A stretch of 64,000 nucleotides of DNA from Verrucomicrobiota bacterium. Its GTDB lineage: Bacteria > Verrucomicrobiota > Verrucomicrobiia > Verrucomicrobiales > Verrucomicrobiaceae. The notes below the pieces were generated by a model that had not been told where the DNA came from, ran no database searches, and saw nothing but the letters and a program-made list of their open reading frames with translations. The translations under genes were made by a program, and so were the position numbers. Below, piece after piece: positions 1 to 64,000 of this stretch (position 1 is the first letter of the stretch; every line of letters begins with the position of its first letter). The DNA is taken from the NCBI GenBank assembly GCA_017301975.1, contig JAFLEI010000013.1, positions 1 through 64,000 on the forward strand, in the 5' to 3' direction.

Positions 1-132
1 AGCGTTGGGCTTGCGCCAGCACCCGGCGAGACAAACTCGCCGCACATTTCCTCTCCCTCATCGAGTTTGCTGCCGTCATCGACTGGCTTCAATACGGCCG
101 ATGAGGGTTTTCAAACACCGCCTAGCCCGCAT

Positions 133-299
133 TTCTCACACTCCTGGGAATGTGCGAACAGCGTGTTGCTCGCTTGGATGTAGCTCGGTATTCCGATACC
201 GAGTCGGCACCTTCGCGGAATCGGAATTGCCTTCGGCTGTCTCCGCTACGCTCCGGCTCCGCGCTACATCGCCGCATGTCAACGTTGGGAGTGTGAGAA
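133..299. repeat. MITE-like palindromic repeat element
   Basis: The 306-base stretch before the first gene holds no convincing gene. Positions 178-188 (ATGTAGCTCGG) and 259-269 (CCGCGCTACAT) are near-perfect terminal inverted repeats of a 92-bp element. Inside it lies a perfect hairpin, CTCGGTAT (184-191) with ATACCGAG (196-203). The element is flanked by a further perfect 12-bp inverted repeat, TTCTCACACTCC (133-144) and GGAGTGTGAGAA (288-299). The layout is that of a non-autonomous miniature element or REPIN-like repeat. No transposase is present, and only one copy is in this window. Confidence 0.6.
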
Positions 300-306
300 G
301 TGCAGG

Positions 307-2724
307 CTAGATGCCTGCGGCCATGACTTTCATCCAGCGTATGAGGAAGGAGGAGTTCTCTTCCATGAGCTGGGCGGCGATGGTGGTGGAGAGCTGGGTG
401 AGGCCGGTGAGGCGGGCGAAGGCGGCGGTGTTTTCCTGACGACGGTAGTAGTCGGTGGAGTCGGTGACCTGGGTGCCGAGGGATTGGGCGATCTCGACGA
501 GGGTCTCGGGGGTGAGGCTTTCGAGGGGGAGGGTGAGGGTGCCGCGATCGAGGGTGACGCTGATCTGGGTGCCGGCGGGGTTGCAGGTGATGCGGCCGGT
601 GAGCTGGCCGCCTTCGCGACGGGTGATGGTGCCGGTCCAGCCTTTGGTGGTGAGATCGGTGGTGAGCTGGCGGATGAAGTCGCGGGACTGGGTGTAGAGG
701 TAGAGGCGGCCGTCGAGGGCGGTGCGGACGTCTGCGGTTTTGAGGCGGGTGCCGCTGAGGAGGTCGATGGCGCGGGTGTAGTCGTAGCCCTGGACGAGGG
801 AGGGGACGAGGGCGGTGACTTCGGCGAGGAGCTCGAGATCGGCCTGGCGGTGCTTTTTGTCGGCCTCCATCTGGCGCTGCTGTTCTTCGAGGGTCATGCT
901 GGAGATCTCACGCTGGTAGCTGGTTTCCAGGTCGGTGATGAAGCGGAGGAAGGCGCCGCTGGTCTTGAGGTTTTTGCGGACTTGCCGGACTTCGGCGAGG
1001 GCGGTGCGGAGCTCTGGGATGGTGCCGGAGCGCTTGGGCTGGAGGGTGGCACGGACGAGGGCGAAGTCGGGCTTGTAGCGGTCTACGAGGGGGCTGTAGA
1101 GGGTGAGCCATTCGAGGGTGGCGGCGGAGGCGGCTGTGGGGGGCTGCTGGGTCTCGGCGAGATGCTGCTGGAAGTGCTCGAGCTCCTGGGCGCCGAGGAG
1201 GGCGTCTCCGAAGTGCCATTCGGCGAGGCCGTGGACGAGGTAGCCGAGGATTTCTTCGTTGGTGGTTTTGTAGTCGAGGGAATGGAGGGGGGTGCCGAGG
1301 CCGAAGTCGTGGGACATGCGGTCCTGGATTTTGGCGAAGAAGGGGGCGAGGCCGTTGAGATCGGGGGTGGTGGCGAGCTTGGCGAACTGTTCTGCGGCGT
1401 CTTTTTTGCGATCAAGCATGATGCTGCAGAGGGCGGCATTGAAGCGGGCCCAGTTGGCGGTGGGCTGGAGGACGTCTTTGGATTTGGCGAGGTTGATGAA
1501 CTTGTCTTCGGCGGTGGCGTACTGGCGGCCTTCGAGCATGGCCTGGCGGGCCTCGGTGAAGCGCTCGGAGACGGTTTTTTTGTTGGCTTTGTCTGCGGTG
1601 AGGGTGACGCCGGAGCCGTCGAGCTCGCGCTCATTGGCGGTGGCGAGCTGGATGGCGCGGACGTTGCGGCGCTCCCCGCCTTCACGGAGGAGCCAGCCCA
1701 TGCCGTAGGCGATGATGATGGCGGCGGCGATGAGGCCGATGAGGCGGGTGCGGCGATTGACGAGGCGGCGGCGGACGCTGCCGCGATCGAGGAGGCCTTC
1801 GGCGAGGCGCATTTCATCGACGACTTCGGAGTAGTTGGCGAAGCGGTCTTCGGGATTGAAGGAGAGCATGCCATTGATGACGTGCTCTGTGCGGGGGGAG
1901 AAGCGGAGGCCGGATTCGCCAAGGGTGACGCGCTTGGACTTGATGCGGCGGAGGTCTTCGATGGCGCTGGTGTCCGCCTTGTGGGGCGGATTGCCGGTCA
2001 TGGCATGGTAAAGGGTGGCGCCGAGGGAGAAGATGTCGCTGCGGTAGTCTTCTTTGTTTTCGATGACTTTTTCGGGGGCGACGTAGTAGGGGGTGGCCCA
2101 CATTTCGCCGGACTGATCGCCGCCGCGATCGACGAAGAGGGCGAGGCCGAAGTCCACGACTTTGGCGGTGCCGGTCTCGGTGAAGAGGATGTTGGCGGGC
2201 TTCACATCCCGATGGATGAGGGTGAGCTGCTGGGCGGCGCGGAGGCCTTCGGCGACTTCGCGGCCGATGCGGAGGGCTTCGTCTTCTTTGAGGTGGCCTT
2301 CGCGGCGGATGCGCTGCTCGAGGGAGCCGCCGCCGACGAGCTCCATGGCGATGTAGAAGTAGCCCTGGTCATAGCCGACGGAGTAGAGCTTAATGACGTT
2401 GGGGTGCGTCACATTGGCGGTGATGTGGGCTTCGCGGCGGAACTGCTCGAGGCGGATGGAGTCGCGGGAGTACTGGCGGTTGAGGATTTTCAACGCGACG
2501 CGGCGGCCGAGGGTTTCGTCTTCGGCTTCGAAGACGCGGCTCATGCCGCCTTCGCCGATCTGGCGGATGATCATGAACTGATCGAAGCGGCGGCGGACGC
2601 GGACCATCTGGCCGCAGAAGGGGCACTTGAGCTTGGTGAAGGGCTCCAGGGAGGTGACATCAATCTGCCTCTGACACACCGGGCAGGTGCTCAAAAAAGA
2701 CTGTTCTGGAGGGGCGAGGATCAA
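307..2724 (-). CDS. Membrane-anchored serine/threonine protein kinase with N-terminal zinc ribbon
   Basis: This is an 805-residue eukaryotic-like (Hanks-type) kinase. Residues 14-37 carry CPVC and CPFC pairs that should form a small zinc ribbon. The kinase domain spans about 47-312, with the glycine loop GEGGMSRVF, the ATP lysine in VALKIL, the catalytic HRDVKPANI and the metal-binding DFG. A single hydrophobic segment at about 325-345 should cross the membrane. The roughly 450-residue C-terminal part would lie outside the cytoplasm; it has helical, TPR-like stretches but no domain I can name. It is divergently transcribed from the pseudouridine synthase gene, with 88 bp between them. The phosphorylation targets are unknown. 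The kinase call is secure; the sensory role of the C-terminus is inference. Confidence 0.93.
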   Translation of the reverse strand: MILAPPEQSFLSTCPVCQRQIDVTSLEPFTKLKCPFCGQMVRVRRRFDQFMIIRQIGEGGMSRVFEAEDETLGRRVALKILNRQYSRDSIRLEQFRREAHITANVTHPNVIKLYSVGYDQGYFYIAMELVGGGSLEQRIRREGHLKEDEALRIGREVAEGLRAAQQLTLIHRDVKPANILFTETGTAKVVDFGLALFVDRGGDQSGEMWATPYYVAPEKVIENKEDYRSDIFSLGATLYHAMTGNPPHKADTSAIEDLRRIKSKRVTLGESGLRFSPRTEHVINGMLSFNPEDRFANYSEVVDEMRLAEGLLDRGSVRRRLVNRRTRLIGLIAAAIIIAYGMGWLLREGGERRNVRAIQLATANERELDGSGVTLTADKANKKTVSERFTEARQAMLEGRQYATAEDKFINLAKSKDVLQPTANWARFNAALCSIMLDRKKDAAEQFAKLATTPDLNGLAPFFAKIQDRMSHDFGLGTPLHSLDYKTTNEEILGYLVHGLAEWHFGDALLGAQELEHFQQHLAETQQPPTAASAATLEWLTLYSPLVDRYKPDFALVRATLQPKRSGTIPELRTALAEVRQVRKNLKTSGAFLRFITDLETSYQREISSMTLEEQQRQMEADKKHRQADLELLAEVTALVPSLVQGYDYTRAIDLLSGTRLKTADVRTALDGRLYLYTQSRDFIRQLTTDLTTKGWTGTITRREGGQLTGRITCNPAGTQISVTLDRGTLTLPLESLTPETLVEIAQSLGTQVTDSTDYYRRQENTAAFARLTGLTQLSTTIAAQLMEENSSFLIRWMKVMAAGI

Positions 2725-2812
2725 GGGGGACGGATGTTGTCAGTAGCAGGGACGCATTCGATATGCCAGAAATTACAGTTTGCCTTATTAATTCGAATCT
2801 TGAGTTTATGGG

Positions 2813-3727
2813 GTGGATTGGATCATCAGTGAAACAGTGGATATAGGAGATCGTTTCGACAAACACCTCGCGAGGCGTTTGCCGGATATGTCGCGTTCGC
2901 GATTGCAGGACCTGATCAAGGAGGGACATGCTACGCTGAACGGGAAGGCTGCCAAGGCGGGGGCCACACTCAAATGCGGGGATGCGGTGAGTCTCACGGT
3001 GCCGGATGTAGCGGAGGTGGAGATCAAGGCCCAGAACATTCCTTTGACGATTTTGTATGAGGACAGCGACATCGTAGTGCTGGACAAGGCTTCGGGGTTG
3101 GTCGTTCATCCGGCGGAGGGAAATCCGGATGGGACGCTGGTGAATGCGCTGCTGCACCACATCGGGGACCTGAGCGGGATCGGCGGGGAGATGAGGCCGG
3201 GGATTGTGCACCGTCTGGACAAGGACACGAGCGGCTGCATGGTGGTGGCGAAGCATGACATCGCGCACCGGCGGCTGACGGAGGCGTTTTCAGAGAGGCG
3301 GATCTCGAAGATCTACCTGGCGGTGGTGAACGGGGTGCCGAAGGAGGAGAGCGGGCGGATCGAGACGTCGATCGGGAGGCATCCGGTGGACCGTAAGCGG
3401 ATGAGCAATCTGCTGGATGGGGCGGGGAAGAATGCGGTGACGGAGTGGAAGCGGCTGGCGGTGGACGAGGGCTGCGCGCTGATCCAGTGCCGACTGCTGA
3501 CGGGGCGGACGCACCAGATCCGCGTGCATATGCGGGAGTCTTTGCAGTGCGCGATTCTGGGCGATCCGATCTATGCGAATCCGGCGAAGCAGCGGGTGCA
3601 GGTGCCGCGGCTGATGCTGCATGCGTGGAAGCTTTCGTTTAACCATCCGATCCACGACCAGCCGATGGCGTTTGAGGCGAAGGTGCCGGAGGAGTATGGG
3701 CCGTGGATGAGGCTGGTGGTGGAGTAG
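2813..3727 (+). CDS. RluA/RluD-family pseudouridine synthase
   Basis: This 304-residue protein should isomerise uridine to pseudouridine in rRNA. An S4 RNA-binding domain occupies about residues 12-70 (GDRFDKHLARRLPDMSRSRL onward). The catalytic motif HRLDKDTSG lies near residue 132, and its aspartate is the family's nucleophile. The downstream motif GRTHQIRVHM is also typical. Length and domain order match RluD (large-subunit helix 69), but family members cannot be told apart by eye, so I give no symbol. The reading frame opens with GTG at 2813. The ATG at 2808 is in another frame. The gene is divergent from the kinase gene. Confidence 0.92.
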   Translation: MDWIISETVDIGDRFDKHLARRLPDMSRSRLQDLIKEGHATLNGKAAKAGATLKCGDAVSLTVPDVAEVEIKAQNIPLTILYEDSDIVVLDKASGLVVHPAEGNPDGTLVNALLHHIGDLSGIGGEMRPGIVHRLDKDTSGCMVVAKHDIAHRRLTEAFSERRISKIYLAVVNGVPKEESGRIETSIGRHPVDRKRMSNLLDGAGKNAVTEWKRLAVDEGCALIQCRLLTGRTHQIRVHMRESLQCAILGDPIYANPAKQRVQVPRLMLHAWKLSFNHPIHDQPMAFEAKVPEEYGPWMRLVVE

Positions 3728-3746
3728 GCTGGATGCTGGATGCTGG
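3728..3746. repeat. Short ATGCTGG heptad repeat
   Basis: Directly after the pseudouridine synthase stop codon lies GCTGG followed by two exact ATGCTGG heptads. The same heptad unit recurs inside the PSD1 gene at 49043-49077. Confidence 0.6.
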
Positions 3747-3883
3747 GCGCGGTCAGGACATGGTTTTTGGCAGGGGAATGAAGAGCAAGGGAATGGGGAT
3801 GAAGGGGAGTGTTTTTTCGTTTCCTTTGATGGAATCGGCGCTTGGTTGGGCGGCTCAACCTGGACCCTTTTCTCTTTTATTTT

Positions 3884-4243
3884 ATGCTCAAAGTTTACGC
3901 TTATTCGGGATGCTCGACGTGCAAGAATGCGATCAAGTGGTTGAAGGTTCGCGGAGTGGTGTTTGAGGAAAAGGCGATCCGGGAGACGCCGCCGAGTGTG
4001 GCGGAGCTGAAGGGGATGCTGGCGGCCTACGCGGGGGATGTGCGGCGGCTTTTTAATGTGTCGGGGATGGACTACCGGAGCCTGGGGCTGAAGGACAAGC
4101 TGCCGGGGATGAGCACGGAGGAGGCGCTGGGGCTGCTGGCGGGGAATGGGAATCTGGTGAAGCGGCCGTTTGCGGTGGATGCGGGTAAGAAGGTGTGGCT
4201 GGTGGGATTTAAAGAGGGGGAATGGGAGAAGGCGCTGGGGTGA
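3884..4243 (+). CDS. Spx/ArsC-like (YffB-type) thioredoxin-fold protein
   Basis: This small protein of 119 residues belongs to the ArsC/Spx/YffB thioredoxin-fold family. The N-terminus MLKVYAYSGCSTCKN places a CxxC pair at Cys10 and Cys13, followed by a helix and the family's central region (residues about 30-100). A TTG-initiated reading frame begins at 3842, but the ATG at 3884 gives the normal family N-terminus directly before the first beta strand, so I chose it. Family members are arsenate reductases, transcriptional regulators (Spx) or uncharacterised reductases. No ars genes lie nearby, so arsenate reduction is not supported by context. Confidence 0.85.
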   Translation: MLKVYAYSGCSTCKNAIKWLKVRGVVFEEKAIRETPPSVAELKGMLAAYAGDVRRLFNVSGMDYRSLGLKDKLPGMSTEEALGLLAGNGNLVKRPFAVDAGKKVWLVGFKEGEWEKALG

Positions 4244-4303
4244 GACGTGGGGGGATCGAGAGGGCGGCGCCTGAGGTTTGCGTGGGACCATGGACGCTCG
4301 AAA

Positions 4304-4321
4304 GCGGTGCTGAAGCACCGC
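4304..4321. repeat. Dispersed-type hairpin GCGGTGC-TGAA-GCACCGC
   Basis: In the 184-base gap between convergent genes, a perfect 7-bp stem (4304-4310 with 4315-4321) closes a TGAA loop. There is no U-run on either side, so a repeat-type palindrome is more likely than a terminator. Confidence 0.45.
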
Positions 4322-4427
4322 AGCCCGGGGACGCTGACGCGTGGGCTGGGAGCTGGAGTTTGCGGAGCGATGGGGAACGAGCCTGGAAGGTCGTTCTACG
4401 TGGAGCGGGTGCGAAGTGGCGCAGGCC

Positions 4428-5240
4428 TTACTTCGCGGCGGCTGATTGTTCTTTGAAGAACTTGGCGATGAGGGCGGGGGCTTCTTCGGGGAATTTGTGG
4501 GTGCCGCCTTCTTTGATGAATGCGATGAATGGGGCGCCGATTTTGGAGGGGAAGAGGGTGCAGTCTTTGGCCCAGGGGGTGCCTTCGGGTGAGCATTGAT
4601 TGATCTCTTTGACTTTGGTCATGGCGAGCTGCTGCCATTCGTATTTGACGAGGGGATCTGCGGTGCCGGCGAGGTGCATGCAGGGCTTGGGTTTGAAGGG
4701 GGTGTCTTTGAGACGGATGGAGGCTGCTGCGGATGGGGCGACGGCGCAGAGGACATCCGGGCGTGTCTGCCAGAGGAGGTAGGTGAAGCCGCCGCCGTTG
4801 GAATGGCCGGTGGAGAAGATGCGCTTGGGGTCGACTTTGTAGTGTTCTTTGAGGTAGGCGAGTGTGGCATCGAAGAGTTTGAGATCGCGGTCGTCCTGAG
4901 CGCCTGCGCTGTGCTGCCAGCCGGGCTTTTTGCCTTCGGGGTCGGTGAGCTGACCGGGGGTGTTGAGGCCCTGGAGGTAGATGGAGATGGCCTCGGGCAT
5001 GTGTTGGTACATGGCGAAGCTGCGGGCTGCATTTTGCGCGGTGCCGCCGTGGCCGTGCCAGACGAAGATGATGGGGGCGGGAGTTTCCTTGGCGGTGGAA
5101 GGAGTGTAGACGAAGCCGCTGCGTGCGATGCCATCGACGGTGAGCTCCAGCTTTTGGACGCCGTCTGGAAGTTGAACTTGAGCCTGGCAGGTGGCGACGA
5201 CGGCCAGCAGGGAGAGCAGGAGACAGAGGTGGCGAAGCAT
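4428..5240 (-). CDS. Secreted alpha/beta-hydrolase, polyhydroxybutyrate depolymerase/feruloyl esterase (LpqC) family
   Basis: This is a 270-residue exported esterase. The start at 5240 is chosen because it begins a clear signal peptide (MLRHLCLLLSLLAVVATCQA); the open frame continues upstream through the neighbouring gene only as a shadow. The serine hydrolase triad can be read: nucleophile in GHSNGG (about Ser148), acid in AGTADP (about Asp194) and base in GGTHKFP (about His247). An oxyanion-region motif, WHGHGG, precedes them. LpqC/PhaC-depolymerase relatives hydrolyse polyester or feruloyl-ester bonds; the true substrate is unknown. It follows the beta-lactamase-like gene on the same strand after 32 bp, so the two probably form a unit of secreted hydrolases. 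Confidence 0.85.
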   Translation of the reverse strand: MLRHLCLLLSLLAVVATCQAQVQLPDGVQKLELTVDGIARSGFVYTPSTAKETPAPIIFVWHGHGGTAQNAARSFAMYQHMPEAISIYLQGLNTPGQLTDPEGKKPGWQHSAGAQDDRDLKLFDATLAYLKEHYKVDPKRIFSTGHSNGGGFTYLLWQTRPDVLCAVAPSAAASIRLKDTPFKPKPCMHLAGTADPLVKYEWQQLAMTKVKEINQCSPEGTPWAKDCTLFPSKIGAPFIAFIKEGGTHKFPEEAPALIAKFFKEQSAAAK

Positions 5241-5272
5241 GGGGGGAGAGGTGGGAGTGCTGGCTTCAAACC

Positions 5273-6475
5273 TCAAGGTTTGGGCAAAGTTGCTGCGGCT
5301 GCTTCTTGGAATGCCTGGCGCATGGGGGAGGCGTCGCCGTTCTTTAATCCGGCGCGTTGGATGAGGAGGATGTAGATGGATTTGGTGACGGGATCGATCC
5401 AGCCCTGGGTGCCGTGAGCGCCGCCGTGGCCGAAGGTGCCGGGGCTGAGCATGGCGGTGACGCCGGTGGGCTGGCGCACGATGTGAAAGCCCAGACCCAT
5501 GCCCATGCCTTCGGTGAAGCTGGCCTTCAGATCGCCGGTTTGATTTGTGGTCATCTGCTGGAGCGATTTTTCGGAGATGTAGCGCTTGCCGCCGGCTTCG
5601 CCGCCGTTGAGCACCATGGTGTAGAATTTGAGGAGATCTGCGGCTGTGGAGAAGAGTCCGCCTGCGGCGAGAGGGGAACGTTTTTTGTTGGAGTAGGGTG
5701 CGGTGAGATAGCGGATGGCGGTGGGCTCCAGGCCTTTGCCGTCTGCCGATGGCTGGTAGCTGGTGGCCAGACGTGCGAGCTGCTTTGGGTTCGGCCAGAA
5801 GGTGGTGTCGTGCATGCCGAGGGGGTGGAAGAGACGGCTTTCCATGAACTTTGCGTAGTCCTGGCCGCTGACGACTTCGATGATGCGGCCGAGGGTGTTG
5901 ATGCCGGGATTGCAGTAGGACCATTTGGAGCCGGGTTCGAACTGCAGTGGGGAGAGGGCATAGGTGATCACGGCTTCCTTCAAGGTGAGCACGTCCAGGG
6001 CATTGCCGTCGAGCGGTGAATTGCTGACGAGGCCGCTGGTGTGCGTGAGGAGGTCTTTGATGGTGATGGGGCGTGCTGGTTTGACGAGCACGGTTTGGTC
6101 CTTGGTTTTTTCCTTGAGGAGCATCTGGCCTTTGAACTCGGGCAGGTGCTTCATGACGGGGTCGTCGATGCTGAGTTTGCCTTCGTCCTGAAGCATCATG
6201 ACTGCCAGCGCGGTCATGGGTTTGGTCATAGAGGCGATCCAGAAGAGGCTGTCCTTGGTCATGGGTGACTTTGAAGCGATGTCGCGCAAGCCGACGGCCT
6301 CTTCGTTGACGATCTTGCCGTCATGGGAAAATAGCGTCACGGCGCCGGAGAGGGAGCCGTCTTTGACGAATGACTCCATGCTGGTGCGGATCGATTTCGC
6401 CGCTGGTTTGACCTCCGCGTGGAGGGTGAGAGACAGCGAAAGCAGAAGGCAGGTGGTGAGGCGGAATATGCTCAT
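5273..6475 (-). CDS. Secreted serine hydrolase, class C beta-lactamase/penicillin-binding-protein family
   Basis: This 400-residue protein has an N-terminal signal peptide (MSIFRLTTCLLLSLSLTLHA). The active-site serine-lysine pair is in SMTK (about residue 80), the tyrosine motif in SYCN (about 186), and the C-terminal GHGGAHGT motif (about 349) corresponds to the HxG/KTG element. These are the marks of the AmpC-like fold shared by class C beta-lactamases, D-aminopeptidases and EstB-type esterases. Without experiment, esterase or peptidase activity is as likely as beta-lactamase, and the clan is common in verrucomicrobia. The start ATG at 6475 opens directly into the signal peptide. Confidence 0.88.
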   Translation of the reverse strand: MSIFRLTTCLLLSLSLTLHAEVKPAAKSIRTSMESFVKDGSLSGAVTLFSHDGKIVNEEAVGLRDIASKSPMTKDSLFWIASMTKPMTALAVMMLQDEGKLSIDDPVMKHLPEFKGQMLLKEKTKDQTVLVKPARPITIKDLLTHTSGLVSNSPLDGNALDVLTLKEAVITYALSPLQFEPGSKWSYCNPGINTLGRIIEVVSGQDYAKFMESRLFHPLGMHDTTFWPNPKQLARLATSYQPSADGKGLEPTAIRYLTAPYSNKKRSPLAAGGLFSTAADLLKFYTMVLNGGEAGGKRYISEKSLQQMTTNQTGDLKASFTEGMGMGLGFHIVRQPTGVTAMLSPGTFGHGGAHGTQGWIDPVTKSIYILLIQRAGLKNGDASPMRQAFQEAAAATLPKP

Positions 6476-6555
6476 GGTAAGGTGCAGTGTACGTCGGAAT
6501 CGGTGTGGTATGTCAATGCCTTGCCTGCTGCGCCGGGTATGCTACGATCGCGGGC

Positions 6556-7020
6556 ATGAGTTCAGCCAGCGTTGCCATTCCTGTGATCACTCCACCCGGA
6601 CAGGGGCGGGGCATGTCTGTTTTTGGGGATGAAGTCGAGTTTGTGATCACCGGAGAGCAGACGGGAGGGCGTTTTACGCAGTGGATTGAAACGACCCATC
6701 CTGGGGGCGGGCCGCCACCGCATTATCACACGCGGGAGGATGAGAATTTTTATGTCATCGAGGGCAGCGTGGAGTTTTTCCAAGATGGGCAGTGGACGGC
6801 GGTGCCGCCGGGAACAGCGGTGTTCATGCCGAAGGGCGTGGTGCATGCGTTTCGCAATGCGGGCAGCACGCCGCTGAAAATGCTCATCACCACGGTGCCG
6901 TCGGGCTTTGAGACTTTCTTTGACCGCTGTGAGGAGGAATTTGCCAAAGCAGACGGACCTGATATGGCACGCATCGTTGAAATGGCTGGCGAGCACGGCA
7001 TTCATTTCGTACACCCGTAA
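6556..7020 (+). CDS. Cupin-domain protein
   Basis: This 154-residue single-domain cupin has metal-binding motif 1 in HYHTREDENFYVIEG (about residues 56-70) and motif 2 in PKGVVHAFRN (about 93-102), so a mononuclear metal site is likely. The start ATG at 6556 is preferred over the upstream alternative at 6487, which would add a cysteine-rich, non-cupin extension overlapping the divergent hydrolase promoter region. Cupins of this size include isomerases, dioxygenases and sugar-binding proteins; nothing nearby narrows the substrate. Confidence 0.85.
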   Translation: MSSASVAIPVITPPGQGRGMSVFGDEVEFVITGEQTGGRFTQWIETTHPGGGPPPHYHTREDENFYVIEGSVEFFQDGQWTAVPPGTAVFMPKGVVHAFRNAGSTPLKMLITTVPSGFETFFDRCEEEFAKADGPDMARIVEMAGEHGIHFVHP

Positions 7021-7034
7021 TCTCTTTTCATTTC

Positions 7035-7412
7035 ATGTTTAAAACCGGCCAGCAAGTTGTCTGCATTGATGATCAATTCGATCCCTGGGTCTTTGACCTG
7101 TACAAGTCATTGCCCAAGAAGGATGAGATTTACACGGTGCGTGCGCTGCGTGCGGGGCGCTCGAATCCGCAGTTTGTGGTGAATGACGATGCGGAGATCA
7201 AGCTGGCGGGGGCGGAGTTTGACCTGCTGCTGCTGTTGAAAGAGCTGAATAATCCGGATGATCCGCATTCGAGCGTGAAGCAGGAATTGGGGTTCCGGTC
7301 GGAGAGGTTTGCGCCGTTGCTGGAGCAGACGGAGGAAGAGGAGGAGGCGGAGCTGATTGGCGTGGGCCACGGCGAGAAGACGTGGGAGCCGGAGCCAGCT
7401 TGGTCGAAGTAG
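7035..7412 (+). CDS. Hypothetical protein, 125 aa
   Basis: This gene starts 14 bp after the cupin gene on the same strand, so it is probably cotranscribed. The N-terminal half (MFKTGQQVVCIDD, then YKSLPKKDEIYTVRALR) resembles small beta-barrel hypothetical proteins found in verrucomicrobia, while the C-terminus is acidic (EQTEEEEEAELIG). There is no signal peptide, no membrane segment and no catalytic motif that I can recognise. Codon use matches the neighbours, which supports a real gene. Confidence 0.65.
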   Translation: MFKTGQQVVCIDDQFDPWVFDLYKSLPKKDEIYTVRALRAGRSNPQFVVNDDAEIKLAGAEFDLLLLLKELNNPDDPHSSVKQELGFRSERFAPLLEQTEEEEEAELIGVGHGEKTWEPEPAWSK

Positions 7413-7447
7413 AGCGGCGCGTGAATGGCAAGGTGGGAGGGATTGCA

Positions 7448-7482
7448 AACTGGGAACTGAAAACTGAGAATTGTAAATTGGC
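7448..7482. repeat. 35-bp heptad repeat, AACTGRR family, five units
   Basis: Five consecutive 7-mers can be read: AACTGGG, AACTGAA, AACTGAG, AATTGTA, AATTGGC. The array lies in the 331-base gap before the MoxR operon. It has the same five-by-seven architecture as the arrays at 19539-19573, 49043-49077 and 63923-63957. Confidence 0.6.
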
Positions 7483-7505
7483 CGGAGGCGGGAGCGGGGC
7501 TGATG

Positions 7506-7610
7506 GCTGACGCTGCTGGTGGGCTTTGGATGTGACGAATTGCTGGGTTTGCTTTCCAGATGGGATGCGCAGAGACCCAGGGCGGTGCCCTGGGCTGCGA
7601 TAGGTCGCAC
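7506..7610. repeat. Dispersed repeat with CCCAGGGC hairpin, copy 1
   Basis: This stretch begins GACGCTGCTGGTGG and contains GCTGGGTTTGCTT, both of which recur in the same order at 8921-9050. It holds a perfect hairpin, CCCAGGGC (7576-7583), GGT, GCCCTGGG (7587-7594). It lies in the region upstream of moxR. It could act as an RNA hairpin in the operon leader or simply be a dispersed repeat. Confidence 0.6.
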
Positions 7611-7743
7611 CTTTGGTGCTGGTGAATTGTGCGATGGAGCTGTATTCCGCGGCTGCTGAGCGGTTGCTCGTACCAATCTTGTGTTCCTGCGTGGTGGATG
7701 AAAACTTGGCATCGTGGGCGCTGTTTGATACAACACACACTCC

Positions 7744-8760
7744 ATGAGCGCTCCTTCCGACCTTCCGCCGCCTTCCGCCCCTCTCAGTGAACGTCAGATT
7801 GTCGAACTGCTCTCCACGGCGCGTCAGCGGCTGTTTGCGGAGGTGGGGAAGGTGATTGTGGGGCAGTTGCATGTGATTGATGAGATGCTGATCGCGCTGC
7901 TGAGCGGGGGGCATTGTTTGATCACGGGAGCACCGGGGCTGGCGAAGACGCTTCTCATTAAGACGGTGGCGGATGTGTGCCATTTGAGCTTTCAGCGGAT
8001 TCAGTTCACGCCGGATTTGATGCCTTCTGACATCACGGGGACGGAGATTTTGGAGGACAGTCCGGAGGGGCGGAAGCTGGTGTTCAGTCGCGGGCCGGTG
8101 TTTGCGAACATGATTCTGGCGGATGAAATCAACCGCACGCCGCCGAAGACGCAGGCTTCTTTGCTGGAGGCGATGCAGGAGCATCAGGTGACGGTGAATG
8201 GGAAGACGATGCATCTGCCGGAGCCGTTCTTTGTGCTGGCCACGCAGAACCCGATTGAGCAGGAGGGGACGTATCCGCTGCCTGAGGCACAGCTTGACCG
8301 ATTCATGCTGAACATCGTGATCGATTATCTGAGCGAGGATGATGAAGTAGCGGTGGTGACGAAGACGACGGCGGGGAAGGGCGAGCCGGTGCAGCGGCTT
8401 TTTACCGGAGAGGAGCTATTGGCGTTTCAGCAGGTGGTGAGGAAGGTGCCGATCGCGGAGGATGTGGCGCGGTATGCGGTGCGGCTTTCAGCGGCGTCGA
8501 GGCCGGGGCGTGATGGTGTGCCAGATTTTGTGAACCAATGGGTGAGCTGGGGCGCGGGCACGCGTGCGAGCCAGAATCTGGTGCTGGGGGCGAAGACTCG
8601 TGTGCTGCTGCACAACCGGACGCATGTGACGGTGGAGGATATTCGGGCGATGGCGCTGCCGGTTTTCCGACATCGTATTCTGGTAAATTACAAGGCGGAG
8701 GCAGAGGGCGTGACGGTGGAGAAGGTGATTGGGAGGTTGCTGGAGCACGTGAAGGCCTAA
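7744..8760 (+). CDS. MoxR-family AAA+ ATPase
   Basis: This 338-residue AAA+ ATPase has Walker A in GAPGLAKT (about residue 62), Walker B in MILADEINR (about 123), sensor-type ATQNPIEQEG and a C-terminal lid domain ending RLLEHVKA. MoxR ATPases work as chaperones that mature or activate proteins with von Willebrand factor A domains. The downstream DUF58 and BatA-like genes give the expected partners. It is probably the first gene of the operon that runs to 19528. A decayed copy of its last 55 or so codons follows at 9063-9228. Confidence 0.95.
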   Translation: MSAPSDLPPPSAPLSERQIVELLSTARQRLFAEVGKVIVGQLHVIDEMLIALLSGGHCLITGAPGLAKTLLIKTVADVCHLSFQRIQFTPDLMPSDITGTEILEDSPEGRKLVFSRGPVFANMILADEINRTPPKTQASLLEAMQEHQVTVNGKTMHLPEPFFVLATQNPIEQEGTYPLPEAQLDRFMLNIVIDYLSEDDEVAVVTKTTAGKGEPVQRLFTGEELLAFQQVVRKVPIAEDVARYAVRLSAASRPGRDGVPDFVNQWVSWGAGTRASQNLVLGAKTRVLLHNRTHVTVEDIRAMALPVFRHRILVNYKAEAEGVTVEKVIGRLLEHVKA

Positions 8761-8920
8761 GGAGAAAGAATGACCAATGAGTAAATCCGAATGACGATCC
8801 CTCACGCAATCCCATGACTACTATGAAGAGCACTCAGTTCAGATGGACGGTCATCGGGGGACTGGGGGGGCTTGGAGTGGTGTGTCGACGCGGAGCGAAT
8901 GCGTGGCAGAGCTTGTTGCA

Positions 8921-9050
8921 GACGCTGCTGGTGGCCGATGGATGCGGCGGAGTGCTGGGTTTGCTTCCCGGTCGTTTGTATCGATACCCAGGGTCGCCTC
9001 GCCTAGGCTCAGCTGACCCTGGGCTGAATTCCGCAACCCCGTTGGGGTTG
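8921..9050. repeat. Dispersed repeat with CCCAGGGTC hairpin, copy 2
   Basis: This is homologous by eye to 7506-7610. It contains the inverted pair CCCAGGGTC (8987-8995) and GACCCTGGG (9015-9023) plus a second hairpin, AACCCC-GTT-GGGGTT (9035-9049). It sits between moxR and the decayed moxR 3' end, so repeat copies border the duplicated DNA. Confidence 0.6.
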
Positions 9051-9062
9051 GTGTGTGGCAGA

Positions 9063-9228
9063 GCGAAGAGTGCTGCGGCACAACCGGACGCATGTGAAGG
9101 CGGGGGATGTTCAGGCGATGGCGCTGCCTGTTTTTCGTTATCGCATCCTCGTGAACTGCAAAGTCGAGGCCGAGGGTGTGACAGTGGAGAAGTTGATTGG
9201 GAAGTTGCTGGAGTGCGTGAAGGCTTGA
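9063..9228 (+). pseudogene. Remnant of a second moxR 3' end
   Basis: This tract is a diverged copy of 8590-8760, the last part of the intact moxR. It includes a five-base deletion near its left end and finishes in TGA where moxR has TAA. In the moxR frame the last 47 codons read from RTHVKAGDVQAMALPVFRYR to the stop, and 36 of the 47 residues match the intact MoxR by my count. No start codon or ATPase core precedes it. It is therefore a partial tandem duplication or the scar of a lost second moxR, not a working gene. Confidence 0.85.
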
Positions 9229-9242
9229 AGCGAAACCCATTA

Positions 9243-9518
9243 ATGAATCTGCACAGAAAACTCCCTTACGTTCCCCAATTGCTGGCCGGGTTATGTCTGT
9301 TGGTAGCCATCATCAGCGGGCTGCAAGATCCGATCAGTTCGGTCAAGGTTCACCCTTGGTATCGCTGCCAGCATGATTTGTTTTCGGTGATCCTAAGCGC
9401 TGTGGCAGCGGGAGCCTATTCAAAGACAGTGCGCTTTATGGGTTTAATCAGTTTTGGTGTCTTTGCGTTTTTACTGCTCCAAGAATATTTGGTGCTCCTC
9501 CGCATGGGGAAACCTTGA
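9243..9518 (+). CDS. Small membrane protein, paralogue 1
   Basis: This 91-residue protein has three likely membrane segments (about residues 10-27, 45-60 and 66-82). The ATG at 9243 gives the N-terminus MNLHRKLPYVPQLL, which is nearly repeated at the start of the next gene, so both start choices support each other. It sits 14 bp after the moxR remnant and within the MoxR operon, in a position where small membrane proteins are often seen beside MoxR/DUF58 genes. I do not recognise the family. Confidence 0.6.
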   Translation: MNLHRKLPYVPQLLAGLCLLVAIISGLQDPISSVKVHPWYRCQHDLFSVILSAVAAGAYSKTVRFMGLISFGVFAFLLLQEYLVLLRMGKP

Positions 9519-9541
9519 ACGACGATAGCCATCACATGTCC

Positions 9542-9853
9542 ATGAACCTCCACTCCAGAGTCCCCAAGGTTCCCAATCTTGTTGCGAAGGCATGTTTGTG
9601 CGTGGTCTGCTACCTCTGGCTGGGAGAGCTGGTCCGTGAGGGCGTGTTGTATCCAGGAACTCGTTGTCTGCTTTATCTGGCTCAAGTGCTTTTGTGCGGA
9701 ATCGCAGTTGCCGCTGATTCAAGGCGCATCGCGATACTTGCTGGGGTCGCTGGAAGTGTGTCCTTATTTTACTTTGTTCGCCAATATTTGGATGTTCTCT
9801 ATTACTTGAGACTCCAGCGAGAACTCGATGTGTATTATCAAGCTGGACACTGA
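9542..9853 (+). CDS. Small membrane protein, paralogue 2
   Basis: This 103-residue, three-segment membrane protein starts MNLHSRVPKVPNLVAK, paralogous to the preceding gene (MNLH, then P, VP and L in register). Both proteins also share the aromatic C-terminal pattern QEYLVLL / RQYLDVLYYL. Earlier in-frame starts exist at 9515 (TTG overlapping the upstream stop) and 9536 (ATG). The paralogue alignment favours 9542. It is part of the MoxR operon; the function is unknown. Confidence 0.6.
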   Translation: MNLHSRVPKVPNLVAKACLCVVCYLWLGELVREGVLYPGTRCLLYLAQVLLCGIAVAADSRRIAILAGVAGSVSLFYFVRQYLDVLYYLRLQRELDVYYQAGH

Positions 9854-9892
9854 GTTGAAAAAACAATTCACTTCCAATTATCACTTCATCCT

Positions 9893-10843
9893 GTGAATCC
9901 TGTCCAAACATCATCACGCAATGCACAGGGATCCTTTCTAGATCCTGCCGCGCTGATGCGCATCAAGTCGCTTGAGCTGCGGGCGAAGGTGGTGGTGGAG
10001 GGGCTTTGGAAGGGGATGCACAGGAGTCCGTATCATGGGTTCTCGGTGGAGTTCTCGGAGTACCGGGCTTATGTGCAGGGGGATGATCCGCGGTATATTG
10101 ACTGGAAGGTGCTGGCGCGGAGTGACCGGACGTACATCAAAAAGTTTGAGGATGAGACGAACCTGCGTTGTCAGCTGGTGATTGATCACAGCAAGTCGAT
10201 GGGGTTTGGCTCGATGGGATATACGAAGGCGGATTATGCGGCGACGCTGGCTGCGACGCTGGCGTCGTTTTTGATGAAGCAAGGGGATGCGGCGGGGCTG
10301 ACGACTTTTGCGGAAGGGATTGAGGAGCATCTGCCGCCGCGCAATCGGCCGGGGCATTTGCGGCGGATCATCACGGAGCTTGAGAGACCGGCGAAGGCTG
10401 CGGGGACGTCGCTGGCGCTGTCTGTGGGGCAGCTGGCAGATCTGCTGCGGAAGCGTGGGATGATTTGTTTGATCACGGATCTGCTGGCGCCGGTGGAGCA
10501 TCTGGAGAAGCAACTGGCGCTGCTGAGTGCGATGGGGCATGACCTGGTGCTGTTTCACCTGATGGACCGGGCGGAGATTGATTTCACATTTGAAAAGTCG
10601 GCGCACTTTCGGGATGCGGAGACTGGGGCGGAGCGGTTCATTGATCCGCAGCTGGTGCGGGAGAATTACCTGAAGCGTTTGCAGGCGCATCGTGATACGA
10701 TCCAGATGGCGGCGGACCGCCATAATGTTGAATACCATTTTTGTCCGACGGATCAGCCGTTGGAAGAGGTGCTCTTTCATTTTCTCAGCGCGCGGCAGAG
10801 GAAGAAGGCTTCCAAATCCTCAGCGGCACGCATAGCCACCTAG
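9893..10843 (+). CDS. DUF58-domain protein (vWA-like MoxR partner)
   Basis: This 316-residue protein has the DUF58 signature GDDPRYIDWKVLARSDR (about residues 62-78) followed by a vWA-like core with a metal-site start (LVIDHSKSM). DUF58 proteins are standard partners of MoxR ATPases in Bat-type operons and are thought to be matured by them. There is no signal peptide, so the protein should face the cytoplasm. The frame opens with GTG at 9893; an ATG at 9956 would shorten the N-terminus by 21 residues and is possible. The gene precedes the vWA gene by 13 bp. Confidence 0.9.
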   Translation: MNPVQTSSRNAQGSFLDPAALMRIKSLELRAKVVVEGLWKGMHRSPYHGFSVEFSEYRAYVQGDDPRYIDWKVLARSDRTYIKKFEDETNLRCQLVIDHSKSMGFGSMGYTKADYAATLAATLASFLMKQGDAAGLTTFAEGIEEHLPPRNRPGHLRRIITELERPAKAAGTSLALSVGQLADLLRKRGMICLITDLLAPVEHLEKQLALLSAMGHDLVLFHLMDRAEIDFTFEKSAHFRDAETGAERFIDPQLVRENYLKRLQAHRDTIQMAADRHNVEYHFCPTDQPLEEVLFHFLSARQRKKASKSSAARIAT

Positions 10844-10856
10844 CTCGTCCTTCCCC

Positions 10857-12887
10857 ATGTCCTGGCTCTTTCCACTCTACCTCGCTGGTGCCGCTGCGAT
10901 CATCGCGCCGATCTTGCTGCACCTGCGACGCAGGCCGCCGCAGGACCGGGTGGAGTTCAGTACGCTGATGTTTCTGGATGCGAGCACGCCGGTGCCGGTG
11001 AGCAAGAGGCGGCTGGAGAACTGGCTGCTGCTTTTGCTGCGGTGTCTGGCGCTGATCCTTCTCGCGCTGATGTTTGCGCGGCCGTTTTTGCAGAGTGAAA
11101 GCGCGACTTCGTCATCGGCGGATCAGGCGACGCTTATCCTGCTGGATCGCAGTGCTTCGATGCGGCGGGATGATATGTGGAAGCGTGGTCTGGCTGAAGC
11201 GGAGCGGCTTTTTAAAGCGGCGAAGATTACGGACCGGATCGCGCTGGCGGTGTTTGACCGGGAACTCACGCACGTGTGGAGTTTTGAGGAAGATCGCAAC
11301 ACGCCGGCGAATCGCAGTGCGGCGCTGCAAAGCCGTCTGGCTGCATTGGCGCCGACATGGAGCGGCACGCAACTGGATCGCGCGCTGATCGCTGCGGTGC
11401 CGTCGTTTGATGCCAGCACGGCGAAGCTGAAGAAGCGGATTCATCTCATCACGGATTTGCAGGAAGGGACGCACCTGGATGCGTTGCGGACGATTGCGTG
11501 GCCTGCGGAACTCACGCTGCATGTGCATCGGCTTGATCCGGCTACGAATGACAATTTGGCCGTGGCTCTGGCTGCGCGTGATGAGGAGGGGAATGCGGAT
11601 GCGCTCATTCGCGTGCGGTTGAGCAACACGCGTGATTCGGCTTTGCGCGACTTCACGCTCGCGTGGGAGAAAGGTCCGCAGACGGACAGCATCACGGCGC
11701 AGATTCCTGCGGGGGCCTCGCGTATTCTCACGGCTCCGCCGAATTCCACGAGCGCGACGACGCTGATTCTCACGGGTGACAAATACGATTTTGACAACCG
11801 GTTGTTCATCGCGCCTCCGCAGCCGCGTGCGGTGAGGATTCACTTTTTGGGTGATGATGCGACGAGGGATGAGGCTGCTGCGCCGCTGTATTATCTGGCA
11901 CGAGCGCTGCAGCCCACGGCCACGCTGGCGCCGGTGCTCACGGCGGGGAAGTCGATGCCGGCGCAGAAGCCGGATGTGCTCGTCATCTCGGGCAACACGC
12001 CGGCTGCTGGGTCGCATGCCGCCTTGCGCGACTTTGTCAGTGCGGGCGGGTTTCTGGTGGAGGTCGTCTCTTCTTCTGCCGATGCAGCCCTGCTTCAAAC
12101 GCTCACTGGGATTCCTGGGATCACCGTCAAGGACGGGGATGCCAATGACGACTACCGCATGCTGGCGGAGGTCAAGACGGAGCATCCGCTGCTCAAGCCC
12201 TTTGGTGATCCGAAGCTGCGGGACTTTACCAAGCTGCGGTTTTGGAAGCACCGGGAGATCGAGATCAAAGATGCGGGAGGCAAGCTGGAAACCCTGGCGA
12301 GTTTTGACAACGGTCAGCCTGCGATTTTCAGCGCCCGCATTGGGAAGGGGACGCTTATTGTCCTGGCTTCCGGCTGGCAGCCGAGTGACAGCCAACTGGC
12401 GCTCAGCACGAAATTTGTGCCGCTGCTGTATGGCTGGCTGGCGGCGGCTGGTTTCAGCCATGATCCTGCGGCGACACTGCTGGTGGGGGAAGACCTGCCG
12501 CTGGATGCCTCTTCTGCGCACACCATCACGGAGCCGGAAGGCAAGACGCACAGTCTCAAGGCGGGCGAGAGTTTTACCGCGACGGGGATCGGTCTCTACA
12601 AGGTGCAAAGCGCCAGCCATACCCAGATTCTGGCCGTCAATCTGCCGCCGGATGAAGGACGCGTGCTGCCGCTGGTTCCGCAGAAGCTGGCGGAATATGG
12701 CATCAAGCTCTCCAGCGGTGCTGACAGTGGTGCCGCCGGTGAAACCACGGACGAGCGGCTTACGGCGACTGACACGGAGCAGCGGCAGCAGTCGTGGTGG
12801 TACATTCTTCTCATGCTCCTGGCCGTCCTCCTGCTCGAAACGTGGTTTGCAGGCCGCGCCCGACAGACGGTCCTGCAAACCGCGTAA
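10857..12887 (+). CDS. BatA-like membrane protein with von Willebrand factor A domain
   Basis: This 676-residue protein has two N-terminal membrane segments (about 4-21 and 43-64) with the BatA/Aerotolerance N-terminal pattern, including LLHLRRRPPQ between them. A vWA domain begins at about residue 90 with a MIDAS-type DRSAS. A glutamine-amidotransferase-like middle region follows, and there is a last membrane segment near the C-terminus (YILLMLLAVLLLETW). It should be an inner-membrane protein whose vWA domain is acted on by the MoxR ATPase. It lies between the DUF58 gene and the 1381-residue protein, 12 bp upstream of the latter. Confidence 0.88.
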   Translation: MSWLFPLYLAGAAAIIAPILLHLRRRPPQDRVEFSTLMFLDASTPVPVSKRRLENWLLLLLRCLALILLALMFARPFLQSESATSSSADQATLILLDRSASMRRDDMWKRGLAEAERLFKAAKITDRIALAVFDRELTHVWSFEEDRNTPANRSAALQSRLAALAPTWSGTQLDRALIAAVPSFDASTAKLKKRIHLITDLQEGTHLDALRTIAWPAELTLHVHRLDPATNDNLAVALAARDEEGNADALIRVRLSNTRDSALRDFTLAWEKGPQTDSITAQIPAGASRILTAPPNSTSATTLILTGDKYDFDNRLFIAPPQPRAVRIHFLGDDATRDEAAAPLYYLARALQPTATLAPVLTAGKSMPAQKPDVLVISGNTPAAGSHAALRDFVSAGGFLVEVVSSSADAALLQTLTGIPGITVKDGDANDDYRMLAEVKTEHPLLKPFGDPKLRDFTKLRFWKHREIEIKDAGGKLETLASFDNGQPAIFSARIGKGTLIVLASGWQPSDSQLALSTKFVPLLYGWLAAAGFSHDPAATLLVGEDLPLDASSAHTITEPEGKTHSLKAGESFTATGIGLYKVQSASHTQILAVNLPPDEGRVLPLVPQKLAEYGIKLSSGADSGAAGETTDERLTATDTEQRQQSWWYILLMLLAVLLLETWFAGRARQTVLQTA

Positions 12888-12899
12888 TTCATCCCGCTT

Positions 12900-15800
12900 A
12901 TGATCGCACGCACTATTCTCGAAGCCCGCATTGCTGAAGTTCGCGAGGCGCTGCGTCTCGCGCGGCTCATGCGTCACCTCGCTGTTGTGTTCGCGCTGGG
13001 TATTGTGGTGAGGGGCGGCTTGCTGCTGGCCACGCTGAATGGTTTGCCTATTTCGAAGCGGCTGGACCGGTGGTCGATGCTGGGACTCATCGTGCTGGGA
13101 TTGATTGCGTGGGTCAAAGGGCGGCGCAACATTTGGAGCGATCATGACATTGCGCGTGTCATTGAACAGAAGCATCCTTCGCTGGACGCGCTGCTGCTGA
13201 CGGCTATTGAGCATGAGCCGGAGGCTGATGTGCCGACCGGTTTCCTGCATGAGCGGCTCATTGACCGTGCGCTGGCACATGCGGCGACGCAGAACTGGCC
13301 GGTGACGGTGGCCAACAAGCCTTACACGCGTGCGGCGGTGGGGGCGGTGATTGCCATCATCGCTTTTCTGGCCACGGACATCGCGCTGCGCTTCCAGTCG
13401 GCACAGCACAAAACCGAGGTGGTGAAAAATCAGGTCGATGAAGAAATTCGGCCGACGGAATTTCAAGCGACGCTGACTCCGGGGGATGCGGAGCTGGAAC
13501 GTGGCTCACGCCTGATCATTGAAGCGCGTTTCAACGGGCCGGTGCCTGCGGATGCGACGCTGGTGGTGAGCGAGGCGGATGGGAAAGAACGGGAGCGTCT
13601 GCCGATGCGCCTGACGGTGGATGAGCAGGTGTTTGGCGGCATGATCAACAAGGTGGAGCGTGATGCGAAATATCACGTGGAGTTTGCGGAGCAGAAGTCG
13701 CAGGTGCACACGCTGACCGTGTTTGATTTTCCTGCGCTGGTTGGAAGCGATGTGATTGTCACACCGCCGGAGTACACGAAACTGCCGACGAAAGAGACGA
13801 AGAATACGAAAAAGGTGACGGCGTTGGAGGGCTCGAAGATTGTGTGGAGGATCAAGGTGAACAAGCCGCTGATCGCGAGCGGTGATGCGGGCGGGGCAGT
13901 GAGCAATGGAGTGTCTCCGTTTGCGCCGCACCTGACGGCGGCGGAGCTTTTTGGAGAGGACAAGAGTGTGATCACACTGACGCCATCGGCGGAGGATGCC
14001 ATGGTGCTGGAAGGTTCTTTGATGGCGGAGAAGACGCAGAAGTATCGGCTGCATCTGGTGGATGAGGCGGAGCGGGGGAACAAGAATCCGCCGTGGTTTA
14101 CGGTGACGGTGCAGTCGAATCAGCTGGCGAAGATTGAGGTGGTGTTTCCGAAGCGGGACCTGCAGGTGTCCAGCATTCAGGAACTGCCGGTGGAGGCGCA
14201 GGTCTCGGATGATCTTGGGGTGACGAAATCTGGGGCGGTCTTCAGCATCAACGGCAACAGCAAGGAGATCATTTTCAAGCATCCGGTGACCGCGCCGCTG
14301 AAGAAGCAGGAGGTGCGGGCGGAGCTGGCGCTGGAGAAAGAGCACGCCGAGCCGCGACAGTTGGTGAGTTATTATCTATGGGCGGAGGACACAGGGCCGA
14401 AGGGGGAGGTGCGGCGTAACATGAGCGACATGTTCTTTGCCGACGTGCGGCACTTTGAAGACATCTTTCGTGAGATGGAGGCTCCGCCCAGCGAGCCGGG
14501 GCAGCCGAAGGCGCAGAGCGATGAGCTGGTGGATCTGGTGAAGCAGCTGGTGAACGCGACGTGGAAGATCATCCGTGACACGAACGCGGGGCGTGTGATT
14601 GAGGCGGCGGTGCCTGACATCGACGTGGTGCATCAGTCCACGGGGATCGCCTTGGAAAAGGTGAAGGAGGCGATGGAGAAGGCGGAGGATTCGCAGGTGA
14701 AGCAGTCGCTGACGGAGGCGTGGAAGAGCCTCAAGGATGCGCAGGGGCCACTGCAGCAGGCGTCGGCGGAGAAGAAGCGATCGCCGCTGAATCAGGCGCT
14801 GACGTTTGAACAGACGGCGCTGGAATGGCTGCACCGTGCGCAGAGCCGGGAGCATCAGGTGATGCGGCAGGACAAGCCTTCGCAGGGCCAGCAGCAGGCG
14901 AACAAGAACCAGATCATGGATTTGGAACTGAAGCAGAAGGAGCAGCGCTATGAAGAGGAGAAGGCCGCCACCGAGGAGCAGACGGCGGAGCAGCAGGAGA
15001 ACCTGCAGGTGCTGAACCGGCTGAAGGAACTGGCGCGGCGGCAGGAGGCGCTGGCGGAAAAGATCAAGGAACTTCAAAATCAGATCGCCAAGGCGAAGAC
15101 GGAGGAGGAGAAGCAGGAGCTGGACAACCAGCTCAAGCGTTTGCAGGCGGAGCAGGAGCAGCTCCTGAGTGACCTGGATGATCTCAAGGAGCGCATGGAG
15201 AAGCCGGAGAACGCGCAGAACATGGCCGAGGCCAAGGAGCAGCTGGAACAGACGCGTGAGAAGGTGAGCGAGGCGGCGGAGCAGCTGAAGGATGAAAAGC
15301 TGGCGGATGCGGCGAACTCAGCGACGCGTGCGCAGCGTGAGCTGGAAAAGATGCAGGAGGATTTCCGGCAGAAGACTTCGAAGAAATTTGCCGAGGAGAT
15401 GAAGCAGATCCGCCAGCAGGCGCGTGATGCGGCGGAGAATGAGAAGAAGATCAGCGAGGCGCTGGAGAATCAGAAGGAGGCGGGGTCTGACATCGAGAAG
15501 AACATGCAGAATGCAGCGCAGAGCCGGCAGGTGGCGGAGCAGCAGGAGAAGGTGGAAAAGCTGCTCAACAGCATGAGGCAGCTCAGCGAGCAGGCGGAGG
15601 AGAGCGAACCGCTGCTGCACCGCAATCTTTACGACGCTGTGCGCAAGGCACAGACGAGCGGGCTGGAAGAGAATTTGAAGGAGACGCAGGATCAGCTGCG
15701 GTATGGATCACAGGCGGAAGCCAAGGATGCGGAGCGCAAAGCGGCCAATGCGGTGGAGGAGCTGAGGAAGGGCGTGGAGAAGGCGGCTGAGAGCGTGCTG

Positions 15801-17045
15801 GGCAGTGAGAGCGAGGCTTTGCGTGTGGCGAAGAATGAGCTGGATAAGCTGATCAAGGAAGCGCAGGAGCAGGAGACGGCTGAGAAAGGACAGAACGGAC
15901 AAAAGACAGCGGATGCCGGAGAGCCGAATGCTGCTGAAAAGGGGGCCAAGGCGGGAGAGGGGCAGCCGGGGAAAGACGGGCAGCCCAAGGATGGCCAAAC
16001 TGCTGAGAAAGGTGAGAAGCCGGACGCAGGCGAGCAGCCTGGAAAAGAAGGGCAAGGGCAGGAGCCGGGCAAGGATGGCCAAGGTCAGGGGAAGGAACCG
16101 AAGATGGCCGGGGAAGGTCAGCAACCGGGCAAAGAAGGCGAAGGCAAGAATGGCCAGGGTGCGCCGCAGGATCCGAAGATGGCGGGCGCAGGTCAGCAGC
16201 CGGGCGAAGGGGAGCCGAAGCCTGGACAAGGCAAGGAGGGCAAAGCGGGCCAGGGTGAGGCCAAAGGTGAGCAGACTGCTGAGAACGGGCAGAAGCCGGG
16301 GCAAGGCATGCAGCCTGGGGACAAGGGGCAGGGCGGACAGCAGCCGAATGCTGATGGAGAAGGCAAAGGTCAGGGGCAAGCATCAGCGCAGCAACCGAAG
16401 GGCAGTCAGCCCGGGCAGCAGCCGGGTAAAGATGGGCAAGGCAAAGAGATGGGCCAAGGGCAGGGCGAACCGCAGACGGCGGAGAATGGGCAGCAACCTG
16501 GTCAGGGACAGCAACCCGGAGAAGGGAAGAATCAGGGGCGTGGTCAAGGCAGGGGGCAGGCACAGGCGCAGACGGCGGATTCCAACATGGGGCTTGGCAT
16601 CACGGGGGATCGTGATTCGGACAATGACCGCAGGCGTCCGCAGATCAATGGAGGGGCTGTGCCTGAGGCGCTGTTCTTTGACGACAGCAAGGAGCAGCCT
16701 GACAGCGGGGTCTTTACCGGCAGCGGCTACGAGCAGTGGAGCGACCGGCTGCGCAATGTGGAGGAGCTTCTCAACAATCCTGAGCTGCGCAATGAGGCGG
16801 CGAAGGTGCAGGATCGTGCGCGCAGCCTGCGCATTGAACTCAAACGCAGCAATGAGGCGCCGCAGGTCGCCAACTTGAACACGCGCATCACACAACCGTT
16901 GATAGAGCTGCGAGATCGTGTGGTGGAGGAGCTTTCCAAGAAGGATGCGGGGAAGAATCTGGCACCGGTGGATCGTGATCCGGTGCCTGCGGAGTTCCGT
17001 GATCTGGTGAAGCGTTACTATCAGGAACTGGGTGCAGGAAAGTAA
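12900..17045 (+). CDS. Large membrane-anchored coiled-coil protein (DUF4175-like) with Gly/Gln/Lys-rich tail
   Basis: This 1381-residue protein has three membrane segments near the N-terminus (about residues 27-48, 58-75 and 143-160). A beta-rich extracytoplasmic region follows (about 170-540), then long coiled coils dense in Gln, Glu and Lys (about 600-1000). Next comes a low-complexity stretch rich in G, Q, E, K and P (about 995-1225), and finally a folded tail of about 150 residues. Large proteins of this plan, often called DUF4175 or hypothetical, close MoxR/DUF58/vWA operons in planctomycetes and verrucomicrobia. I infer an envelope-spanning scaffold; no enzymatic motif is visible. Confidence 0.85.
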   Translation: MIARTILEARIAEVREALRLARLMRHLAVVFALGIVVRGGLLLATLNGLPISKRLDRWSMLGLIVLGLIAWVKGRRNIWSDHDIARVIEQKHPSLDALLLTAIEHEPEADVPTGFLHERLIDRALAHAATQNWPVTVANKPYTRAAVGAVIAIIAFLATDIALRFQSAQHKTEVVKNQVDEEIRPTEFQATLTPGDAELERGSRLIIEARFNGPVPADATLVVSEADGKERERLPMRLTVDEQVFGGMINKVERDAKYHVEFAEQKSQVHTLTVFDFPALVGSDVIVTPPEYTKLPTKETKNTKKVTALEGSKIVWRIKVNKPLIASGDAGGAVSNGVSPFAPHLTAAELFGEDKSVITLTPSAEDAMVLEGSLMAEKTQKYRLHLVDEAERGNKNPPWFTVTVQSNQLAKIEVVFPKRDLQVSSIQELPVEAQVSDDLGVTKSGAVFSINGNSKEIIFKHPVTAPLKKQEVRAELALEKEHAEPRQLVSYYLWAEDTGPKGEVRRNMSDMFFADVRHFEDIFREMEAPPSEPGQPKAQSDELVDLVKQLVNATWKIIRDTNAGRVIEAAVPDIDVVHQSTGIALEKVKEAMEKAEDSQVKQSLTEAWKSLKDAQGPLQQASAEKKRSPLNQALTFEQTALEWLHRAQSREHQVMRQDKPSQGQQQANKNQIMDLELKQKEQRYEEEKAATEEQTAEQQENLQVLNRLKELARRQEALAEKIKELQNQIAKAKTEEEKQELDNQLKRLQAEQEQLLSDLDDLKERMEKPENAQNMAEAKEQLEQTREKVSEAAEQLKDEKLADAANSATRAQRELEKMQEDFRQKTSKKFAEEMKQIRQQARDAAENEKKISEALENQKEAGSDIEKNMQNAAQSRQVAEQQEKVEKLLNSMRQLSEQAEESEPLLHRNLYDAVRKAQTSGLEENLKETQDQLRYGSQAEAKDAERKAANAVEELRKGVEKAAESVLGSESEALRVAKNELDKLIKEAQEQETAEKGQNGQKTADAGEPNAAEKGAKAGEGQPGKDGQPKDGQTAEKGEKPDAGEQPGKEGQGQEPGKDGQGQGKEPKMAGEGQQPGKEGEGKNGQGAPQDPKMAGAGQQPGEGEPKPGQGKEGKAGQGEAKGEQTAENGQKPGQGMQPGDKGQGGQQPNADGEGKGQGQASAQQPKGSQPGQQPGKDGQGKEMGQGQGEPQTAENGQQPGQGQQPGEGKNQGRGQGRGQAQAQTADSNMGLGITGDRDSDNDRRRPQINGGAVPEALFFDDSKEQPDSGVFTGSGYEQWSDRLRNVEELLNNPELRNEAAKVQDRARSLRIELKRSNEAPQVANLNTRITQPLIELRDRVVEELSKKDAGKNLAPVDRDPVPAEFRDLVKRYYQELGAGK
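15890..16575 (+). repeat. In-frame low-complexity region encoding a GQ/GK/GE-rich tail
   Basis: Imperfect repeats of codons for G, Q, P, E and K (phrases such as QPGKDGQ, GKEGQGQ, GQQPGEG) fill about 230 codons without interruption. The frame stays open throughout, and the pattern is reminiscent of intrinsically disordered linkers. It is prone to length variation. Confidence 0.8.
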
Positions 17046-17110
17046 GAATGCCCAGTTTATTTCCTGCAATGCCGGCTCGACGCTAAAGAGTTATTTAGCA
17101 TACTGCGTCG

Positions 17111-19528
17111 ATGGCACTGACGGTTTTGACATTGAGTAATCCAGATGGCGAGCACCGGATTCCCTGCCCGTTGCATGCATCGCTGACGCTTGGCTGCGGG
17201 CCGGATTGTGATGTGACGTTTGAAGGAGTGGGCATCCTGCCGAGGCACTGCGTGCTGTACCGGACAGGAGAGCGGACGTTTCAAATCATCGGGGTGTATG
17301 CGGCGGCGCAGTTCTCGGTGAATGGCGTGATTTCGAGCGAGCTGGAAGTGAATGTGCCGTTTAAGTTTGGAATTGGCGGGGATGTTTTTGATGTGGATCT
17401 CTGTGAGGAGGATAGGACGGTGCTGCCAGAGCCGGCGGGGGTAGAGCCTGGCGTGGTAGGTGATGGGGGGCAGCAAGGGGGACGCACGAGCCGGCGGGGG
17501 TATCTGCTGAGGCCGATCACCCTGAAGCCGCGTGGCGGATTGCGGGTGGGAGAGGTGATTTTGGCGACATCTCCTGCACCTGAAGCTGGGTCGCCTGGGC
17601 TACCACAACCTGCCAGCGAGATGCCCCGGGCTGCGGAGCCAATCGTGGAAACGAAGGCTGTGCCGGACGAGGAAGAGTCGTCTTCACTGCTGCTGGTGGG
17701 ACTGCTGCTCTGCGGGGCGATGATTGCGGGGGTGGTTTACTGGCCGCACCATCTGGATCAGCTTTCGGCAGAGAAGGCGGAGGTGGTGGCTCGGCGTGTG
17801 ACGGAGCCCATGCTGCCGCCGGAGGAGACGGTGAAGGCGTGTGAGGATCTGGCGCGGGCAGGGGCACCTCGGCTGGCAGCGCAGATTTTGATGCCGCTGG
17901 CCGAGGAGGGGAATCTGGCGGCGATGCATCAACTGGCGCTGGCGCTTCGAGCGGCGGACCAGTTTGGCGAGGAGGTGGTGTATCTGCTGCAAAAGGCGGT
18001 CGAGGGCGGGAGGCGGGAGGCTGTGCGTGACTTTGTGAGCGTGGTCGATGATCCGGAGAATCCGGCGCGCTATGCGACGGCTGCTTTCAAACAACTGCAG
18101 ATGGCGGCGAAGCTGGGCGAGACCTCGGCGTGGATGCCGCTGGGGGAACGCTTCGAATACGGCAATGGCACGAAGGCTGACATCCAGCAGGCGATCGCAG
18201 CCTTTGAAAAAGCGCGGGTGTCCGGGGACAGGCGCGCTGCGGCGAAGCTGTCTGCGAGACAGGAGGCGATGGACTGCGTGGCGGCGTATGTGAGGTCATG
18301 GAACGAGGTGTCCGTGGCAACGCTGCTTGATCACGTGGCGGCCGGGCAGGGGAGATTTTTCACACTGGATCATCCGCCGGTGGAAGCGCTGCTGCGGCAG
18401 GAGGAGGAAATGCGCGCGCGCTGGCCGCTGCGGCGGATCAGCGTGGCGGCGGGAGCGGAGATGGAGGTGGAGACGTTTGACCTGATCAAGGTCACGCAGC
18501 CGTTTCAATTTGAGGTGCAGCGGGGTGTGCGGATCGCGCGTGGCAAGGGCGTGCTGGTCTGCGCGGTGCAGCGGGATGCGGCGGACCGATGGCGCATCAC
18601 GGATGCGAGTGACCGCATCGAGGTGACGGAGCTGCTGCCGGACAAGGGGCAGTTTGTCAGCGCAGGGTCGTTGAGGGAGCTGAAGCCTGCCTTTACCCAT
18701 GAGGAGCAGGTGGAGGAAGCGCGGCTGGAGATTTTGGAGCAGATGCGGGGGCTGGAGGCGACGGAGGATTTCAAGCCGGCGCTCACGGTGCTGATGAACG
18801 CGGTGTATGAATTTCCGCAGGACACTTTCTGGCAGCCGTTTGCGGACAAGCTGTGTGACCGCATGGCGCGGCAGTTGTTCATGAGTGGGAAGTGGCTGGA
18901 TGCGGCGTGGGCGGAGCCGGTGCACCAGTTTGCCGAGCACGGCAGCGTGTCTGCGATGCTGCTGGAGGGGCATCTGCATGCGGCGGGCTATGGCTGCACG
19001 AGGAATGCGGCGCGCAGTGTGGCGCTCTACCAAAAGGCCTTTGAGGCCGGGAAGCGGCGGGATGCGCGCTTCTACTATGCCGAGGCACTGTTTCAGGGGC
19101 GTGGTGTGCCACAGGATATTGAGAAGGCGGAGGCGCTGGTGCTGGCGTTTATGAGCCGGTCCAAGCATCCGCTGGAGGCGTATCTGGCGGCGCATCTGCT
19201 GTGGCGGAAGGCGGAGCATGATCCCGCGCTATGGCAGGATGTGTATGACACGCTCTCACGCGTGGTGGAGACATTTCCGCCCGCCAAAAATCTGGCGGGC
19301 ATGGTGCTGCTGAATCACGGGCAGACGACAAAGGAGCGCAGGACGGGTTTTGCAGCGATCAAGGCTGCGGCTGAGGAGGGCGTGGTGGAGGCGATGAAGA
19401 GCCTTTCGCAGTGCTATCTGGAAGGTGTGGGATGTGAGAAGGATCTGCACCTGGCCACGTTTTGGAAGCAGAAGGTGATGGTGACGGAGCCGCCGAGGAG
19501 GAGGCATTACACGGAGTTTGAGGAGTGA
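17111..19528 (+). CDS. FHA-like domain protein with Sel1 repeats, membrane-anchored
   Basis: This 805-residue protein starts with an FHA-like fold (residues about 1-100; the phrase PRHCVLYRTGERTF fits the S-H strand of FHA domains). A proline-rich linker and one membrane segment (about 195-213) follow. The C-terminal half holds Sel1-type helical repeats (phrases such as GDRRAAAKL, YGCTRNAARSVALYQKAFEAG, GRGVPQDIEKAEALV and GVGCEKDLHLATFWKQK). FHA domains bind phosphothreonine, so this protein may read Ser/Thr kinase activity, possibly that of the kinase at 307-2724. It lies 65 bp after the large coiled-coil gene on the same strand and probably belongs to the operon. Confidence 0.8.
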   Translation: MALTVLTLSNPDGEHRIPCPLHASLTLGCGPDCDVTFEGVGILPRHCVLYRTGERTFQIIGVYAAAQFSVNGVISSELEVNVPFKFGIGGDVFDVDLCEEDRTVLPEPAGVEPGVVGDGGQQGGRTSRRGYLLRPITLKPRGGLRVGEVILATSPAPEAGSPGLPQPASEMPRAAEPIVETKAVPDEEESSSLLLVGLLLCGAMIAGVVYWPHHLDQLSAEKAEVVARRVTEPMLPPEETVKACEDLARAGAPRLAAQILMPLAEEGNLAAMHQLALALRAADQFGEEVVYLLQKAVEGGRREAVRDFVSVVDDPENPARYATAAFKQLQMAAKLGETSAWMPLGERFEYGNGTKADIQQAIAAFEKARVSGDRRAAAKLSARQEAMDCVAAYVRSWNEVSVATLLDHVAAGQGRFFTLDHPPVEALLRQEEEMRARWPLRRISVAAGAEMEVETFDLIKVTQPFQFEVQRGVRIARGKGVLVCAVQRDAADRWRITDASDRIEVTELLPDKGQFVSAGSLRELKPAFTHEEQVEEARLEILEQMRGLEATEDFKPALTVLMNAVYEFPQDTFWQPFADKLCDRMARQLFMSGKWLDAAWAEPVHQFAEHGSVSAMLLEGHLHAAGYGCTRNAARSVALYQKAFEAGKRRDARFYYAEALFQGRGVPQDIEKAEALVLAFMSRSKHPLEAYLAAHLLWRKAEHDPALWQDVYDTLSRVVETFPPAKNLAGMVLLNHGQTTKERRTGFAAIKAAAEEGVVEAMKSLSQCYLEGVGCEKDLHLATFWKQKVMVTEPPRRRHYTEFEE

Positions 19529-19538
19529 GGGGGGGAGG

Positions 19539-19573
19539 CATTTATGATTTACGATTTGTGATTTATGATTTCG
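19539..19573. repeat. 35-bp heptad repeat, GATTTAT family, five units
   Basis: Five 7-mers can be read: CATTTAT, GATTTAC, GATTTGT, GATTTAT, GATTTCG. The same five-unit array with the same first, fourth and last units recurs at 63923-63957, there inside a coding sequence. The remaining sequence to 19786 contains a loose 9-bp repeat (cacgaaata, caccgaaca, cacggaacc at about 19626-19652) and no gene. Confidence 0.7.
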
Positions 19574-19786
19574 GAAAGGGGGCGACGTGAAATCTGGAGG
19601 ACGCGGAGAGATTCAGAAATTGAGACCACGAAATACACCGAACACACGGAACCGGGTGAAGATGGGTTATGGTATGTTGTGGTATTATATTACAAAAGAT
19701 AATGGCGGGATGGGGCTGGTGCGTGAAAGGTTATCCTGACAATGACTGATCTTTTGACGGCGCAGCCTTGAGTCTTGTGCGTGAGG

Positions 19787-22501
19787 CTACTCTCCGGAGC
19801 GAAGGATGTCGCAGGTGATGAAGATGGCCTGGAGGATGTCCTGTTTTTCGAGCTCGGGATTGCCGGTGGGTTTGGAGAGGGAGAGGAGGCGGGTGGTGCC
19901 GTCGGGGATGGTGATGCCGGTGGTGAGTTTGGTGGTGAAGTAGTCAGTGAGGGGGAACTCAAGGCGGCGGCCCTGGGTGTCGGTGAGGTGCTCGCGGTGT
20001 TCGAGGGGAGGGGCGGTGTGGGATTCGAGAGTGATATTGGGTTCCACCAAGATGCCGTCTGAGCTCACCGTAGGTTCGATTACGAGGTGGAGGCCGACTT
20101 CACGCATTTCTTGAACGAACGCGGGAACGCCATCTGCATTCACTGTCACGTTGGTCACTGAGGTGTGCTCAATGGACTGCGTGGAGGTGGCGTGGGTGCC
20201 GGACTTGGTCTCGATGCGGGCTGTGTTGAGGTGCTGCACGGTGCCTGCTTTGACTGCGGCGAGGGCTTCTTCGAGTTCGCTGCGGTGATCGCTCTTGTTG
20301 ACGGCTTGCGATGTGAGACGGCGGAGCAGCGGGCCGGGGCCTTGGAGGATGTGGGCGGTCAGGACGATGGTCTTGGGGGCGACTCTGCGAATGGATTCAA
20401 CGTAGGCATCGACCAAGGCGAGATTCTCGTTGGTGTTTTTGACAAACATCACCGAGGTGGCGGGATTGTATGAGGCAGTAGCTCCTTCAGGAAAGGGGAT
20501 GCCCGAGGCTTCGAGAATGTGTCTGGCGGTTATTCGTTGAGTTTGCTCTGTGGGACCTGATGAAGAAAGAAAGTCTGGGGGGACATGATAAATCCGGGTG
20601 TTCCAGGCTTTGGGGTCGAGTGGGGCCTGTTTTTTCTTTTCAGCGACTTTTTGGCGGGAGATTGGAACCTGCGTGACGAGATCGCATTTCAGAAAGGTGG
20701 CCCATAGGACGTCGGCATCGCCTCGGCCTGTGGGACGGTTGAGAGAGATGAGCTTGGTGGCGCCCTGGGTCACGCAGAGGCCGGTGGTGGTCTTGGCGGA
20801 GTGAAAATCGACGACGGGCAGGTCGAAAGGTTTGTTGGATGAGGGATCTTGAAAGTGTTCGCGGCGTGCTTCGGGAGGGGCGGAATGCAATTCGTGGGCC
20901 AGCGAGATCTCCACGGTGCTGCCATCGCTGCCGAAGGTGGGTTCGATTTCGAGGATGGAGCCGACAGGACGTGTCGCGAAGGCGAGGTGAGGCTGGCCTT
21001 TGGCATCGGTGCCAAAGGTGGAGAGATAGGTGTGTTCGCGCACGGATTCGTGTGTGGCGCGAGTGCCGGATTTGGTTTCGACGAAGAGGGTGTCGATGAA
21101 GGTGGCCTCACCCCGAGCGACGGCGGCTTCCACAGCGGCCAGCATGGCGGTATCATCCGCTGTGGTGGTGGTCTGGTGTGTGAGTTCACGGAGGAAAGAG
21201 GCGGGGGCCTGAAGGGTATGGAGGGTGAATGCGGCCGTCTTGGGGGATCTGCGGAGGCACTCGCCGGTGAGGCGTGAGATGCGTTCGATGTTATCGGAGG
21301 TGTTGATGATGGTCAGGACGCTGCCGTTGTGTTCGGCGGTGGCTCCTTTGACAGGAGTGATGCCGTTGGCCTCGAGCCATGTTTGCAGGGGCATGGGTTT
21401 CGTGACCAAGGATTGGGGAGGTTGGGATTCCTCGATGAAGGCTTCAAACAAGCCGTCGGGCACATTGAATGTGGCGGTGCTCATGCCTGCGGGTGTCTGA
21501 GCGACTTTTGACTGCGGGGCTGGACTGGAGGAGGGCAGGGACTCGACGTGGCGAACATTGGTGGTGACAAAGACGGCCCAGAGAATGTCGGCGCTTTGTT
21601 TGGAGGTGCCGACAGGTTTGGTGATGCCGAGGAACTTGGTGCTGCCGGGGGTGCTGGTGAAGCCGGTGGTGAAATGCGCCGTGGCGATGTCGGTGGAGGG
21701 AAATTCCGCGGTGCCGCCGCTGGCCGGCTCTGTGATGGAGACCTGGCGCGAAGCGGGCGGTGCGGGATGCAATTGAATCGAGATCGAGGACTCGATGGTC
21801 GTGCGATCCGCGCCGAGAGTCGGTTCCCATTCCAGCACCAGGCCGATCTGGCGCGTGTCATGAGTGATGGAGGCACGGCTTTTTGCGTCCATGGTGAGAT
21901 CAGAGGCATAAGAATGATCGCACACGGCCTGGGTGGTGGCGCGAGTGCCGGACTTGGTTTCCAGGAAGGCGTCTCCGACGATGAGGACATTGGAGCCGGG
22001 ATTTTTGACGAGGTTGAGGAGCCTGCTGAACTCCGGGGCTGCGCTCGTGGTACGCGAAGAGGCGGCACTGGCCTGGCGGATTAGATCGCCGGGACCTTCG
22101 ATGACGGTGAGAGTGCAGGTGATGGTGGCGGGCGACTGCTGGGTGATTGATAAAATGTAGGCTGCGACGAGGTCGAGATTTGGCAGCGTGTTGGTGACCG
22201 AGAGAAGGCTGGTGACAGGACTGAAAGTCGCGCTGGCTCCCTCGGGAAAAGGGATGCCGACGGCTTCCAGGATTTGTCTGGCGGTTTTGAGAGGCGGAAG
22301 GGGTTCCGGTGCGGCAGGACGGGCGTCGGAGAAGGGATCTGCCGCAGCTGCGGGTGGTGCATCATCTGGAGGAATGTCGCAGGAGAGGAAGTCTGGCGGG
22401 ATATGGAAGATGCGGGTTTGCATCTCAGGCTTCTCTGCGCCTGGAGCCATGGTGCAGGCGAGTAATAGAAGCAGGATGAGACTGCGGAATGGGAATGGCA
22501 T
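19787..22501 (-). CDS. Secreted protein of three tandem secretin-like modules (paralogue A)
   Basis: This 904-residue protein has a signal peptide (residues 1-22). It consists of three modules of about 290 residues that resemble the N1-plus-secretin part of the Amuc_1098-type protein at 37783-40434. Each module has an N1-like segment (LEASGIPFPEGASASY type), the ETKSGTRA motif (about residues 180, 473 and 762), the EPTxGxDG motif and a TTG strand. Module 2 has its own variant start (VPDGLFEAF, then LQTWLEANG). The canonical secretin C-terminal signature (PILGDLPFVGRLF) is missing. Unlike its two neighbours it lacks the N0/STN domain. I infer an outer-membrane or periplasmic partner of the pilus secretin; the function is unknown. 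Confidence 0.85.
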   Translation of the reverse strand: MPFPFRSLILLLLLACTMAPGAEKPEMQTRIFHIPPDFLSCDIPPDDAPPAAAADPFSDARPAAPEPLPPLKTARQILEAVGIPFPEGASATFSPVTSLLSVTNTLPNLDLVAAYILSITQQSPATITCTLTVIEGPGDLIRQASAASSRTTSAAPEFSRLLNLVKNPGSNVLIVGDAFLETKSGTRATTQAVCDHSYASDLTMDAKSRASITHDTRQIGLVLEWEPTLGADRTTIESSISIQLHPAPPASRQVSITEPASGGTAEFPSTDIATAHFTTGFTSTPGSTKFLGITKPVGTSKQSADILWAVFVTTNVRHVESLPSSSPAPQSKVAQTPAGMSTATFNVPDGLFEAFIEESQPPQSLVTKPMPLQTWLEANGITPVKGATAEHNGSVLTIINTSDNIERISRLTGECLRRSPKTAAFTLHTLQAPASFLRELTHQTTTTADDTAMLAAVEAAVARGEATFIDTLFVETKSGTRATHESVREHTYLSTFGTDAKGQPHLAFATRPVGSILEIEPTFGSDGSTVEISLAHELHSAPPEARREHFQDPSSNKPFDLPVVDFHSAKTTTGLCVTQGATKLISLNRPTGRGDADVLWATFLKCDLVTQVPISRQKVAEKKKQAPLDPKAWNTRIYHVPPDFLSSSGPTEQTQRITARHILEASGIPFPEGATASYNPATSVMFVKNTNENLALVDAYVESIRRVAPKTIVLTAHILQGPGPLLRRLTSQAVNKSDHRSELEEALAAVKAGTVQHLNTARIETKSGTHATSTQSIEHTSVTNVTVNADGVPAFVQEMREVGLHLVIEPTVSSDGILVEPNITLESHTAPPLEHREHLTDTQGRRLEFPLTDYFTTKLTTGITIPDGTTRLLSLSKPTGNPELEKQDILQAIFITCDILRSGE

Positions 22502-22533
22502 GCCGGGGAGATTACCGGATGTGGGGGGGGAAT

Positions 22534-22710
22534 GTCGAGAGGGATGAGTAGGAAAAAGCCGTTAGACGGGCTGCTGGGGCTGCGTGACGGCTTGGGGAGA
22601 TGGGAGGGGTGAGTTGCGGATGCGGAACCGGAGTGGGCTTCCGTCTTCGCCGAGGCTACGAAGGACAAGAAAGCCGGTACCACAATGCGAAGAGACGAAA
22701 AGACTGAGAG
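22534..22710. repeat. Duplicated intergenic spacer, copy 1
   Basis: The spacer between the first two triple-module genes matches the spacer at 25853-26010 over most of its length. Shared parts are GTCGAGAGGGAT, the terminator hairpin, GGGGCTGCGTGACGGCTT, CTTCGCC(G/A)AGGCTACGAAGG and the run ending CGAAGAGACG. The tandem duplication therefore copied gene plus spacer. Confidence 0.75.
22553..22593 (-). terminator. Rho-independent terminator after paralogue B
   Basis: On the minus strand AAGCCGTCA (22593-22585) pairs with TAACGGCTT (22564-22556), with one mismatch. The stem is followed by a run of T. It lies about 140 bases past the stop of the gene at 22736-25822 and before the next start at 22501. 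Confidence 0.65.
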
Positions 22711-22735
22711 ACGGAGGGGGGGATGCGAAAGGTGG

Positions 22736-25700
22736 CTATTTGGTGACGGGCTGGTCAGCGGATCGAAGGATGTCGCAGGTGATGAAGATGGCCTGTAGGA
22801 TGTCGTCTTTTTCGAACTCGGGATTGCCGGTGGGTTTGCAGAGGGAGAGGAGGTGGGCAGAGCCGTCGGTGATGGTGATGCTGGTGGTGCCTTGGGTGGT
22901 GAAGTAATCGGTGAGGGGGAATTCGAGGCGGTGGCCCTGGGTGTCGATGATGTGCTCGCGATGCTCGAAGGGCGGGGCGGTGTGGTATTCGGAGGCGAGG
23001 GAGAGCTCGATGGTGGCACCGTCTGCGTTGACGGTGGGTTCGAGTTCCAGATGGAGGCCTACTTCGCGCTTTTTCTGAGAGAAATAGGGTTCGCCTTTTT
23101 CGTTCACACTCACGTCGGTGATGGCAGTGTGTTTGGTGGCCTGGGTGGTGGTGGCGCGGGTGCCGGATTTGGTCTCGATGCGGGCTGTGTGGAGGTGCTG
23201 CACGGTGCCTGTTTTTACGGCGGAGAGAAGTTCATCGAGTTCGGTGCGGTGATCGCTTTTGCTGGCGGCCCGGGAGGTGAGACTGCGCAGGAGCGGGGCG
23301 GGGCCTTTGAGGATGTGGGTGGTGAAGGCGATGATTGACGGTGGGCAAACAACAATGGAGTCCACATAGGTTTGGATGAGGTCGAGGTTTTCGTTCGTGT
23401 TCCTGACAACCATCTGAGTTGTTTGAGGGCCGTAGGAGACGGCTGTTCCTTCAGGAAAGGGGATGCCGGCTGCTTCCAGGATGGTCCTTGCTGTCCTGCG
23501 TTCTATTTTGCCGTCTGCGGTGGGCATATCTCCTCCTGCCGAGAGAAAATCAGGTGGCACGCGAAAGCTGCGGGTGTGGATGGCTTTGGGGTCGGCGGAT
23601 GGCTTGGGAGCAGGTGCGGGTTCTGCTATTGTATGGTGTGACTTTGCGACTTGAGGCACCACGTCGCATTTCAAAAAGGTGACCCAGAGCAGGTCTGTTT
23701 TGGTGAGGCCAGGGGGACGATTGACAGAGATGAGCTTGGTGCTGCCTTTGGCGACGCTGATGCCGGTGGTTGTGTGGAGGACGTTGAAATCGGTGAGGGG
23801 GATGTCGAAGGGCTGCTGTGATGCGGGATCGCGGAAATGGTCGCGGTGCAAGATGGGCGGCGTGGCATGGAGTTCGTGGCTAAAGATGAGGTCCACGGTG
23901 CTTGTGTCGGCACCGATGGTTGGCTCGGCTTCGAAGATGGAACCGACCTGCCGTGTTGCGAAACTGAGCGTGGTGCGACCTTGCGCATCGGTGCCGAAGC
24001 CGTCGAGGTAGCGATGCTCGCAGGCGGCGTGATGGTTGACTCGCGTGCCGGATTTGGTTTCGACGAAGGTGCTGTTGATGAATTTTGCCTCGCCACGTGC
24101 AACGGCGGATACCACGGCGTCGAACATCGTGGTATCATCGGCGGAGGCGAGCGTCTGGCGGGTGAGATCGCGCAGGAAGGGCGCGGGAGCTTCCAAGGTG
24201 TGGAGAGTCAGGGCGATGGTTTTGGGGAAGACGGAAAGCCTTTGGTCAATGATTGCCATGATGAAGGCGATGTTGTCCGGCGTGTTCACGCAGCGCAGGA
24301 TGCCGTCGTGATGTTCGAGGATGGAGCCTGAGGGAAAGGTGACGCCTGCCTGGGCAAGCCATGCCTGGAGTGTGACGGGCTTTGTGCCATGCAGTACTTC
24401 ATCAAACAAACCTTCGGGCGCTTGCAGGGCGGCGAAGATCATGCCGGATGGGATGGAGGAGGGTGGTGCGGCTTTCGGCTGTGATGGGGGCAATGCTTCA
24501 GTGCGGCGCAGCGAGGCGGTGAGAAACACGGCGGAGAGGATGTCTTCGCTCTCCTGCGGTGTGCCGACGGGTTTGGTGACGCCGATGAGCTTGGTGCTGC
24601 CAGCCTGCATGCTGAGGCCGGTGGTGATTTGCGTGCCTGGAATGTCGCTGAGAGGAAACTCTGCTGCGTGTCCGGTGAGAGGGTCGTTGACGGTGATCTG
24701 GCGCTGGGTCGGGGGGGCGGCGTTGAGCGCGAGACTGAGCGTGGTCTCGATGGTGGCTCCGTCGGCGCCGACGGTGGGCTCGATCTCCAGATGCAGGCCG
24801 ATTTTGTTCGTCTCTTTGGCGACGGAGGCGCGGCTTTTGGCATCGAGCGTGAAGTTGGCGGGGTGGCTGTGCTCACACACGGATTCGAGGACAGCGCGGG
24901 TGCCGGATTTGGTTTCGAGAAAGGCATCGCCAACGACGCGGACATTCGAGCCGGGCTTTTTCGTGAGATCGATCAGCGAGGTGAGTGCAGACGCGGCATT
25001 GACGCTGTGTGATGCCAGCGCATTGGCTTCACGGATGAGATCGCCCGGGCCTTCGAGGATGGTGAGGGTGTAGGCGACGAGTGCGGGGGCAAGGTGGCCT
25101 GATTCTGTGTAAGCCTCGATGAGATCGAGACTGGGCAGGGTGTTTTTGACGGTGAGCTGGCTGGTGAGAGGATCGAAGATGACGCTGGAACCTGCGGGAA
25201 ACGTGATGCCTGCTGATTCGAGGATTTGTCTGGGTGTTTTGAACTGGGGAGGTGGGGCATCCTGCGCAGCGGGGGGAGGGGGGGAGACGATGGCGAAGGG
25301 GTCTGCTGGCGCGGAGGTTGAAGTGTCGCCGACGGAGAGGAAATCTGGCGCGACGTGGTAGGTGCGGGTTTGCATCTCGTCTTCGAATGCATGGAGTCCC
25401 ACGACGAACACTGCCTCCGACTTCACCGTGAATCTCATCAGCGAGAGTTCGGTGACATAGCGTAAAATCTCGGACAGCGGGACATTCTTCAAATCGAGAG
25501 TGATGTGGGGCGAATCTTGAAAATCTGTTTGGCGAAGAATGATGTTCACGCCTTTCTTGGCTGCAGGGGCAGATGACTTGTCCAGTTCACGGCTCTGCTT
25601 GCGGAGAAATTCCAGCGCCTGCTTGAGCGTGGCATTTTCGAAATGAACCGAGGGGATGATGATCTCATCCATTTTCTGTCTCAGGCGGGCTTTGGCTTCG

Positions 25701-25822
25701 AGATCTGCCTGCTCAGGTGTGGGAGAGGAGACCTGGGGTGGTTTCTTGTCCTTGGGCGGTTCTTGGGACTGCGAAGGAAGGGCTGATGCCAGAAGCAGGA
25801 GAAGGAGGATGAAACGGCGCAT
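22736..25822 (-). CDS. Secreted protein of N0/STN domain plus three tandem secretin-like modules (paralogue B)
   Basis: This 1028-residue protein has a signal peptide at residues 1-19. An N0/STN-like domain follows (about 45-145; IIIPSVHFENATLKQALEFL and LDLKNVPLSEILRYV). Three modules come next, with ETKSGTRA motifs at about residues 301, 586 and 881. The linker after TRTYHVAPDFLS carries the ADPF motif also found in the true secretin. Module order and module-specific sequence match paralogues A and C, so triplication came before gene duplication. The protein lacks the terminal secretin signature. A role with the pilus-like secretin is inference from homology. Confidence 0.87.
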   Translation of the reverse strand: MRRFILLLLLLASALPSQSQEPPKDKKPPQVSSPTPEQADLEAKARLRQKMDEIIIPSVHFENATLKQALEFLRKQSRELDKSSAPAAKKGVNIILRQTDFQDSPHITLDLKNVPLSEILRYVTELSLMRFTVKSEAVFVVGLHAFEDEMQTRTYHVAPDFLSVGDTSTSAPADPFAIVSPPPPAAQDAPPPQFKTPRQILESAGITFPAGSSVIFDPLTSQLTVKNTLPSLDLIEAYTESGHLAPALVAYTLTILEGPGDLIREANALASHSVNAASALTSLIDLTKKPGSNVRVVGDAFLETKSGTRAVLESVCEHSHPANFTLDAKSRASVAKETNKIGLHLEIEPTVGADGATIETTLSLALNAAPPTQRQITVNDPLTGHAAEFPLSDIPGTQITTGLSMQAGSTKLIGVTKPVGTPQESEDILSAVFLTASLRRTEALPPSQPKAAPPSSIPSGMIFAALQAPEGLFDEVLHGTKPVTLQAWLAQAGVTFPSGSILEHHDGILRCVNTPDNIAFIMAIIDQRLSVFPKTIALTLHTLEAPAPFLRDLTRQTLASADDTTMFDAVVSAVARGEAKFINSTFVETKSGTRVNHHAACEHRYLDGFGTDAQGRTTLSFATRQVGSIFEAEPTIGADTSTVDLIFSHELHATPPILHRDHFRDPASQQPFDIPLTDFNVLHTTTGISVAKGSTKLISVNRPPGLTKTDLLWVTFLKCDVVPQVAKSHHTIAEPAPAPKPSADPKAIHTRSFRVPPDFLSAGGDMPTADGKIERRTARTILEAAGIPFPEGTAVSYGPQTTQMVVRNTNENLDLIQTYVDSIVVCPPSIIAFTTHILKGPAPLLRSLTSRAASKSDHRTELDELLSAVKTGTVQHLHTARIETKSGTRATTTQATKHTAITDVSVNEKGEPYFSQKKREVGLHLELEPTVNADGATIELSLASEYHTAPPFEHREHIIDTQGHRLEFPLTDYFTTQGTTSITITDGSAHLLSLCKPTGNPEFEKDDILQAIFITCDILRSADQPVTK

Positions 25823-25852
25823 GCCGGGGAGATTACCGGAGGCGGGGGCGGG

Positions 25853-26010
25853 ATGTCGAGAGGGATGGGTAGGAAAAAGCCGTCAGGCAGACCTCTGGGG
25901 CTGCGTGACGGCTTGGTGGATGGGAGAAGTGAGCAACGGATGAAGAGCGGGCTTCCTTCTTCGCCAAGGCTACGAAGGACGGTGAAGCCGGTGCTACAAT
26001 ACGAAGAGAC
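25853..26010. repeat. Duplicated intergenic spacer, copy 2
   Basis: This is the second copy of the spacer described at 22534-22710. It lies between paralogues B and C and includes the terminator hairpin. Confidence 0.75.
25874..25914 (-). terminator. Rho-independent terminator after paralogue C
   Basis: On the minus strand a perfect 9-bp stem, AAGCCGTCA (25914-25906) with TGACGGCTT (25885-25877), is followed by TTTTT. It lies 119 bases past the stop of the gene at 26033-29194, so each paralogue probably has its own transcript. Confidence 0.75.
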
Positions 26011-26032
26011 GGAGCGGGGATGCGATAGAGGG

Positions 26033-29000
26033 CTAGTTGGTGCCGGGCGGATCATCGGGACGCAGAACATCGCAGGTGATGAAGATGGCCTGGAGGATGT
26101 CTTCGTTTTCGAACTCGGGTTTGCCGGTGGGCTTGTAGAGGGAGAGGAGGCGGGTGGTGCCGGAGGGGAGGGGGATGGCGGTGGTGGTTTTGGAGGTGAA
26201 GTAGTCGGTGAGGGGAAATTCGAGGCGGTGGCCTTGGGGGGTGGTGAGGTGCTCGCGATGTTCGAGGGGTGGGGCGGTGTGGTATTCGGCGGAGAGAATC
26301 AGATTCACGAAGGGGCTGTCTTTGCTGGTGGTGGGTTCGAGTTCGACGTTGAGGCCGACGGAGCGGGGTTCTTGTTTGAATGCGGGCTGGCCTTTGGCAT
26401 CCAGGCTGAGTTCGCAGATGTATTGGTGCTCGGAGCCTTGATTTACGATGGCGCGGGTGCCGGGCTTGGTTTCAAGACGGGCGGTGTCGAGGTGCAGGAC
26501 GGTGCCGGGTTTGGCTGCGACGAGGAGTTCGTCGAACTCTGCACGGTGGTCGCTTTTGCGGGATACCTGGGCCGCGAGGCGGCGCAGGAGAGGGCCGGGG
26601 CCTTGCAGAACGTGGGTGGTGATGGCGACGGTGCTGGGCCGGGATTGCATATGTTTTTCAATCGCAGCGTCGATCAAGGCGTGGTTTGCGGGAGTGTTGC
26701 GGACTGTGAGGGTGGAGGTGGCGGAGTCGAAATGTGAGAGGCTTCCCTTGGGGAAGGTGAGACCCAGTTTTTCCAAGACCTCATTGGTCGTGGGTTGTCT
26801 TTTTGGGAATACCTCCGGGTAGCTCCCAAAGGGATCTGTTCCCATTTTGGGGGATGTCTCCTGAGGGCTTCCAAAAGGGTCTGTTCCCATTGCGGCTGGC
26901 GCTACTGGCGGGGGGAATGTTGCAGAGCGCAATTCATAGATGATCTCATGAGGAGGGTGGTACGTTCTTGTCTCCTGTGAGTCGGGATTTACGGGTGCCG
27001 GAGCTGTGACTGTCAGTGCATGTTTTGGTTTGAGAAAGTGCGGCACGACGCAGCATTGGAGAAAGGTGGCCCAGATGTGGTCGGCATGGCTGCTGCCGAG
27101 GTCCTGATGCAGGGCGATGAGTCTGATTTCTCCCTCGTGCATGGTGGTGTAGCCATGGGTTTTCAGCGCCCGGAGGGGCTGTGGGCTTTGGCTCTGAATG
27201 GGACCATCAGGCGCAACTGCACCACCGACTCCAGCAGGGACATGTAACGCGTGGTTGTAATCCACCGCGAGGGTCCTGCCGTCAGCGCCTATGGTGGGCT
27301 CTATTTCCAGAAACGAGCCGAGGAGCTGGTCCTTGAGGGAAATGGCGGGAGGGCTTTTGTCTTTGGGGGCCGTTTGATCCAGAAGGTAGCATTCGCGTGT
27401 GGCCACGTGGGTGGAGCGAGTGCCCGACTTGGTTTCAAAGAAGCTGGATTCAAGGAACACGGCCTCGCCGCGTGCTGCGGCGGCTTCCACTTCTTTCCAC
27501 TCGGCGGACTGGTCGCTGGAAGTCTGTGCAGCCTGGGAGAGTTTGGGCAAAAAGGCTGCGGGAAGTCGGACGGTGTGCAGAGTGACGGCGACAGTTTTGG
27601 GGGCTTTCTCCAAAGCTGCTCCAATCAACATGGAAATGCTGTCGATGTTTTCCTGTGTGTTTGTGACATGCAGGAGGTTGTTTTCCAGATCGATTTCAGC
27701 TCCGGACGGAAAGGTGACACCCTGCCCGATGAGCCAGTCTCGAAGCGGTTGAGGAACGGGCTCCATGATGGATTCAAAGAGCCCTGCCGGGATCGGGAAG
27801 GTGATGCTGGACAGACCGTTGGGGGGCGAAGAGGCTGAGGGAATGCCGCGAGCGAGATGGTGGGGCGGATTTTCCACATACCGAACGGATGATGTCATGA
27901 ACGCGGCCCAGAGCGTGGCGTCGGTTTTCTGCTGCAGACCGGGTGGTTTGATGATGCCGACGAGCTTGGTGGCGCCGCTGCGGACCACGAGATCGGAGGT
28001 AATGTGGACAGACGGAAAATCTGTCGCGGAAGCTGGAGACGTTTCGTCTGTGCGCGGTGCGACGAGATTGGAGACTTGATGCTCCACGGAGAGAGGTGGG
28101 CTCAGTTCGATATCGAGACTAAGATCGATGGTCTGACCGTCCGCTTGTATGGTTGGTTCGAGCTTGAGGCGCATGCCGGTGGATGGCCTGTCAGATGGTT
28201 CAACGAGGCGGCTGCTGAGGTCTGGTGAGATGCTGTTTGAAAGCCAAGGTTCGGACAGGGCTTCTGTCGTGACGGCGCATCCTGATTTTGTTTCGATGAA
28301 GGCATGGCCAGCGAGATGAACGAAGGACTCGGGCTTTTGAGCCAGATTGAGCAGGGTGGCGAGTTGTTTGCCGGCATCGGCGGTCTGCGAGGCCTCGGCA
28401 TTGATCTGGTGGATGAGATCGCCCGGGGCTTCGATGATGGTCAGATTGAAGGCGATGATTTTGGGAGGATTGTAGCAAATTGACTCACAATAGGCTTCGA
28501 CCAGATCGAGATTGGGCTGGGTGTTGGTGACCCTGAGCAGACCGGTGAGGGGATTGAAACTGGCGCTGCTGTTTTCGGGGAAGGGGATGCCTGAGGCTTC
28601 GAGGATTTGCTGCACGGATTTCCGTGGGATCTTGCCAACCGGAGTGGGGGCGGGTGCCGTGGTTGCAAAGGGATCTGCGGAAGCGTCTTGAGTCTCTGAA
28701 CCTCCGACTGAGAGGAAGTCCGGCGGGACTCTGAAGGTGCGGGTGCGCCTTTCTCTTTCGTAGGCGTGCCTGTCTGTGAGAATCACTCCTTCGGCATCGA
28801 CGCGGTACACCATTTCTCCAAGCTCGGCGACGTAGCGGAGGGCTTCAGAAAAGGGGACGTCCTTCAAATCCAGAGTGATGCGGGACTCGTGTGGAAGCTT
28901 GGGCTCGCGAAGGATGATGTTCACGCCCTTGCCGCCTGCGGGGGCAGATGACTTGTCCAGCTCACGGCTTTTCTTGCGGAGGAATTCGAGCGCCTGCTCA

Positions 29001-29194
29001 AGCGTGGAATCTTCGAAATGAACCGAGATGATGATCTCATCCATTTTTTGCATCAGACGGGCTTTGGTGTCCAGGTCCACGCTGGTGGGCGGGGCTGGAG
29101 TGTCAGGAGCTGGGGCTTTGCTCTTTGCCGGCTCTTCGGCATGGGCCAAGGTGGCGAAGGCCCAAAGCAGGAGGAGGCTGCAGGTGCGGTGCAT
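26033..29194 (-). CDS. Secreted protein of N0/STN domain plus three tandem secretin-like modules (paralogue C)
   Basis: This is the 1053-residue, longest paralogue. It has a signal peptide (about residues 1-19), an N0/STN domain (about 50-150; LDLKDVPFSEALRYV) and three modules whose signature motifs are ETKSGCAV (about 299), ETKSGTRS (about 585) and ETKPGTRA (about 906). The first and third are the most diverged of the nine module motifs. The linker before module 3 contains a short duplication of GTDPFGS, which extends the conserved DPF linker motif. There is no C-terminal secretin signature. It is transcribed first in the minus-strand block and ends in its own terminator. Confidence 0.87.
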   Translation of the reverse strand: MHRTCSLLLLWAFATLAHAEEPAKSKAPAPDTPAPPTSVDLDTKARLMQKMDEIIISVHFEDSTLEQALEFLRKKSRELDKSSAPAGGKGVNIILREPKLPHESRITLDLKDVPFSEALRYVAELGEMVYRVDAEGVILTDRHAYERERRTRTFRVPPDFLSVGGSETQDASADPFATTAPAPTPVGKIPRKSVQQILEASGIPFPENSSASFNPLTGLLRVTNTQPNLDLVEAYCESICYNPPKIIAFNLTIIEAPGDLIHQINAEASQTADAGKQLATLLNLAQKPESFVHLAGHAFIETKSGCAVTTEALSEPWLSNSISPDLSSRLVEPSDRPSTGMRLKLEPTIQADGQTIDLSLDIELSPPLSVEHQVSNLVAPRTDETSPASATDFPSVHITSDLVVRSGATKLVGIIKPPGLQQKTDATLWAAFMTSSVRYVENPPHHLARGIPSASSPPNGLSSITFPIPAGLFESIMEPVPQPLRDWLIGQGVTFPSGAEIDLENNLLHVTNTQENIDSISMLIGAALEKAPKTVAVTLHTVRLPAAFLPKLSQAAQTSSDQSAEWKEVEAAAARGEAVFLESSFFETKSGTRSTHVATRECYLLDQTAPKDKSPPAISLKDQLLGSFLEIEPTIGADGRTLAVDYNHALHVPAGVGGAVAPDGPIQSQSPQPLRALKTHGYTTMHEGEIRLIALHQDLGSSHADHIWATFLQCCVVPHFLKPKHALTVTAPAPVNPDSQETRTYHPPHEIIYELRSATFPPPVAPAAMGTDPFGSPQETSPKMGTDPFGSYPEVFPKRQPTTNEVLEKLGLTFPKGSLSHFDSATSTLTVRNTPANHALIDAAIEKHMQSRPSTVAITTHVLQGPGPLLRRLAAQVSRKSDHRAEFDELLVAAKPGTVLHLDTARLETKPGTRAIVNQGSEHQYICELSLDAKGQPAFKQEPRSVGLNVELEPTTSKDSPFVNLILSAEYHTAPPLEHREHLTTPQGHRLEFPLTDYFTSKTTTAIPLPSGTTRLLSLYKPTGKPEFENEDILQAIFITCDVLRPDDPPGTN

Positions 29195-29458
29195 GCCGGG
29201 GAGACTACGGGATTCCGCGGCGGGATGTCGAGAGGGATGTTTGGAGGGTGGTGATGGTGGCTTTCGAGTGGTATGTGGTGGGCTTTGGTCTGGCGGGCTG
29301 GCGATGGATTACCGGCTGTCGCTTTCGAGGGTTTTCTGGTGCGCGTGAGTCACCGAAGCCGTCGAAAGCGGTAGCTGCGTTCGTGCCTCACTGCGCGACC
29401 GCAGTCCAAATGGGGGGCTGTGGCCGTGCGGAAGGATGGGCGGCGAATGTGGTGGTAC

Positions 29459-29490
29459 AAAAAAACGCCGCGCTGATGGGCGCGGCGTTT
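29459..29490 (-). terminator. Rho-independent terminator of the toroid-protein gene
   Basis: A perfect stem, AAACGCCGCG (29463-29472) with CGCGGCGTTT (29481-29490), is followed on the minus strand by seven T residues. It starts 38 bases after the stop of the gene at 29528-30691. The rest of the 333-base gap (29195-29527) shows nothing else I can name. Confidence 0.8.
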
Positions 29491-29527
29491 GTGGGGAATC
29501 GGCACCAGTTGCGGCGCAACTGGGCAA

Positions 29528-30691
29528 CTATAGGGTCTGGTGGATGCGGCCGAGGGCCATGAGGATGTAGGTGGTGGTGAGGACGGGGTCGGATTCCATC
29601 CAGCGGCCTTCGGTGTTGGACCAGGAGCCGTCGCCTTTCTGGAGGCTGAGGAGTTTTTCGGTGATGTCTTTGCGCCAGTCGATGAGCTTGCCGTCTTTGG
29701 TTTTGATGAAGTCGATCTTGGCGATGCTGAGGGCCTTGCTCATGGTCTGGTAGTAGTAATAGAGGCCGGCGGCGCCGAGGCCGGGGTTTTCATTGGGATT
29801 GTAGTGGTTTTGCAGCCATTCGATGACGGCTTTGACGCGGGGATCGTCTTTGTCCACGCCGGCGTAGATGAAGCTGAGGAGGCCGGCGTAGCTGATGCTG
29901 CCGTAACTGCGGAGGGAGATGCTGCCGTCTGGATTGGTGACTTTGGCGCCGCGGGTTTCGGTGGGGTTGTAGATGAAGCCGCCGGCGTCGTCGGGGTCTT
30001 TGCTGACCCAGGCGGACTTGTTGCTTTCGGGGCGGTTCTGGCAGCGCTGGATGAAGTCGATGGCGGCGGCGACGTTGAGCTGGGGCTCGTTTTTGGCGGC
30101 GTCGCCTTTGTCTGCGAGGAGCTGCTGGGAGTAGTAGAGGGCTTCGAGGGCGAAGGTGAGATTGGACATGTCTGCGTGCATGCCTTTTTCGTCGCCGTAG
30201 CCGATGCCGCCATCGAGGGGATTGTCCTGCTTGCCTTTTTCATCGAGGTCCACCTGGCAGTGGACGAGGTAGCGGCGGGCCTTGAGCATGACTTCCTCGT
30301 TTTCGGGCTTGTTGTTCATGAGCAGCGCGGTCAGCGCCATGGCGGTGTTGTAGTTGCCGCGGGCCTTGGTGAAGATGCCGCCATCGGGACGTGCCTGGCT
30401 GACGAGGAATTTGGTGGCCTTTTCGACTTCAGCGGGGACGGGGTCTGAGGGCTTGCGATTGGGATCGAGCATGAAGCTGATGATGCCGAGGGCGGTGATG
30501 GCAACGGGTTCCGCCTCGCCCCACTGGCCTGTGGTGGGATTTTGCTTGGTGCGGAGGAAGTCGAGGCCGCGCTCGACGCCGAGGCGGAGCTCCTGCTTGA
30601 GGGATTCGTTGCGCGAGGCCTGGGTGGCGGCCTGGGGGTAGGCGGCGGCGGTGCCGAGCGCCAGGGTGAGGATGAAGGCTGGGATTTTCAT
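29528..30691 (-). CDS. Secreted prenyltransferase/squalene-cyclase-like alpha/alpha-toroid protein
   Basis: The ATG at 30691 opens into a signal peptide (MKIPAFILTLALGTAAAYPQ) and gives 387 residues. The body has repeats of the terpene cyclase/prenyltransferase toroid (GLDFLRTKQNPTTGQWG, ATKFLVSQARPDGGIF, LQKGDGSWSNTEGRW). The catalytic DxDD of true squalene-hopene cyclases is not seen, so a binding or structural role is more likely than cyclisation. Such secreted toroid proteins are common in planctomycetes and verrucomicrobia but uncharacterised. The frame stays open upstream of 30691 but lacks a signal there, so I reject the longer start. Confidence 0.85.
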   Translation of the reverse strand: MKIPAFILTLALGTAAAYPQAATQASRNESLKQELRLGVERGLDFLRTKQNPTTGQWGEAEPVAITALGIISFMLDPNRKPSDPVPAEVEKATKFLVSQARPDGGIFTKARGNYNTAMALTALLMNNKPENEEVMLKARRYLVHCQVDLDEKGKQDNPLDGGIGYGDEKGMHADMSNLTFALEALYYSQQLLADKGDAAKNEPQLNVAAAIDFIQRCQNRPESNKSAWVSKDPDDAGGFIYNPTETRGAKVTNPDGSISLRSYGSISYAGLLSFIYAGVDKDDPRVKAVIEWLQNHYNPNENPGLGAAGLYYYYQTMSKALSIAKIDFIKTKDGKLIDWRKDITEKLLSLQKGDGSWSNTEGRWMESDPVLTTTYILMALGRIHQTL

Positions 30692-31038
30692 GGTACCAGA
30701 GCACTGGATGTGGAAAGAGAGCGGCGTCAATGGCCAAGGGTGTGCTCTTTGTGGGTGGACGATTCTTGTCCATGCCGAGGCGGTGGCGGGCGCTTTTTGA
30801 CCGTGGGAGCTGGTGTGGTGACTCACAATACGTATTTCGAGTATGGCGAGCCTGAGGAGGTTCGGTTTGCCGCAGAGGAGCAAAGAGGCAGAGGTGGCAG
30901 AGATTGAACCGGTCCTCTGATGGGGCCACTGACGTTGCACTGCGGCAATTTGGAGGACGCAGAGGGCCGGAGATTTCCAACGTGAATGGAGGCGAATGCC
31001 CGCGAATTGTCGCGAATCAGGAATCAAAAGCTTTTATG
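30692..31038. other. Intergenic region with degenerate short repeats
   Basis: There is no gene in these 347 bases. Two degenerate repeat stretches stand out: purine-rich gcagaggagcaaagaggcag (from about 30874) and a roughly 10-bp repeat of CGCGAAT units (about 30991-31020). Both are of the kind seen between genes elsewhere in the window. The promoter of the toroid gene should lie at the left end. Confidence 0.4.
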
Positions 31039-31779
31039 CTATTTCGCTGGGGTGATGATGAGGCTGACCTTGGTTTCTTCGGCGGGGATGTTGGCGGGCA
31101 TGCTGATCCAGAGGTCGTCGCGTTCGTTGCCTTTGGCGGCGGAATTGATGATGGCGGTGCGGTCGACGTAAGTGGAGATGATGGAGCCGGTCTGCTCGGC
31201 GACGAAGCCGGTTTCGTCGATGAGGGAGCCGTTGAAGATCCAGGTGTCGAGGTCGGGGGGAGTTTTGCGTGTCTCGATGTTCTGGATGAAGTCGGAGAGG
31301 GGGACGTTTTTCACTTTGTCTCCGTCTTTCCATTCGACGTGGATGGCGAGGCGGTTGGCACCGGGAGTTTTGGGCTCGGTGTCCTTGGCGTTGTAGGGGC
31401 GCTCGGCTTTGGGATCGAGTTTCTCGAGGATGCCGAGGGTGCCGGGCTGGTAATTGGCGAGGAGGAGGGCGAGCTGGATCTGGATGGGCTGGACCTTGGT
31501 TTCAAGGATGGTCTCATGAACCTTCTCGCCAGCTTCATGGCAGAGGGCGTATTCGATGGGGAGCTTTTGATGGAGGATGGAGCAGGGGATGCGGAGCTCG
31601 CGTGTGGCGGTGGTGATCTGGATGCCATTGAGATCGAAGACGCCAGGGGAGAGCTGCTTGACGAGTTTTTGGGCGGCTTCGAGCTGCGTTTTGGCATCCG
31701 GCTTTGGCGCAGCGGCCTCCTGTGAGGACAAGTTTGCGCAGGCAAGGAGGAGGAAGAGGGAGATGAGCGTGCGCGACAT
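31039..31779 (-). CDS. Secreted YdjY-like domain protein
   Basis: This 246-residue protein has a signal peptide (MSRTLISLFLLLACANLSSQ). The central region (about residues 45-200) fits the YdjY pattern: a short strand ending in a cysteine (RIPCSILHQKLPIEYALC), then GEKVHETILETKVQPIQIQLALL, and a later acidic region naming an added function (WIFNGSLIDETGFVAEQTG). YdjY domains occur in periplasmic proteins and are linked to iron-sulphur or membrane redox modules, but the role is unknown. It lies 23 bp downstream of the binding-protein gene on the same strand. Confidence 0.6.
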   Translation of the reverse strand: MSRTLISLFLLLACANLSSQEAAAPKPDAKTQLEAAQKLVKQLSPGVFDLNGIQITTATRELRIPCSILHQKLPIEYALCHEAGEKVHETILETKVQPIQIQLALLLANYQPGTLGILEKLDPKAERPYNAKDTEPKTPGANRLAIHVEWKDGDKVKNVPLSDFIQNIETRKTPPDLDTWIFNGSLIDETGFVAEQTGSIISTYVDRTAIINSAAKGNERDDLWISMPANIPAEETKVSLIITPAK

Positions 31780-31802
31780 GGCAGAGGAGAGGTGGCGAGG
31801 AT

Positions 31803-32936
31803 TTACAGATTGGGCAGCTTGTAGGTGCCGGTGCGGAGCATCTGATCCACGTTTCTGGGAAGGATCACGACGGGCTGAATTTCATAGGAGGGCAGGGGTT
31901 TGAAGGCTTTGTCGCTGCGCATCTTGGTGATGATCTGGAGTGCGAGATCGACGAGGGCAGGCTGAACGACGGAGGCATCGATCTCGCCAAGGCGGACGAG
32001 TTCGAGGCCGCGCTTCTGGCCGGAGAGTCCGTCGGTGCCGACGATGAAGATGTTTTCACGCTGGCCGGCGGTTTCGGCGGCTTTGGCCGCACCCACGGCC
32101 ATGGCATCGCTCTGGGCGTAGATGGCGTCGAAATTTTTCTGGAGATTGAAAGCTTCGGTGGTGCACTGGGTGGCTTTTTCGGTGCTCCACTCTGCCGGGG
32201 CGTCATGGACGAGGATGACGCCGGACTGAGTGCGGAGTCCTTCGCTGAAGCCTTCGGCGATTTCGTTGGTGGCGTAGCTGTCGGCCTCGCCCCGAAGCTG
32301 GACGACACGACCAGTGACCTCGGTGCGCTTTTCTTCGGCGGCTTTGCGCTTCAGAGCTTCGATGACGGTGTCTGCGGCCATGCGGCCGACTTTACGCTGG
32401 TCGGTGAAGACGACGCTGGCGCAGCCTTCATTGACCATGCGTTTGTCGAGACCGATGACGATGATGCCATGGGTCTGAGCTTCGACGATGAGGGCCGCCA
32501 CGGCGGGAGGATCGATGGGACTGATGATGATGGCGGCGGGCTTGGCGGCGATGGCCTCGCGGAATTGCTCGATCTGGCGGGTGCTGCTGCCGGCGGCATC
32601 GCTGGTGGTGAGATGGTAGCCGGTCTGCCTGCCGACGAGCATGGCGAGGCCGTTGCGCTGAAACTCCTGCATGGCGATGCGTGCGTCTGGGAGCAGGAGG
32701 ATGATTTCTGCGCGCTCGTCCTTGGCGGCGAGACCCGTGGCGGCAAGAAGGCCGGGAGCAGGCGTGGCGGGAGCAGGAGGCGGGGCCTCGCTTTTCGGCT
32801 CCGCCACTTTTTGCAGTTTCTGCTTTTCGAGATCGCTGATTGCCTGCGCAACCTCCGGAGCGTCCGACTGATCGCAGGCAGACAGAAGGAAGATGCCCAA
32901 AAGAAGGGCGGCGGGGCGAAGGCAGGAGAGCATCAT
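31803..32936 (-). CDS. Substrate-binding lipoprotein, sugar ABC transporter type
   Basis: This 377-residue protein has a lipoprotein signal with the lipobox LLSAC (Cys21). A proline/alanine-rich linker precedes a type I periplasmic-binding fold (Peripla_BP_4; about residues 75-370). Typical phrases are IIISPIDPPAVAALI, DKRMVNEGCASVVFTDQ and IYAQSDAMAVGAAKAAE. Such proteins bind sugars, nucleosides or signalling ligands. No permease or ATPase gene lies beside it, so it may serve a transporter elsewhere or act as a sensor. It is probably cotranscribed with the YdjY-like gene. Confidence 0.85.
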   Translation of the reverse strand: MMLSCLRPAALLLGIFLLSACDQSDAPEVAQAISDLEKQKLQKVAEPKSEAPPPAPATPAPGLLAATGLAAKDERAEIILLLPDARIAMQEFQRNGLAMLVGRQTGYHLTTSDAAGSSTRQIEQFREAIAAKPAAIIISPIDPPAVAALIVEAQTHGIIVIGLDKRMVNEGCASVVFTDQRKVGRMAADTVIEALKRKAAEEKRTEVTGRVVQLRGEADSYATNEIAEGFSEGLRTQSGVILVHDAPAEWSTEKATQCTTEAFNLQKNFDAIYAQSDAMAVGAAKAAETAGQRENIFIVGTDGLSGQKRGLELVRLGEIDASVVQPALVDLALQIITKMRSDKAFKPLPSYEIQPVVILPRNVDQMLRTGTYKLPNL

Positions 32937-33175
32937 GGTGAGGGAATCATTTTAGGCTTCGAAATCAACCTTATACAAGCCTTAGATGTTCACGAAATCC
33001 CTGCCTGTCTTTTGCTTGCACTCTGACGGGAATGCCACAGACTCCGCCCTCCCGTCCCCAAACCCTCTTGTGATGAAATACGAAATGAAGCTCGCTGCCT
33101 GGAATTGCAGGTATGTTTTGAAGGCGGAATTTCCCGTGCAGTGACTTATTTTCACGACTTTCTGCGAATCCCTGC

Positions 33176-33213
33176 TTGATGCGCAGGGTGTTTTGCTGAT
33201 AAAACTTTATAAT
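33176..33213 (+). promoter_or_regulatory. Possible promoter of the pilus-like operon
   Basis: In the 299-base gap between divergent transcription units, TTGATG (33176-33181) and GATAAA (33198-33203) form a sigma-70-like pair with a 16-bp spacer. A perfect TATAAT lies at 33208-33213 without a good -35 partner. Verrucomicrobial promoter consensus is poorly known, so this is tentative. Confidence 0.3.
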
Positions 33214-33235
33214 ATTGGAACAACCAGCCCCCATC

Positions 33236-33868
33236 ATGAAATCCATCAGCTTGATTCTCGCATCCCTTCTTCTTGCCAATGTCGTTCAGGCACAAGCACC
33301 GGCGACGGGTGACAAACTGCCTGGGATCAAAATCAAGATCAAAGGGGTAGACGTGCAAGAACAGCAGACGCCGATGCTCAGCGTGAGCAACATCCAGATG
33401 AAGCGCTGGACGCCGAAGAACTGGATCGAGCTGGATGTGGAGTTTGACATCAAGCTTCCGGAGATCGCGGGCGGAAGAAAGGGGACCTATCCAGGGCTGC
33501 AGCTCACCTTTTATGTGGCGCTGAATCACATGACCAAGGACAACAAGCGTGAGGTGATCACCGGCACGCTGGATCTGGTGGACATTCCGGCTGACGAACC
33601 CTGCCACGCGCTGGCCTACATCTCCCCAGCCACGCTGAAATCGATTTTCCAAAAAGACTTTGTGACCGCCTCCGCCGACATTCAGGGCTGGGGTGTTGAG
33701 TTTGTGGCGGAAGGCAAAGTAATTGCGGCCAAGTCGAGCCTGGGCAACAAGCCCTGGTGGGAGAGCAAGGAGAATTTCGCCATGCTGCAGGGAATGCTGC
33801 TGAACAAGATGCAGACACCCTTTGCGAATGTTTTCGGCGACTATGATGTGCCGGTCAAGGCCAAGTAA
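33236..33868 (+). CDS. Amuc_1102-family pilus-like protein
   Basis: The ATG at 33236 opens into a signal peptide (MKSISLILASLLLANVVQA) and gives 210 residues; the TTG at 33215 would only add charged residues ahead of the signal. The mature protein is all-beta in character. Position, size and gene order match Amuc_1102, the last member of the Akkermansia pilus-like cluster, and this together with homology of the following genes is the basis of the name. It should be a periplasmic or outer-membrane-associated subunit. It is the first gene of a five-gene operon. Confidence 0.75.
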   Translation: MKSISLILASLLLANVVQAQAPATGDKLPGIKIKIKGVDVQEQQTPMLSVSNIQMKRWTPKNWIELDVEFDIKLPEIAGGRKGTYPGLQLTFYVALNHMTKDNKREVITGTLDLVDIPADEPCHALAYISPATLKSIFQKDFVTASADIQGWGVEFVAEGKVIAAKSSLGNKPWWESKENFAMLQGMLLNKMQTPFANVFGDYDVPVKAK

Positions 33869-33921
33869 CCTCCGCAGTTTCGTCAGTTCCTCATTGTTCA
33901 GCGATTTTTACCTTATCCAGC

Positions 33922-35670
33922 ATGGCAGACCCAAACAGCATTGCAGTCATCAGTCTTGGCTCCCAGCGTGTCAGCGGAGCATTCTTCGGCAAGACGTCGG
34001 GAGGGGACCTTGTCCTGAAGCGGTATGAAATCATTGAACTGGATGGAGATCCCTCTGTGGATGTCAGCCGCCTGCCCCAGCTGAAGCTGGCGCTGCAGGA
34101 ACTGGCCGCCAAGGTGAAGATCAAGGGCCAGAAGACATGGTGCTCCGTCCCCGGGCATCCGGTGTTCAGCCGGTTTGTGAAGCTTCCTCCGGTGCAAGGG
34201 GACAAGCTGGCGCAGATCGTGGAGTTTGAAGCGAGGCAGAACGTGCCCTGGCAGCTGGATGAAGTGTCCTGGGACTACGAAGTGGTGAGCAAGTCCGACC
34301 TGGGCGAGATCGAAGTGGTGCTGGCCGCCATGAAATGCGAGCCGCTGAACGAGATGCATGAGGAAGTGGATTCCTGCGGCGTCAAAGTGGTCGGGATGGA
34401 CGTGGGCCCGCTGGCCTTGTACAACGCTTTCCGCTACAGCTATCCTGATGTGGACGAACCCGCTTTGATTGTGGACATGGGCGCCCGTTCCACCAATCTG
34501 GTGTTTGTTGAGGGTGACCGCTTTTTCACGCGCAATCTGCTGGTCGGTGGCGCAGCTGTGACCAATGCGATCGCCAAGGAATTCAGCATTCCCTTTGCCG
34601 AGGCGGAGCGCCAGAAGCGTGCGCAGGGCTTTGTGGCTCTGGGCGGTGCGGTGGAGGATCATCCGGATGAGGGCGTGAACGCCATGTCCAAGGTGATGCG
34701 CAATTCGATGACGCGTCTGCATGCCGAGATCATGCGCACGATCACCTTTTACCGCAGCCAGCAGGGCGGGAGCGCGCCGAAGCGTGTCTTCCTTGCCGGC
34801 GGGGGATCAGGGGCGGGATACATTGCAGAATTTTTTGCGGAGAAACTGAAGCTGCCGGTGGAGATCTACAACGGCCTGCGTGGTGTGCAGACTGACCGTG
34901 GGGTGAGCGTGGAAGCCGCCCAAGCTGATGCTCCCGCGATGGGAGAGCTCGTCGGACTCGCCTTGCGCGGCATGGGCTCATGCCCCTGTGAAATCGAGCT
35001 GGTGCCAAAGGCGCTGGCTTCTTCGCGAGATGCAGCGCGGCGTGCGCCGGCGCTGGTTCTGGCCGGACTTTGCGTGCTGGGTGCTCTGGGGGCCGGGATT
35101 TTCTGGTTCAACAAAGCTGACGAGGTGATCAAAAACCGCGCGAAGGCTCTGACCGAGGAGAGCGCACAGCTGAGCAATCTGGCGAATCAAATCCGCCAAC
35201 TGGACGCGAGGCAGGAGGAACTCCGCCAGCGCAGCGCGCAACTGGAGCAGGCGGTGACCGACCGCTCTTGGTGGGCGCACCTGCTCAATGACCTGAACCA
35301 GCAGTTCGACAACGATCTGATCTGGCTGCCTGTGATTGAAGTGCTGAAGGATGGCAAACCCATCACCGCGCCGCTCTGGGGTGGGGAGGCAAATGCAGTC
35401 AAGCCGGACACAACCACGAAACCCGGGGCGCAAGCCGCGCCGGTGTATTCACTGCGCATGCAGGGCCTGTATCGTAAAAACGACAAGGGAGAGCAGAAGG
35501 TGGTGTATGATTTTGCCGCCAAACTGGCCAAGCTGAACGCCTTCAACGCGCCGGATTTTGAAGCTCAACGAGATAAATATGTGAAGGTGGACAGTGGCGT
35601 GGACGAAGAGCGCTACGCCTATCACTTCGAAATTAAAATGCCCCTCCGCAATCCTCTGCAATTTCAATAA
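33922..35670 (+). CDS. Amuc_1101-family PilM-like ATPase fused to a PilN-like membrane tail
   Basis: This 582-residue protein has an actin-like PilM domain at residues 1-350 (ISLGSQRVSGAFF, IVDMGARSTNLVFVEGDRFF, VFLAGGGSGAGYIAEF). A transmembrane segment follows at about 375-395 (LVLAGLCVLGALGAGIF), then a coiled coil (QIRQLDARQEELRQRSAQLE) and a PilN/O-like periplasmic tail. In classical type IV pilus systems PilM and PilN are separate and form the inner-membrane platform. Here both parts are in one chain, as in Amuc_1101. It lies 53 bp after the Amuc_1102-like gene and 6 bp before the Amuc_1100-like gene. Confidence 0.88.
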   Translation: MADPNSIAVISLGSQRVSGAFFGKTSGGDLVLKRYEIIELDGDPSVDVSRLPQLKLALQELAAKVKIKGQKTWCSVPGHPVFSRFVKLPPVQGDKLAQIVEFEARQNVPWQLDEVSWDYEVVSKSDLGEIEVVLAAMKCEPLNEMHEEVDSCGVKVVGMDVGPLALYNAFRYSYPDVDEPALIVDMGARSTNLVFVEGDRFFTRNLLVGGAAVTNAIAKEFSIPFAEAERQKRAQGFVALGGAVEDHPDEGVNAMSKVMRNSMTRLHAEIMRTITFYRSQQGGSAPKRVFLAGGGSGAGYIAEFFAEKLKLPVEIYNGLRGVQTDRGVSVEAAQADAPAMGELVGLALRGMGSCPCEIELVPKALASSRDAARRAPALVLAGLCVLGALGAGIFWFNKADEVIKNRAKALTEESAQLSNLANQIRQLDARQEELRQRSAQLEQAVTDRSWWAHLLNDLNQQFDNDLIWLPVIEVLKDGKPITAPLWGGEANAVKPDTTTKPGAQAAPVYSLRMQGLYRKNDKGEQKVVYDFAAKLAKLNAFNAPDFEAQRDKYVKVDSGVDEERYAYHFEIKMPLRNPLQFQ

Positions 35671-35676
35671 AGAATC

Positions 35677-36651
35677 ATGGACTGGATACGTGAAAACAAA
35701 CCATTGGCCGCCATTCTTGGCGTTATTGTCGTCGGCTCGCTGGCCCTTGGCTACCTGCTGTTTGATGCATGGAACGTCTATTCGGAAACCAAGGAGGGAT
35801 ACCTGGGCCTTGGCGGACAGGTGGCCGGCCTGAAGGGATCTCAACTGGCCCCTACGGAGGCCAACCTCAAGGCCAAACAGGACGCGGTAAAGGAGTATGA
35901 GAATCTGGTGACGACCCTTGGCAAGACGGTGCTATTCCTTCAGCCGAAGGTGGCACCAGTCAATGACATCGAGTTTCAAGAGAAGCTCAAAACCAAGATC
36001 TCTGACATCCGCAAGGCTGTGCAATCAAAAATGCAGCTGCCTGCAGAATTCGCCTTCGGCTTTGATGACTACACGCATACCCTGCCCACGTCGGCCGCGG
36101 CCGCCACGGAGCTTATGGACTATCTCGAAGCCATCGACGAGCTGATGAAGCTGTTCCTGAACAGTGGCGTCCTCTCAGTGGATCTGCTGGAGCGCTCCAA
36201 ACTGCCCGTTGAAGCCTCAAAGGCTGCGACTCAAGGAAACAACAATGCCGGCATCCGGGGCCAGGTGGCCTCCAATATTCTGGAGAAACGCCAGATTTCA
36301 GTGGTTTTGACCCTGGATCAGGGGCCGCTGCAACTGCTGATCAGCCGCCTGACCAGCCCGAGCGACATGCCCTATTTCACCAGCCTGCGTCTGCTGCGCA
36401 TTGAGAATCAACTTCAGGACGGGCCGCTGCATTCTGAAGTCAGGCTGCCAGAGCCTGCGGTGAAAGTCGAAGGAGGGGCAGCCCAGGCGGAGGAAGCTCC
36501 TTCGGATGAGATCAAGCCCCCCGATCCAGCCACTCCGGATGCCGTTTCCGTGTTTGGCAATGAACTCCTGAAGGTCCGGCTTGAAATTGATCTGGTCAAA
36601 TTTCTAGACGCCGCCGCAGGCATCACGGCCCAGACACCAGCCGGACGTTGA
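35677..36651 (+). CDS. Amuc_1100-family pilus-like protein
   Basis: This 324-residue protein matches Amuc_1100 of Akkermansia (317 residues) in length and in its N-terminus. It begins MDWIRENKPLAAILGV, where Amuc_1100 has a similar WI-NKPAA-GV pattern. One membrane segment (about residues 9-30) is followed by a coiled coil and two alpha/beta lobes. Amuc_1100 is the pilus-cluster protein reported to signal through TLR2. In type IV pilus terms it resembles PilO. It is translated 6 bp after the PilM-like gene. The family call is strong; any host interaction here is not implied. Confidence 0.85.
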   Translation: MDWIRENKPLAAILGVIVVGSLALGYLLFDAWNVYSETKEGYLGLGGQVAGLKGSQLAPTEANLKAKQDAVKEYENLVTTLGKTVLFLQPKVAPVNDIEFQEKLKTKISDIRKAVQSKMQLPAEFAFGFDDYTHTLPTSAAAATELMDYLEAIDELMKLFLNSGVLSVDLLERSKLPVEASKAATQGNNNAGIRGQVASNILEKRQISVVLTLDQGPLQLLISRLTSPSDMPYFTSLRLLRIENQLQDGPLHSEVRLPEPAVKVEGGAAQAEEAPSDEIKPPDPATPDAVSVFGNELLKVRLEIDLVKFLDAAAGITAQTPAGR

Positions 36652-36689
36652 TCTCACTTTATAAAAATCCGCAGCCTTAAAGCACCACC

Positions 36690-37682
36690 ATGCAGAACCG
36701 ACAGGGCAACTACGAAAAAACCATTCTGATCATTTCCTCACTCCTCGCGATAGGGGTGGCAGTGTTTCTGATACTCGAATCCCAAGGGTTTGAGGAGAGT
36801 CTCATCCTGCCGCAGGGATTTTCCAAGAATGACCTTAACACACCCGCCAGCCAGAAGGTGGTGGACGCCACTGAAACCATGAAGAAAAAATACTCATGGC
36901 TTTCCCCGGTGAGGAATGGAAAAGCAGTGCCTCTGAACAAGTCAGTTCTGCTGGTGATGAAGGGTGGGAATTTGTACGATCTCCTGCTGCCGGAGCCGAT
37001 GCTGCGTCCGCCCATGCCGAACATCTTCCTCACGGGGGATCAGACGAAAAACCCGCCTGAAGCGCAGCTTCCCAACATCTTTTCGCCCAATGTGGGCCAG
37101 TTGGACGCGGACAAGGACGGATTTTCCAACTTGGAAGAGTTCAATGCCAAGACGGACCCGCGGGATGCGGGATCCATGCCGCCATACACTGACAAGCTGT
37201 TCCTCATCAAGCGGATCAGCCATGACTACATTCTGCTGCTCAAAGGCGGCAGCGACGGCACCTTCCAGATCCAGCGGCTGGTTCCCACCCGGGCCAGCGT
37301 GTTCAAGCCGATGAACGAGGAGTTTGGGTTTGATAAAAACACGCTCCGTTTCAAAATTCTCTCCAACCGGAAAGAAACGGCTGAAACCAAATTCGGCCCC
37401 AAGGAGATTTACATTCTGAAGGTGCTGGACATGTCCACCCAGAAGGAATTCGAAATGGTGGAGGGCAAGGAGGTGAACCTGGCAGATTATGAGGCGGAAT
37501 TCGAATTCCGCTGGAAAAAGCGCCAGGTCATTCCGGGCGTCAAAGAAGGCGGGACGTTCCAGCTTCCCGGCCTTGGCAAATCTTATTACATTCTCAAACT
37601 GGAAGAAAACAAAGCCATCATCGCGCCTCTTGGCGCCGATGGCAAACCAACGAAAGAAACTATCGAAATCAAGCAAGGCTGA
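36690..37682 (+). CDS. Amuc_1099-family pilus-like protein
   Basis: This 330-residue protein has one N-terminal membrane segment (about residues 12-30) and a periplasmic part of about 300 residues. The middle contains LPNIFSPNVGQLDADKDG and NAKTDPRDAGSMPPY. The C-terminal repeats (GGTFQLPGLGKSYYILKLEE) suggest a small beta domain like that of PilP, the lipoprotein that links the inner-membrane platform to the secretin. Gene order matches Amuc_1099, directly upstream of the secretin gene. Confidence 0.8.
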   Translation: MQNRQGNYEKTILIISSLLAIGVAVFLILESQGFEESLILPQGFSKNDLNTPASQKVVDATETMKKKYSWLSPVRNGKAVPLNKSVLLVMKGGNLYDLLLPEPMLRPPMPNIFLTGDQTKNPPEAQLPNIFSPNVGQLDADKDGFSNLEEFNAKTDPRDAGSMPPYTDKLFLIKRISHDYILLLKGGSDGTFQIQRLVPTRASVFKPMNEEFGFDKNTLRFKILSNRKETAETKFGPKEIYILKVLDMSTQKEFEMVEGKEVNLADYEAEFEFRWKKRQVIPGVKEGGTFQLPGLGKSYYILKLEENKAIIAPLGADGKPTKETIEIKQG

Positions 37683-37782
37683 GGCCTTGGCTATTTTCAC
37701 CCGACCGAAAAATTAACTCGCCAAAGTTCGCCCCAATCTGTTAGTAATCTCTCTTTACCACAAAATATTGTCAGTCTGCCCT

Positions 37783-40434
37783 ATGACCCATCACTCTCGT
37801 CTGGTGTTCAACCTTTCCCTTCTCGTTTTGACAACGGCCTCGCCATCGATCATGGCCCAAAGTCAAAGTACCGTCTCTGGAATGGCCAATCGCGAAATCG
37901 CCCGCCGCTATGCTCGTATTGAAGATGCGCGTACTGCCATGGATCGTGGTGACAAATTGTTCAGCGAAGGCGATTACGATGGTGCGCTTAATTCCTACAA
38001 AGCTGCCATCGACTCCCTGCCCAACGCTCCTCTGACCCGTGACTGGCTGGATCTTGCCCAGCTCAAGTATGCTGATTGCAGCGTGACGGTTGCGCGGGAA
38101 CGCGCCAAGGCCGGCAATTACAAGGAAGCCCGGCAATTGCTGGAAGGTGCCATGGTTTATATCCCAGGCCACAAGGGTGCAGTTCTTTTCCTGAAGGAGC
38201 TTGAAGACCCGGACCGCTGGCCGCCGGCGCTGACTGCCGAACACGTGACCAACGTGGGCAAAGTGCAGGCAGGGCTGCTGCTGGGAAACAGCTCAGTGGA
38301 GCTCGGCAACTATGATGCTGCCATCTCGCAGTATCAGGATGTCCTGAGGACTGACCCCTACAACAGCACGGCCCGCCGCGGCATGGAGAATGCCGAGCGC
38401 AAGCGCCAGGCCTATTTCAAGGCAGCCTACGACCACCAGCGTGCCAAAATGCTGGCCCAGGTGACGGAGACTTGGGAAGACAAGGTTCCGGTGCAGGGTG
38501 CGACCATCAGCTTTGACTATGGCGTGGGGCGCAGCCCTGGCGCGTATCTGACCGAGAAAATGAACAGGATCATTTTCCCGACGGTGCAATTTGACGGTGC
38601 CACCATTGAAGAGGCCATTGAATACCTGCGTATCAAAAGCCGCGATTTGGACACCTTCACGGACAAGAGCGGAGTCAAGGGTGTCAATATCATTCTTCGC
38701 AACGGTGAAGCGCCTAACAACGCCTCCATCAGTCTCGATCTGAAAGACGTGCCGATGGCCGAGGCGCTTCGCTATGTGACCGAGCTTGCCCAAATGAAGT
38801 TTAAGGTGGAAGCACACGCCGTGCTGGTGGTGCCTATTTCTGAGAATGCGAGCGAGCAGTATACCCGCAGCTATCGCGTCCCGCCGGATTTCCTGAGCTC
38901 GGGCGGTGGCGACCCAGGCGGTGGTGCCGCCCCAGCGGCAGCAGCGGATCCTTTCGCGGCTGGTGCAGGTGCCCCTGCAGGCGGGAGCAGTTTGATCACC
39001 CGTAGAACAGCACGTCAGATTCTTGAAGCATCGGGGATCGTCTTCCCTGAAGGCGCTTCGGCGAGCTACAACCCGGCCAATTCCCAATTGGTGGTGAGAA
39101 ATACCCAGCCTAACTTGGACTTGGTGGAAGCTTATGTGGAATCCATCACGAAGCTGGCCCCCAAGATGGTGGTCATCACCTCCAAGTTCGTTGAAGTGAC
39201 TCAGAAAAACACCGAAGAGCTTGGTTTTGACTGGCTCCTCGGCGGAGTGGGTGTGGGTAATCTGGTTCTGGGTGGTGGCAGCACTGGCAACGGCAACGCA
39301 TACAATGCCGCCAACTATCCCTTCCAAGCATCGAACTTGGTCATTCCGGGCTACTATGTGGGCACCGAGCAGGTGTTTCCTAACATTCCGGTGGCTGCAG
39401 CCTTTGCAGGATCTCTCCCGCTTGGCGCCGTTCCAGGAAACTCTGTCAGTGGTGCCAATCCGAACGGAACCTCTCCGTTCCCTTATGGTGGTGGCCCGGT
39501 CACTGCCGGGAATCGCAGCGGTGGTTATGCCATCAGCAACAGCAGCATCGACAACCTGCTGACCACGGGGTCCACGACCGCTACGACGAGCGTGGCGCCT
39601 GGCATCTTCTCCACGGCGGGCATTTTCTCCGATCCGGCCTTCCAGACAGTTCTTCGCGGCCTGAGCCAGAAAAAAGGCGTGGACTTGATGAGCGCTCCGA
39701 GTGTCACCACCAAGAGCGGCACCCGTGCCACCATGGAAGTCACGCGTGAATTCATTTATCCAACCGAATTTGATCCTCCTCGTCTTCCCCAAGGTGGTGG
39801 CGGTCTGAATGTTGGTGGCGGCGGCGGTGGTGGTCAGCAGATCGCTACTCCCACGACTCCGACGGCGTTCGAAATGCGCCAGACGGGTGTTCGCCTTGAG
39901 GCTGAACCTACGGTGGGTGCGGATGGCAACACGATTGAACTGACTCTGGCCCCCGAAGTGGTGGAGTTTGACGGATTCATCAACTACGGCTCTCCCATTC
40001 TGTCGCCTTCGAGCCAGTCGGTTCTGCCGATTCAGCTCTCCACTGGGACGATTGGCTACGTTCCTCTGCAACAGCCTGAGCGTCTGATAACTCCTAACAT
40101 CATCAACCAGCCCGTGTTCTCGGTGCGCAAGGTGACCACGGGTGTGTCGATCTGGGATGGCCAGACGGTGGCTCTCGGCGGCCTGATCCGCGAAGACGTG
40201 CAGGACGTGCAGGACAAAGTGCCTATCCTTGGCGATCTTCCCTTCGTCGGCCGCCTGTTCAAGAGCGAGTCGGAGCAGCACTACAAGCGCAATTTGATGA
40301 TCTTTGTGACGGCCCATCTGATCGACCCCTCGGGTCAGCGGATCAAGCCCGCCAACCCTGTGCAGGCAGCCGCTGGAGATGCTGTCGCAGGTCCTGGCGC
40401 ATTGAATCCTTTGCTGCCGCCGGTGACTCCTTAA
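37783..40434 (+). CDS. Amuc_1098-family type IV pilus/type II secretion-like secretin
   Basis: The ATG at 37783 opens into the signal peptide (MTHHSRLVFNLSLLVLT); the TTG at 37768 is an alternative. The 883-residue protein has N-terminal TPR-like repeats (about 40-230), an N0/STN domain (about 262-365) and a DPF-containing Gly/Ala/Pro linker. An N1-like domain (about 408-460) and a full secretin domain (about 461-840) follow. The secretin domain has SAPSVTTKSGTRA, the strand VTTGVSIWDGQTVALGG and the terminal signature VPILGDLPFVGRLFKSE. It should form the outer-membrane ring of the pilus-like machine. It is the parent-like relative of the three triple-module proteins at 19787-29194. Confidence 0.93.
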   Translation: MTHHSRLVFNLSLLVLTTASPSIMAQSQSTVSGMANREIARRYARIEDARTAMDRGDKLFSEGDYDGALNSYKAAIDSLPNAPLTRDWLDLAQLKYADCSVTVARERAKAGNYKEARQLLEGAMVYIPGHKGAVLFLKELEDPDRWPPALTAEHVTNVGKVQAGLLLGNSSVELGNYDAAISQYQDVLRTDPYNSTARRGMENAERKRQAYFKAAYDHQRAKMLAQVTETWEDKVPVQGATISFDYGVGRSPGAYLTEKMNRIIFPTVQFDGATIEEAIEYLRIKSRDLDTFTDKSGVKGVNIILRNGEAPNNASISLDLKDVPMAEALRYVTELAQMKFKVEAHAVLVVPISENASEQYTRSYRVPPDFLSSGGGDPGGGAAPAAAADPFAAGAGAPAGGSSLITRRTARQILEASGIVFPEGASASYNPANSQLVVRNTQPNLDLVEAYVESITKLAPKMVVITSKFVEVTQKNTEELGFDWLLGGVGVGNLVLGGGSTGNGNAYNAANYPFQASNLVIPGYYVGTEQVFPNIPVAAAFAGSLPLGAVPGNSVSGANPNGTSPFPYGGGPVTAGNRSGGYAISNSSIDNLLTTGSTTATTSVAPGIFSTAGIFSDPAFQTVLRGLSQKKGVDLMSAPSVTTKSGTRATMEVTREFIYPTEFDPPRLPQGGGGLNVGGGGGGGQQIATPTTPTAFEMRQTGVRLEAEPTVGADGNTIELTLAPEVVEFDGFINYGSPILSPSSQSVLPIQLSTGTIGYVPLQQPERLITPNIINQPVFSVRKVTTGVSIWDGQTVALGGLIREDVQDVQDKVPILGDLPFVGRLFKSESEQHYKRNLMIFVTAHLIDPSGQRIKPANPVQAAAGDAVAGPGALNPLLPPVTP

Positions 40435-40466
40435 CCGTCGTCATTACATCTTCAACTTAACCAGCC

Positions 40467-40505
40467 TCAGGCAGGATGCGTCAGCATCCTGCCTGAAGTG
40501 TTTTT
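40467..40505 (+). terminator. Strong Rho-independent terminator after the secretin gene
   Basis: A perfect 13-bp stem, TCAGGCAGGATGC (40467-40479) with GCATCCTGCCTGA (40484-40496), closes a 4-base loop and is followed by AGTGTTTTT. It ends the pilus-like operon. Confidence 0.9.
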
Positions 40506-40551
40506 AGAGACTGATCATTGCAGACGCGCTTAGCTGCGGTCATTTATTTCG

Positions 40552-41154
40552 ATGAAATCTTGGCTCATCACCGGCGGCGCAGGCTGTGGCAAAAGTTCCC
40601 TGGCAACGCTCTTGATGGAGCAGCTTCCGGGGACGCATCGTTTCTATTCTGCCGATGCGATGGTGGCGGAGGTCATGAAACGTGAATCCACCCTCAAGGG
40701 ACTGGTGGCCGCATTCGGGGCGCGGGTTCTGGCGACTCCCGGAGAGGTCAACCGTCAATGGCTGCGGGACGTTGTGCTGCCAGATGCGGCCATGCGCAGA
40801 AAGCTGGAAGGGCTGCTGCACCCACCCGTTCTGGAGGCCCTCGAAACAGCCCGTAGGGAGGCCGAAAAGGAGGGGGTGAATCTTTTCCTTGCGGAAGTCC
40901 CCCTCCACTATGAGATTGGAGGCACAGTTTCAGCAGACCTTGTCATCGTGGTGGCTTCCAGCCGGTCGGTGCAGGTCAGGCGGATGATGGAGACCCGGGG
41001 ACTCGACGAACAGACCGTTCACAAGTTCCTGGAGGCCCAATGGCCCATCGAAGCCAAGGTTGAAAGAGCAGATGCCGTCATTTGGAATGATGGTTCTCTG
41101 GCCTCTCTTGAAGCCCAGGTGCTGACGCTGGCAAGTCCACTCTTGCAAGCATGA
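40552..41154 (+). CDS. coaE: Dephospho-CoA kinase
   Basis: This 200-residue P-loop kinase catalyses the last step of coenzyme A synthesis, ATP-dependent phosphorylation of dephospho-CoA. Walker A is ITGGAGCGKSSLA (about residues 6-18), followed by YSADAMVAEVMKR in the substrate region. VEVPLHYE-type residues appear as LAEVPLHYEIGG, and the lid region holds VRRMMETRGL. Its length matches bacterial CoaE. The stop overlaps the rho start by 4 bp (ATGA), so coaE, rho and rnd are translationally coupled. Confidence 0.93.
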   Translation: MKSWLITGGAGCGKSSLATLLMEQLPGTHRFYSADAMVAEVMKRESTLKGLVAAFGARVLATPGEVNRQWLRDVVLPDAAMRRKLEGLLHPPVLEALETARREAEKEGVNLFLAEVPLHYEIGGTVSADLVIVVASSRSVQVRRMMETRGLDEQTVHKFLEAQWPIEAKVERADAVIWNDGSLASLEAQVLTLASPLLQA

Positions 41155-42617
41155 ACGACCCATCTACCGAATCCCCCGCAACGGTTGCGGCACCCCCCGC
41201 CCCCCCAGTGACGGAACCTATCTCTGCTGACACTCCTCCCGTGGCGAACTCTGAGCCGCAGCCAGAAGGCGCACCGGCCGCCCAATCCCCCGCCGTTCCA
41301 GCTGAGCCGCCTGCGGAGCCGACCAAGACGGATGGCGCGCAGCCACCCTTTCCGGAGGAGATCTCGATCAACGAACTGCAGAACTCCTCGCTGGCGGAGC
41401 TGCTGGAACTCGCCGAGAAGGTGGGCTTCCGCCTGAATGCCAGCCGGACGAAGCATCAGCTCATCTACGACCTGTGTTCATGGATGGCGGAGCACAAGAC
41501 CCGGCTTACCGTGGAGGGAGTGCTGGAAATCGGCACGGACAACTACGGGCTCATCCGTTATCCGAAATACAGCTTCATGCCGCTGCCGGAGGATGTGTTT
41601 GTTCCTTTGTTTTTGGTCAGGAAATTCAATCTGCGTCCCAGCCAGAGAATCGCAGGAATCGCCAAGGCGCCCAAGGATCGGGACAAGTATCTGGCGATTG
41701 ACCGCATCACCGAAGTTGAAGGCATTGCCATCGACAAATGGGAGATGCCGACGGAATTTGACAAGCTGACGGCGACCTTTCCGAACAAGCGCATCATTCT
41801 TGAAACGGCGAAGCCCTGTGCGGTCAGCTCCCGCATTTTGGACATCGTGGCACCGCTGGGCAAAGGGCAGCGTGGTCTGATCTGCGCACCGCCGCGGTCA
41901 GGCAAGACGGTGATCCTGAAAGACATTGCCAAATCGATCTCGCAAAATCACAAGGAGATCACGCTCATCGTGCTGCTGCTGGACGAGCGCCCCGAGGAAG
42001 TGACCGATTTCGAAGAGACGGTGAGCGGCTGCGAGATTTACAGCTCCACCTTTGATGAGAGTCCGAAGCGGCACAGCCAGGTGGCGGAGATTGTGCGTGA
42101 GCGCGCCTGCCGTCTGGTGGAGATGAAGAAGGATGTGGTCATTCTGCTGGACAGCATCACGCGTCTGGCCCGCGGCTACAATTCATCGCAAGGCAGCAAG
42201 GGCGGAGCCTACATGGCCGGGGGCGTGGGCACGAAGTCGCTGCAAAAGCCCAAGAAGTTCTTCGGATCCGCGCGCAATGTGGAAGAGGGCGGCAGCCTGA
42301 CGATTATTGCCACCGCGCTGATCGAAACCGAGAGCCGCATGGATGAGGTGATCTTTGAAGAGTTCAAGGGCACTGGAAACATGGAGGCGACGCTGGATCG
42401 AGAGATCTCCGAGCGCCGCATTTATCCGGCGCTGCATCTGTTGAAGTCCGGCACGCGACGTGACGACCTGCTTTATCATCCGGACGAATTCCGGCGCATC
42501 ACGCAAGTGCGCAAACAGCTTGCCGCTGTTCCCGCCGTCGAGGCACTGGAGATGCTCATCCGCAACATCAACCGCACGAGCAATAATGCGGAAATCCTCC
42601 TCATGGGCCTGAAATGA
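41151..42617 (+). CDS. rho: Transcription termination factor Rho
   Basis: This 488-residue Rho helicase has an unusual Pro/Ala/Glu-rich N-terminal extension (about residues 1-60) before the Rho-N domain ([20 protein letters not shown]). The RNA-binding cold-shock domain (about 115-190) includes [15 protein letters not shown]. The hexameric ATPase domain has Walker A in APPRSGKT (about 246), and its Q-loop region reads [21 protein letters not shown]-terminal extensions are typical of Bacteroidetes/Verrucomicrobia Rho and may add RNA contacts. It overlaps both coaE and rnd by 4 bp. Confidence 0.96.
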
Positions 42618-43747
42618 ACGAGGAAGGAACCACACCGAAGGACTACGAGTTCATCGACACTGCGGAGCACCTCAATGAATGGGTGGGCAAGATGCGAGCC
42701 TGGCTGGCTGAAAGTGCGGACAAGCGCTGCTGCCTGGACACGGAGGCTGACAGCCTTCACCACTACCATGAGAAGCTGTGCCTGCTGCAAGTGAACTGTG
42801 CAGGGCGCTATGCCTTGGTGGATCCGCTGGCGATTGCGGATGTTTCCCCGCTGCTGGCATTGCTGGATGAGCACGAACTTTGGTTTCACGGGGCGGACTA
42901 TGATCTGACGATGCTGCGGCGGACCTATGACTGGAATCCGAAGGTGATCCGTGACACGCAGATCGCGGCGCGTCTTCTGGGAGCGCGTCAGTTTGGTCTC
43001 GCAGCACTGGTGAAAAACGCCTTTGATCTGGATCTGTGCAAGGCGTCCCAAAAGGCTGACTGGAGCCGCAGGCCGCTGCCGCCGAACATGCTTTCGTATG
43101 CGGTGGATGATGTGCGCTATCTGCTGCCCATTGCTGATAAATTCGTCGCTGATCTGAAAGCGAAGGGACGTGAAGACTGGTTTCATCAAAGCTGTCTTTC
43201 TTTGCAGGAGGATGTCGCTGCACGTGACAATGTGGCGCGTGAAGACCCCTGGCGTGTGCAGGGTTGTGGAAGGCTGCACCCGAGAGGGTTGGCCATTCTG
43301 AAAGGCATGTGGGAGTGGCGTGAAGGCATCGCAAAGGAGCGTGATACACCCTGCTTCAAAATCATGTCCAACAAGCAGATGGTGGCCTATGCCGAGCAGT
43401 TTGAAGCCGGGCAGCCGCTGAATCCGCCAAATGGCTGGCGTCCGCGCTGGAAGAAGGAGTTTTTCGACATCGTGGCCGCGATCATGGCATCGACTGCCGC
43501 CGACTGGCCGCAGCGCGCCAAGAAGACCAAAGGCCGCCTCAGTGACACTCAGCGTGACCAGATCGACAAACTCTGTGCGCACCGCGAAAAAGTGGCGCAG
43601 GAGCTTGAGATCGAGCCTTCGCTGCTGGGATCACGAGCCACCATCGAGGAGCTTGTGGTGGACGGCGACCCTGCGAGGCATCTGATGAGCTGGCAGCATG
43701 ATCTGATGGCGGGCGGTCTGGAGCAGGTGCTGCAGGTGGCGGAGTGA
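42614..43747 (+). CDS. rnd: Ribonuclease D
   Basis: This 377-residue 3'-5' exoribonuclease of the DEDDy family has motif 1 in CCLDTEADS (Asp41/Glu43), motif 2 in WFHGADYDLTML and motif 3 in YAVDDVRYLLPIADKF (Tyr and Asp). An HRDC-like helical region follows (about 215-300). RNase D trims tRNA 3' ends. The start codon overlaps the rho stop (ATGA). It converges on the double ModA-like gene. Confidence 0.93.
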   Translation: MNEEGTTPKDYEFIDTAEHLNEWVGKMRAWLAESADKRCCLDTEADSLHHYHEKLCLLQVNCAGRYALVDPLAIADVSPLLALLDEHELWFHGADYDLTMLRRTYDWNPKVIRDTQIAARLLGARQFGLAALVKNAFDLDLCKASQKADWSRRPLPPNMLSYAVDDVRYLLPIADKFVADLKAKGREDWFHQSCLSLQEDVAARDNVAREDPWRVQGCGRLHPRGLAILKGMWEWREGIAKERDTPCFKIMSNKQMVAYAEQFEAGQPLNPPNGWRPRWKKEFFDIVAAIMASTAADWPQRAKKTKGRLSDTQRDQIDKLCAHREKVAQELEIEPSLLGSRATIEELVVDGDPARHLMSWQHDLMAGGLEQVLQVAE

Positions 43748-43774
43748 GTGTTCATTAGCTCCGCCTTCCCAAAC

Positions 43775-43795
43775 GGGGGATCAAGATGATCCCCC
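43775..43795. terminator. GC-rich hairpin between convergent genes
   Basis: A perfect 9-bp stem, GGGGGATCA (43775-43783) with TGATCCCCC (43787-43795), closes a 3-base loop. Neither side has a clear U-run, so termination is only likely from its placement between rnd and the convergent binding-protein gene. Confidence 0.5.
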
Positions 43796-43867
43796 TCCGC
43801 TGTGGCAGTCATATCCAAGCGCCGCTCGGACGCTTGCAGGCGTTTCTTTGACGGACTGCTTGCGGTG

Positions 43868-45394
43868 CTACTTTTGTTTTAACCAGTCTGGCAGCACGAT
43901 GTCCGCGCTTTTGACGGGAGCGGTGTCGCCCTTCCAGACGAAGCCGGCGGTTTCGAAGCTGCTGTGATTTTCGCGGAGGAAGGCCAGCAGGCGGCGCCCC
44001 ATCTGCTGATTGGGGGAATCATGCCGCACGGCGAAGGGCTGTACGGCCTTGGACTTGTCCGCCGGGAGCGGAACGGCATCGAAGTGGGCTTTGTCATTGT
44101 TGATGTTGATGCCGTACACAATGGCAGCATCCAGGGAGCCGGTGCGCATTTGATTGACGAGGAAATCTGCCGTGGGCACCTGGGATGAGGCGTTTTTGCT
44201 CACGCTTTCCCAGAGATTCATGGATTTGAGGATGGAGCGTGTGAGGAAGCCGATGGTGGACTGCTCGGCATTGCACAGGCCGACGCGGAGACCGGGGCGG
44301 GCGAGGTCTGCGAGGGTGTGAATGTCCTTTGGATTGCCCTTTGGCACGGCAATAACGATTTCGGCCTCGGTGAGGAGGATGGCCTCGGGAAACTGCTCGG
44401 CCACGGGCGGAACGAAGCAGACATCGCAGGCATAATACACATCAGGGTACTTGGGATTCGTGCTGTCTCCCATCGTCTTCATGGTGGCGCAGAGAATGCC
44501 GCAGCCATTGAAGACAGTGGTCATGGAGATGCCTTCGCGATTGGCAAATTGATGCAGGAGTTTTTCGATGGCCGGACGGTTTACGCCGCCGCTGTAGATG
44601 ATCAGATCCGGGCGGACGGCCCATTTGTCTCCGGGTACGTTTTTGAAGCCATGCTTTTGGAAAATGAGGCCGCCTTTTTCCGGGGCTGTGAGGTATCGGG
44701 CAAAGCGCAGGGCCTCTGCGGGCTGCTGGCTGGAGGACAGCACGGCTGCGGTGGCGTGCTCGGTGTGCTTCGCAAGTTCCGGCAGGACCACGAGTTCCAG
44801 TCCTTTGAACTGGGGCACGATGGAGTCCCAGACGATGGCGGCATCGACTGCGCCGAGGGAGAGATCCGCGGCGATTTCAGTGACGGTGGGTTTCATGACG
44901 GCGGCTTTTGCGACCAATGCGTCCCACTCTGGGCCAAGAAGCTTCTGCACCACGCGGCCGATGCTGGCGGCTCCGGGGTTTGCGAGGGCGAGTTTGATTT
45001 CTGGGTTCTTCAAGGCCGCGAGGCTGCCGATGTGCTTTGGGTTGCCTTTGGCGACTGCCAGCACGGGCGTTTGATTGACCAGGGGAAACTCCTCGCGGGT
45101 GACGCCGAGTTTTTTGGCATCTGCGAGAGCGCCATCGTCAGCGGCGATGAAGAGGTCGCCCTGCTGGGTGATCTTGAGCTGGCTGAGCAGGGTGCCGGTG
45201 CCGCCGTACTGGAGGCGGACTTCGGTGCCGGTTTCCTTTTGATAAGCGGTGGCGATTTCCTCAACCGGCTTCTTGATGCCGGCGGCGCAAAAGACGGTGA
45301 GTGGCGTGGAGCTGGTCTTGGCGGGTTTCAGCGCCACCCAGGCAGCACCGGCGGCGGCACCGAGGCAGAGGACTATGATGAGTTTCTTCAGCAT
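43868..45394 (-). CDS. Tandem-duplicated ModA-like molybdate/anion-binding protein
   Basis: The ATG at 45394 gives an N-terminal membrane anchor (MLKKLIIVLCLGAAAGAAW) and 508 residues. Two type II periplasmic-binding domains follow in one chain: residues about 33-260 (LTVFCAAGIKKPVEEIATAY, YGGTGTLLSQL) and about 262-505 (LIIYSGGVNRPAIEKLLHQF, FNGCGILCATMK). Each has the SG/AAG start and internal hinge phrases of ModA/WtpA proteins (GDLFIAADD, LAVAKGNPK). No modB or modC lies nearby, so the transporter partner is unknown. It is 40 bp downstream of the DUF1501 gene on the same strand and may be cotranscribed. Confidence 0.85.
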   Translation of the reverse strand: MLKKLIIVLCLGAAAGAAWVALKPAKTSSTPLTVFCAAGIKKPVEEIATAYQKETGTEVRLQYGGTGTLLSQLKITQQGDLFIAADDGALADAKKLGVTREEFPLVNQTPVLAVAKGNPKHIGSLAALKNPEIKLALANPGAASIGRVVQKLLGPEWDALVAKAAVMKPTVTEIAADLSLGAVDAAIVWDSIVPQFKGLELVVLPELAKHTEHATAAVLSSSQQPAEALRFARYLTAPEKGGLIFQKHGFKNVPGDKWAVRPDLIIYSGGVNRPAIEKLLHQFANREGISMTTVFNGCGILCATMKTMGDSTNPKYPDVYYACDVCFVPPVAEQFPEAILLTEAEIVIAVPKGNPKDIHTLADLARPGLRVGLCNAEQSTIGFLTRSILKSMNLWESVSKNASSQVPTADFLVNQMRTGSLDAAIVYGININNDKAHFDAVPLPADKSKAVQPFAVRHDSPNQQMGRRLLAFLRENHSSFETAGFVWKGDTAPVKSADIVLPDWLKQK

Positions 45395-45433
45395 GAAAGA
45401 TGAACGTGCCAGAAAGGCGGCATCGCTCAAATA

Positions 45434-46858
45434 CTACGCGATCAATTTTCCGATGACCTGGCCGCCGAACTGGCTGAGCTGCTTGAAGCGGCCTGCGTGG
45501 TAGTAGGTGAGCTTGTTGTCATCTAGGCCGAGCAGGCGCAATAGGGTGATGTGGAGATTGCGCACATGGTGGACTTCCTCCACGGCCTCCATGCCACGGT
45601 CGTCGGTGCTGCCGATGGTGTGGCCGGCTTTGCAGCCGCCACCGGCGAGCCAGATCGTCATGGCCTTGGGATTGTGGTCGCGGCCGTAGGCGGTGCCGCC
45701 GCGCACGCCATTGTCCGGGGTTCGGCCGAATTCGCCGCACCAGACGATGAGGGTGTCCTCCAGCAGGCCGCGTTGTTTGAGGTCCTTGATGAGGGCGGCG
45801 ATGGGCTGGTCCACCTGATGGATGAGATTGCCGTGGGCGCGCTCGATGTAGTCATGGCTGTCCCAGGTGCCGGCGTAGAGCTGGACGAAGCGCACGCCTT
45901 TTTCGACGAGCTTGCGGGCGAGGAGGCACTTGCGGCCGAAGGCATCGGTGGCGTCGCTGCCGATGCCGTACATGGCTTTGGTCTTTTCGTCTTCTTTGCT
46001 GAGGTCGAGCGTCTCCGGGACCTGGGTCTGCATGCGGAAGGCGAGCTCGTAATTGTGCATGCGGGCCTGGAGCTCGTCGTGCCAGGGATGGGCCTCGGCG
46101 TGTTTGGTATTGAGCCGGGCGAGCAGGTCGAGGTTCGCGCGCTGGTGATCGGCGGAGATGCCCTGCGGCGGCTGGAGATCGAGAATGGGGGAGCCTTTGG
46201 GGCGCAGCGGGGTGCCCTGAAACTGAGCGGGGAGGTAGCCATTGCTCCAGTTGGCGCTCCCGCCCTGAGGGTAGCTGATTTCGGGAAGCACGACGAAGCC
46301 GGGGAGGTCTTGATTCACCGAGCCGAGGCCATAGGTGACCCATGAGCCGATGGCGGGATCTCCGCCGAAGCGGTTGCCGCAGTTCATCTGGTACATGGCG
46401 GTGGGGTGGTTCACGGAGTCCACCTGACAGCCGCGGAAGAAGCAGAGGTCATCGGCGACGGTGGGGAGATGTTTCCAGGGCTCGCTCATCCATGCGCCGC
46501 TCTGGCCGTGCTGGGCGAATTTGAAGGGGGACCTCACGTAGTAGCGCCTGCCGCTTTCCATGGCGGACTTCTGCTTTCCTTCGCGGGTGAACTCCTTGAG
46601 GTGGAGTCTGTCGAGGACGGGCTTGGGATCAAAGGTGTCGATGTGAGAAGGGCCGCCTTCCATCATGAGGAAGATGCAGTTTTTGGCTTTCGCGGGAATC
46701 TGCTGGGGCTTGGGGGCAAGGGGGCAGGTTTGCTCAGCGGCGAGGAGGGAAGTGAGGGCTACGCTGCCGAGGGAGGTGCCGAGGCCGTAGATGAACTCAC
46801 GACGTGTGGGCGCATGCAGTGCACGGGCTCCGGCGCAGGGGAAGAAGGACGTGGTCAT
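45434..46858 (-). CDS. DUF1501 secreted protein with Tat signal
   Basis: This 474-residue DUF1501 protein (alkaline-phosphatase/sulfatase superfamily) has a twin-arginine signal at residues 19-20 (TRREFIYGLG). Characteristic phrases are MMEGGPSHIDTFDPKP, RGCQVDSVNHPTAMYQMNCG, LIVWCGEFGRTPDNG and GRDHNPKAMTIWLAGGG. DUF1501 genes are almost always next to PSD1/DUF1553 genes in planctomycetes and verrucomicrobia. Here they are separated by 3 bp. The reaction is unknown, with suggested roles in polysaccharide or sulfate-ester degradation. Confidence 0.92.
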   Translation of the reverse strand: MTTSFFPCAGARALHAPTRREFIYGLGTSLGSVALTSLLAAEQTCPLAPKPQQIPAKAKNCIFLMMEGGPSHIDTFDPKPVLDRLHLKEFTREGKQKSAMESGRRYYVRSPFKFAQHGQSGAWMSEPWKHLPTVADDLCFFRGCQVDSVNHPTAMYQMNCGNRFGGDPAIGSWVTYGLGSVNQDLPGFVVLPEISYPQGGSANWSNGYLPAQFQGTPLRPKGSPILDLQPPQGISADHQRANLDLLARLNTKHAEAHPWHDELQARMHNYELAFRMQTQVPETLDLSKEDEKTKAMYGIGSDATDAFGRKCLLARKLVEKGVRFVQLYAGTWDSHDYIERAHGNLIHQVDQPIAALIKDLKQRGLLEDTLIVWCGEFGRTPDNGVRGGTAYGRDHNPKAMTIWLAGGGCKAGHTIGSTDDRGMEAVEEVHHVRNLHITLLRLLGLDDNKLTYYHAGRFKQLSQFGGQVIGKLIA

Positions 46859-46861
46859 GGC

Positions 46862-49758
<2,897 letters not shown>

Positions 49759-49762
<4 letters not shown>

Positions 49763-51300
49763 TCGGGTTTGCCGTGGTCGTAGAGGTTACGGACTTCAGA
49801 AGCATTTAATGCGGCGCTGTAGATGGCGAATTCATCGATGGCGCCGTTGAGATTGCGGATGGGGAACTGGTGGCCCTGGGTTGGCAGGCCCCAGTTGCCG
49901 ATCTCGCAGGGGCCGAAAACGATGTCGCGGGCGGGTTGGTGGAGCTTGGAGATTTCGCGGCCGACTTCCTGGCCATCGAAGTACTGGCTGACCGTGCCGC
50001 TGGTGTTGTCATACGTGACAGCGAGATGGTGCCAGCGGCCGAGGCTGTCGGCAGTGAAGACAGGACGGCTGTAGTACATCTGGTTGTGCCTGGCGCTCCT
50101 GGCGGCTTCCGCCGGACGATACATGATGGAGAACATGAGGCTGCCGTCTTCGTAGATCTGCCAGTGGGGTTCGCCATTGTCGTAGCCGTCGGTGAGGAGG
50201 AGGGAGTTGTATTTCTTGTCCACGGAATCGACTTTCACCCAGCAGGCGAAGGTGAGGGCGTGGTAGGTGCCGTCGAGGTTGAGACGCACACGGTCGCCGG
50301 GGCGCTTGAATTCGAGCGCCTCTTTTTTCTGCCAGCGGCCCTGGGTCCAGCTGGCACCGACGGCGCCACCGGCGCGGCTGGGGCGACGGGGTTCGGTGAA
50401 GTTCTTGATGAGGCGGTCCCAGCGGTCGTCCTCCCAGTGCTTGAAGGTGTAGTAGGCGATGAGGCGCGGGTCTTTGCGCGTTTCGAGCGACCACTGCTGC
50501 CACTGATCAAAACGCTGGGTGTCGCGCTTTTGGACGAGGCTGTGAAGCTCGCTGATGGAGAGGAAATCCTGTGGTGAGACAGCGGTGGTTTTGAGCGAGG
50601 ACAAGGACATGCCTTGTTTCAGACTCGCGGATGTCTGGGCATCGGTGTGGGCGATGACCTCGCCCTCGAAGACGTGCACGGCGCTGGTGTTGTCCTTCAC
50701 ATTGAGGGCGAACTCGGTGCCGAGGTCTTCGAGCTTCATGCCTGGGGCATGGATGAGGAATCCTTTGGCGGCAGGTGGGACATGGACACGAACTCGACCG
50801 CTGAGACAGCGGGCCTCCCAGGCGGAGAGGATTTCGATCTCGGCAGCGCCTTCGATCAAGGCGGTGGCACCGCTGAAGAACTCGATCTGTGCGAGGCCTT
50901 GAGTGAGTCGGATGGTGCCGGGTTTGAGGGTGTCGCCACTGCGCGGTGCGGTGCCGGTGAACGTGGCATCCATGGTCTGGCTGAGCATGGCGACGCCGTT
51001 GGAGGTGGCTTCTGTTTCGATGGGGTGCTTTGGCCAAAAGATGAATGTGCAGGCGACGGCGGCAGCGGCCGCAGTGAGAGACGGCCACCAGCGGAGAGGC
51101 GGAGATTTTTTGGGTGCGGCACTTTGCAGGCGGCCGGTATTGACTGCGGGCTGTTGCAGCAGGCGGGCGTGTTGATCGACGAGTTCGAGGTAGCGCTGGC
51201 GTGCCTGCCAGTCGGAGCGCAGCTGGGCTTCGAGCTGGGCGTGCTGCTCGGGGGTGATTTCGCCATCGATCTCGGCGTGGATGAGGGAGTCGAGATTCAT
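49759..51300 (-). CDS. FecR-domain, LamG-domain anti-sigma-like membrane protein
   Basis: The ATG at 51300 overlaps the sigma-factor stop by 4 bp and gives 513 residues. A short helical cytoplasmic part (MNLDSLIHAEIDGEITPEQ, residues 1-60) resembles the sigma-binding region of anti-sigma factors. One membrane segment follows at about 72-90. A FecR domain (about 130-240; AWEARCLSGRVRVHVPPAAKGFLIHAP region) and a LamG/concanavalin-like lectin domain (about 325-500; WVKVDSVDKKYNSLLLTDG, FDGQEVGREI) lie outside. It probably regulates the adjacent sigma factor and may bind a polysaccharide. Confidence 0.9.
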
Positions 51301-51827
51301 GCGAGGCCCTCCGATTGAAGATGGCGGGTGACGCATTCGTGGAGGCGCTGGCGCAGGAGTTCCAGATTGCGGAAGAGGGTGCGGCGGCTGAGGGCGTAGC
51401 GGGTCATCATTTCCTCCACGCTCTGGCGCAGGGCGTAGCGGCTGGTGACGAGTTCCTGATCCTGCGCGGTGAGTTTTTGCAGGCAGGCATCGAGCAGGCG
51501 CAGGCGTTCATCGAGGCGGGGTTCGATGTGGGTGCGCTCGCTGGCGAGGAGGTCCATGACGTCCTCGCTAAAAAGAAGCGGAGAGCGTGCGGATTTTTCG
51601 CGGTGCTTTTGCACCTGGAGGTAGGCGAAGCGGTAGGCCCAGGGGAGGAAGGGGCGGGCGGGGTCGTATTCGGCGAATTTGCGATAGAGGGCGAGACTTG
51701 TTTCCTGCAGGATGTCGCGTGCATCCGCCTCGCGTGGGACGAGGGAGAAGATGTAACGAAACAACGGCTCCTGATGCTGCGTGAGCAGGAGGACGAGGGT
51801 CTCGGTGGATGTTGGCGAGTCTGGCAT
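51297..51827 (-). CDS. RNA polymerase sigma factor, ECF type (planctomycete-verrucomicrobial group)
   Basis: The ATG at 51827 gives 176 residues; the frame stays open to 51887 but the added residues show no sigma features. Region 2 (about 20-90) includes YIFSLVPREADARDILQETS and ARPFLPWAYRFAYLQVQKHR. Region 4 (about 120-170) ends in RYALSRRTLFRNLELLRQRL. Linked to the FecR/LamG, PSD1 and DUF1501 genes with ATGA overlaps, it should direct transcription of its own operon in response to an extracellular cue. It is divergent from the LacI-type regulator. Confidence 0.9.
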   Translation of the reverse strand: MPDSPTSTETLVLLLTQHQEPLFRYIFSLVPREADARDILQETSLALYRKFAEYDPARPFLPWAYRFAYLQVQKHREKSARSPLLFSEDVMDLLASERTHIEPRLDERLRLLDACLQKLTAQDQELVTSRYALRQSVEEMMTRYALSRRTLFRNLELLRQRLHECVTRHLQSEGLA

Positions 51828-51884
51828 TGGCACAGTGTATTCCCGGTGGGAAGGAGGAGAGTGCCAAAATTGTACCAGAATGCT

Positions 51885-51960
51885 CAATTACGGAATACAC
51901 AGAACCAATCCGGGGCTTCTGATTGTCGTGTGTTCTGATGGTTCCGTGTTCTTTGATTGG
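51885..51960. repeat. Dispersed repeat with inverted ends in the divergent promoter region
   Basis: The 205-base gap between the sigma-factor and LacI genes holds CGGAATACACAGAACC (51891-51906) and, inverted, GGTTCCGTGTTCTTTG (51940-51955), plus CCAATC (51905-51910) with GATTGG (51955-51960). The unit ACACGGAACC also occurs at about 19643. The promoters of both genes should lie in this gap, but I can place none with confidence. Confidence 0.4.
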
Positions 51961-52032
51961 ATCAGTGAGCGGGCGTTGTTGCGGTGCTGGCGGTTTGTTG
52001 CCAGTGTGTCGGAGTTCGAAGGTACGCTTTGC

Positions 52033-53052
52033 ATGAATCTCAAATCTCTCGCCCAGCATCTCGGCATTTCGGCCAGCACGGTCTCGCGTGTGATGGCGGG
52101 GCGGGGGGATGAGTTTCGAATCGCGAAGGAGACGCAAAAGCACATTCTGGATGAAGCCGCGGCGATGGGGGTGCGTCCGGATGAACTGGCGCGGAGCCTG
52201 AGACTGCAGAGCACACGCACGCTTGGGCTGGTGATCCCGGACATTTCGAATCCGTTCTTTGCCGCGCTGGCCCGAGCGGTGGAGCGCCGAGCACGCACAC
52301 TGGGCTACACGGTGCTGCTGGCCGACTCGCAGGAGTCCGACGAGGTGGAGGCGGAGTGCATTCGCACGCTGATGGACCGTCGCATTGATGGGCTCATTCT
52401 CGCGCCGGTGGGTGGAGACTGCGCGCATCTGCAGCCGCTCATTGCCTCCAAGCTGCCGCTGACGCAGGTGGACCGTGTTTTTGCGGCGCTGAAAACGGCG
52501 GCTGTGGTAGCGGACAACTTTGCCGGAGCCTGTGAGGCGGTGAAGAGGCTGGTGAAGCTGGGGCATCGCCGCATCGCGTGTTTGCAGGGGCGGGAGGACA
52601 GCTCGGTCATCGTGGAGCGGGTGCGGGGGTATCGCGCGGGATTGAGCGAAGCGGGGCTGCGCTTTGAAAAGAGGTTTCTGGTGGGTGGTGAGCATTCGCA
52701 GGCCATCGCACGGGAGCATACGCTGAAGCTGCTGGACTTGAGGCCGTGTCCCACGGCGGTGCTGGCGCTGAGCAATCAGCTCGCGCTGGGCGCGCTGGAG
52801 GCGGTAAGGGAGCGCGGGCTGGTGATCCCGGATGATCTTTCACTCATTGCGTTTGATGAGCAGCCCTGGGCATCGCTGCTGTCACCGCCACTCACGACAC
52901 TGGCGCAGCCGGTGGAAGAGATGGGGACGGTGGCGGTGGACAGGCTTTGCGCGCAGATCAAGCCGGGGGCCAAGGCTTCGCGGAAGGTGCTGACGACGCT
53001 GCCTGTGCGGCTGATTGAACGTGCATCCGTGGGACGAAGGAAGAAAGATTGA
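52033..53052 (+). CDS. LacI-family transcriptional regulator
   Basis: This 339-residue regulator begins with the classical LacI helix-turn-helix (LKSLAQHLGISASTVSRVMA, residues 3-22) and hinge. A periplasmic-binding-like effector domain follows (LGLVIPDISNPFFAAL onward). The start at 52033 is preferred, since 84 codons of open frame upstream carry no homology and would run through the divergent promoter. Its position directly ahead of ribose-binding, permease, nucleoside hydrolase and ribokinase genes suggests that it controls them in response to ribose or a nucleoside. Confidence 0.92.
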   Translation: MNLKSLAQHLGISASTVSRVMAGRGDEFRIAKETQKHILDEAAAMGVRPDELARSLRLQSTRTLGLVIPDISNPFFAALARAVERRARTLGYTVLLADSQESDEVEAECIRTLMDRRIDGLILAPVGGDCAHLQPLIASKLPLTQVDRVFAALKTAAVVADNFAGACEAVKRLVKLGHRRIACLQGREDSSVIVERVRGYRAGLSEAGLRFEKRFLVGGEHSQAIAREHTLKLLDLRPCPTAVLALSNQLALGALEAVRERGLVIPDDLSLIAFDEQPWASLLSPPLTTLAQPVEEMGTVAVDRLCAQIKPGAKASRKVLTTLPVRLIERASVGRRKKD

Positions 53053-53104
53053 CCGAAAGAGTTCCTGCTGCACAATCGTTTGCGCAAAAACGCCCTTTCC
53101 AGCC

Positions 53105-54040
53105 ATGAAATGCCTTGTTCCACTTCTTTTCGCCAGCCTGGCACTTATTTCCTGCAAGCCGGCGGGCGGACCTGCCAGCGCAGTCGCCACGGGCAAACCC
53201 AAGGTGGCGCTGGTGATGAAGTCGCTGGCGAATGAGTTTTTTCAAACGATGGCCGAGGGTGCAAAGAAGCATCAGGCGGCGCATGCGGGTGACTACGAAC
53301 TGGTGGTCAACGGCATCAAGAACGAGACGGATCTCGCGGAGCAGGTTGGGCTGGTGGATCAGATGGTGTCGCAGGGCGTGCAGGCCATCGTCATTGCTCC
53401 GGCGGACTCGAAGGCGCTGGTCACGGTGCTGAAGCGAGCGAAAGAGGCGGGTGTGCTCGTCATCAACATCGACAACAAGCTGGATGCGGACACGCTGAAG
53501 CAGGCGGGGCTGAGCATTCCGTTTGTTGGTCCTGACAACCGTGCGGGGGCGAAGGCGGTGGGTGAGGTGCTGGCGAAGAAGCTCAAGGCGGGTGATGAGG
53601 TGGCGATCATCGAAGGTGTGACGACGGCCTTCAATGGCCAGCAGCGCAAGGCGGGTTTTGAAGACGCGATGAATGCGGCGGGCATGAAGATCGTGGCGTC
53701 ACAGAGCGGGCAGTGGGAGATGGAGAAGGCCAATGGAGTGGCTGCGGGCATCCTCGCGGCCAATCCGAATGTGAAGGCGCTGCTGTGTGCCAATGACAAC
53801 ATGGCGCTGGGCGCTGCGGCTGCGGTGCAAGCTGCGGGCAAGGCGGGGCAGGTGCAGATCATTGGGTTTGATAACATCGCCGCGCTCAAGCCGTTGCTGG
53901 CGGATGGGCGCGTGCTGGCCACGTGTGATCAGCATGGGGATCAGCTCGCGGTGTTTGGTATTGAGGCGGCGCTGAAGATTCTGAAGGACAAGACATCGCC
54001 TGCGGATCAGCAGACGCCGGTGGATGTGGTGGTGAAGTGA
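53105..54040 (+). CDS. Ribose-type substrate-binding lipoprotein (RbsB family)
   Basis: The ATG at 53105 opens into a lipoprotein signal with Cys17 (LALISC) and gives 311 residues. The fold is the type I sugar-binding protein (Peripla_BP_4), with VALVMKSLANEFFQTMAEGA, AIVIAPADSKALV, FVGPDNRAGAKAVGEVLAKK and ALLCANDNMALGA. RbsB relatives bind ribose, xylose, galactose or AI-2. Neighbouring nucleoside hydrolase and ribokinase genes favour ribose. It lies 52 bp after the LacI gene. Confidence 0.9.
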   Translation: MKCLVPLLFASLALISCKPAGGPASAVATGKPKVALVMKSLANEFFQTMAEGAKKHQAAHAGDYELVVNGIKNETDLAEQVGLVDQMVSQGVQAIVIAPADSKALVTVLKRAKEAGVLVINIDNKLDADTLKQAGLSIPFVGPDNRAGAKAVGEVLAKKLKAGDEVAIIEGVTTAFNGQQRKAGFEDAMNAAGMKIVASQSGQWEMEKANGVAAGILAANPNVKALLCANDNMALGAAAAVQAAGKAGQVQIIGFDNIAALKPLLADGRVLATCDQHGDQLAVFGIEAALKILKDKTSPADQQTPVDVVVK

Positions 54041-54055
54041 CCTCATTTTTTCATC

Positions 54056-54979
54056 ATGCGCCGCTGGACAGACTTCTTCATCCTCATCGCCGTGCTCGCG
54101 GCGATGATTGTGCTGTTTGGGCTGATGCGGGACAGCTTTTTCAGCATGGGCACGCTGGGGACGGTGGCGAACCGGATTCCGGCGCTGGCGCTGGTGGCGA
54201 CGGGGATGACGCTGGTGATGGTGACGGGTGGGATTGATCTTTCGGTGGGATCGCTGCTGGGATTTTGCGGCGCGGTGACGGGGGTGCTGATGGCGGATCT
54301 GCACTGGGGGCTGGCGCTGGCGGTGCTCGCGAGTGTGGCTGTCGGAGCGGTGATCGGCAGCACGACGGGCGCGGTGAGTGTGAAGCTGCGGCTGCCTTCG
54401 TTCATCGTTTCGCTGGGCATGTTGGAGATTGCGCGAGGGCTGGCTTTCTTGACGACGAACTCGCAGACAAAGTACATCGGCGCGGATATTGAGGCGCTGG
54501 GTGCACCGTTTGGCGGGCTGGTGATTTCGCCTGCGTTTGTGATCAGTTTGCTGGTGGTGGCAGCGGGGCAGGTGATGCTGTCGCAGATGGCCATCGGGCG
54601 GCATCTGATCGCCATTGGTGCGAATCGTGAGGCGGCGCTGGTTTCGGGGCTTTCGGTGGATCGTCCGCGCATTTTTGCGCATGCTCTGCTGGGCGCGCTG
54701 ACGGGGCTGGCGGCGGTGTTTAACTGCTCGCGGCTTGGGTCGGCGGATCCGAATGCGGGCACGGGTTTTGAGCTTGGGGCCATTGCTGCGGTGGTCGTGG
54801 GTGGCACGAGTTTGATGGGCGGGCGAGGCTCGGTGGTGAAGAGCTTCATGGGGGTGCTCATCATCGCCACGCTGGAGGCCGGGCTGATTCAGGTGGGTGC
54901 CACGGAGCCGGTGAAACGTGTGGTTACCGGGCTGGTTATTGTCGCCGCTGTGCTGGCGGATACATGGAGGAGAAAATAG
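54056..54979 (+). CDS. Ribose-type ABC transporter permease (RbsC family)
   Basis: This 307-residue permease has about 8-10 hydrophobic segments and family phrases such as GGIDLSVGSLLGFCG, LRLPSFIVSLGMLEIARGLA and GTGFELGAIAAVVVGGTSLMGG. It is the partner of the preceding binding protein, 15 bp downstream. No ATP-binding subunit (RbsA) is encoded in this window, so the ATPase must come from elsewhere or is missing. The nucleoside hydrolase start follows its stop by 5 bp. Confidence 0.92.
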   Translation: MRRWTDFFILIAVLAAMIVLFGLMRDSFFSMGTLGTVANRIPALALVATGMTLVMVTGGIDLSVGSLLGFCGAVTGVLMADLHWGLALAVLASVAVGAVIGSTTGAVSVKLRLPSFIVSLGMLEIARGLAFLTTNSQTKYIGADIEALGAPFGGLVISPAFVISLLVVAAGQVMLSQMAIGRHLIAIGANREAALVSGLSVDRPRIFAHALLGALTGLAAVFNCSRLGSADPNAGTGFELGAIAAVVVGGTSLMGGRGSVVKSFMGVLIIATLEAGLIQVGATEPVKRVVTGLVIVAAVLADTWRRK

Positions 54980-54984
54980 TCTGC

Positions 54985-55989
54985 ATGAAATCTTTCGTTC
55001 TTTTACTGCTTCTGTGTGCATCGGCTTTCGCTGAAAAGCCGCGCATCATTTTCGACACCGACATCACCGGAGATGTGGATGATGTGCTGGCGCTGACGAT
55101 GTGCCACACGCTGGCGGATCGCGGTGCGTGTGATTTTCTCGGGGTGACGATCTCGAAGGACAATCCGCTCTCGGCGAGTTTTGTGGATGCGCAGAACACG
55201 TTTTATGGACGGCCTGATCTGCCGATTGGGGTGACGCGTGATGCGACGGCGCAGAAGCGGGCGAGCAGTTATTTGAAACTGGCGGATTCGCCGGGCTATC
55301 CGCATGATCTGAAGAGGAATGATGATGCGCGTGAAGCGGTGGACCTGCTGCGTGAGCTGCTGGCGAAGCAGCCGGATGGGAGTGTTTCGATCATCAGCGT
55401 GGGCATTGCCTCGAACATGGCGAACCTGCTTAAATCGAAGGCGGATGTGCATTCGCCGCTCGATGGTCCGGCATTGATCCGGCAGAAGGTGAAGATGCTG
55501 TCGATCATGGCGGGAGCCTTCGCGTTTTGTAACAACACGAACTACCACCTGGAGGCGAACGTCATCAATGGCATCGGCTTCATGCAGACGGTGGCGAATG
55601 AATGGCCGGAAGAGGTGCCAGTGTACTGGAGCGGTTATGAGATCGGCGAGGCACTGCCGTTTCCACGTGCGAGCATCGCGCAGGACTTTGGCTACATGCC
55701 GCACCACATCGTGAGGGAGGCCTATCTGTTGCACAGCGGACCGGCGCATGACCGGCCATGCTGGGATGAGAGCAGTGTGCTGCAGGCGATTTTTCCTGAG
55801 CGCGGATTTTTCGGCCTCTCTGCCAAAGGGCGCGTGCGCGTGGGCGATGATGGATTCACACGATTCATGCCACCGGGCAAAGATGGCAAAGGCGGCAGGC
55901 GCGACCGATTTCTCACCCTGACTTCAGTGCAGCAGGCACGCGTGCTGGAGGCTATCGTCCAAACCACTGTGCAACCACCCAAGAAATGA
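54985..55989 (+). CDS. Exported inosine-uridine-type nucleoside hydrolase, paralogue 1
   Basis: This 334-residue nucleosidase has a signal peptide (MKSFVLLLLLCASAFA), so it should act in the periplasm. It hydrolyses the N-glycosidic bond of nucleosides to base plus ribose. The calcium-binding motif is FDTDITGDVDDVL (Asp24, Asp26, Asp32 and Asp33). The C-terminal histidine region (SGPAHDRPCWDESSVLQAIF) is typical of the family. It is the first of two tandem paralogues, overlapping the second by 4 bp, and sits inside a ribose-uptake operon. Confidence 0.9.
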   Translation: MKSFVLLLLLCASAFAEKPRIIFDTDITGDVDDVLALTMCHTLADRGACDFLGVTISKDNPLSASFVDAQNTFYGRPDLPIGVTRDATAQKRASSYLKLADSPGYPHDLKRNDDAREAVDLLRELLAKQPDGSVSIISVGIASNMANLLKSKADVHSPLDGPALIRQKVKMLSIMAGAFAFCNNTNYHLEANVINGIGFMQTVANEWPEEVPVYWSGYEIGEALPFPRASIAQDFGYMPHHIVREAYLLHSGPAHDRPCWDESSVLQAIFPERGFFGLSAKGRVRVGDDGFTRFMPPGKDGKGGRRDRFLTLTSVQQARVLEAIVQTTVQPPKK

Positions 55990-56981
55990 AAAAACTCATC
56001 ACCCTATTCCTCTGTGCGCTCTGCGGCCTGTCTCCGGCGGCGCCGGTCAAACTCATCTTCGACACCGACATGGGCAATGATGTCGATGACATGATGGCGC
56101 TGGCGATGATTCACAATCTGCAAAAGCGCGGTGCGTGTGAACTGCTGGCGGTGACGATTACGAAGGATCATCCGCAGGCGGCGGCCTTTGTGGATGCGGT
56201 GAACACGTTGTATGGGTATCCCGATACGCCCATCGGCGTGGTGCGCGACGGGGCGGCGAAGGAGGTGGGGAAGTTCAATCTGCTGGCGGATGAGAAGAAC
56301 GCGGACGGCAGCCTGCGCTATCCGCATGATTTGAAAAGCGGAGCGGATGCGCCGGAAGCGGTGGAGCTGATCAAAGACATCCTTTCGAAGCAGCCGGATG
56401 GCAGCGTGGTCATTGCGCAGGTGGGCTTTTTTACCAATCTGTCGCGTCTGCTGGACTCGCCGGGCGGGAAGGAATTGATCGCGAAGAAGGTGAAATTTTT
56501 GAGCATCATGGCGGGGGCGTTTCAAACGGTGCAGTGGGACACGCGACATCTGGAGTACAATGTGAAGCTGGATGTGCCGGCGGCGCAAAAGCTGGCCAAA
56601 GAGTGGCCTACGCCGGTGGTGTGGAGCGGCTATGAGATCGGTGTGGCGGCGGCGTTTCCGCATGTGGTGATCGAAGAGGATCTCAACTACATCCCGCATC
56701 ATCCGCTGAAGGAGGCTTATTATTTGTACAACCCGCCGCCGCATGATCGTCCGACATGGGATCCGACTGCGGTGCTGTATGCGGTGCTGCCAGAGCGCGG
56801 TTACTTTGATCTTTCGCCGCCGGGAAATGTCACGGTGGAAAAAGATTCGGCCACGTTGTTCCGCCGCAGCAAGGACGGCAAAGGGAAACACCGCTTTCTG
56901 GTGATGAGCGCGGAGCAAACGACGCGTGTGCGCGAGGCCATTGTGCAGCTCAGTGTGGAACCTCCAGCCACCAGGAAGTGA
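55986..56981 (+). CDS. Exported inosine-uridine-type nucleoside hydrolase, paralogue 2
   Basis: This 331-residue protein is paralogous to the preceding one along its length, with the same order of motifs: signal peptide (MKKLITLFLCALCGLSPAAP), FDTDMGNDVDDMM (Asp26, 28, 32, 34 and 35), a middle SIMAGAF block and the C-terminal HDRPTWDPTAVLYAVLPERG. The start overlaps the first paralogue's stop (ATGA), and its stop overlaps the ribokinase ATG. Tandem copies may differ in purine or pyrimidine preference. Confidence 0.9.
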   Translation: MKKLITLFLCALCGLSPAAPVKLIFDTDMGNDVDDMMALAMIHNLQKRGACELLAVTITKDHPQAAAFVDAVNTLYGYPDTPIGVVRDGAAKEVGKFNLLADEKNADGSLRYPHDLKSGADAPEAVELIKDILSKQPDGSVVIAQVGFFTNLSRLLDSPGGKELIAKKVKFLSIMAGAFQTVQWDTRHLEYNVKLDVPAAQKLAKEWPTPVVWSGYEIGVAAAFPHVVIEEDLNYIPHHPLKEAYYLYNPPPHDRPTWDPTAVLYAVLPERGYFDLSPPGNVTVEKDSATLFRRSKDGKGKHRFLVMSAEQTTRVREAIVQLSVEPPATRK

Positions 56982-57868
56982 TGGCAGAGAAGCGATCCAG
57001 AATTGTCGTCGTTGGTTCGCTGAACGTGGATCACACGCTGCGTGTGCCGCACATTCCTGCGCCGGGAGAAACGCTCACGTCGAGCAGCATGCTGACGTGC
57101 TTTGGTGGGAAGGGGGCGAACCAGGCCGTGGCTGCGGCACGTGCGGGTGGTGCGGTGAGCATGATTGGCTGTGTCGGCGGAGATGATTTTGGGGCGCGAT
57201 ATATTGAGGCTTTGCAGAGTGAGGGCATTGATACGACGGGCGTTTTACGTTCGGCGATGCCCACGGGCTCGGCCTTCATCGCGGTGGATGATCACGGGGA
57301 GAATTCCATCATCGTGAATGCGGGGGCGAATCATGCGATCACACCGGAGGATGTGGAGAAGCATGCCGGGCTGATTCGTGGGGCGGATGCGCTGCTGCTG
57401 CAGCTTGAGTGTCCGCTTGATGTGGTGCAGCGGGCTGCGGAAATCGCGCGTGATGCGGGTGTGCGGGTGGTTTTGAATCCGTCGCCGTTGAGTGCGGCGT
57501 ATCTCGCGGCGCGATTTGCGGTGGATGTGTTGATCGTGAATGAGGGGGAGGCTGCGCAAATTACGCCGCAGAGAAATTTGCGTGAGGCGATGTGCAGGCA
57601 TTTGATCATCACGCGTGGTGCGGAGAGCACACTGAGCATCACGGAGGATGGCGTGGTGGACATCTCGCCGCCGAAGGTGACGCCGGTGGATACGGTGGGT
57701 GCGGGTGATACGTTTGCGGGGGCGTTTGCCGTGGCGAGCAGCGAGGACAGGAAGGATGCGATTCGTTTTGCGAATGCGGCGGGTGCGCTTGCGACGCTGA
57801 AGGCGGGCGCGCAGCCCGCGATTCCGACGCGGGGGGAGATTGAGGGGTTTGTGAGGGAGCCGAAATAG
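56981..57868 (+). CDS. rbsK: Ribokinase (PfkB family)
   Basis: This 295-residue PfkB-family sugar kinase should phosphorylate ribose to ribose 5-phosphate. Substrate motifs are GSLNVDHTLRVPHIPAPGET and GGKGANQAVAAARAGG near the N-terminus. The catalytic and ATP-anion motif is DTVGAGDTFAGAFA near residue 238. I chose the ATG at 56981, which overlaps the preceding stop as TGATG; the GTG at 56978 is possible. Its place after two nucleoside hydrolases completes a nucleoside-to-ribose-phosphate pathway. Confidence 0.9.
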   Translation: MAEKRSRIVVVGSLNVDHTLRVPHIPAPGETLTSSSMLTCFGGKGANQAVAAARAGGAVSMIGCVGGDDFGARYIEALQSEGIDTTGVLRSAMPTGSAFIAVDDHGENSIIVNAGANHAITPEDVEKHAGLIRGADALLLQLECPLDVVQRAAEIARDAGVRVVLNPSPLSAAYLAARFAVDVLIVNEGEAAQITPQRNLREAMCRHLIITRGAESTLSITEDGVVDISPPKVTPVDTVGAGDTFAGAFAVASSEDRKDAIRFANAAGALATLKAGAQPAIPTRGEIEGFVREPK

Positions 57869-57880
57869 GTATGCGTGCGG

Positions 57881-58267
57881 CTAGGCCAATGAATCTGAAA
57901 ACGCCTTAAACGCCTTCACCTCCTCATCTGTCGCCACGCCAGAGACGATATGACCCGCAAGGCTGCGGATGATGAAAGCCTGGTCGGCCGGCAGATTCAT
58001 CTTCTTTACCACCAAGGCTATGATGGCGGCAAAGGTGTTGCCATTGTAAAAGCAAAATGGGGCCATGCGGTGACAACGACGGCACAAGTCCACGGCATCA
58101 TCCAGAGTCATCACATTCAGATGATTTGAATCCCACAATGTTTTTGTGTCCGCGTGTCCGTCAGAAGTGGGCTTGTGCAGCGCTTTTTTGGCTTCGCAAA
58201 GACCACGATTGAGAGTGGTGACGATTTCCCAGGTGAAGGATTCGAGCCATGGTCGCAGGCTGCTCAT
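57881..58267 (-). CDS. Hypothetical protein with weak Fic/Doc resemblance
   Basis: This 128-residue protein has no signal or membrane segment. The central stretch MAPFCFYNGNTFAAIIALVV loosely follows the Fic/Doc motif HPFxDGNKRTA. The catalytic histidine is replaced by Ala and the lysine by Gly, so AMPylation or kinase activity would not be expected. The C-terminus (LAGHIVSGVATDEEVKAFK) resembles the tail of Doc proteins. The 63-codon gene directly upstream (58271-58462) is 3 bp away, as in toxin-antitoxin pairs. I do not claim function. Confidence 0.5.
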   Translation of the reverse strand: MSSLRPWLESFTWEIVTTLNRGLCEAKKALHKPTSDGHADTKTLWDSNHLNVMTLDDAVDLCRRCHRMAPFCFYNGNTFAAIIALVVKKMNLPADQAFIIRSLAGHIVSGVATDEEVKAFKAFSDSLA

Positions 58268-58270
58268 GCT

Positions 58271-58462
58271 TCAATTCTTTTTTGCCGCCAAGTCTGCTTT
58301 GATCTTTTTCAACTCACCCACACCTGCGCTCTTGAGGAAGCCTTTGCCGGTCTTGGCGTAGATGGGTTCTGCCGAGAAGCGATCCTGCATTTCGAGGCCA
58401 ATCTCAAGCAGCTCGCTTATGAGCGAGGCATCGCTTGGCTTGGATTCTGACTTTGCCTTCAT
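58271..58462 (-). CDS. Small hypothetical protein, 63 aa, possible antitoxin-type partner
   Basis: This is a short charged protein (MKAKSESKPSDASLISELLE onward, ending in a Lys/Ala-rich tail). It lies 3 bp upstream of the 128-residue gene on the same strand, so the two are translationally linked. There is no recognised domain. Size and order fit an antitoxin followed by its partner, but nothing in the sequence proves this. Confidence 0.45.
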   Translation of the reverse strand: MKAKSESKPSDASLISELLEIGLEMQDRFSAEPIYAKTGKGFLKSAGVGELKKIKADLAAKKN

Positions 58463-58519
58463 AGGTATATCATAGCCTAGCTACCGCTTTTCGGCAATGC
58501 TCGTTTCTCGGAGAGCTGG

Positions 58520-59995
58520 TTACGCCAGCATCTGCTTGATGACGTGGCCTTCCACATTCGTGAGGCGGCGCTGGACGCCGTTGTGCTCGAAGGTGAGGCG
58601 TTCGTGATCGAGGCCGAGGAGGTGGAGGATGGTGGCGTTGAAGTCGTAGAGAGGATGAATGTCCTTCACGGCTTTCTGGCCGAGGTCGTCCGTTTCGCCA
58701 CAGCTTACGCCGGGTTTCACCCCGGCGCCGGTCATCCAGCAGGTGAAGCCGTCGGGGTTGTGGTCGCGGCCTTTGGCTCCTTTTTGGAAGAAGGGCATGC
58801 GGCCGAATTCGGTGCACCAGACGACGAGGGTGTCCTCCAGCAGGCCGCGTGCTTTGAGGTCGCGGATGAGAGCGGCGGCGGGCTGATCGAGGATGGGGGC
58901 GTGGACGTCGTACTGCTCTTTGAGGGCGTTGTGGCCGTCCCAGTTGAGCTTGCCACCGCTGGCGTAGGCTCCGTTGAAGAGCTGCACGAAGCGCACGCCT
59001 TTTTCGATGAGGCGGCGGGCGAGGATGCAGTTTTTGGCGAAGGCGGCTTTGTCGGCGTTTTGCGTATCGTCCGCACCGTAGAGTTTGAGGATGTGCGCGG
59101 GCTCGGTGCTGAGATCGCTGATCTCAGGGACGCTGAGCTGCATGCGCGCGGCGAGCTCGTAGCTGGCGATGCGCGCGGCGAGCTTTCCATCTCCGGGGTG
59201 GGCTTCGAGATGGCGGGCGTTCATGCGCTGGAGGAGGGTGCGCGCGGCTTGATCGGTGGAGGGAGAGACACCCGGCGCGGCGAGATGTCGCACGGGGGCT
59301 TTGGAGCTCATGGTGGTGCCTTGGAATGCGGCTGGCAGGAATCCTGGGCCCCAGTTGTTGGCACCGTTTTGAGGGACGCCGCGTGGATCGGGAATGGCGA
59401 CGTAGGAGGGCAGATCCTGATTCTCGCTGCCGAGCGCGTAGGTGGTCCAGGCACCGAGGGAGGGGAAGCCGTCGAGATTGAAACCGGTGGATAGGAAGTT
59501 CTCTGCGGGACCGTGGGTGTTGGACTTGCTGGTGAGCGAGTGGACGAAGGCGATGTCGTCGGTGAGTTCCGCGAGATGCGGGATCATGTCGCTCACCCAT
59601 TTGCCGGTCTGGCCGCGCTGGCGGAAGGTGTATTGCGGGCGGGCGAGATTGCCTGCGGGCCCTTGGAAGGTGACAGCGGGGCCGCCGGGCAGGGGCTTGT
59701 CGTCCCACTTGATGAGTTCGGGTTTGTAGTCCCAGGTTTCGAGCTGGCTGACGGCACCTGCGCAGAAGATGACGACGACGTTTTTCGCCTTCGCGGGGAA
59801 GTGCGGCTGGCGTGGGGCGTAGGGGCGGGCTGGGTCGATGATGGGACCATTCGATTGCGCTGCGAGCAGGCCATCAAGGCCGAGGAGATTCGTCAGTGCG
59901 ATGGAGCCGAGAGCCGTGGCGCTGCTGCCGAGAAAGCGGCGGCGATCAAGCAGTGCGTGGCCTGCGGGGGAGAGGTGTTCGGAGGGGAGGGGCAT
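58520..59995 (-). CDS. DUF1501 secreted protein with Tat signal, second copy
   Basis: This 491-residue DUF1501 protein has a Tat signal ([16 protein letters not shown], residues 16-31). Family phrases are [57 protein letters not shown] and [20 protein letters not shown]. It belongs to a different subgroup from the copy at 45434-46858. Its PSD1 partner is at 63360-64000, on the same strand but 3.3 kb upstream, because the KGGVGR/HEPN cassette lies between them. Confidence 0.93.
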
Positions 59996-60030
59996 AATTT
60001 GGGCGGTTACATCAATAATCTCCGCTAGAA

Positions 60031-60097
60031 CTACTGCTTTAACGCTTTTTCTGCGTTCGTAAGAACTTCACCCGTTCTGCTCCTGCTTTAACGTTTT
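60031..60097. repeat. Short direct repeat flanking the end of the cassette
   Basis: CTGCTTTAACG occurs at 60034-60044 and again at 60083-60093, where it spans the stop codon of the 908-residue gene. Similarity extends a few bases on both sides (CT before, TTTT after). It may be a recombination scar or an attachment-like site. Confidence 0.4.
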
Positions 60098-62814
60098 CGC
60101 TTAACAACTGCCTTTTGTGCGCCTGGTCCTGTTCGTTCAAGTCCTAGGCCGTAAAGATAGACATCTGGGATGTGAAGTCGTTGTTCACCCTTCTTGGTTG
60201 CAGTTTTATAGGGAAAGAAAACTCCAATATCTTGTAGGCGCTGAATAGCAGCGCCTACATGCAATGTGCTGGATGCAGTTTCGAGAGCTTCACGAACTTC
60301 TTTTTCTGCACGAGGAAAGCGTTTGAGGTCCTTCAACTTTTCAAGGAAAGGAACCAGTTCTGGATACTCTTCTCGCAAATCACTGGCACTCGTCGTTGAA
60401 ACTTCAGCACCTGCTTGGTCGAGATGGCTTGATTTGATTGGCAAAGTCGCATCTGCTTCACGTTGAAGGGCCGCAACTTTTGAAAATAGAGTGAGGATTG
60501 CTCGAGGTGCAAGACGTCCATTCGCATCACTTAGATGAATCTTTACCCAGTTTATTGGTTTGGCTTGGTTGTTTGCTCCCATTCGTGGACCGAACAGCTG
60601 GTTCAGTACTTGAGCACTCTGTTCTTCAGTGAGTACTGGAATTGGTCCAAATTGACTCACAAACCTGCAATCTAACGATTCTTTGAAATCAGGGAAGAAT
60701 GCCTTTTGGACATTTTCACTTCGTGCAATCCAGCGTTTCCAAACAAGATTCAGGAGCTGCTCATAAGTCCATTCAAGATTAACCGCAAAATTCTTCAGCT
60801 TAGCCTTGTCGGTGATCCCATCACCAACCTCTCTGTCGAAAATGTCCTGGCGGAGAAAGATTTTTGCTCTGAGCGATGTGAAACGCTCGGTCAATCCGTG
60901 CCAAAGGGAAAGCAAAGCGCCAACCACCCTGCCACGGAGTCCGCCGTCACTCGGCACCTCTGAGTCAAGATAATCGTAAACCATGAAAACCTGCTCTTTG
61001 GTTTTTGTGAGGATTAGATCCTGTCCATGCAACCATTCCATCCCGATGGCTCCAATTTGCGAGTCGTTGGCAATAGTAGGGAGTTGAGAAAATGGTGCAT
61101 CAAGAATCGGGTGCAGTTTTTCGTGCAAAGAGCCATTTAAGTCGGGCCTTGAATCCACTAGGCGCCTTATCAATAAGAGTAACCAATAGGTCTCGATTGA
61201 TGCTGGGGTCGCATCATTTAATGCCCGAAAAGCTTGCTTGTCAGGAAAGCCGGTTCCTGCTGCCATGCCTTGGTAAAAGTGCCATCCCCCTTCTTGTTGG
61301 TCAGTGCCGCCACAATATTCGCGCAGCCCTTTATAAAAATCTCCTGACGCAGTGAGTGCCGCGGAAAGTGCCGATTTGCCGGATCCCTTGCCACCGAGGA
61401 CTAGGAAGGTGCGCGGTGTGAAGATGAATTTGTAATCTTTGAGCGGGAAAAAGTTCTGCTTTAGCTTCTCAGGGCTGCTGAATTCGCCTACGCTGTCTCC
61501 GACAACTTTTCCGCCAACTATGTCAGATAATGCATTCAATGCTTCGTTAGCATTTAGGTCTTTCGTTAATGGGATATTTGCCTGAGAAGACTGTTGTTTT
61601 AATGTTAGGATCGAGAGTCGATCAGCTAGCGCCGAATAACTGGAACGCACACTGTTTAGGAGCGCTTCGAGACGCAATGGAGTGAGCAAGATGGCGTCCT
61701 CTGTCCATGAAATTTCAATAGGATAATGTGGGGCTGTGGCATCGTTCAAGTCTGGAATGTTGCCCCCCAAATATGGATATACATGTTTTGAAAACGCCTC
61801 CCAACTGCGGTCTAAAAATACATCTCGTGCCTCTTTTGCTAATTCAGCCAGTGACGGTACTGGCGAGTGTACCATCGTGAGGGAAACGTCCTGTGCACGA
61901 AAGTGAGGCAGGGTTGCTTCAAGTCCGAACATGTTTTGAGGGCTCCCGAGAAAAAACATCACGGCGTGCTGGGAATAGCGGCCAAGTAAAAGTCCTGCGA
62001 TGTCGTTGAATCCCGTTCGTGAATCGATGAGAATAATGTCGGGCTTAAGTTCATGCTCGATGGTTTCAAGAAGCAGATCCATACGGGCAGTCCGTTTTGT
62101 GTTTACTGCGAGATAAACGCGGGACAATAAATCGAGATAGTCTGCTTCAGCTCCTTCCATTTTTGCTGCCGGAAAAACGAAGACTTCCCCGCCTTGTGTT
62201 CCTGTAAGTGACGACTTCTGAATCCTGAAGTAGTAATCATGGATGTCCAGAGGCGGCAGGTTTTGCAGGCGAGGTTGAATGAAATCAAGAACGCCAGAAG
62301 TTTCCTCGCTATCTTCAGAAAAAAGGGTGGCTAACCCTGGGGCTTCAAAATCGAAATCGAGAACGGCGACACGCTGTCCAATGCGAGCGAGTGATAGCGC
62401 GGTGAGTGCGGCAGTTGTTGTGCGACCAACCCCTCCTTTGAAGGAATAAAAACAGACAATCGGTGTCTTGTTTGGGAGTTCATATTTTTGACCACGAAAG
62501 AACCAATTCAACTTGTCCAGGTGTGCGATCCCAAAGCGAACATCTGAATCGTCGGAGTCGTCCAGGAGACGTTTCACCTCCTTGCCTAGCAGCGAATCAG
62601 TTTCAAGGCCTTCAACTCGCTCAATCCAAGGTGAGACAAGTTCTGCAGATCGAAGGCTGTTTGAAGCTTCGTTGACTGCCGTTTCGTCGGCACCTGGCAG
62701 ATAGACTGCTAAACCGCCATTGACCGTATGTATCATCCATAGCGGACGCTGTGTTGAGGCTGTGGCTGCTGCCTGCTTCAGCTTGTCACGGAAAGTGGTA
62801 TAAGTATCAGGCAT
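60088..62814 (-). CDS. KGGVGR-variant ATPase fused to a second P-loop domain
   Basis: The ATG at 62814, 11 bp after the HEPN gene stop, gives 908 residues. A ParA/MinD-like ATPase occupies about residues 110-370, with the variant Walker A FYSFKGGVGRTTTAA (about 126) and VLDFDFEAPGLATLF. A second P-loop, FLVLGGKGSGKSALSAAL (about 470-488), starts a STAND/AAA-like domain continuing to about residue 750. A winged-helix-like C-terminus follows (about 790-890). The family corresponds to KGGVGR-motif variant AAA ATPases found near defence genes. Codon use is more AT-rich than in neighbours, which suggests transfer. Confidence 0.85.
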   Translation of the reverse strand: MPDTYTTFRDKLKQAAATASTQRPLWMIHTVNGGLAVYLPGADETAVNEASNSLRSAELVSPWIERVEGLETDSLLGKEVKRLLDDSDDSDVRFGIAHLDKLNWFFRGQKYELPNKTPIVCFYSFKGGVGRTTTAALTALSLARIGQRVAVLDFDFEAPGLATLFSEDSEETSGVLDFIQPRLQNLPPLDIHDYYFRIQKSSLTGTQGGEVFVFPAAKMEGAEADYLDLLSRVYLAVNTKRTARMDLLLETIEHELKPDIILIDSRTGFNDIAGLLLGRYSQHAVMFFLGSPQNMFGLEATLPHFRAQDVSLTMVHSPVPSLAELAKEARDVFLDRSWEAFSKHVYPYLGGNIPDLNDATAPHYPIEISWTEDAILLTPLRLEALLNSVRSSYSALADRLSILTLKQQSSQANIPLTKDLNANEALNALSDIVGGKVVGDSVGEFSSPEKLKQNFFPLKDYKFIFTPRTFLVLGGKGSGKSALSAALTASGDFYKGLREYCGGTDQQEGGWHFYQGMAAGTGFPDKQAFRALNDATPASIETYWLLLLIRRLVDSRPDLNGSLHEKLHPILDAPFSQLPTIANDSQIGAIGMEWLHGQDLILTKTKEQVFMVYDYLDSEVPSDGGLRGRVVGALLSLWHGLTERFTSLRAKIFLRQDIFDREVGDGITDKAKLKNFAVNLEWTYEQLLNLVWKRWIARSENVQKAFFPDFKESLDCRFVSQFGPIPVLTEEQSAQVLNQLFGPRMGANNQAKPINWVKIHLSDANGRLAPRAILTLFSKVAALQREADATLPIKSSHLDQAGAEVSTTSASDLREEYPELVPFLEKLKDLKRFPRAEKEVREALETASSTLHVGAAIQRLQDIGVFFPYKTATKKGEQRLHIPDVYLYGLGLERTGPGAQKAVVKRKR

Positions 62815-62825
62815 AAAATTGTTTA

Positions 62826-63257
62826 TCAGATGATTCCAGATGCGCGTAGCTGTGCCAGCTTGGTCATAATGCTGGTGGCTTCTCCAATAAAATTGGTACT
62901 GCATGCGCCATCCCACCCGCAACTATTTGAATAGCGATTATTAGGGTTCCACTTTGCAAGGATCTGGGCGGCGTCAGAATGAAAGTCTGGTAAATGTGAT
63001 AAGGGTATTGAATGTCCAGCAGGATCCAGTGCAATAAGCTGGATCCAGTCAGACAAAGCAGTCAAGCCATGGCTAAATGCTTTTTTTATGTCTTTTGGAG
63101 ATGCTGAAAAAACCACCATGATGATCTGCTTCGCGGCGCATTCGGCTACGTAACCAGATAAGTAACAAGCGAGATGTTTGTGATCTGTGGGGCTAATGTT
63201 TAGGGCCACTGCTGCATTGAGGCAACGTTCTGCTGTTATGTAAAAGTTGTCCGGCAT
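62826..63257 (-). CDS. HEPN-like domain protein
   Basis: The ATG at 63257 gives 143 residues; a longer frame to 63347 is open but adds non-homologous sequence. The pattern YITAERCLNAA, HLACYLSGYVAECAAKQI, FSHGLTALSDW and KWNPNNRYS is that of HEPN-like proteins of toxin and defence loci. The RNase motif RxxxxH is not evident (the nearest stretch reads KKAFSH), so it may be a partner rather than a nuclease. It is the first gene of a two-gene unit with the KGGVGR ATPase, and the composition is AT-rich. Confidence 0.65.
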   Translation of the reverse strand: MPDNFYITAERCLNAAVALNISPTDHKHLACYLSGYVAECAAKQIIMVVFSASPKDIKKAFSHGLTALSDWIQLIALDPAGHSIPLSHLPDFHSDAAQILAKWNPNNRYSNSCGWDGACSTNFIGEATSIMTKLAQLRASGII

Positions 63258-63359
63258 AAATATTCTGACTTCAATACTAGCCACCGCGTGACAAGCAATG
63301 ACACATTGAGGATCATTGGCAAGAGCTTCAAAGCTCCAACTTGCCATTGAATCTAGGGC

Positions 63360-64000
63360 TCATGGCACAAAGAGGAATTCGTTGCTGTTAAAGAGGGCGC
63401 GGCAGAGGGCCGTGAGACCATGTTCGCGAACATGGGGTGTGGTGTCGGTGAGTTCTGCGGTGGTGGGGGGGCGGCTGAGGGAGAGCTGGTAGGCGAGGGT
63501 GATTTGTTTGGCGGGGTCGGCGCCGGCCTCGTGCTGGATGCGAGTGGCGAAGGCGGCGGATTGTTCGAGGGTGAAGACGCTGTTGAAGAGATTGAGGGCC
63601 TGGATGGGGGTGGTGCTTTCGATGCGGCGGGCGGTGCTCTGTCCAGCATCGGGGCAGTCGAAGGCGCCGAAGACGGTTTCGGGTTCGCGGCGCACTTTGT
63701 GGGCGTAGATCATGCGGCGCTGGTTGTCGGCGTTGAAGGTCTCGATGGGATCGAAGCCGCTGAGGCCGCCGCGTTGATCGAAGAGATTGAAGCCGCGGCC
63801 ATACATCTGCAGATTCAAACGACCGCTGACGGCGAGCATGGAGTCGCGGATGGATTCGGCTTCGAGGCGGCGGGAGGGGTAGCGCCAGAGGAGGCGGACG
63901 TCGGAGTCGAGAAGGGGGCCTTCATTTATGATTTTTGATTTATGATTTATGATTTCGCTGCCAGTCGTGCGGGATGCTGAGGGTGGTGGCAGCTCATGAG
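63360..64000 (-). CDS. PSD1/DUF1553-domain protein, C-terminal part, runs off the window
   Basis: The visible 213 codons are the C-terminal DUF1553 region: LLWRYPSRRLEAESIRDSML, then TFNADNQRRMIYAHKVRREP, ESTTPIQALNLFNSVF and the family ending LFNSNEFLFVP. The frame is open to the window edge, so the gene starts beyond 64000. It is the partner of the DUF1501 gene at 58520-59995. The 35-bp GATTTAT heptad array (63923-63957) lies in frame in a loop just before the LLWRYP block. Confidence 0.9.
   Translation of the reverse strand, partial: HELPPPSASRTTGSEIINHKSKIINEGPLLDSDVRLLWRYPSRRLEAESIRDSMLAVSGRLNLQMYGRGFNLFDQRGGLSGFDPIETFNADNQRRMIYAHKVRREPETVFGAFDCPDAGQSTARRIESTTPIQALNLFNSVFTLEQSAAFATRIQHEAGADPAKQITLAYQLSLSRPPTTAELTDTTPHVREHGLTALCRALFNSNEFLFVP
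63923..63957. repeat. 35-bp heptad repeat, GATTTAT family, inside a PSD1 gene
   Basis: Five 7-mers: CATTTAT, GATTTTT, GATTTAT, GATTTAT, GATTTCG. First, fourth and last units equal those of the intergenic array at 19539-19573. On the minus strand it encodes an AT-codon-rich loop (EIINHKSKIIN). Confidence 0.7.

Follow-up and report, generated by a model that had tools for sequence, protein, structure and literature searches.

The five co-directional genes at positions 33,236 to 40,434 (+ strand) of the 64,000-nucleotide stretch of DNA analysed here (the window) very probably encode the subcomplex that provides envelope-spanning alignment and the outer-membrane part in a machine resembling a type IVa pilus; the partners of this subcomplex are encoded elsewhere in the genome. 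The genes are relatives of Amuc_1102, 1101, 1100, 1099 and 1098 of Akkermansia muciniphila, and are referred to here by these numbers. That they belong to one dispersed pilus machine is deduced from the families of the proteins, the pilM-N-O-P-Q order of their genes, the co-occurrence of the operon with a particular type of PilC, and the set of four ATPases found in a complete Akkermansia genome.

The operon and its five products

In an ORF scan of the window, five ORFs on the + strand follow each other in the order Amuc_1102, 1101, 1100, 1099, 1098. The TTG starts called for the first and last of them are extensions, and the ATG starts yield signal peptides. All five products score above the curated NCBIfam cut-offs: 1102 (33,236–33,868; NF042424, 135.7 bits, cut-off 55; PDB 7dsz, E=9e-9), 1101 (33,922–35,670; NF045709, 758.4 bits, cut-off 650; also TIGR01175 pilM, 149 bits, cut-off 133), 1100 (35,677–36,651; NF038287, 288.2 bits, cut-off 180), 1099 (36,690–37,682; NF042425, 215 bits, cut-off 50) and 1098 (37,783–40,434; NF042912, 978.5 bits, cut-off 750, with Pfam Secretin and TPR matches). 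An earlier, sequence-only reading of this DNA had described an operon in the Akkermansia order with an Amuc_1100 relative among its genes and had named the similarity of 1102 and 1099 beforehand as its test; order, relative and both similarities are borne out. The operon genes are under purifying selection (dN/dS 0.07–0.21 against two close relatives). They are followed by an intrinsic terminator (40,467–40,496, + strand; TCAGGCAGGATGCGTCAGCATCCTGCCTGA) with a 13-pair stem, a loop of 4 and a T-rich tail, which is the strongest of the region; that reading had likewise noted a strong terminator. Further downstream on the same strand lie the coaE and rho genes that it had named as neighbours, coding for dephospho-CoA kinase (40,552–41,154; Pfam CoaE, 1.6e-31) and transcription termination factor Rho (41,151–42,617; Pfam Rho_RNA_bind and ATP-synt_ab). 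Both are conserved neighbours, rho being located at most four genes downstream of the operon in 49 loci, and coaE is outside the machine.

Judged from its sequence and its structural model, the 1101 protein combines PilM and PilN in a single polypeptide. The fusion is read from separate matches to the two proteins in the PDB, from an invariant L-x-P linker and from the folds of the model. Residues 1–351 of the 1101 profile match PilM (E=1.6e-72), and residues 354–483, without overlap, match Myxococcus xanthus PilN (E=1.3e-10). The layout comprises an actin-like cytoplasmic domain, one transmembrane helix (near residue 376), a coiled coil and a periplasmic alpha/beta domain; the AF2 model (pLDDT 88) likewise has the actin-like domain, followed by a long helix that crosses the membrane once and by a small alpha/beta domain in the periplasm. 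The top folds retrieved with it by Foldseek are Pseudomonas aeruginosa PilM and the PilM:PilN peptide complex. The IELVP linker (34,993–35,007, + strand), of which L360 and P362 are invariant in 37/37 relatives, would be the positional equivalent of the N-terminal PilM-docking peptide of PilN (INLxP), as suggested by PDB 5eou and 2ych. Pfam PilN gives weak matches in four members of the 1101 set only, and the genome encodes a single PilM_2 protein. In one genome (G146) the 1101 gene carries one TAA inside. This anatomy is what is added here, and earlier reports of PilM-PilN fusions may exist outside the open-licence literature.

The 1100 protein is bitopic, with an N-terminal membrane helix, a coiled coil and an alpha/beta domain, and its profile matches the Amuc_1100 structures 6lad, 6kny and 6laf. 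Pfam PilO does not reach 1100. Alignment by hhalign to a PilO/GspM-like profile, built from the Pfam PilO matches of the phylum, which are not Amuc_1100 relatives, gives a probability of 93% over just 49 columns of the globular part; the unrelated 1102 used as control stays below 1%. On this sequence evidence 1100 is, with moderate confidence, PilO-like. Its N-terminal helix is strongly hydrophobic and shows no consistent site for signal peptidase, and a PilO-like 1100 that keeps this helix uncleaved would reside in the inner membrane. Amuc_1100 has been localised at the surface, and its cluster has been proposed to make pili-like structures (PMC5332112); this surface location sits badly with a PilO role in the inner membrane.

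The 1099 protein is membrane-anchored and has a C-terminal beta region and a motif of EF-hand type (DADKDGFSNLEE; 37,104–37,139, + strand), which is predicted to be of the calcium-binding type. The motif, of the form DxDxDG, is present in 27/32 relatives and has been lost in five Opitutae-like members. Several members also have C-x-x-C pairs, and in several families of the phylum (e.g., L082, L081, L077, L078) a zinc-ribbon-like CxxC...CPFC insert precedes the motif. The confident AF2 model of 1099 (pLDDT 88) has no PDB fold match in Foldseek at E<=0.001. True PilP identity was considered and rejected: the PDB sequence search, Foldseek and hhalign against GspC/PilP-like proteins were all negative, Pfam PilP itself being too narrow (matched in none of the control genomes and in 1/241 here). 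It is by the position of its gene that 1099 is given the place of PilP, and it is not demonstrably PilP. The 1102 protein is secreted by means of a type I signal peptide and has the Ig-like fold of PDB 7dsz, the solved structure of Amuc_1102. The prepilin motif occurs in none of the 26 members of the 1102 set, which rules 1102 out as a pilin. An apparent similarity of 1102 to GspE in blastp (71 residues, E=2e-5) is not credible and was discarded.

The 1098 protein is a secretin of the outer membrane that carries a TPR region at its N-terminus. It belongs to a family of its own (NF042912) and scores below the PilQ and GspD cut-offs; its Pfam Secretin match (3e-31) marks it as a PilQ-type secretin. 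A second full-length secretin of the 1098 type (50% identity) is encoded on another contig of the genome (C71; L239:6269-8851) without pilM, pilN or pilO neighbours, and in L066 and L075 the 1098 gene itself is present in tandem copies. The window itself contains, at 19,787–29,194 on the - strand, three tandem paralogues (887, 1028 and 1053 aa) composed of repeated periplasmic N-domains of the 1098-type secretin and short pieces of the secretin core, with no full barrel domain; the repeats are 46–50% identical to residues 254–471 of 1098. Similar N-domain arrays are found about 9–10 kb from the operon in several other genomes of the genus (e.g., G289 C64, G310 C6, G300 C57, G292 C2, G296 C11 and G290 C83). 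The proteins of these arrays may serve the secretin as adaptors or act as its decoys.

Motors, platform protein and pilin elsewhere in the genome

A search of the whole 64,000-nucleotide window found neither a prepilin-type gene nor a type IV ATPase, as the sequence-only reading had stated. Its description of the operon as complete holds for the five genes and fails for the machine, the motors, platform protein and pilin being on other contigs; of the machine, the operon supplies just the alignment and outer-membrane components. The check for pilB, pilT, pilC and pilin genes elsewhere that it had proposed finds them on two contigs (C42 and C8). The genome has 13 T2SSE-type matches. Contig C42 carries a PilB1-PilB2-PilC-pilin cluster that has no secretin or PilM. 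The prepilin of this cluster has a class III signal (MKSTHFAFHSRKRAFTLVEML), adjoins PilC and is the candidate major pilin. PilT pairs are encoded on C8 and C1. Three separate T2SS-type clusters (C36, C31, C62) have their own E, F and pseudopilins, and two of them L/M-type genes. A further cluster (L046:5801-14781, on C45), in which a PilT-type ATPase, several prepilins and small membrane proteins of PilN/O/P layout lie next to a secretin of its own, is a different type IV-filament system.

The link between the operon and the C42 genes comes from their occurrence across genomes. In a complete genome (G033) there are only four T2SSE ATPases, and these are the orthologues of PilB1, PilB2, PilT1 and PilT2 of C42 and C8; the pilin beside PilC is also retained. 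The genus of G033 is taken to be Akkermansia because its Amuc_1100 nearly equals the crystallised protein. In a search for PilC of the C42 type among genomes grouped according to whether they have 1101, the orthologue (about 350 bits or more, GspF-like matches reaching at most 281) was present in 14/14 of those carrying the operon and in 1/18 of those lacking it (Fisher p=3e-8, a statistic that ignores phylogeny). The exception, G108, keeps PilB/PilC with the operon absent. In another genome without the operon, G284, the C42-type pilC is found in broken pieces (C65:94224-95514), which looks like ongoing joint loss. Motor genes adjoining the operon are not the rule in other genomes, where one PilC (L073) and one PilT (L166) were found beside it. 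In two loci from other families of the class (L240, on G176 C20, and G108 C6) the order is PilB1-PilT-PilB2-PilC, and the location of PilT between the two PilB genes supports a single extension and retraction unit.

Distribution in the phylum

The nearest named relatives of 1101 are from freshwater Prosthecobacter MAGs (89–90% identity), in agreement with the environmental host that had been suggested from the sequence. Matches to the Amuc_1100 family occur in 224 of the 289 genomes sampled from the phylum, only 30 of which are above the curated Amuc_1100 cut-off, the rest being more distant relatives. Of the 113 loci carrying 1101, 96 keep the block 1101-1100-1099-1098 unbroken, and 1102 lies just upstream in 90; exceptions to the order are mostly contig ends, and 1102 went unrecognised in six loci. 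The operon is absent from one family (f4), from the 0.9 Mb genomes of another (f7) and from several Opitutae-like genera. Family f4 is probably Methylacidiphilaceae, this and all other family names except that of Akkermansia being deduced. The idea of a phylum-wide envelope machine is thus right as to wide occurrence and too strong as to the phylum, several lineages of which are without the operon. Given its broad distribution and kept gene order, the operon is not a gut adaptation, in line with the sequence-only reading. Synteny of the locus, including dephospho-CoA kinase and rho, has been reported across Akkermansiaceae and other Verrucomicrobiales in a 2026 paper in the ISME Journal, in which the locus was undetected in Methylacidiphilales (PMC13174399). 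The absence from f4 agrees with this non-detection, and since both synteny and spread are reported there, the main claim on distribution is largely published already.

The proposed machine, its alternatives and known systems

In the machine proposed here, the actin-like part of 1101 would form a ring in the cytoplasm, in contact with the motors and joined via the membrane helix to the periplasmic domain. The PilO-like 1100 would pair with 1101 in the inner membrane, and 1099, in the place of PilP, would bridge to the secretin 1098, to which a TPR region is fused and which would serve as the channel in the outer membrane. The secreted Ig-fold protein 1102 would be an accessory, this role being suggested by its fold as that of 1099 is by its position. 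The C42-type pilin would form the filament, with extension by PilB1/PilB2 and PilC and retraction by the PilT pair encoded elsewhere. The sequences demonstrate the families, the PilM-PilN fusion, the gene order and the co-occurrence with the motor; physical assembly and pilus activity are predicted from these.

The layout of 1101 is also that of GspL, and weak T2SSL matches (8/37 members of the 1101 set), T2SSM_b matches (3/34 of the 1100 set) and the many secreted enzymes predicted in such genomes could point to a type II secretion core, in which the 1098 channel and a 1101-1099 platform would export folded enzymes via a pseudopilus. This is very unlikely, however, as 1101 fits PilM far better than GspL, the genome has its three T2SS-type clusters besides, and Akkermansia keeps the operon without a GspE-type ATPase and accompanied by a retraction-type PilT pair; no GspE, GspF or pseudopilin linked to the secretin locus was found in the window. 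That the five proteins themselves build pili, with 1100 and 1102 as filament subunits, is suggested by the name 'pili-like proteins', by the surface location of Amuc_1100 and by the published proposal for the cluster (PMC5332112). Yet the prepilin motif missing from the 1102 set is present in the C42 pilin, and 1100 is PilO-like with a hydrophobic N-terminal helix and no consistent signal-peptidase site, all of which makes such a filament extremely improbable.

The locus has also been named mucin utilization locus MUL2, with genetics in A. muciniphila cited and particle attachment and selfish uptake proposed (PMC13174399). The operon would then encode a glycan capture and uptake apparatus, in which polysaccharide reaches the periplasm by way of the secretin and the Ig-fold protein, and pilus-like parts are reused for attachment. 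We regard this as unlikely, since alone it does not explain the PilM-N-O-Q architecture or the co-occurrence with PilB/PilC, but it is compatible with the pilus machine if retracting pili do the capturing. Within the preferred reading of a dispersed pilus machine, we tentatively entertain the possibility of a lineage-specific type IV pilus architecture, in which PilM and PilN are fused, a secretin-fused TPR region replaces the pilotin, a protein with a calcium motif substitutes for PilP, an Ig-fold accessory is added, the N-domain arrays are a Prosthecobacter decoration, and Amuc_1100 is an inner-membrane PilO homologue.

Amuc_1100 has been studied as a probiotic effector and in immune signalling, and is called a 'pili-like outer-membrane protein'. 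Were the protein the PilO component of a pilus machine with a wide distribution, it would natively serve a structural purpose, and the surface exposure reported for it would have to be tested again. The likely motor genes named here (PilB1, PilB2, PilC and the PilT pair) make a pilus role testable in Akkermansia and in free-living relatives.

Compared with Amuc_1098-1102 (MUL2) of A. muciniphila, the operon has the same five families in the same order, with coaE and rho downstream; it differs in that the host is an environmental Prosthecobacter, the 6.9 Mb genome of which also has T2SS-type clusters and a second 1098-type secretin. With GspL-GspM-GspC-GspD of type II systems it shares the combination of an actin-like, a membrane and a periplasmic part in a single protein, as in GspL, whereas the sequence and fold of 1101 are of PilM/PilN type and no GspE-F-G cluster is attached. 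With the type IVa PilM-PilN-PilO-PilP-PilQ set it has in common the equivalents of M, N and Q, with a putative equivalent of O, in the same order and the link to PilB, PilC, PilT and a pilin. In contrast to that system, PilM and PilN are fused, a TPR region is fused to the secretin, 1099 is not recognisable as PilP, 1102 is an extra Ig-fold gene, and the motors, with two tandem PilB genes, are not adjacent.
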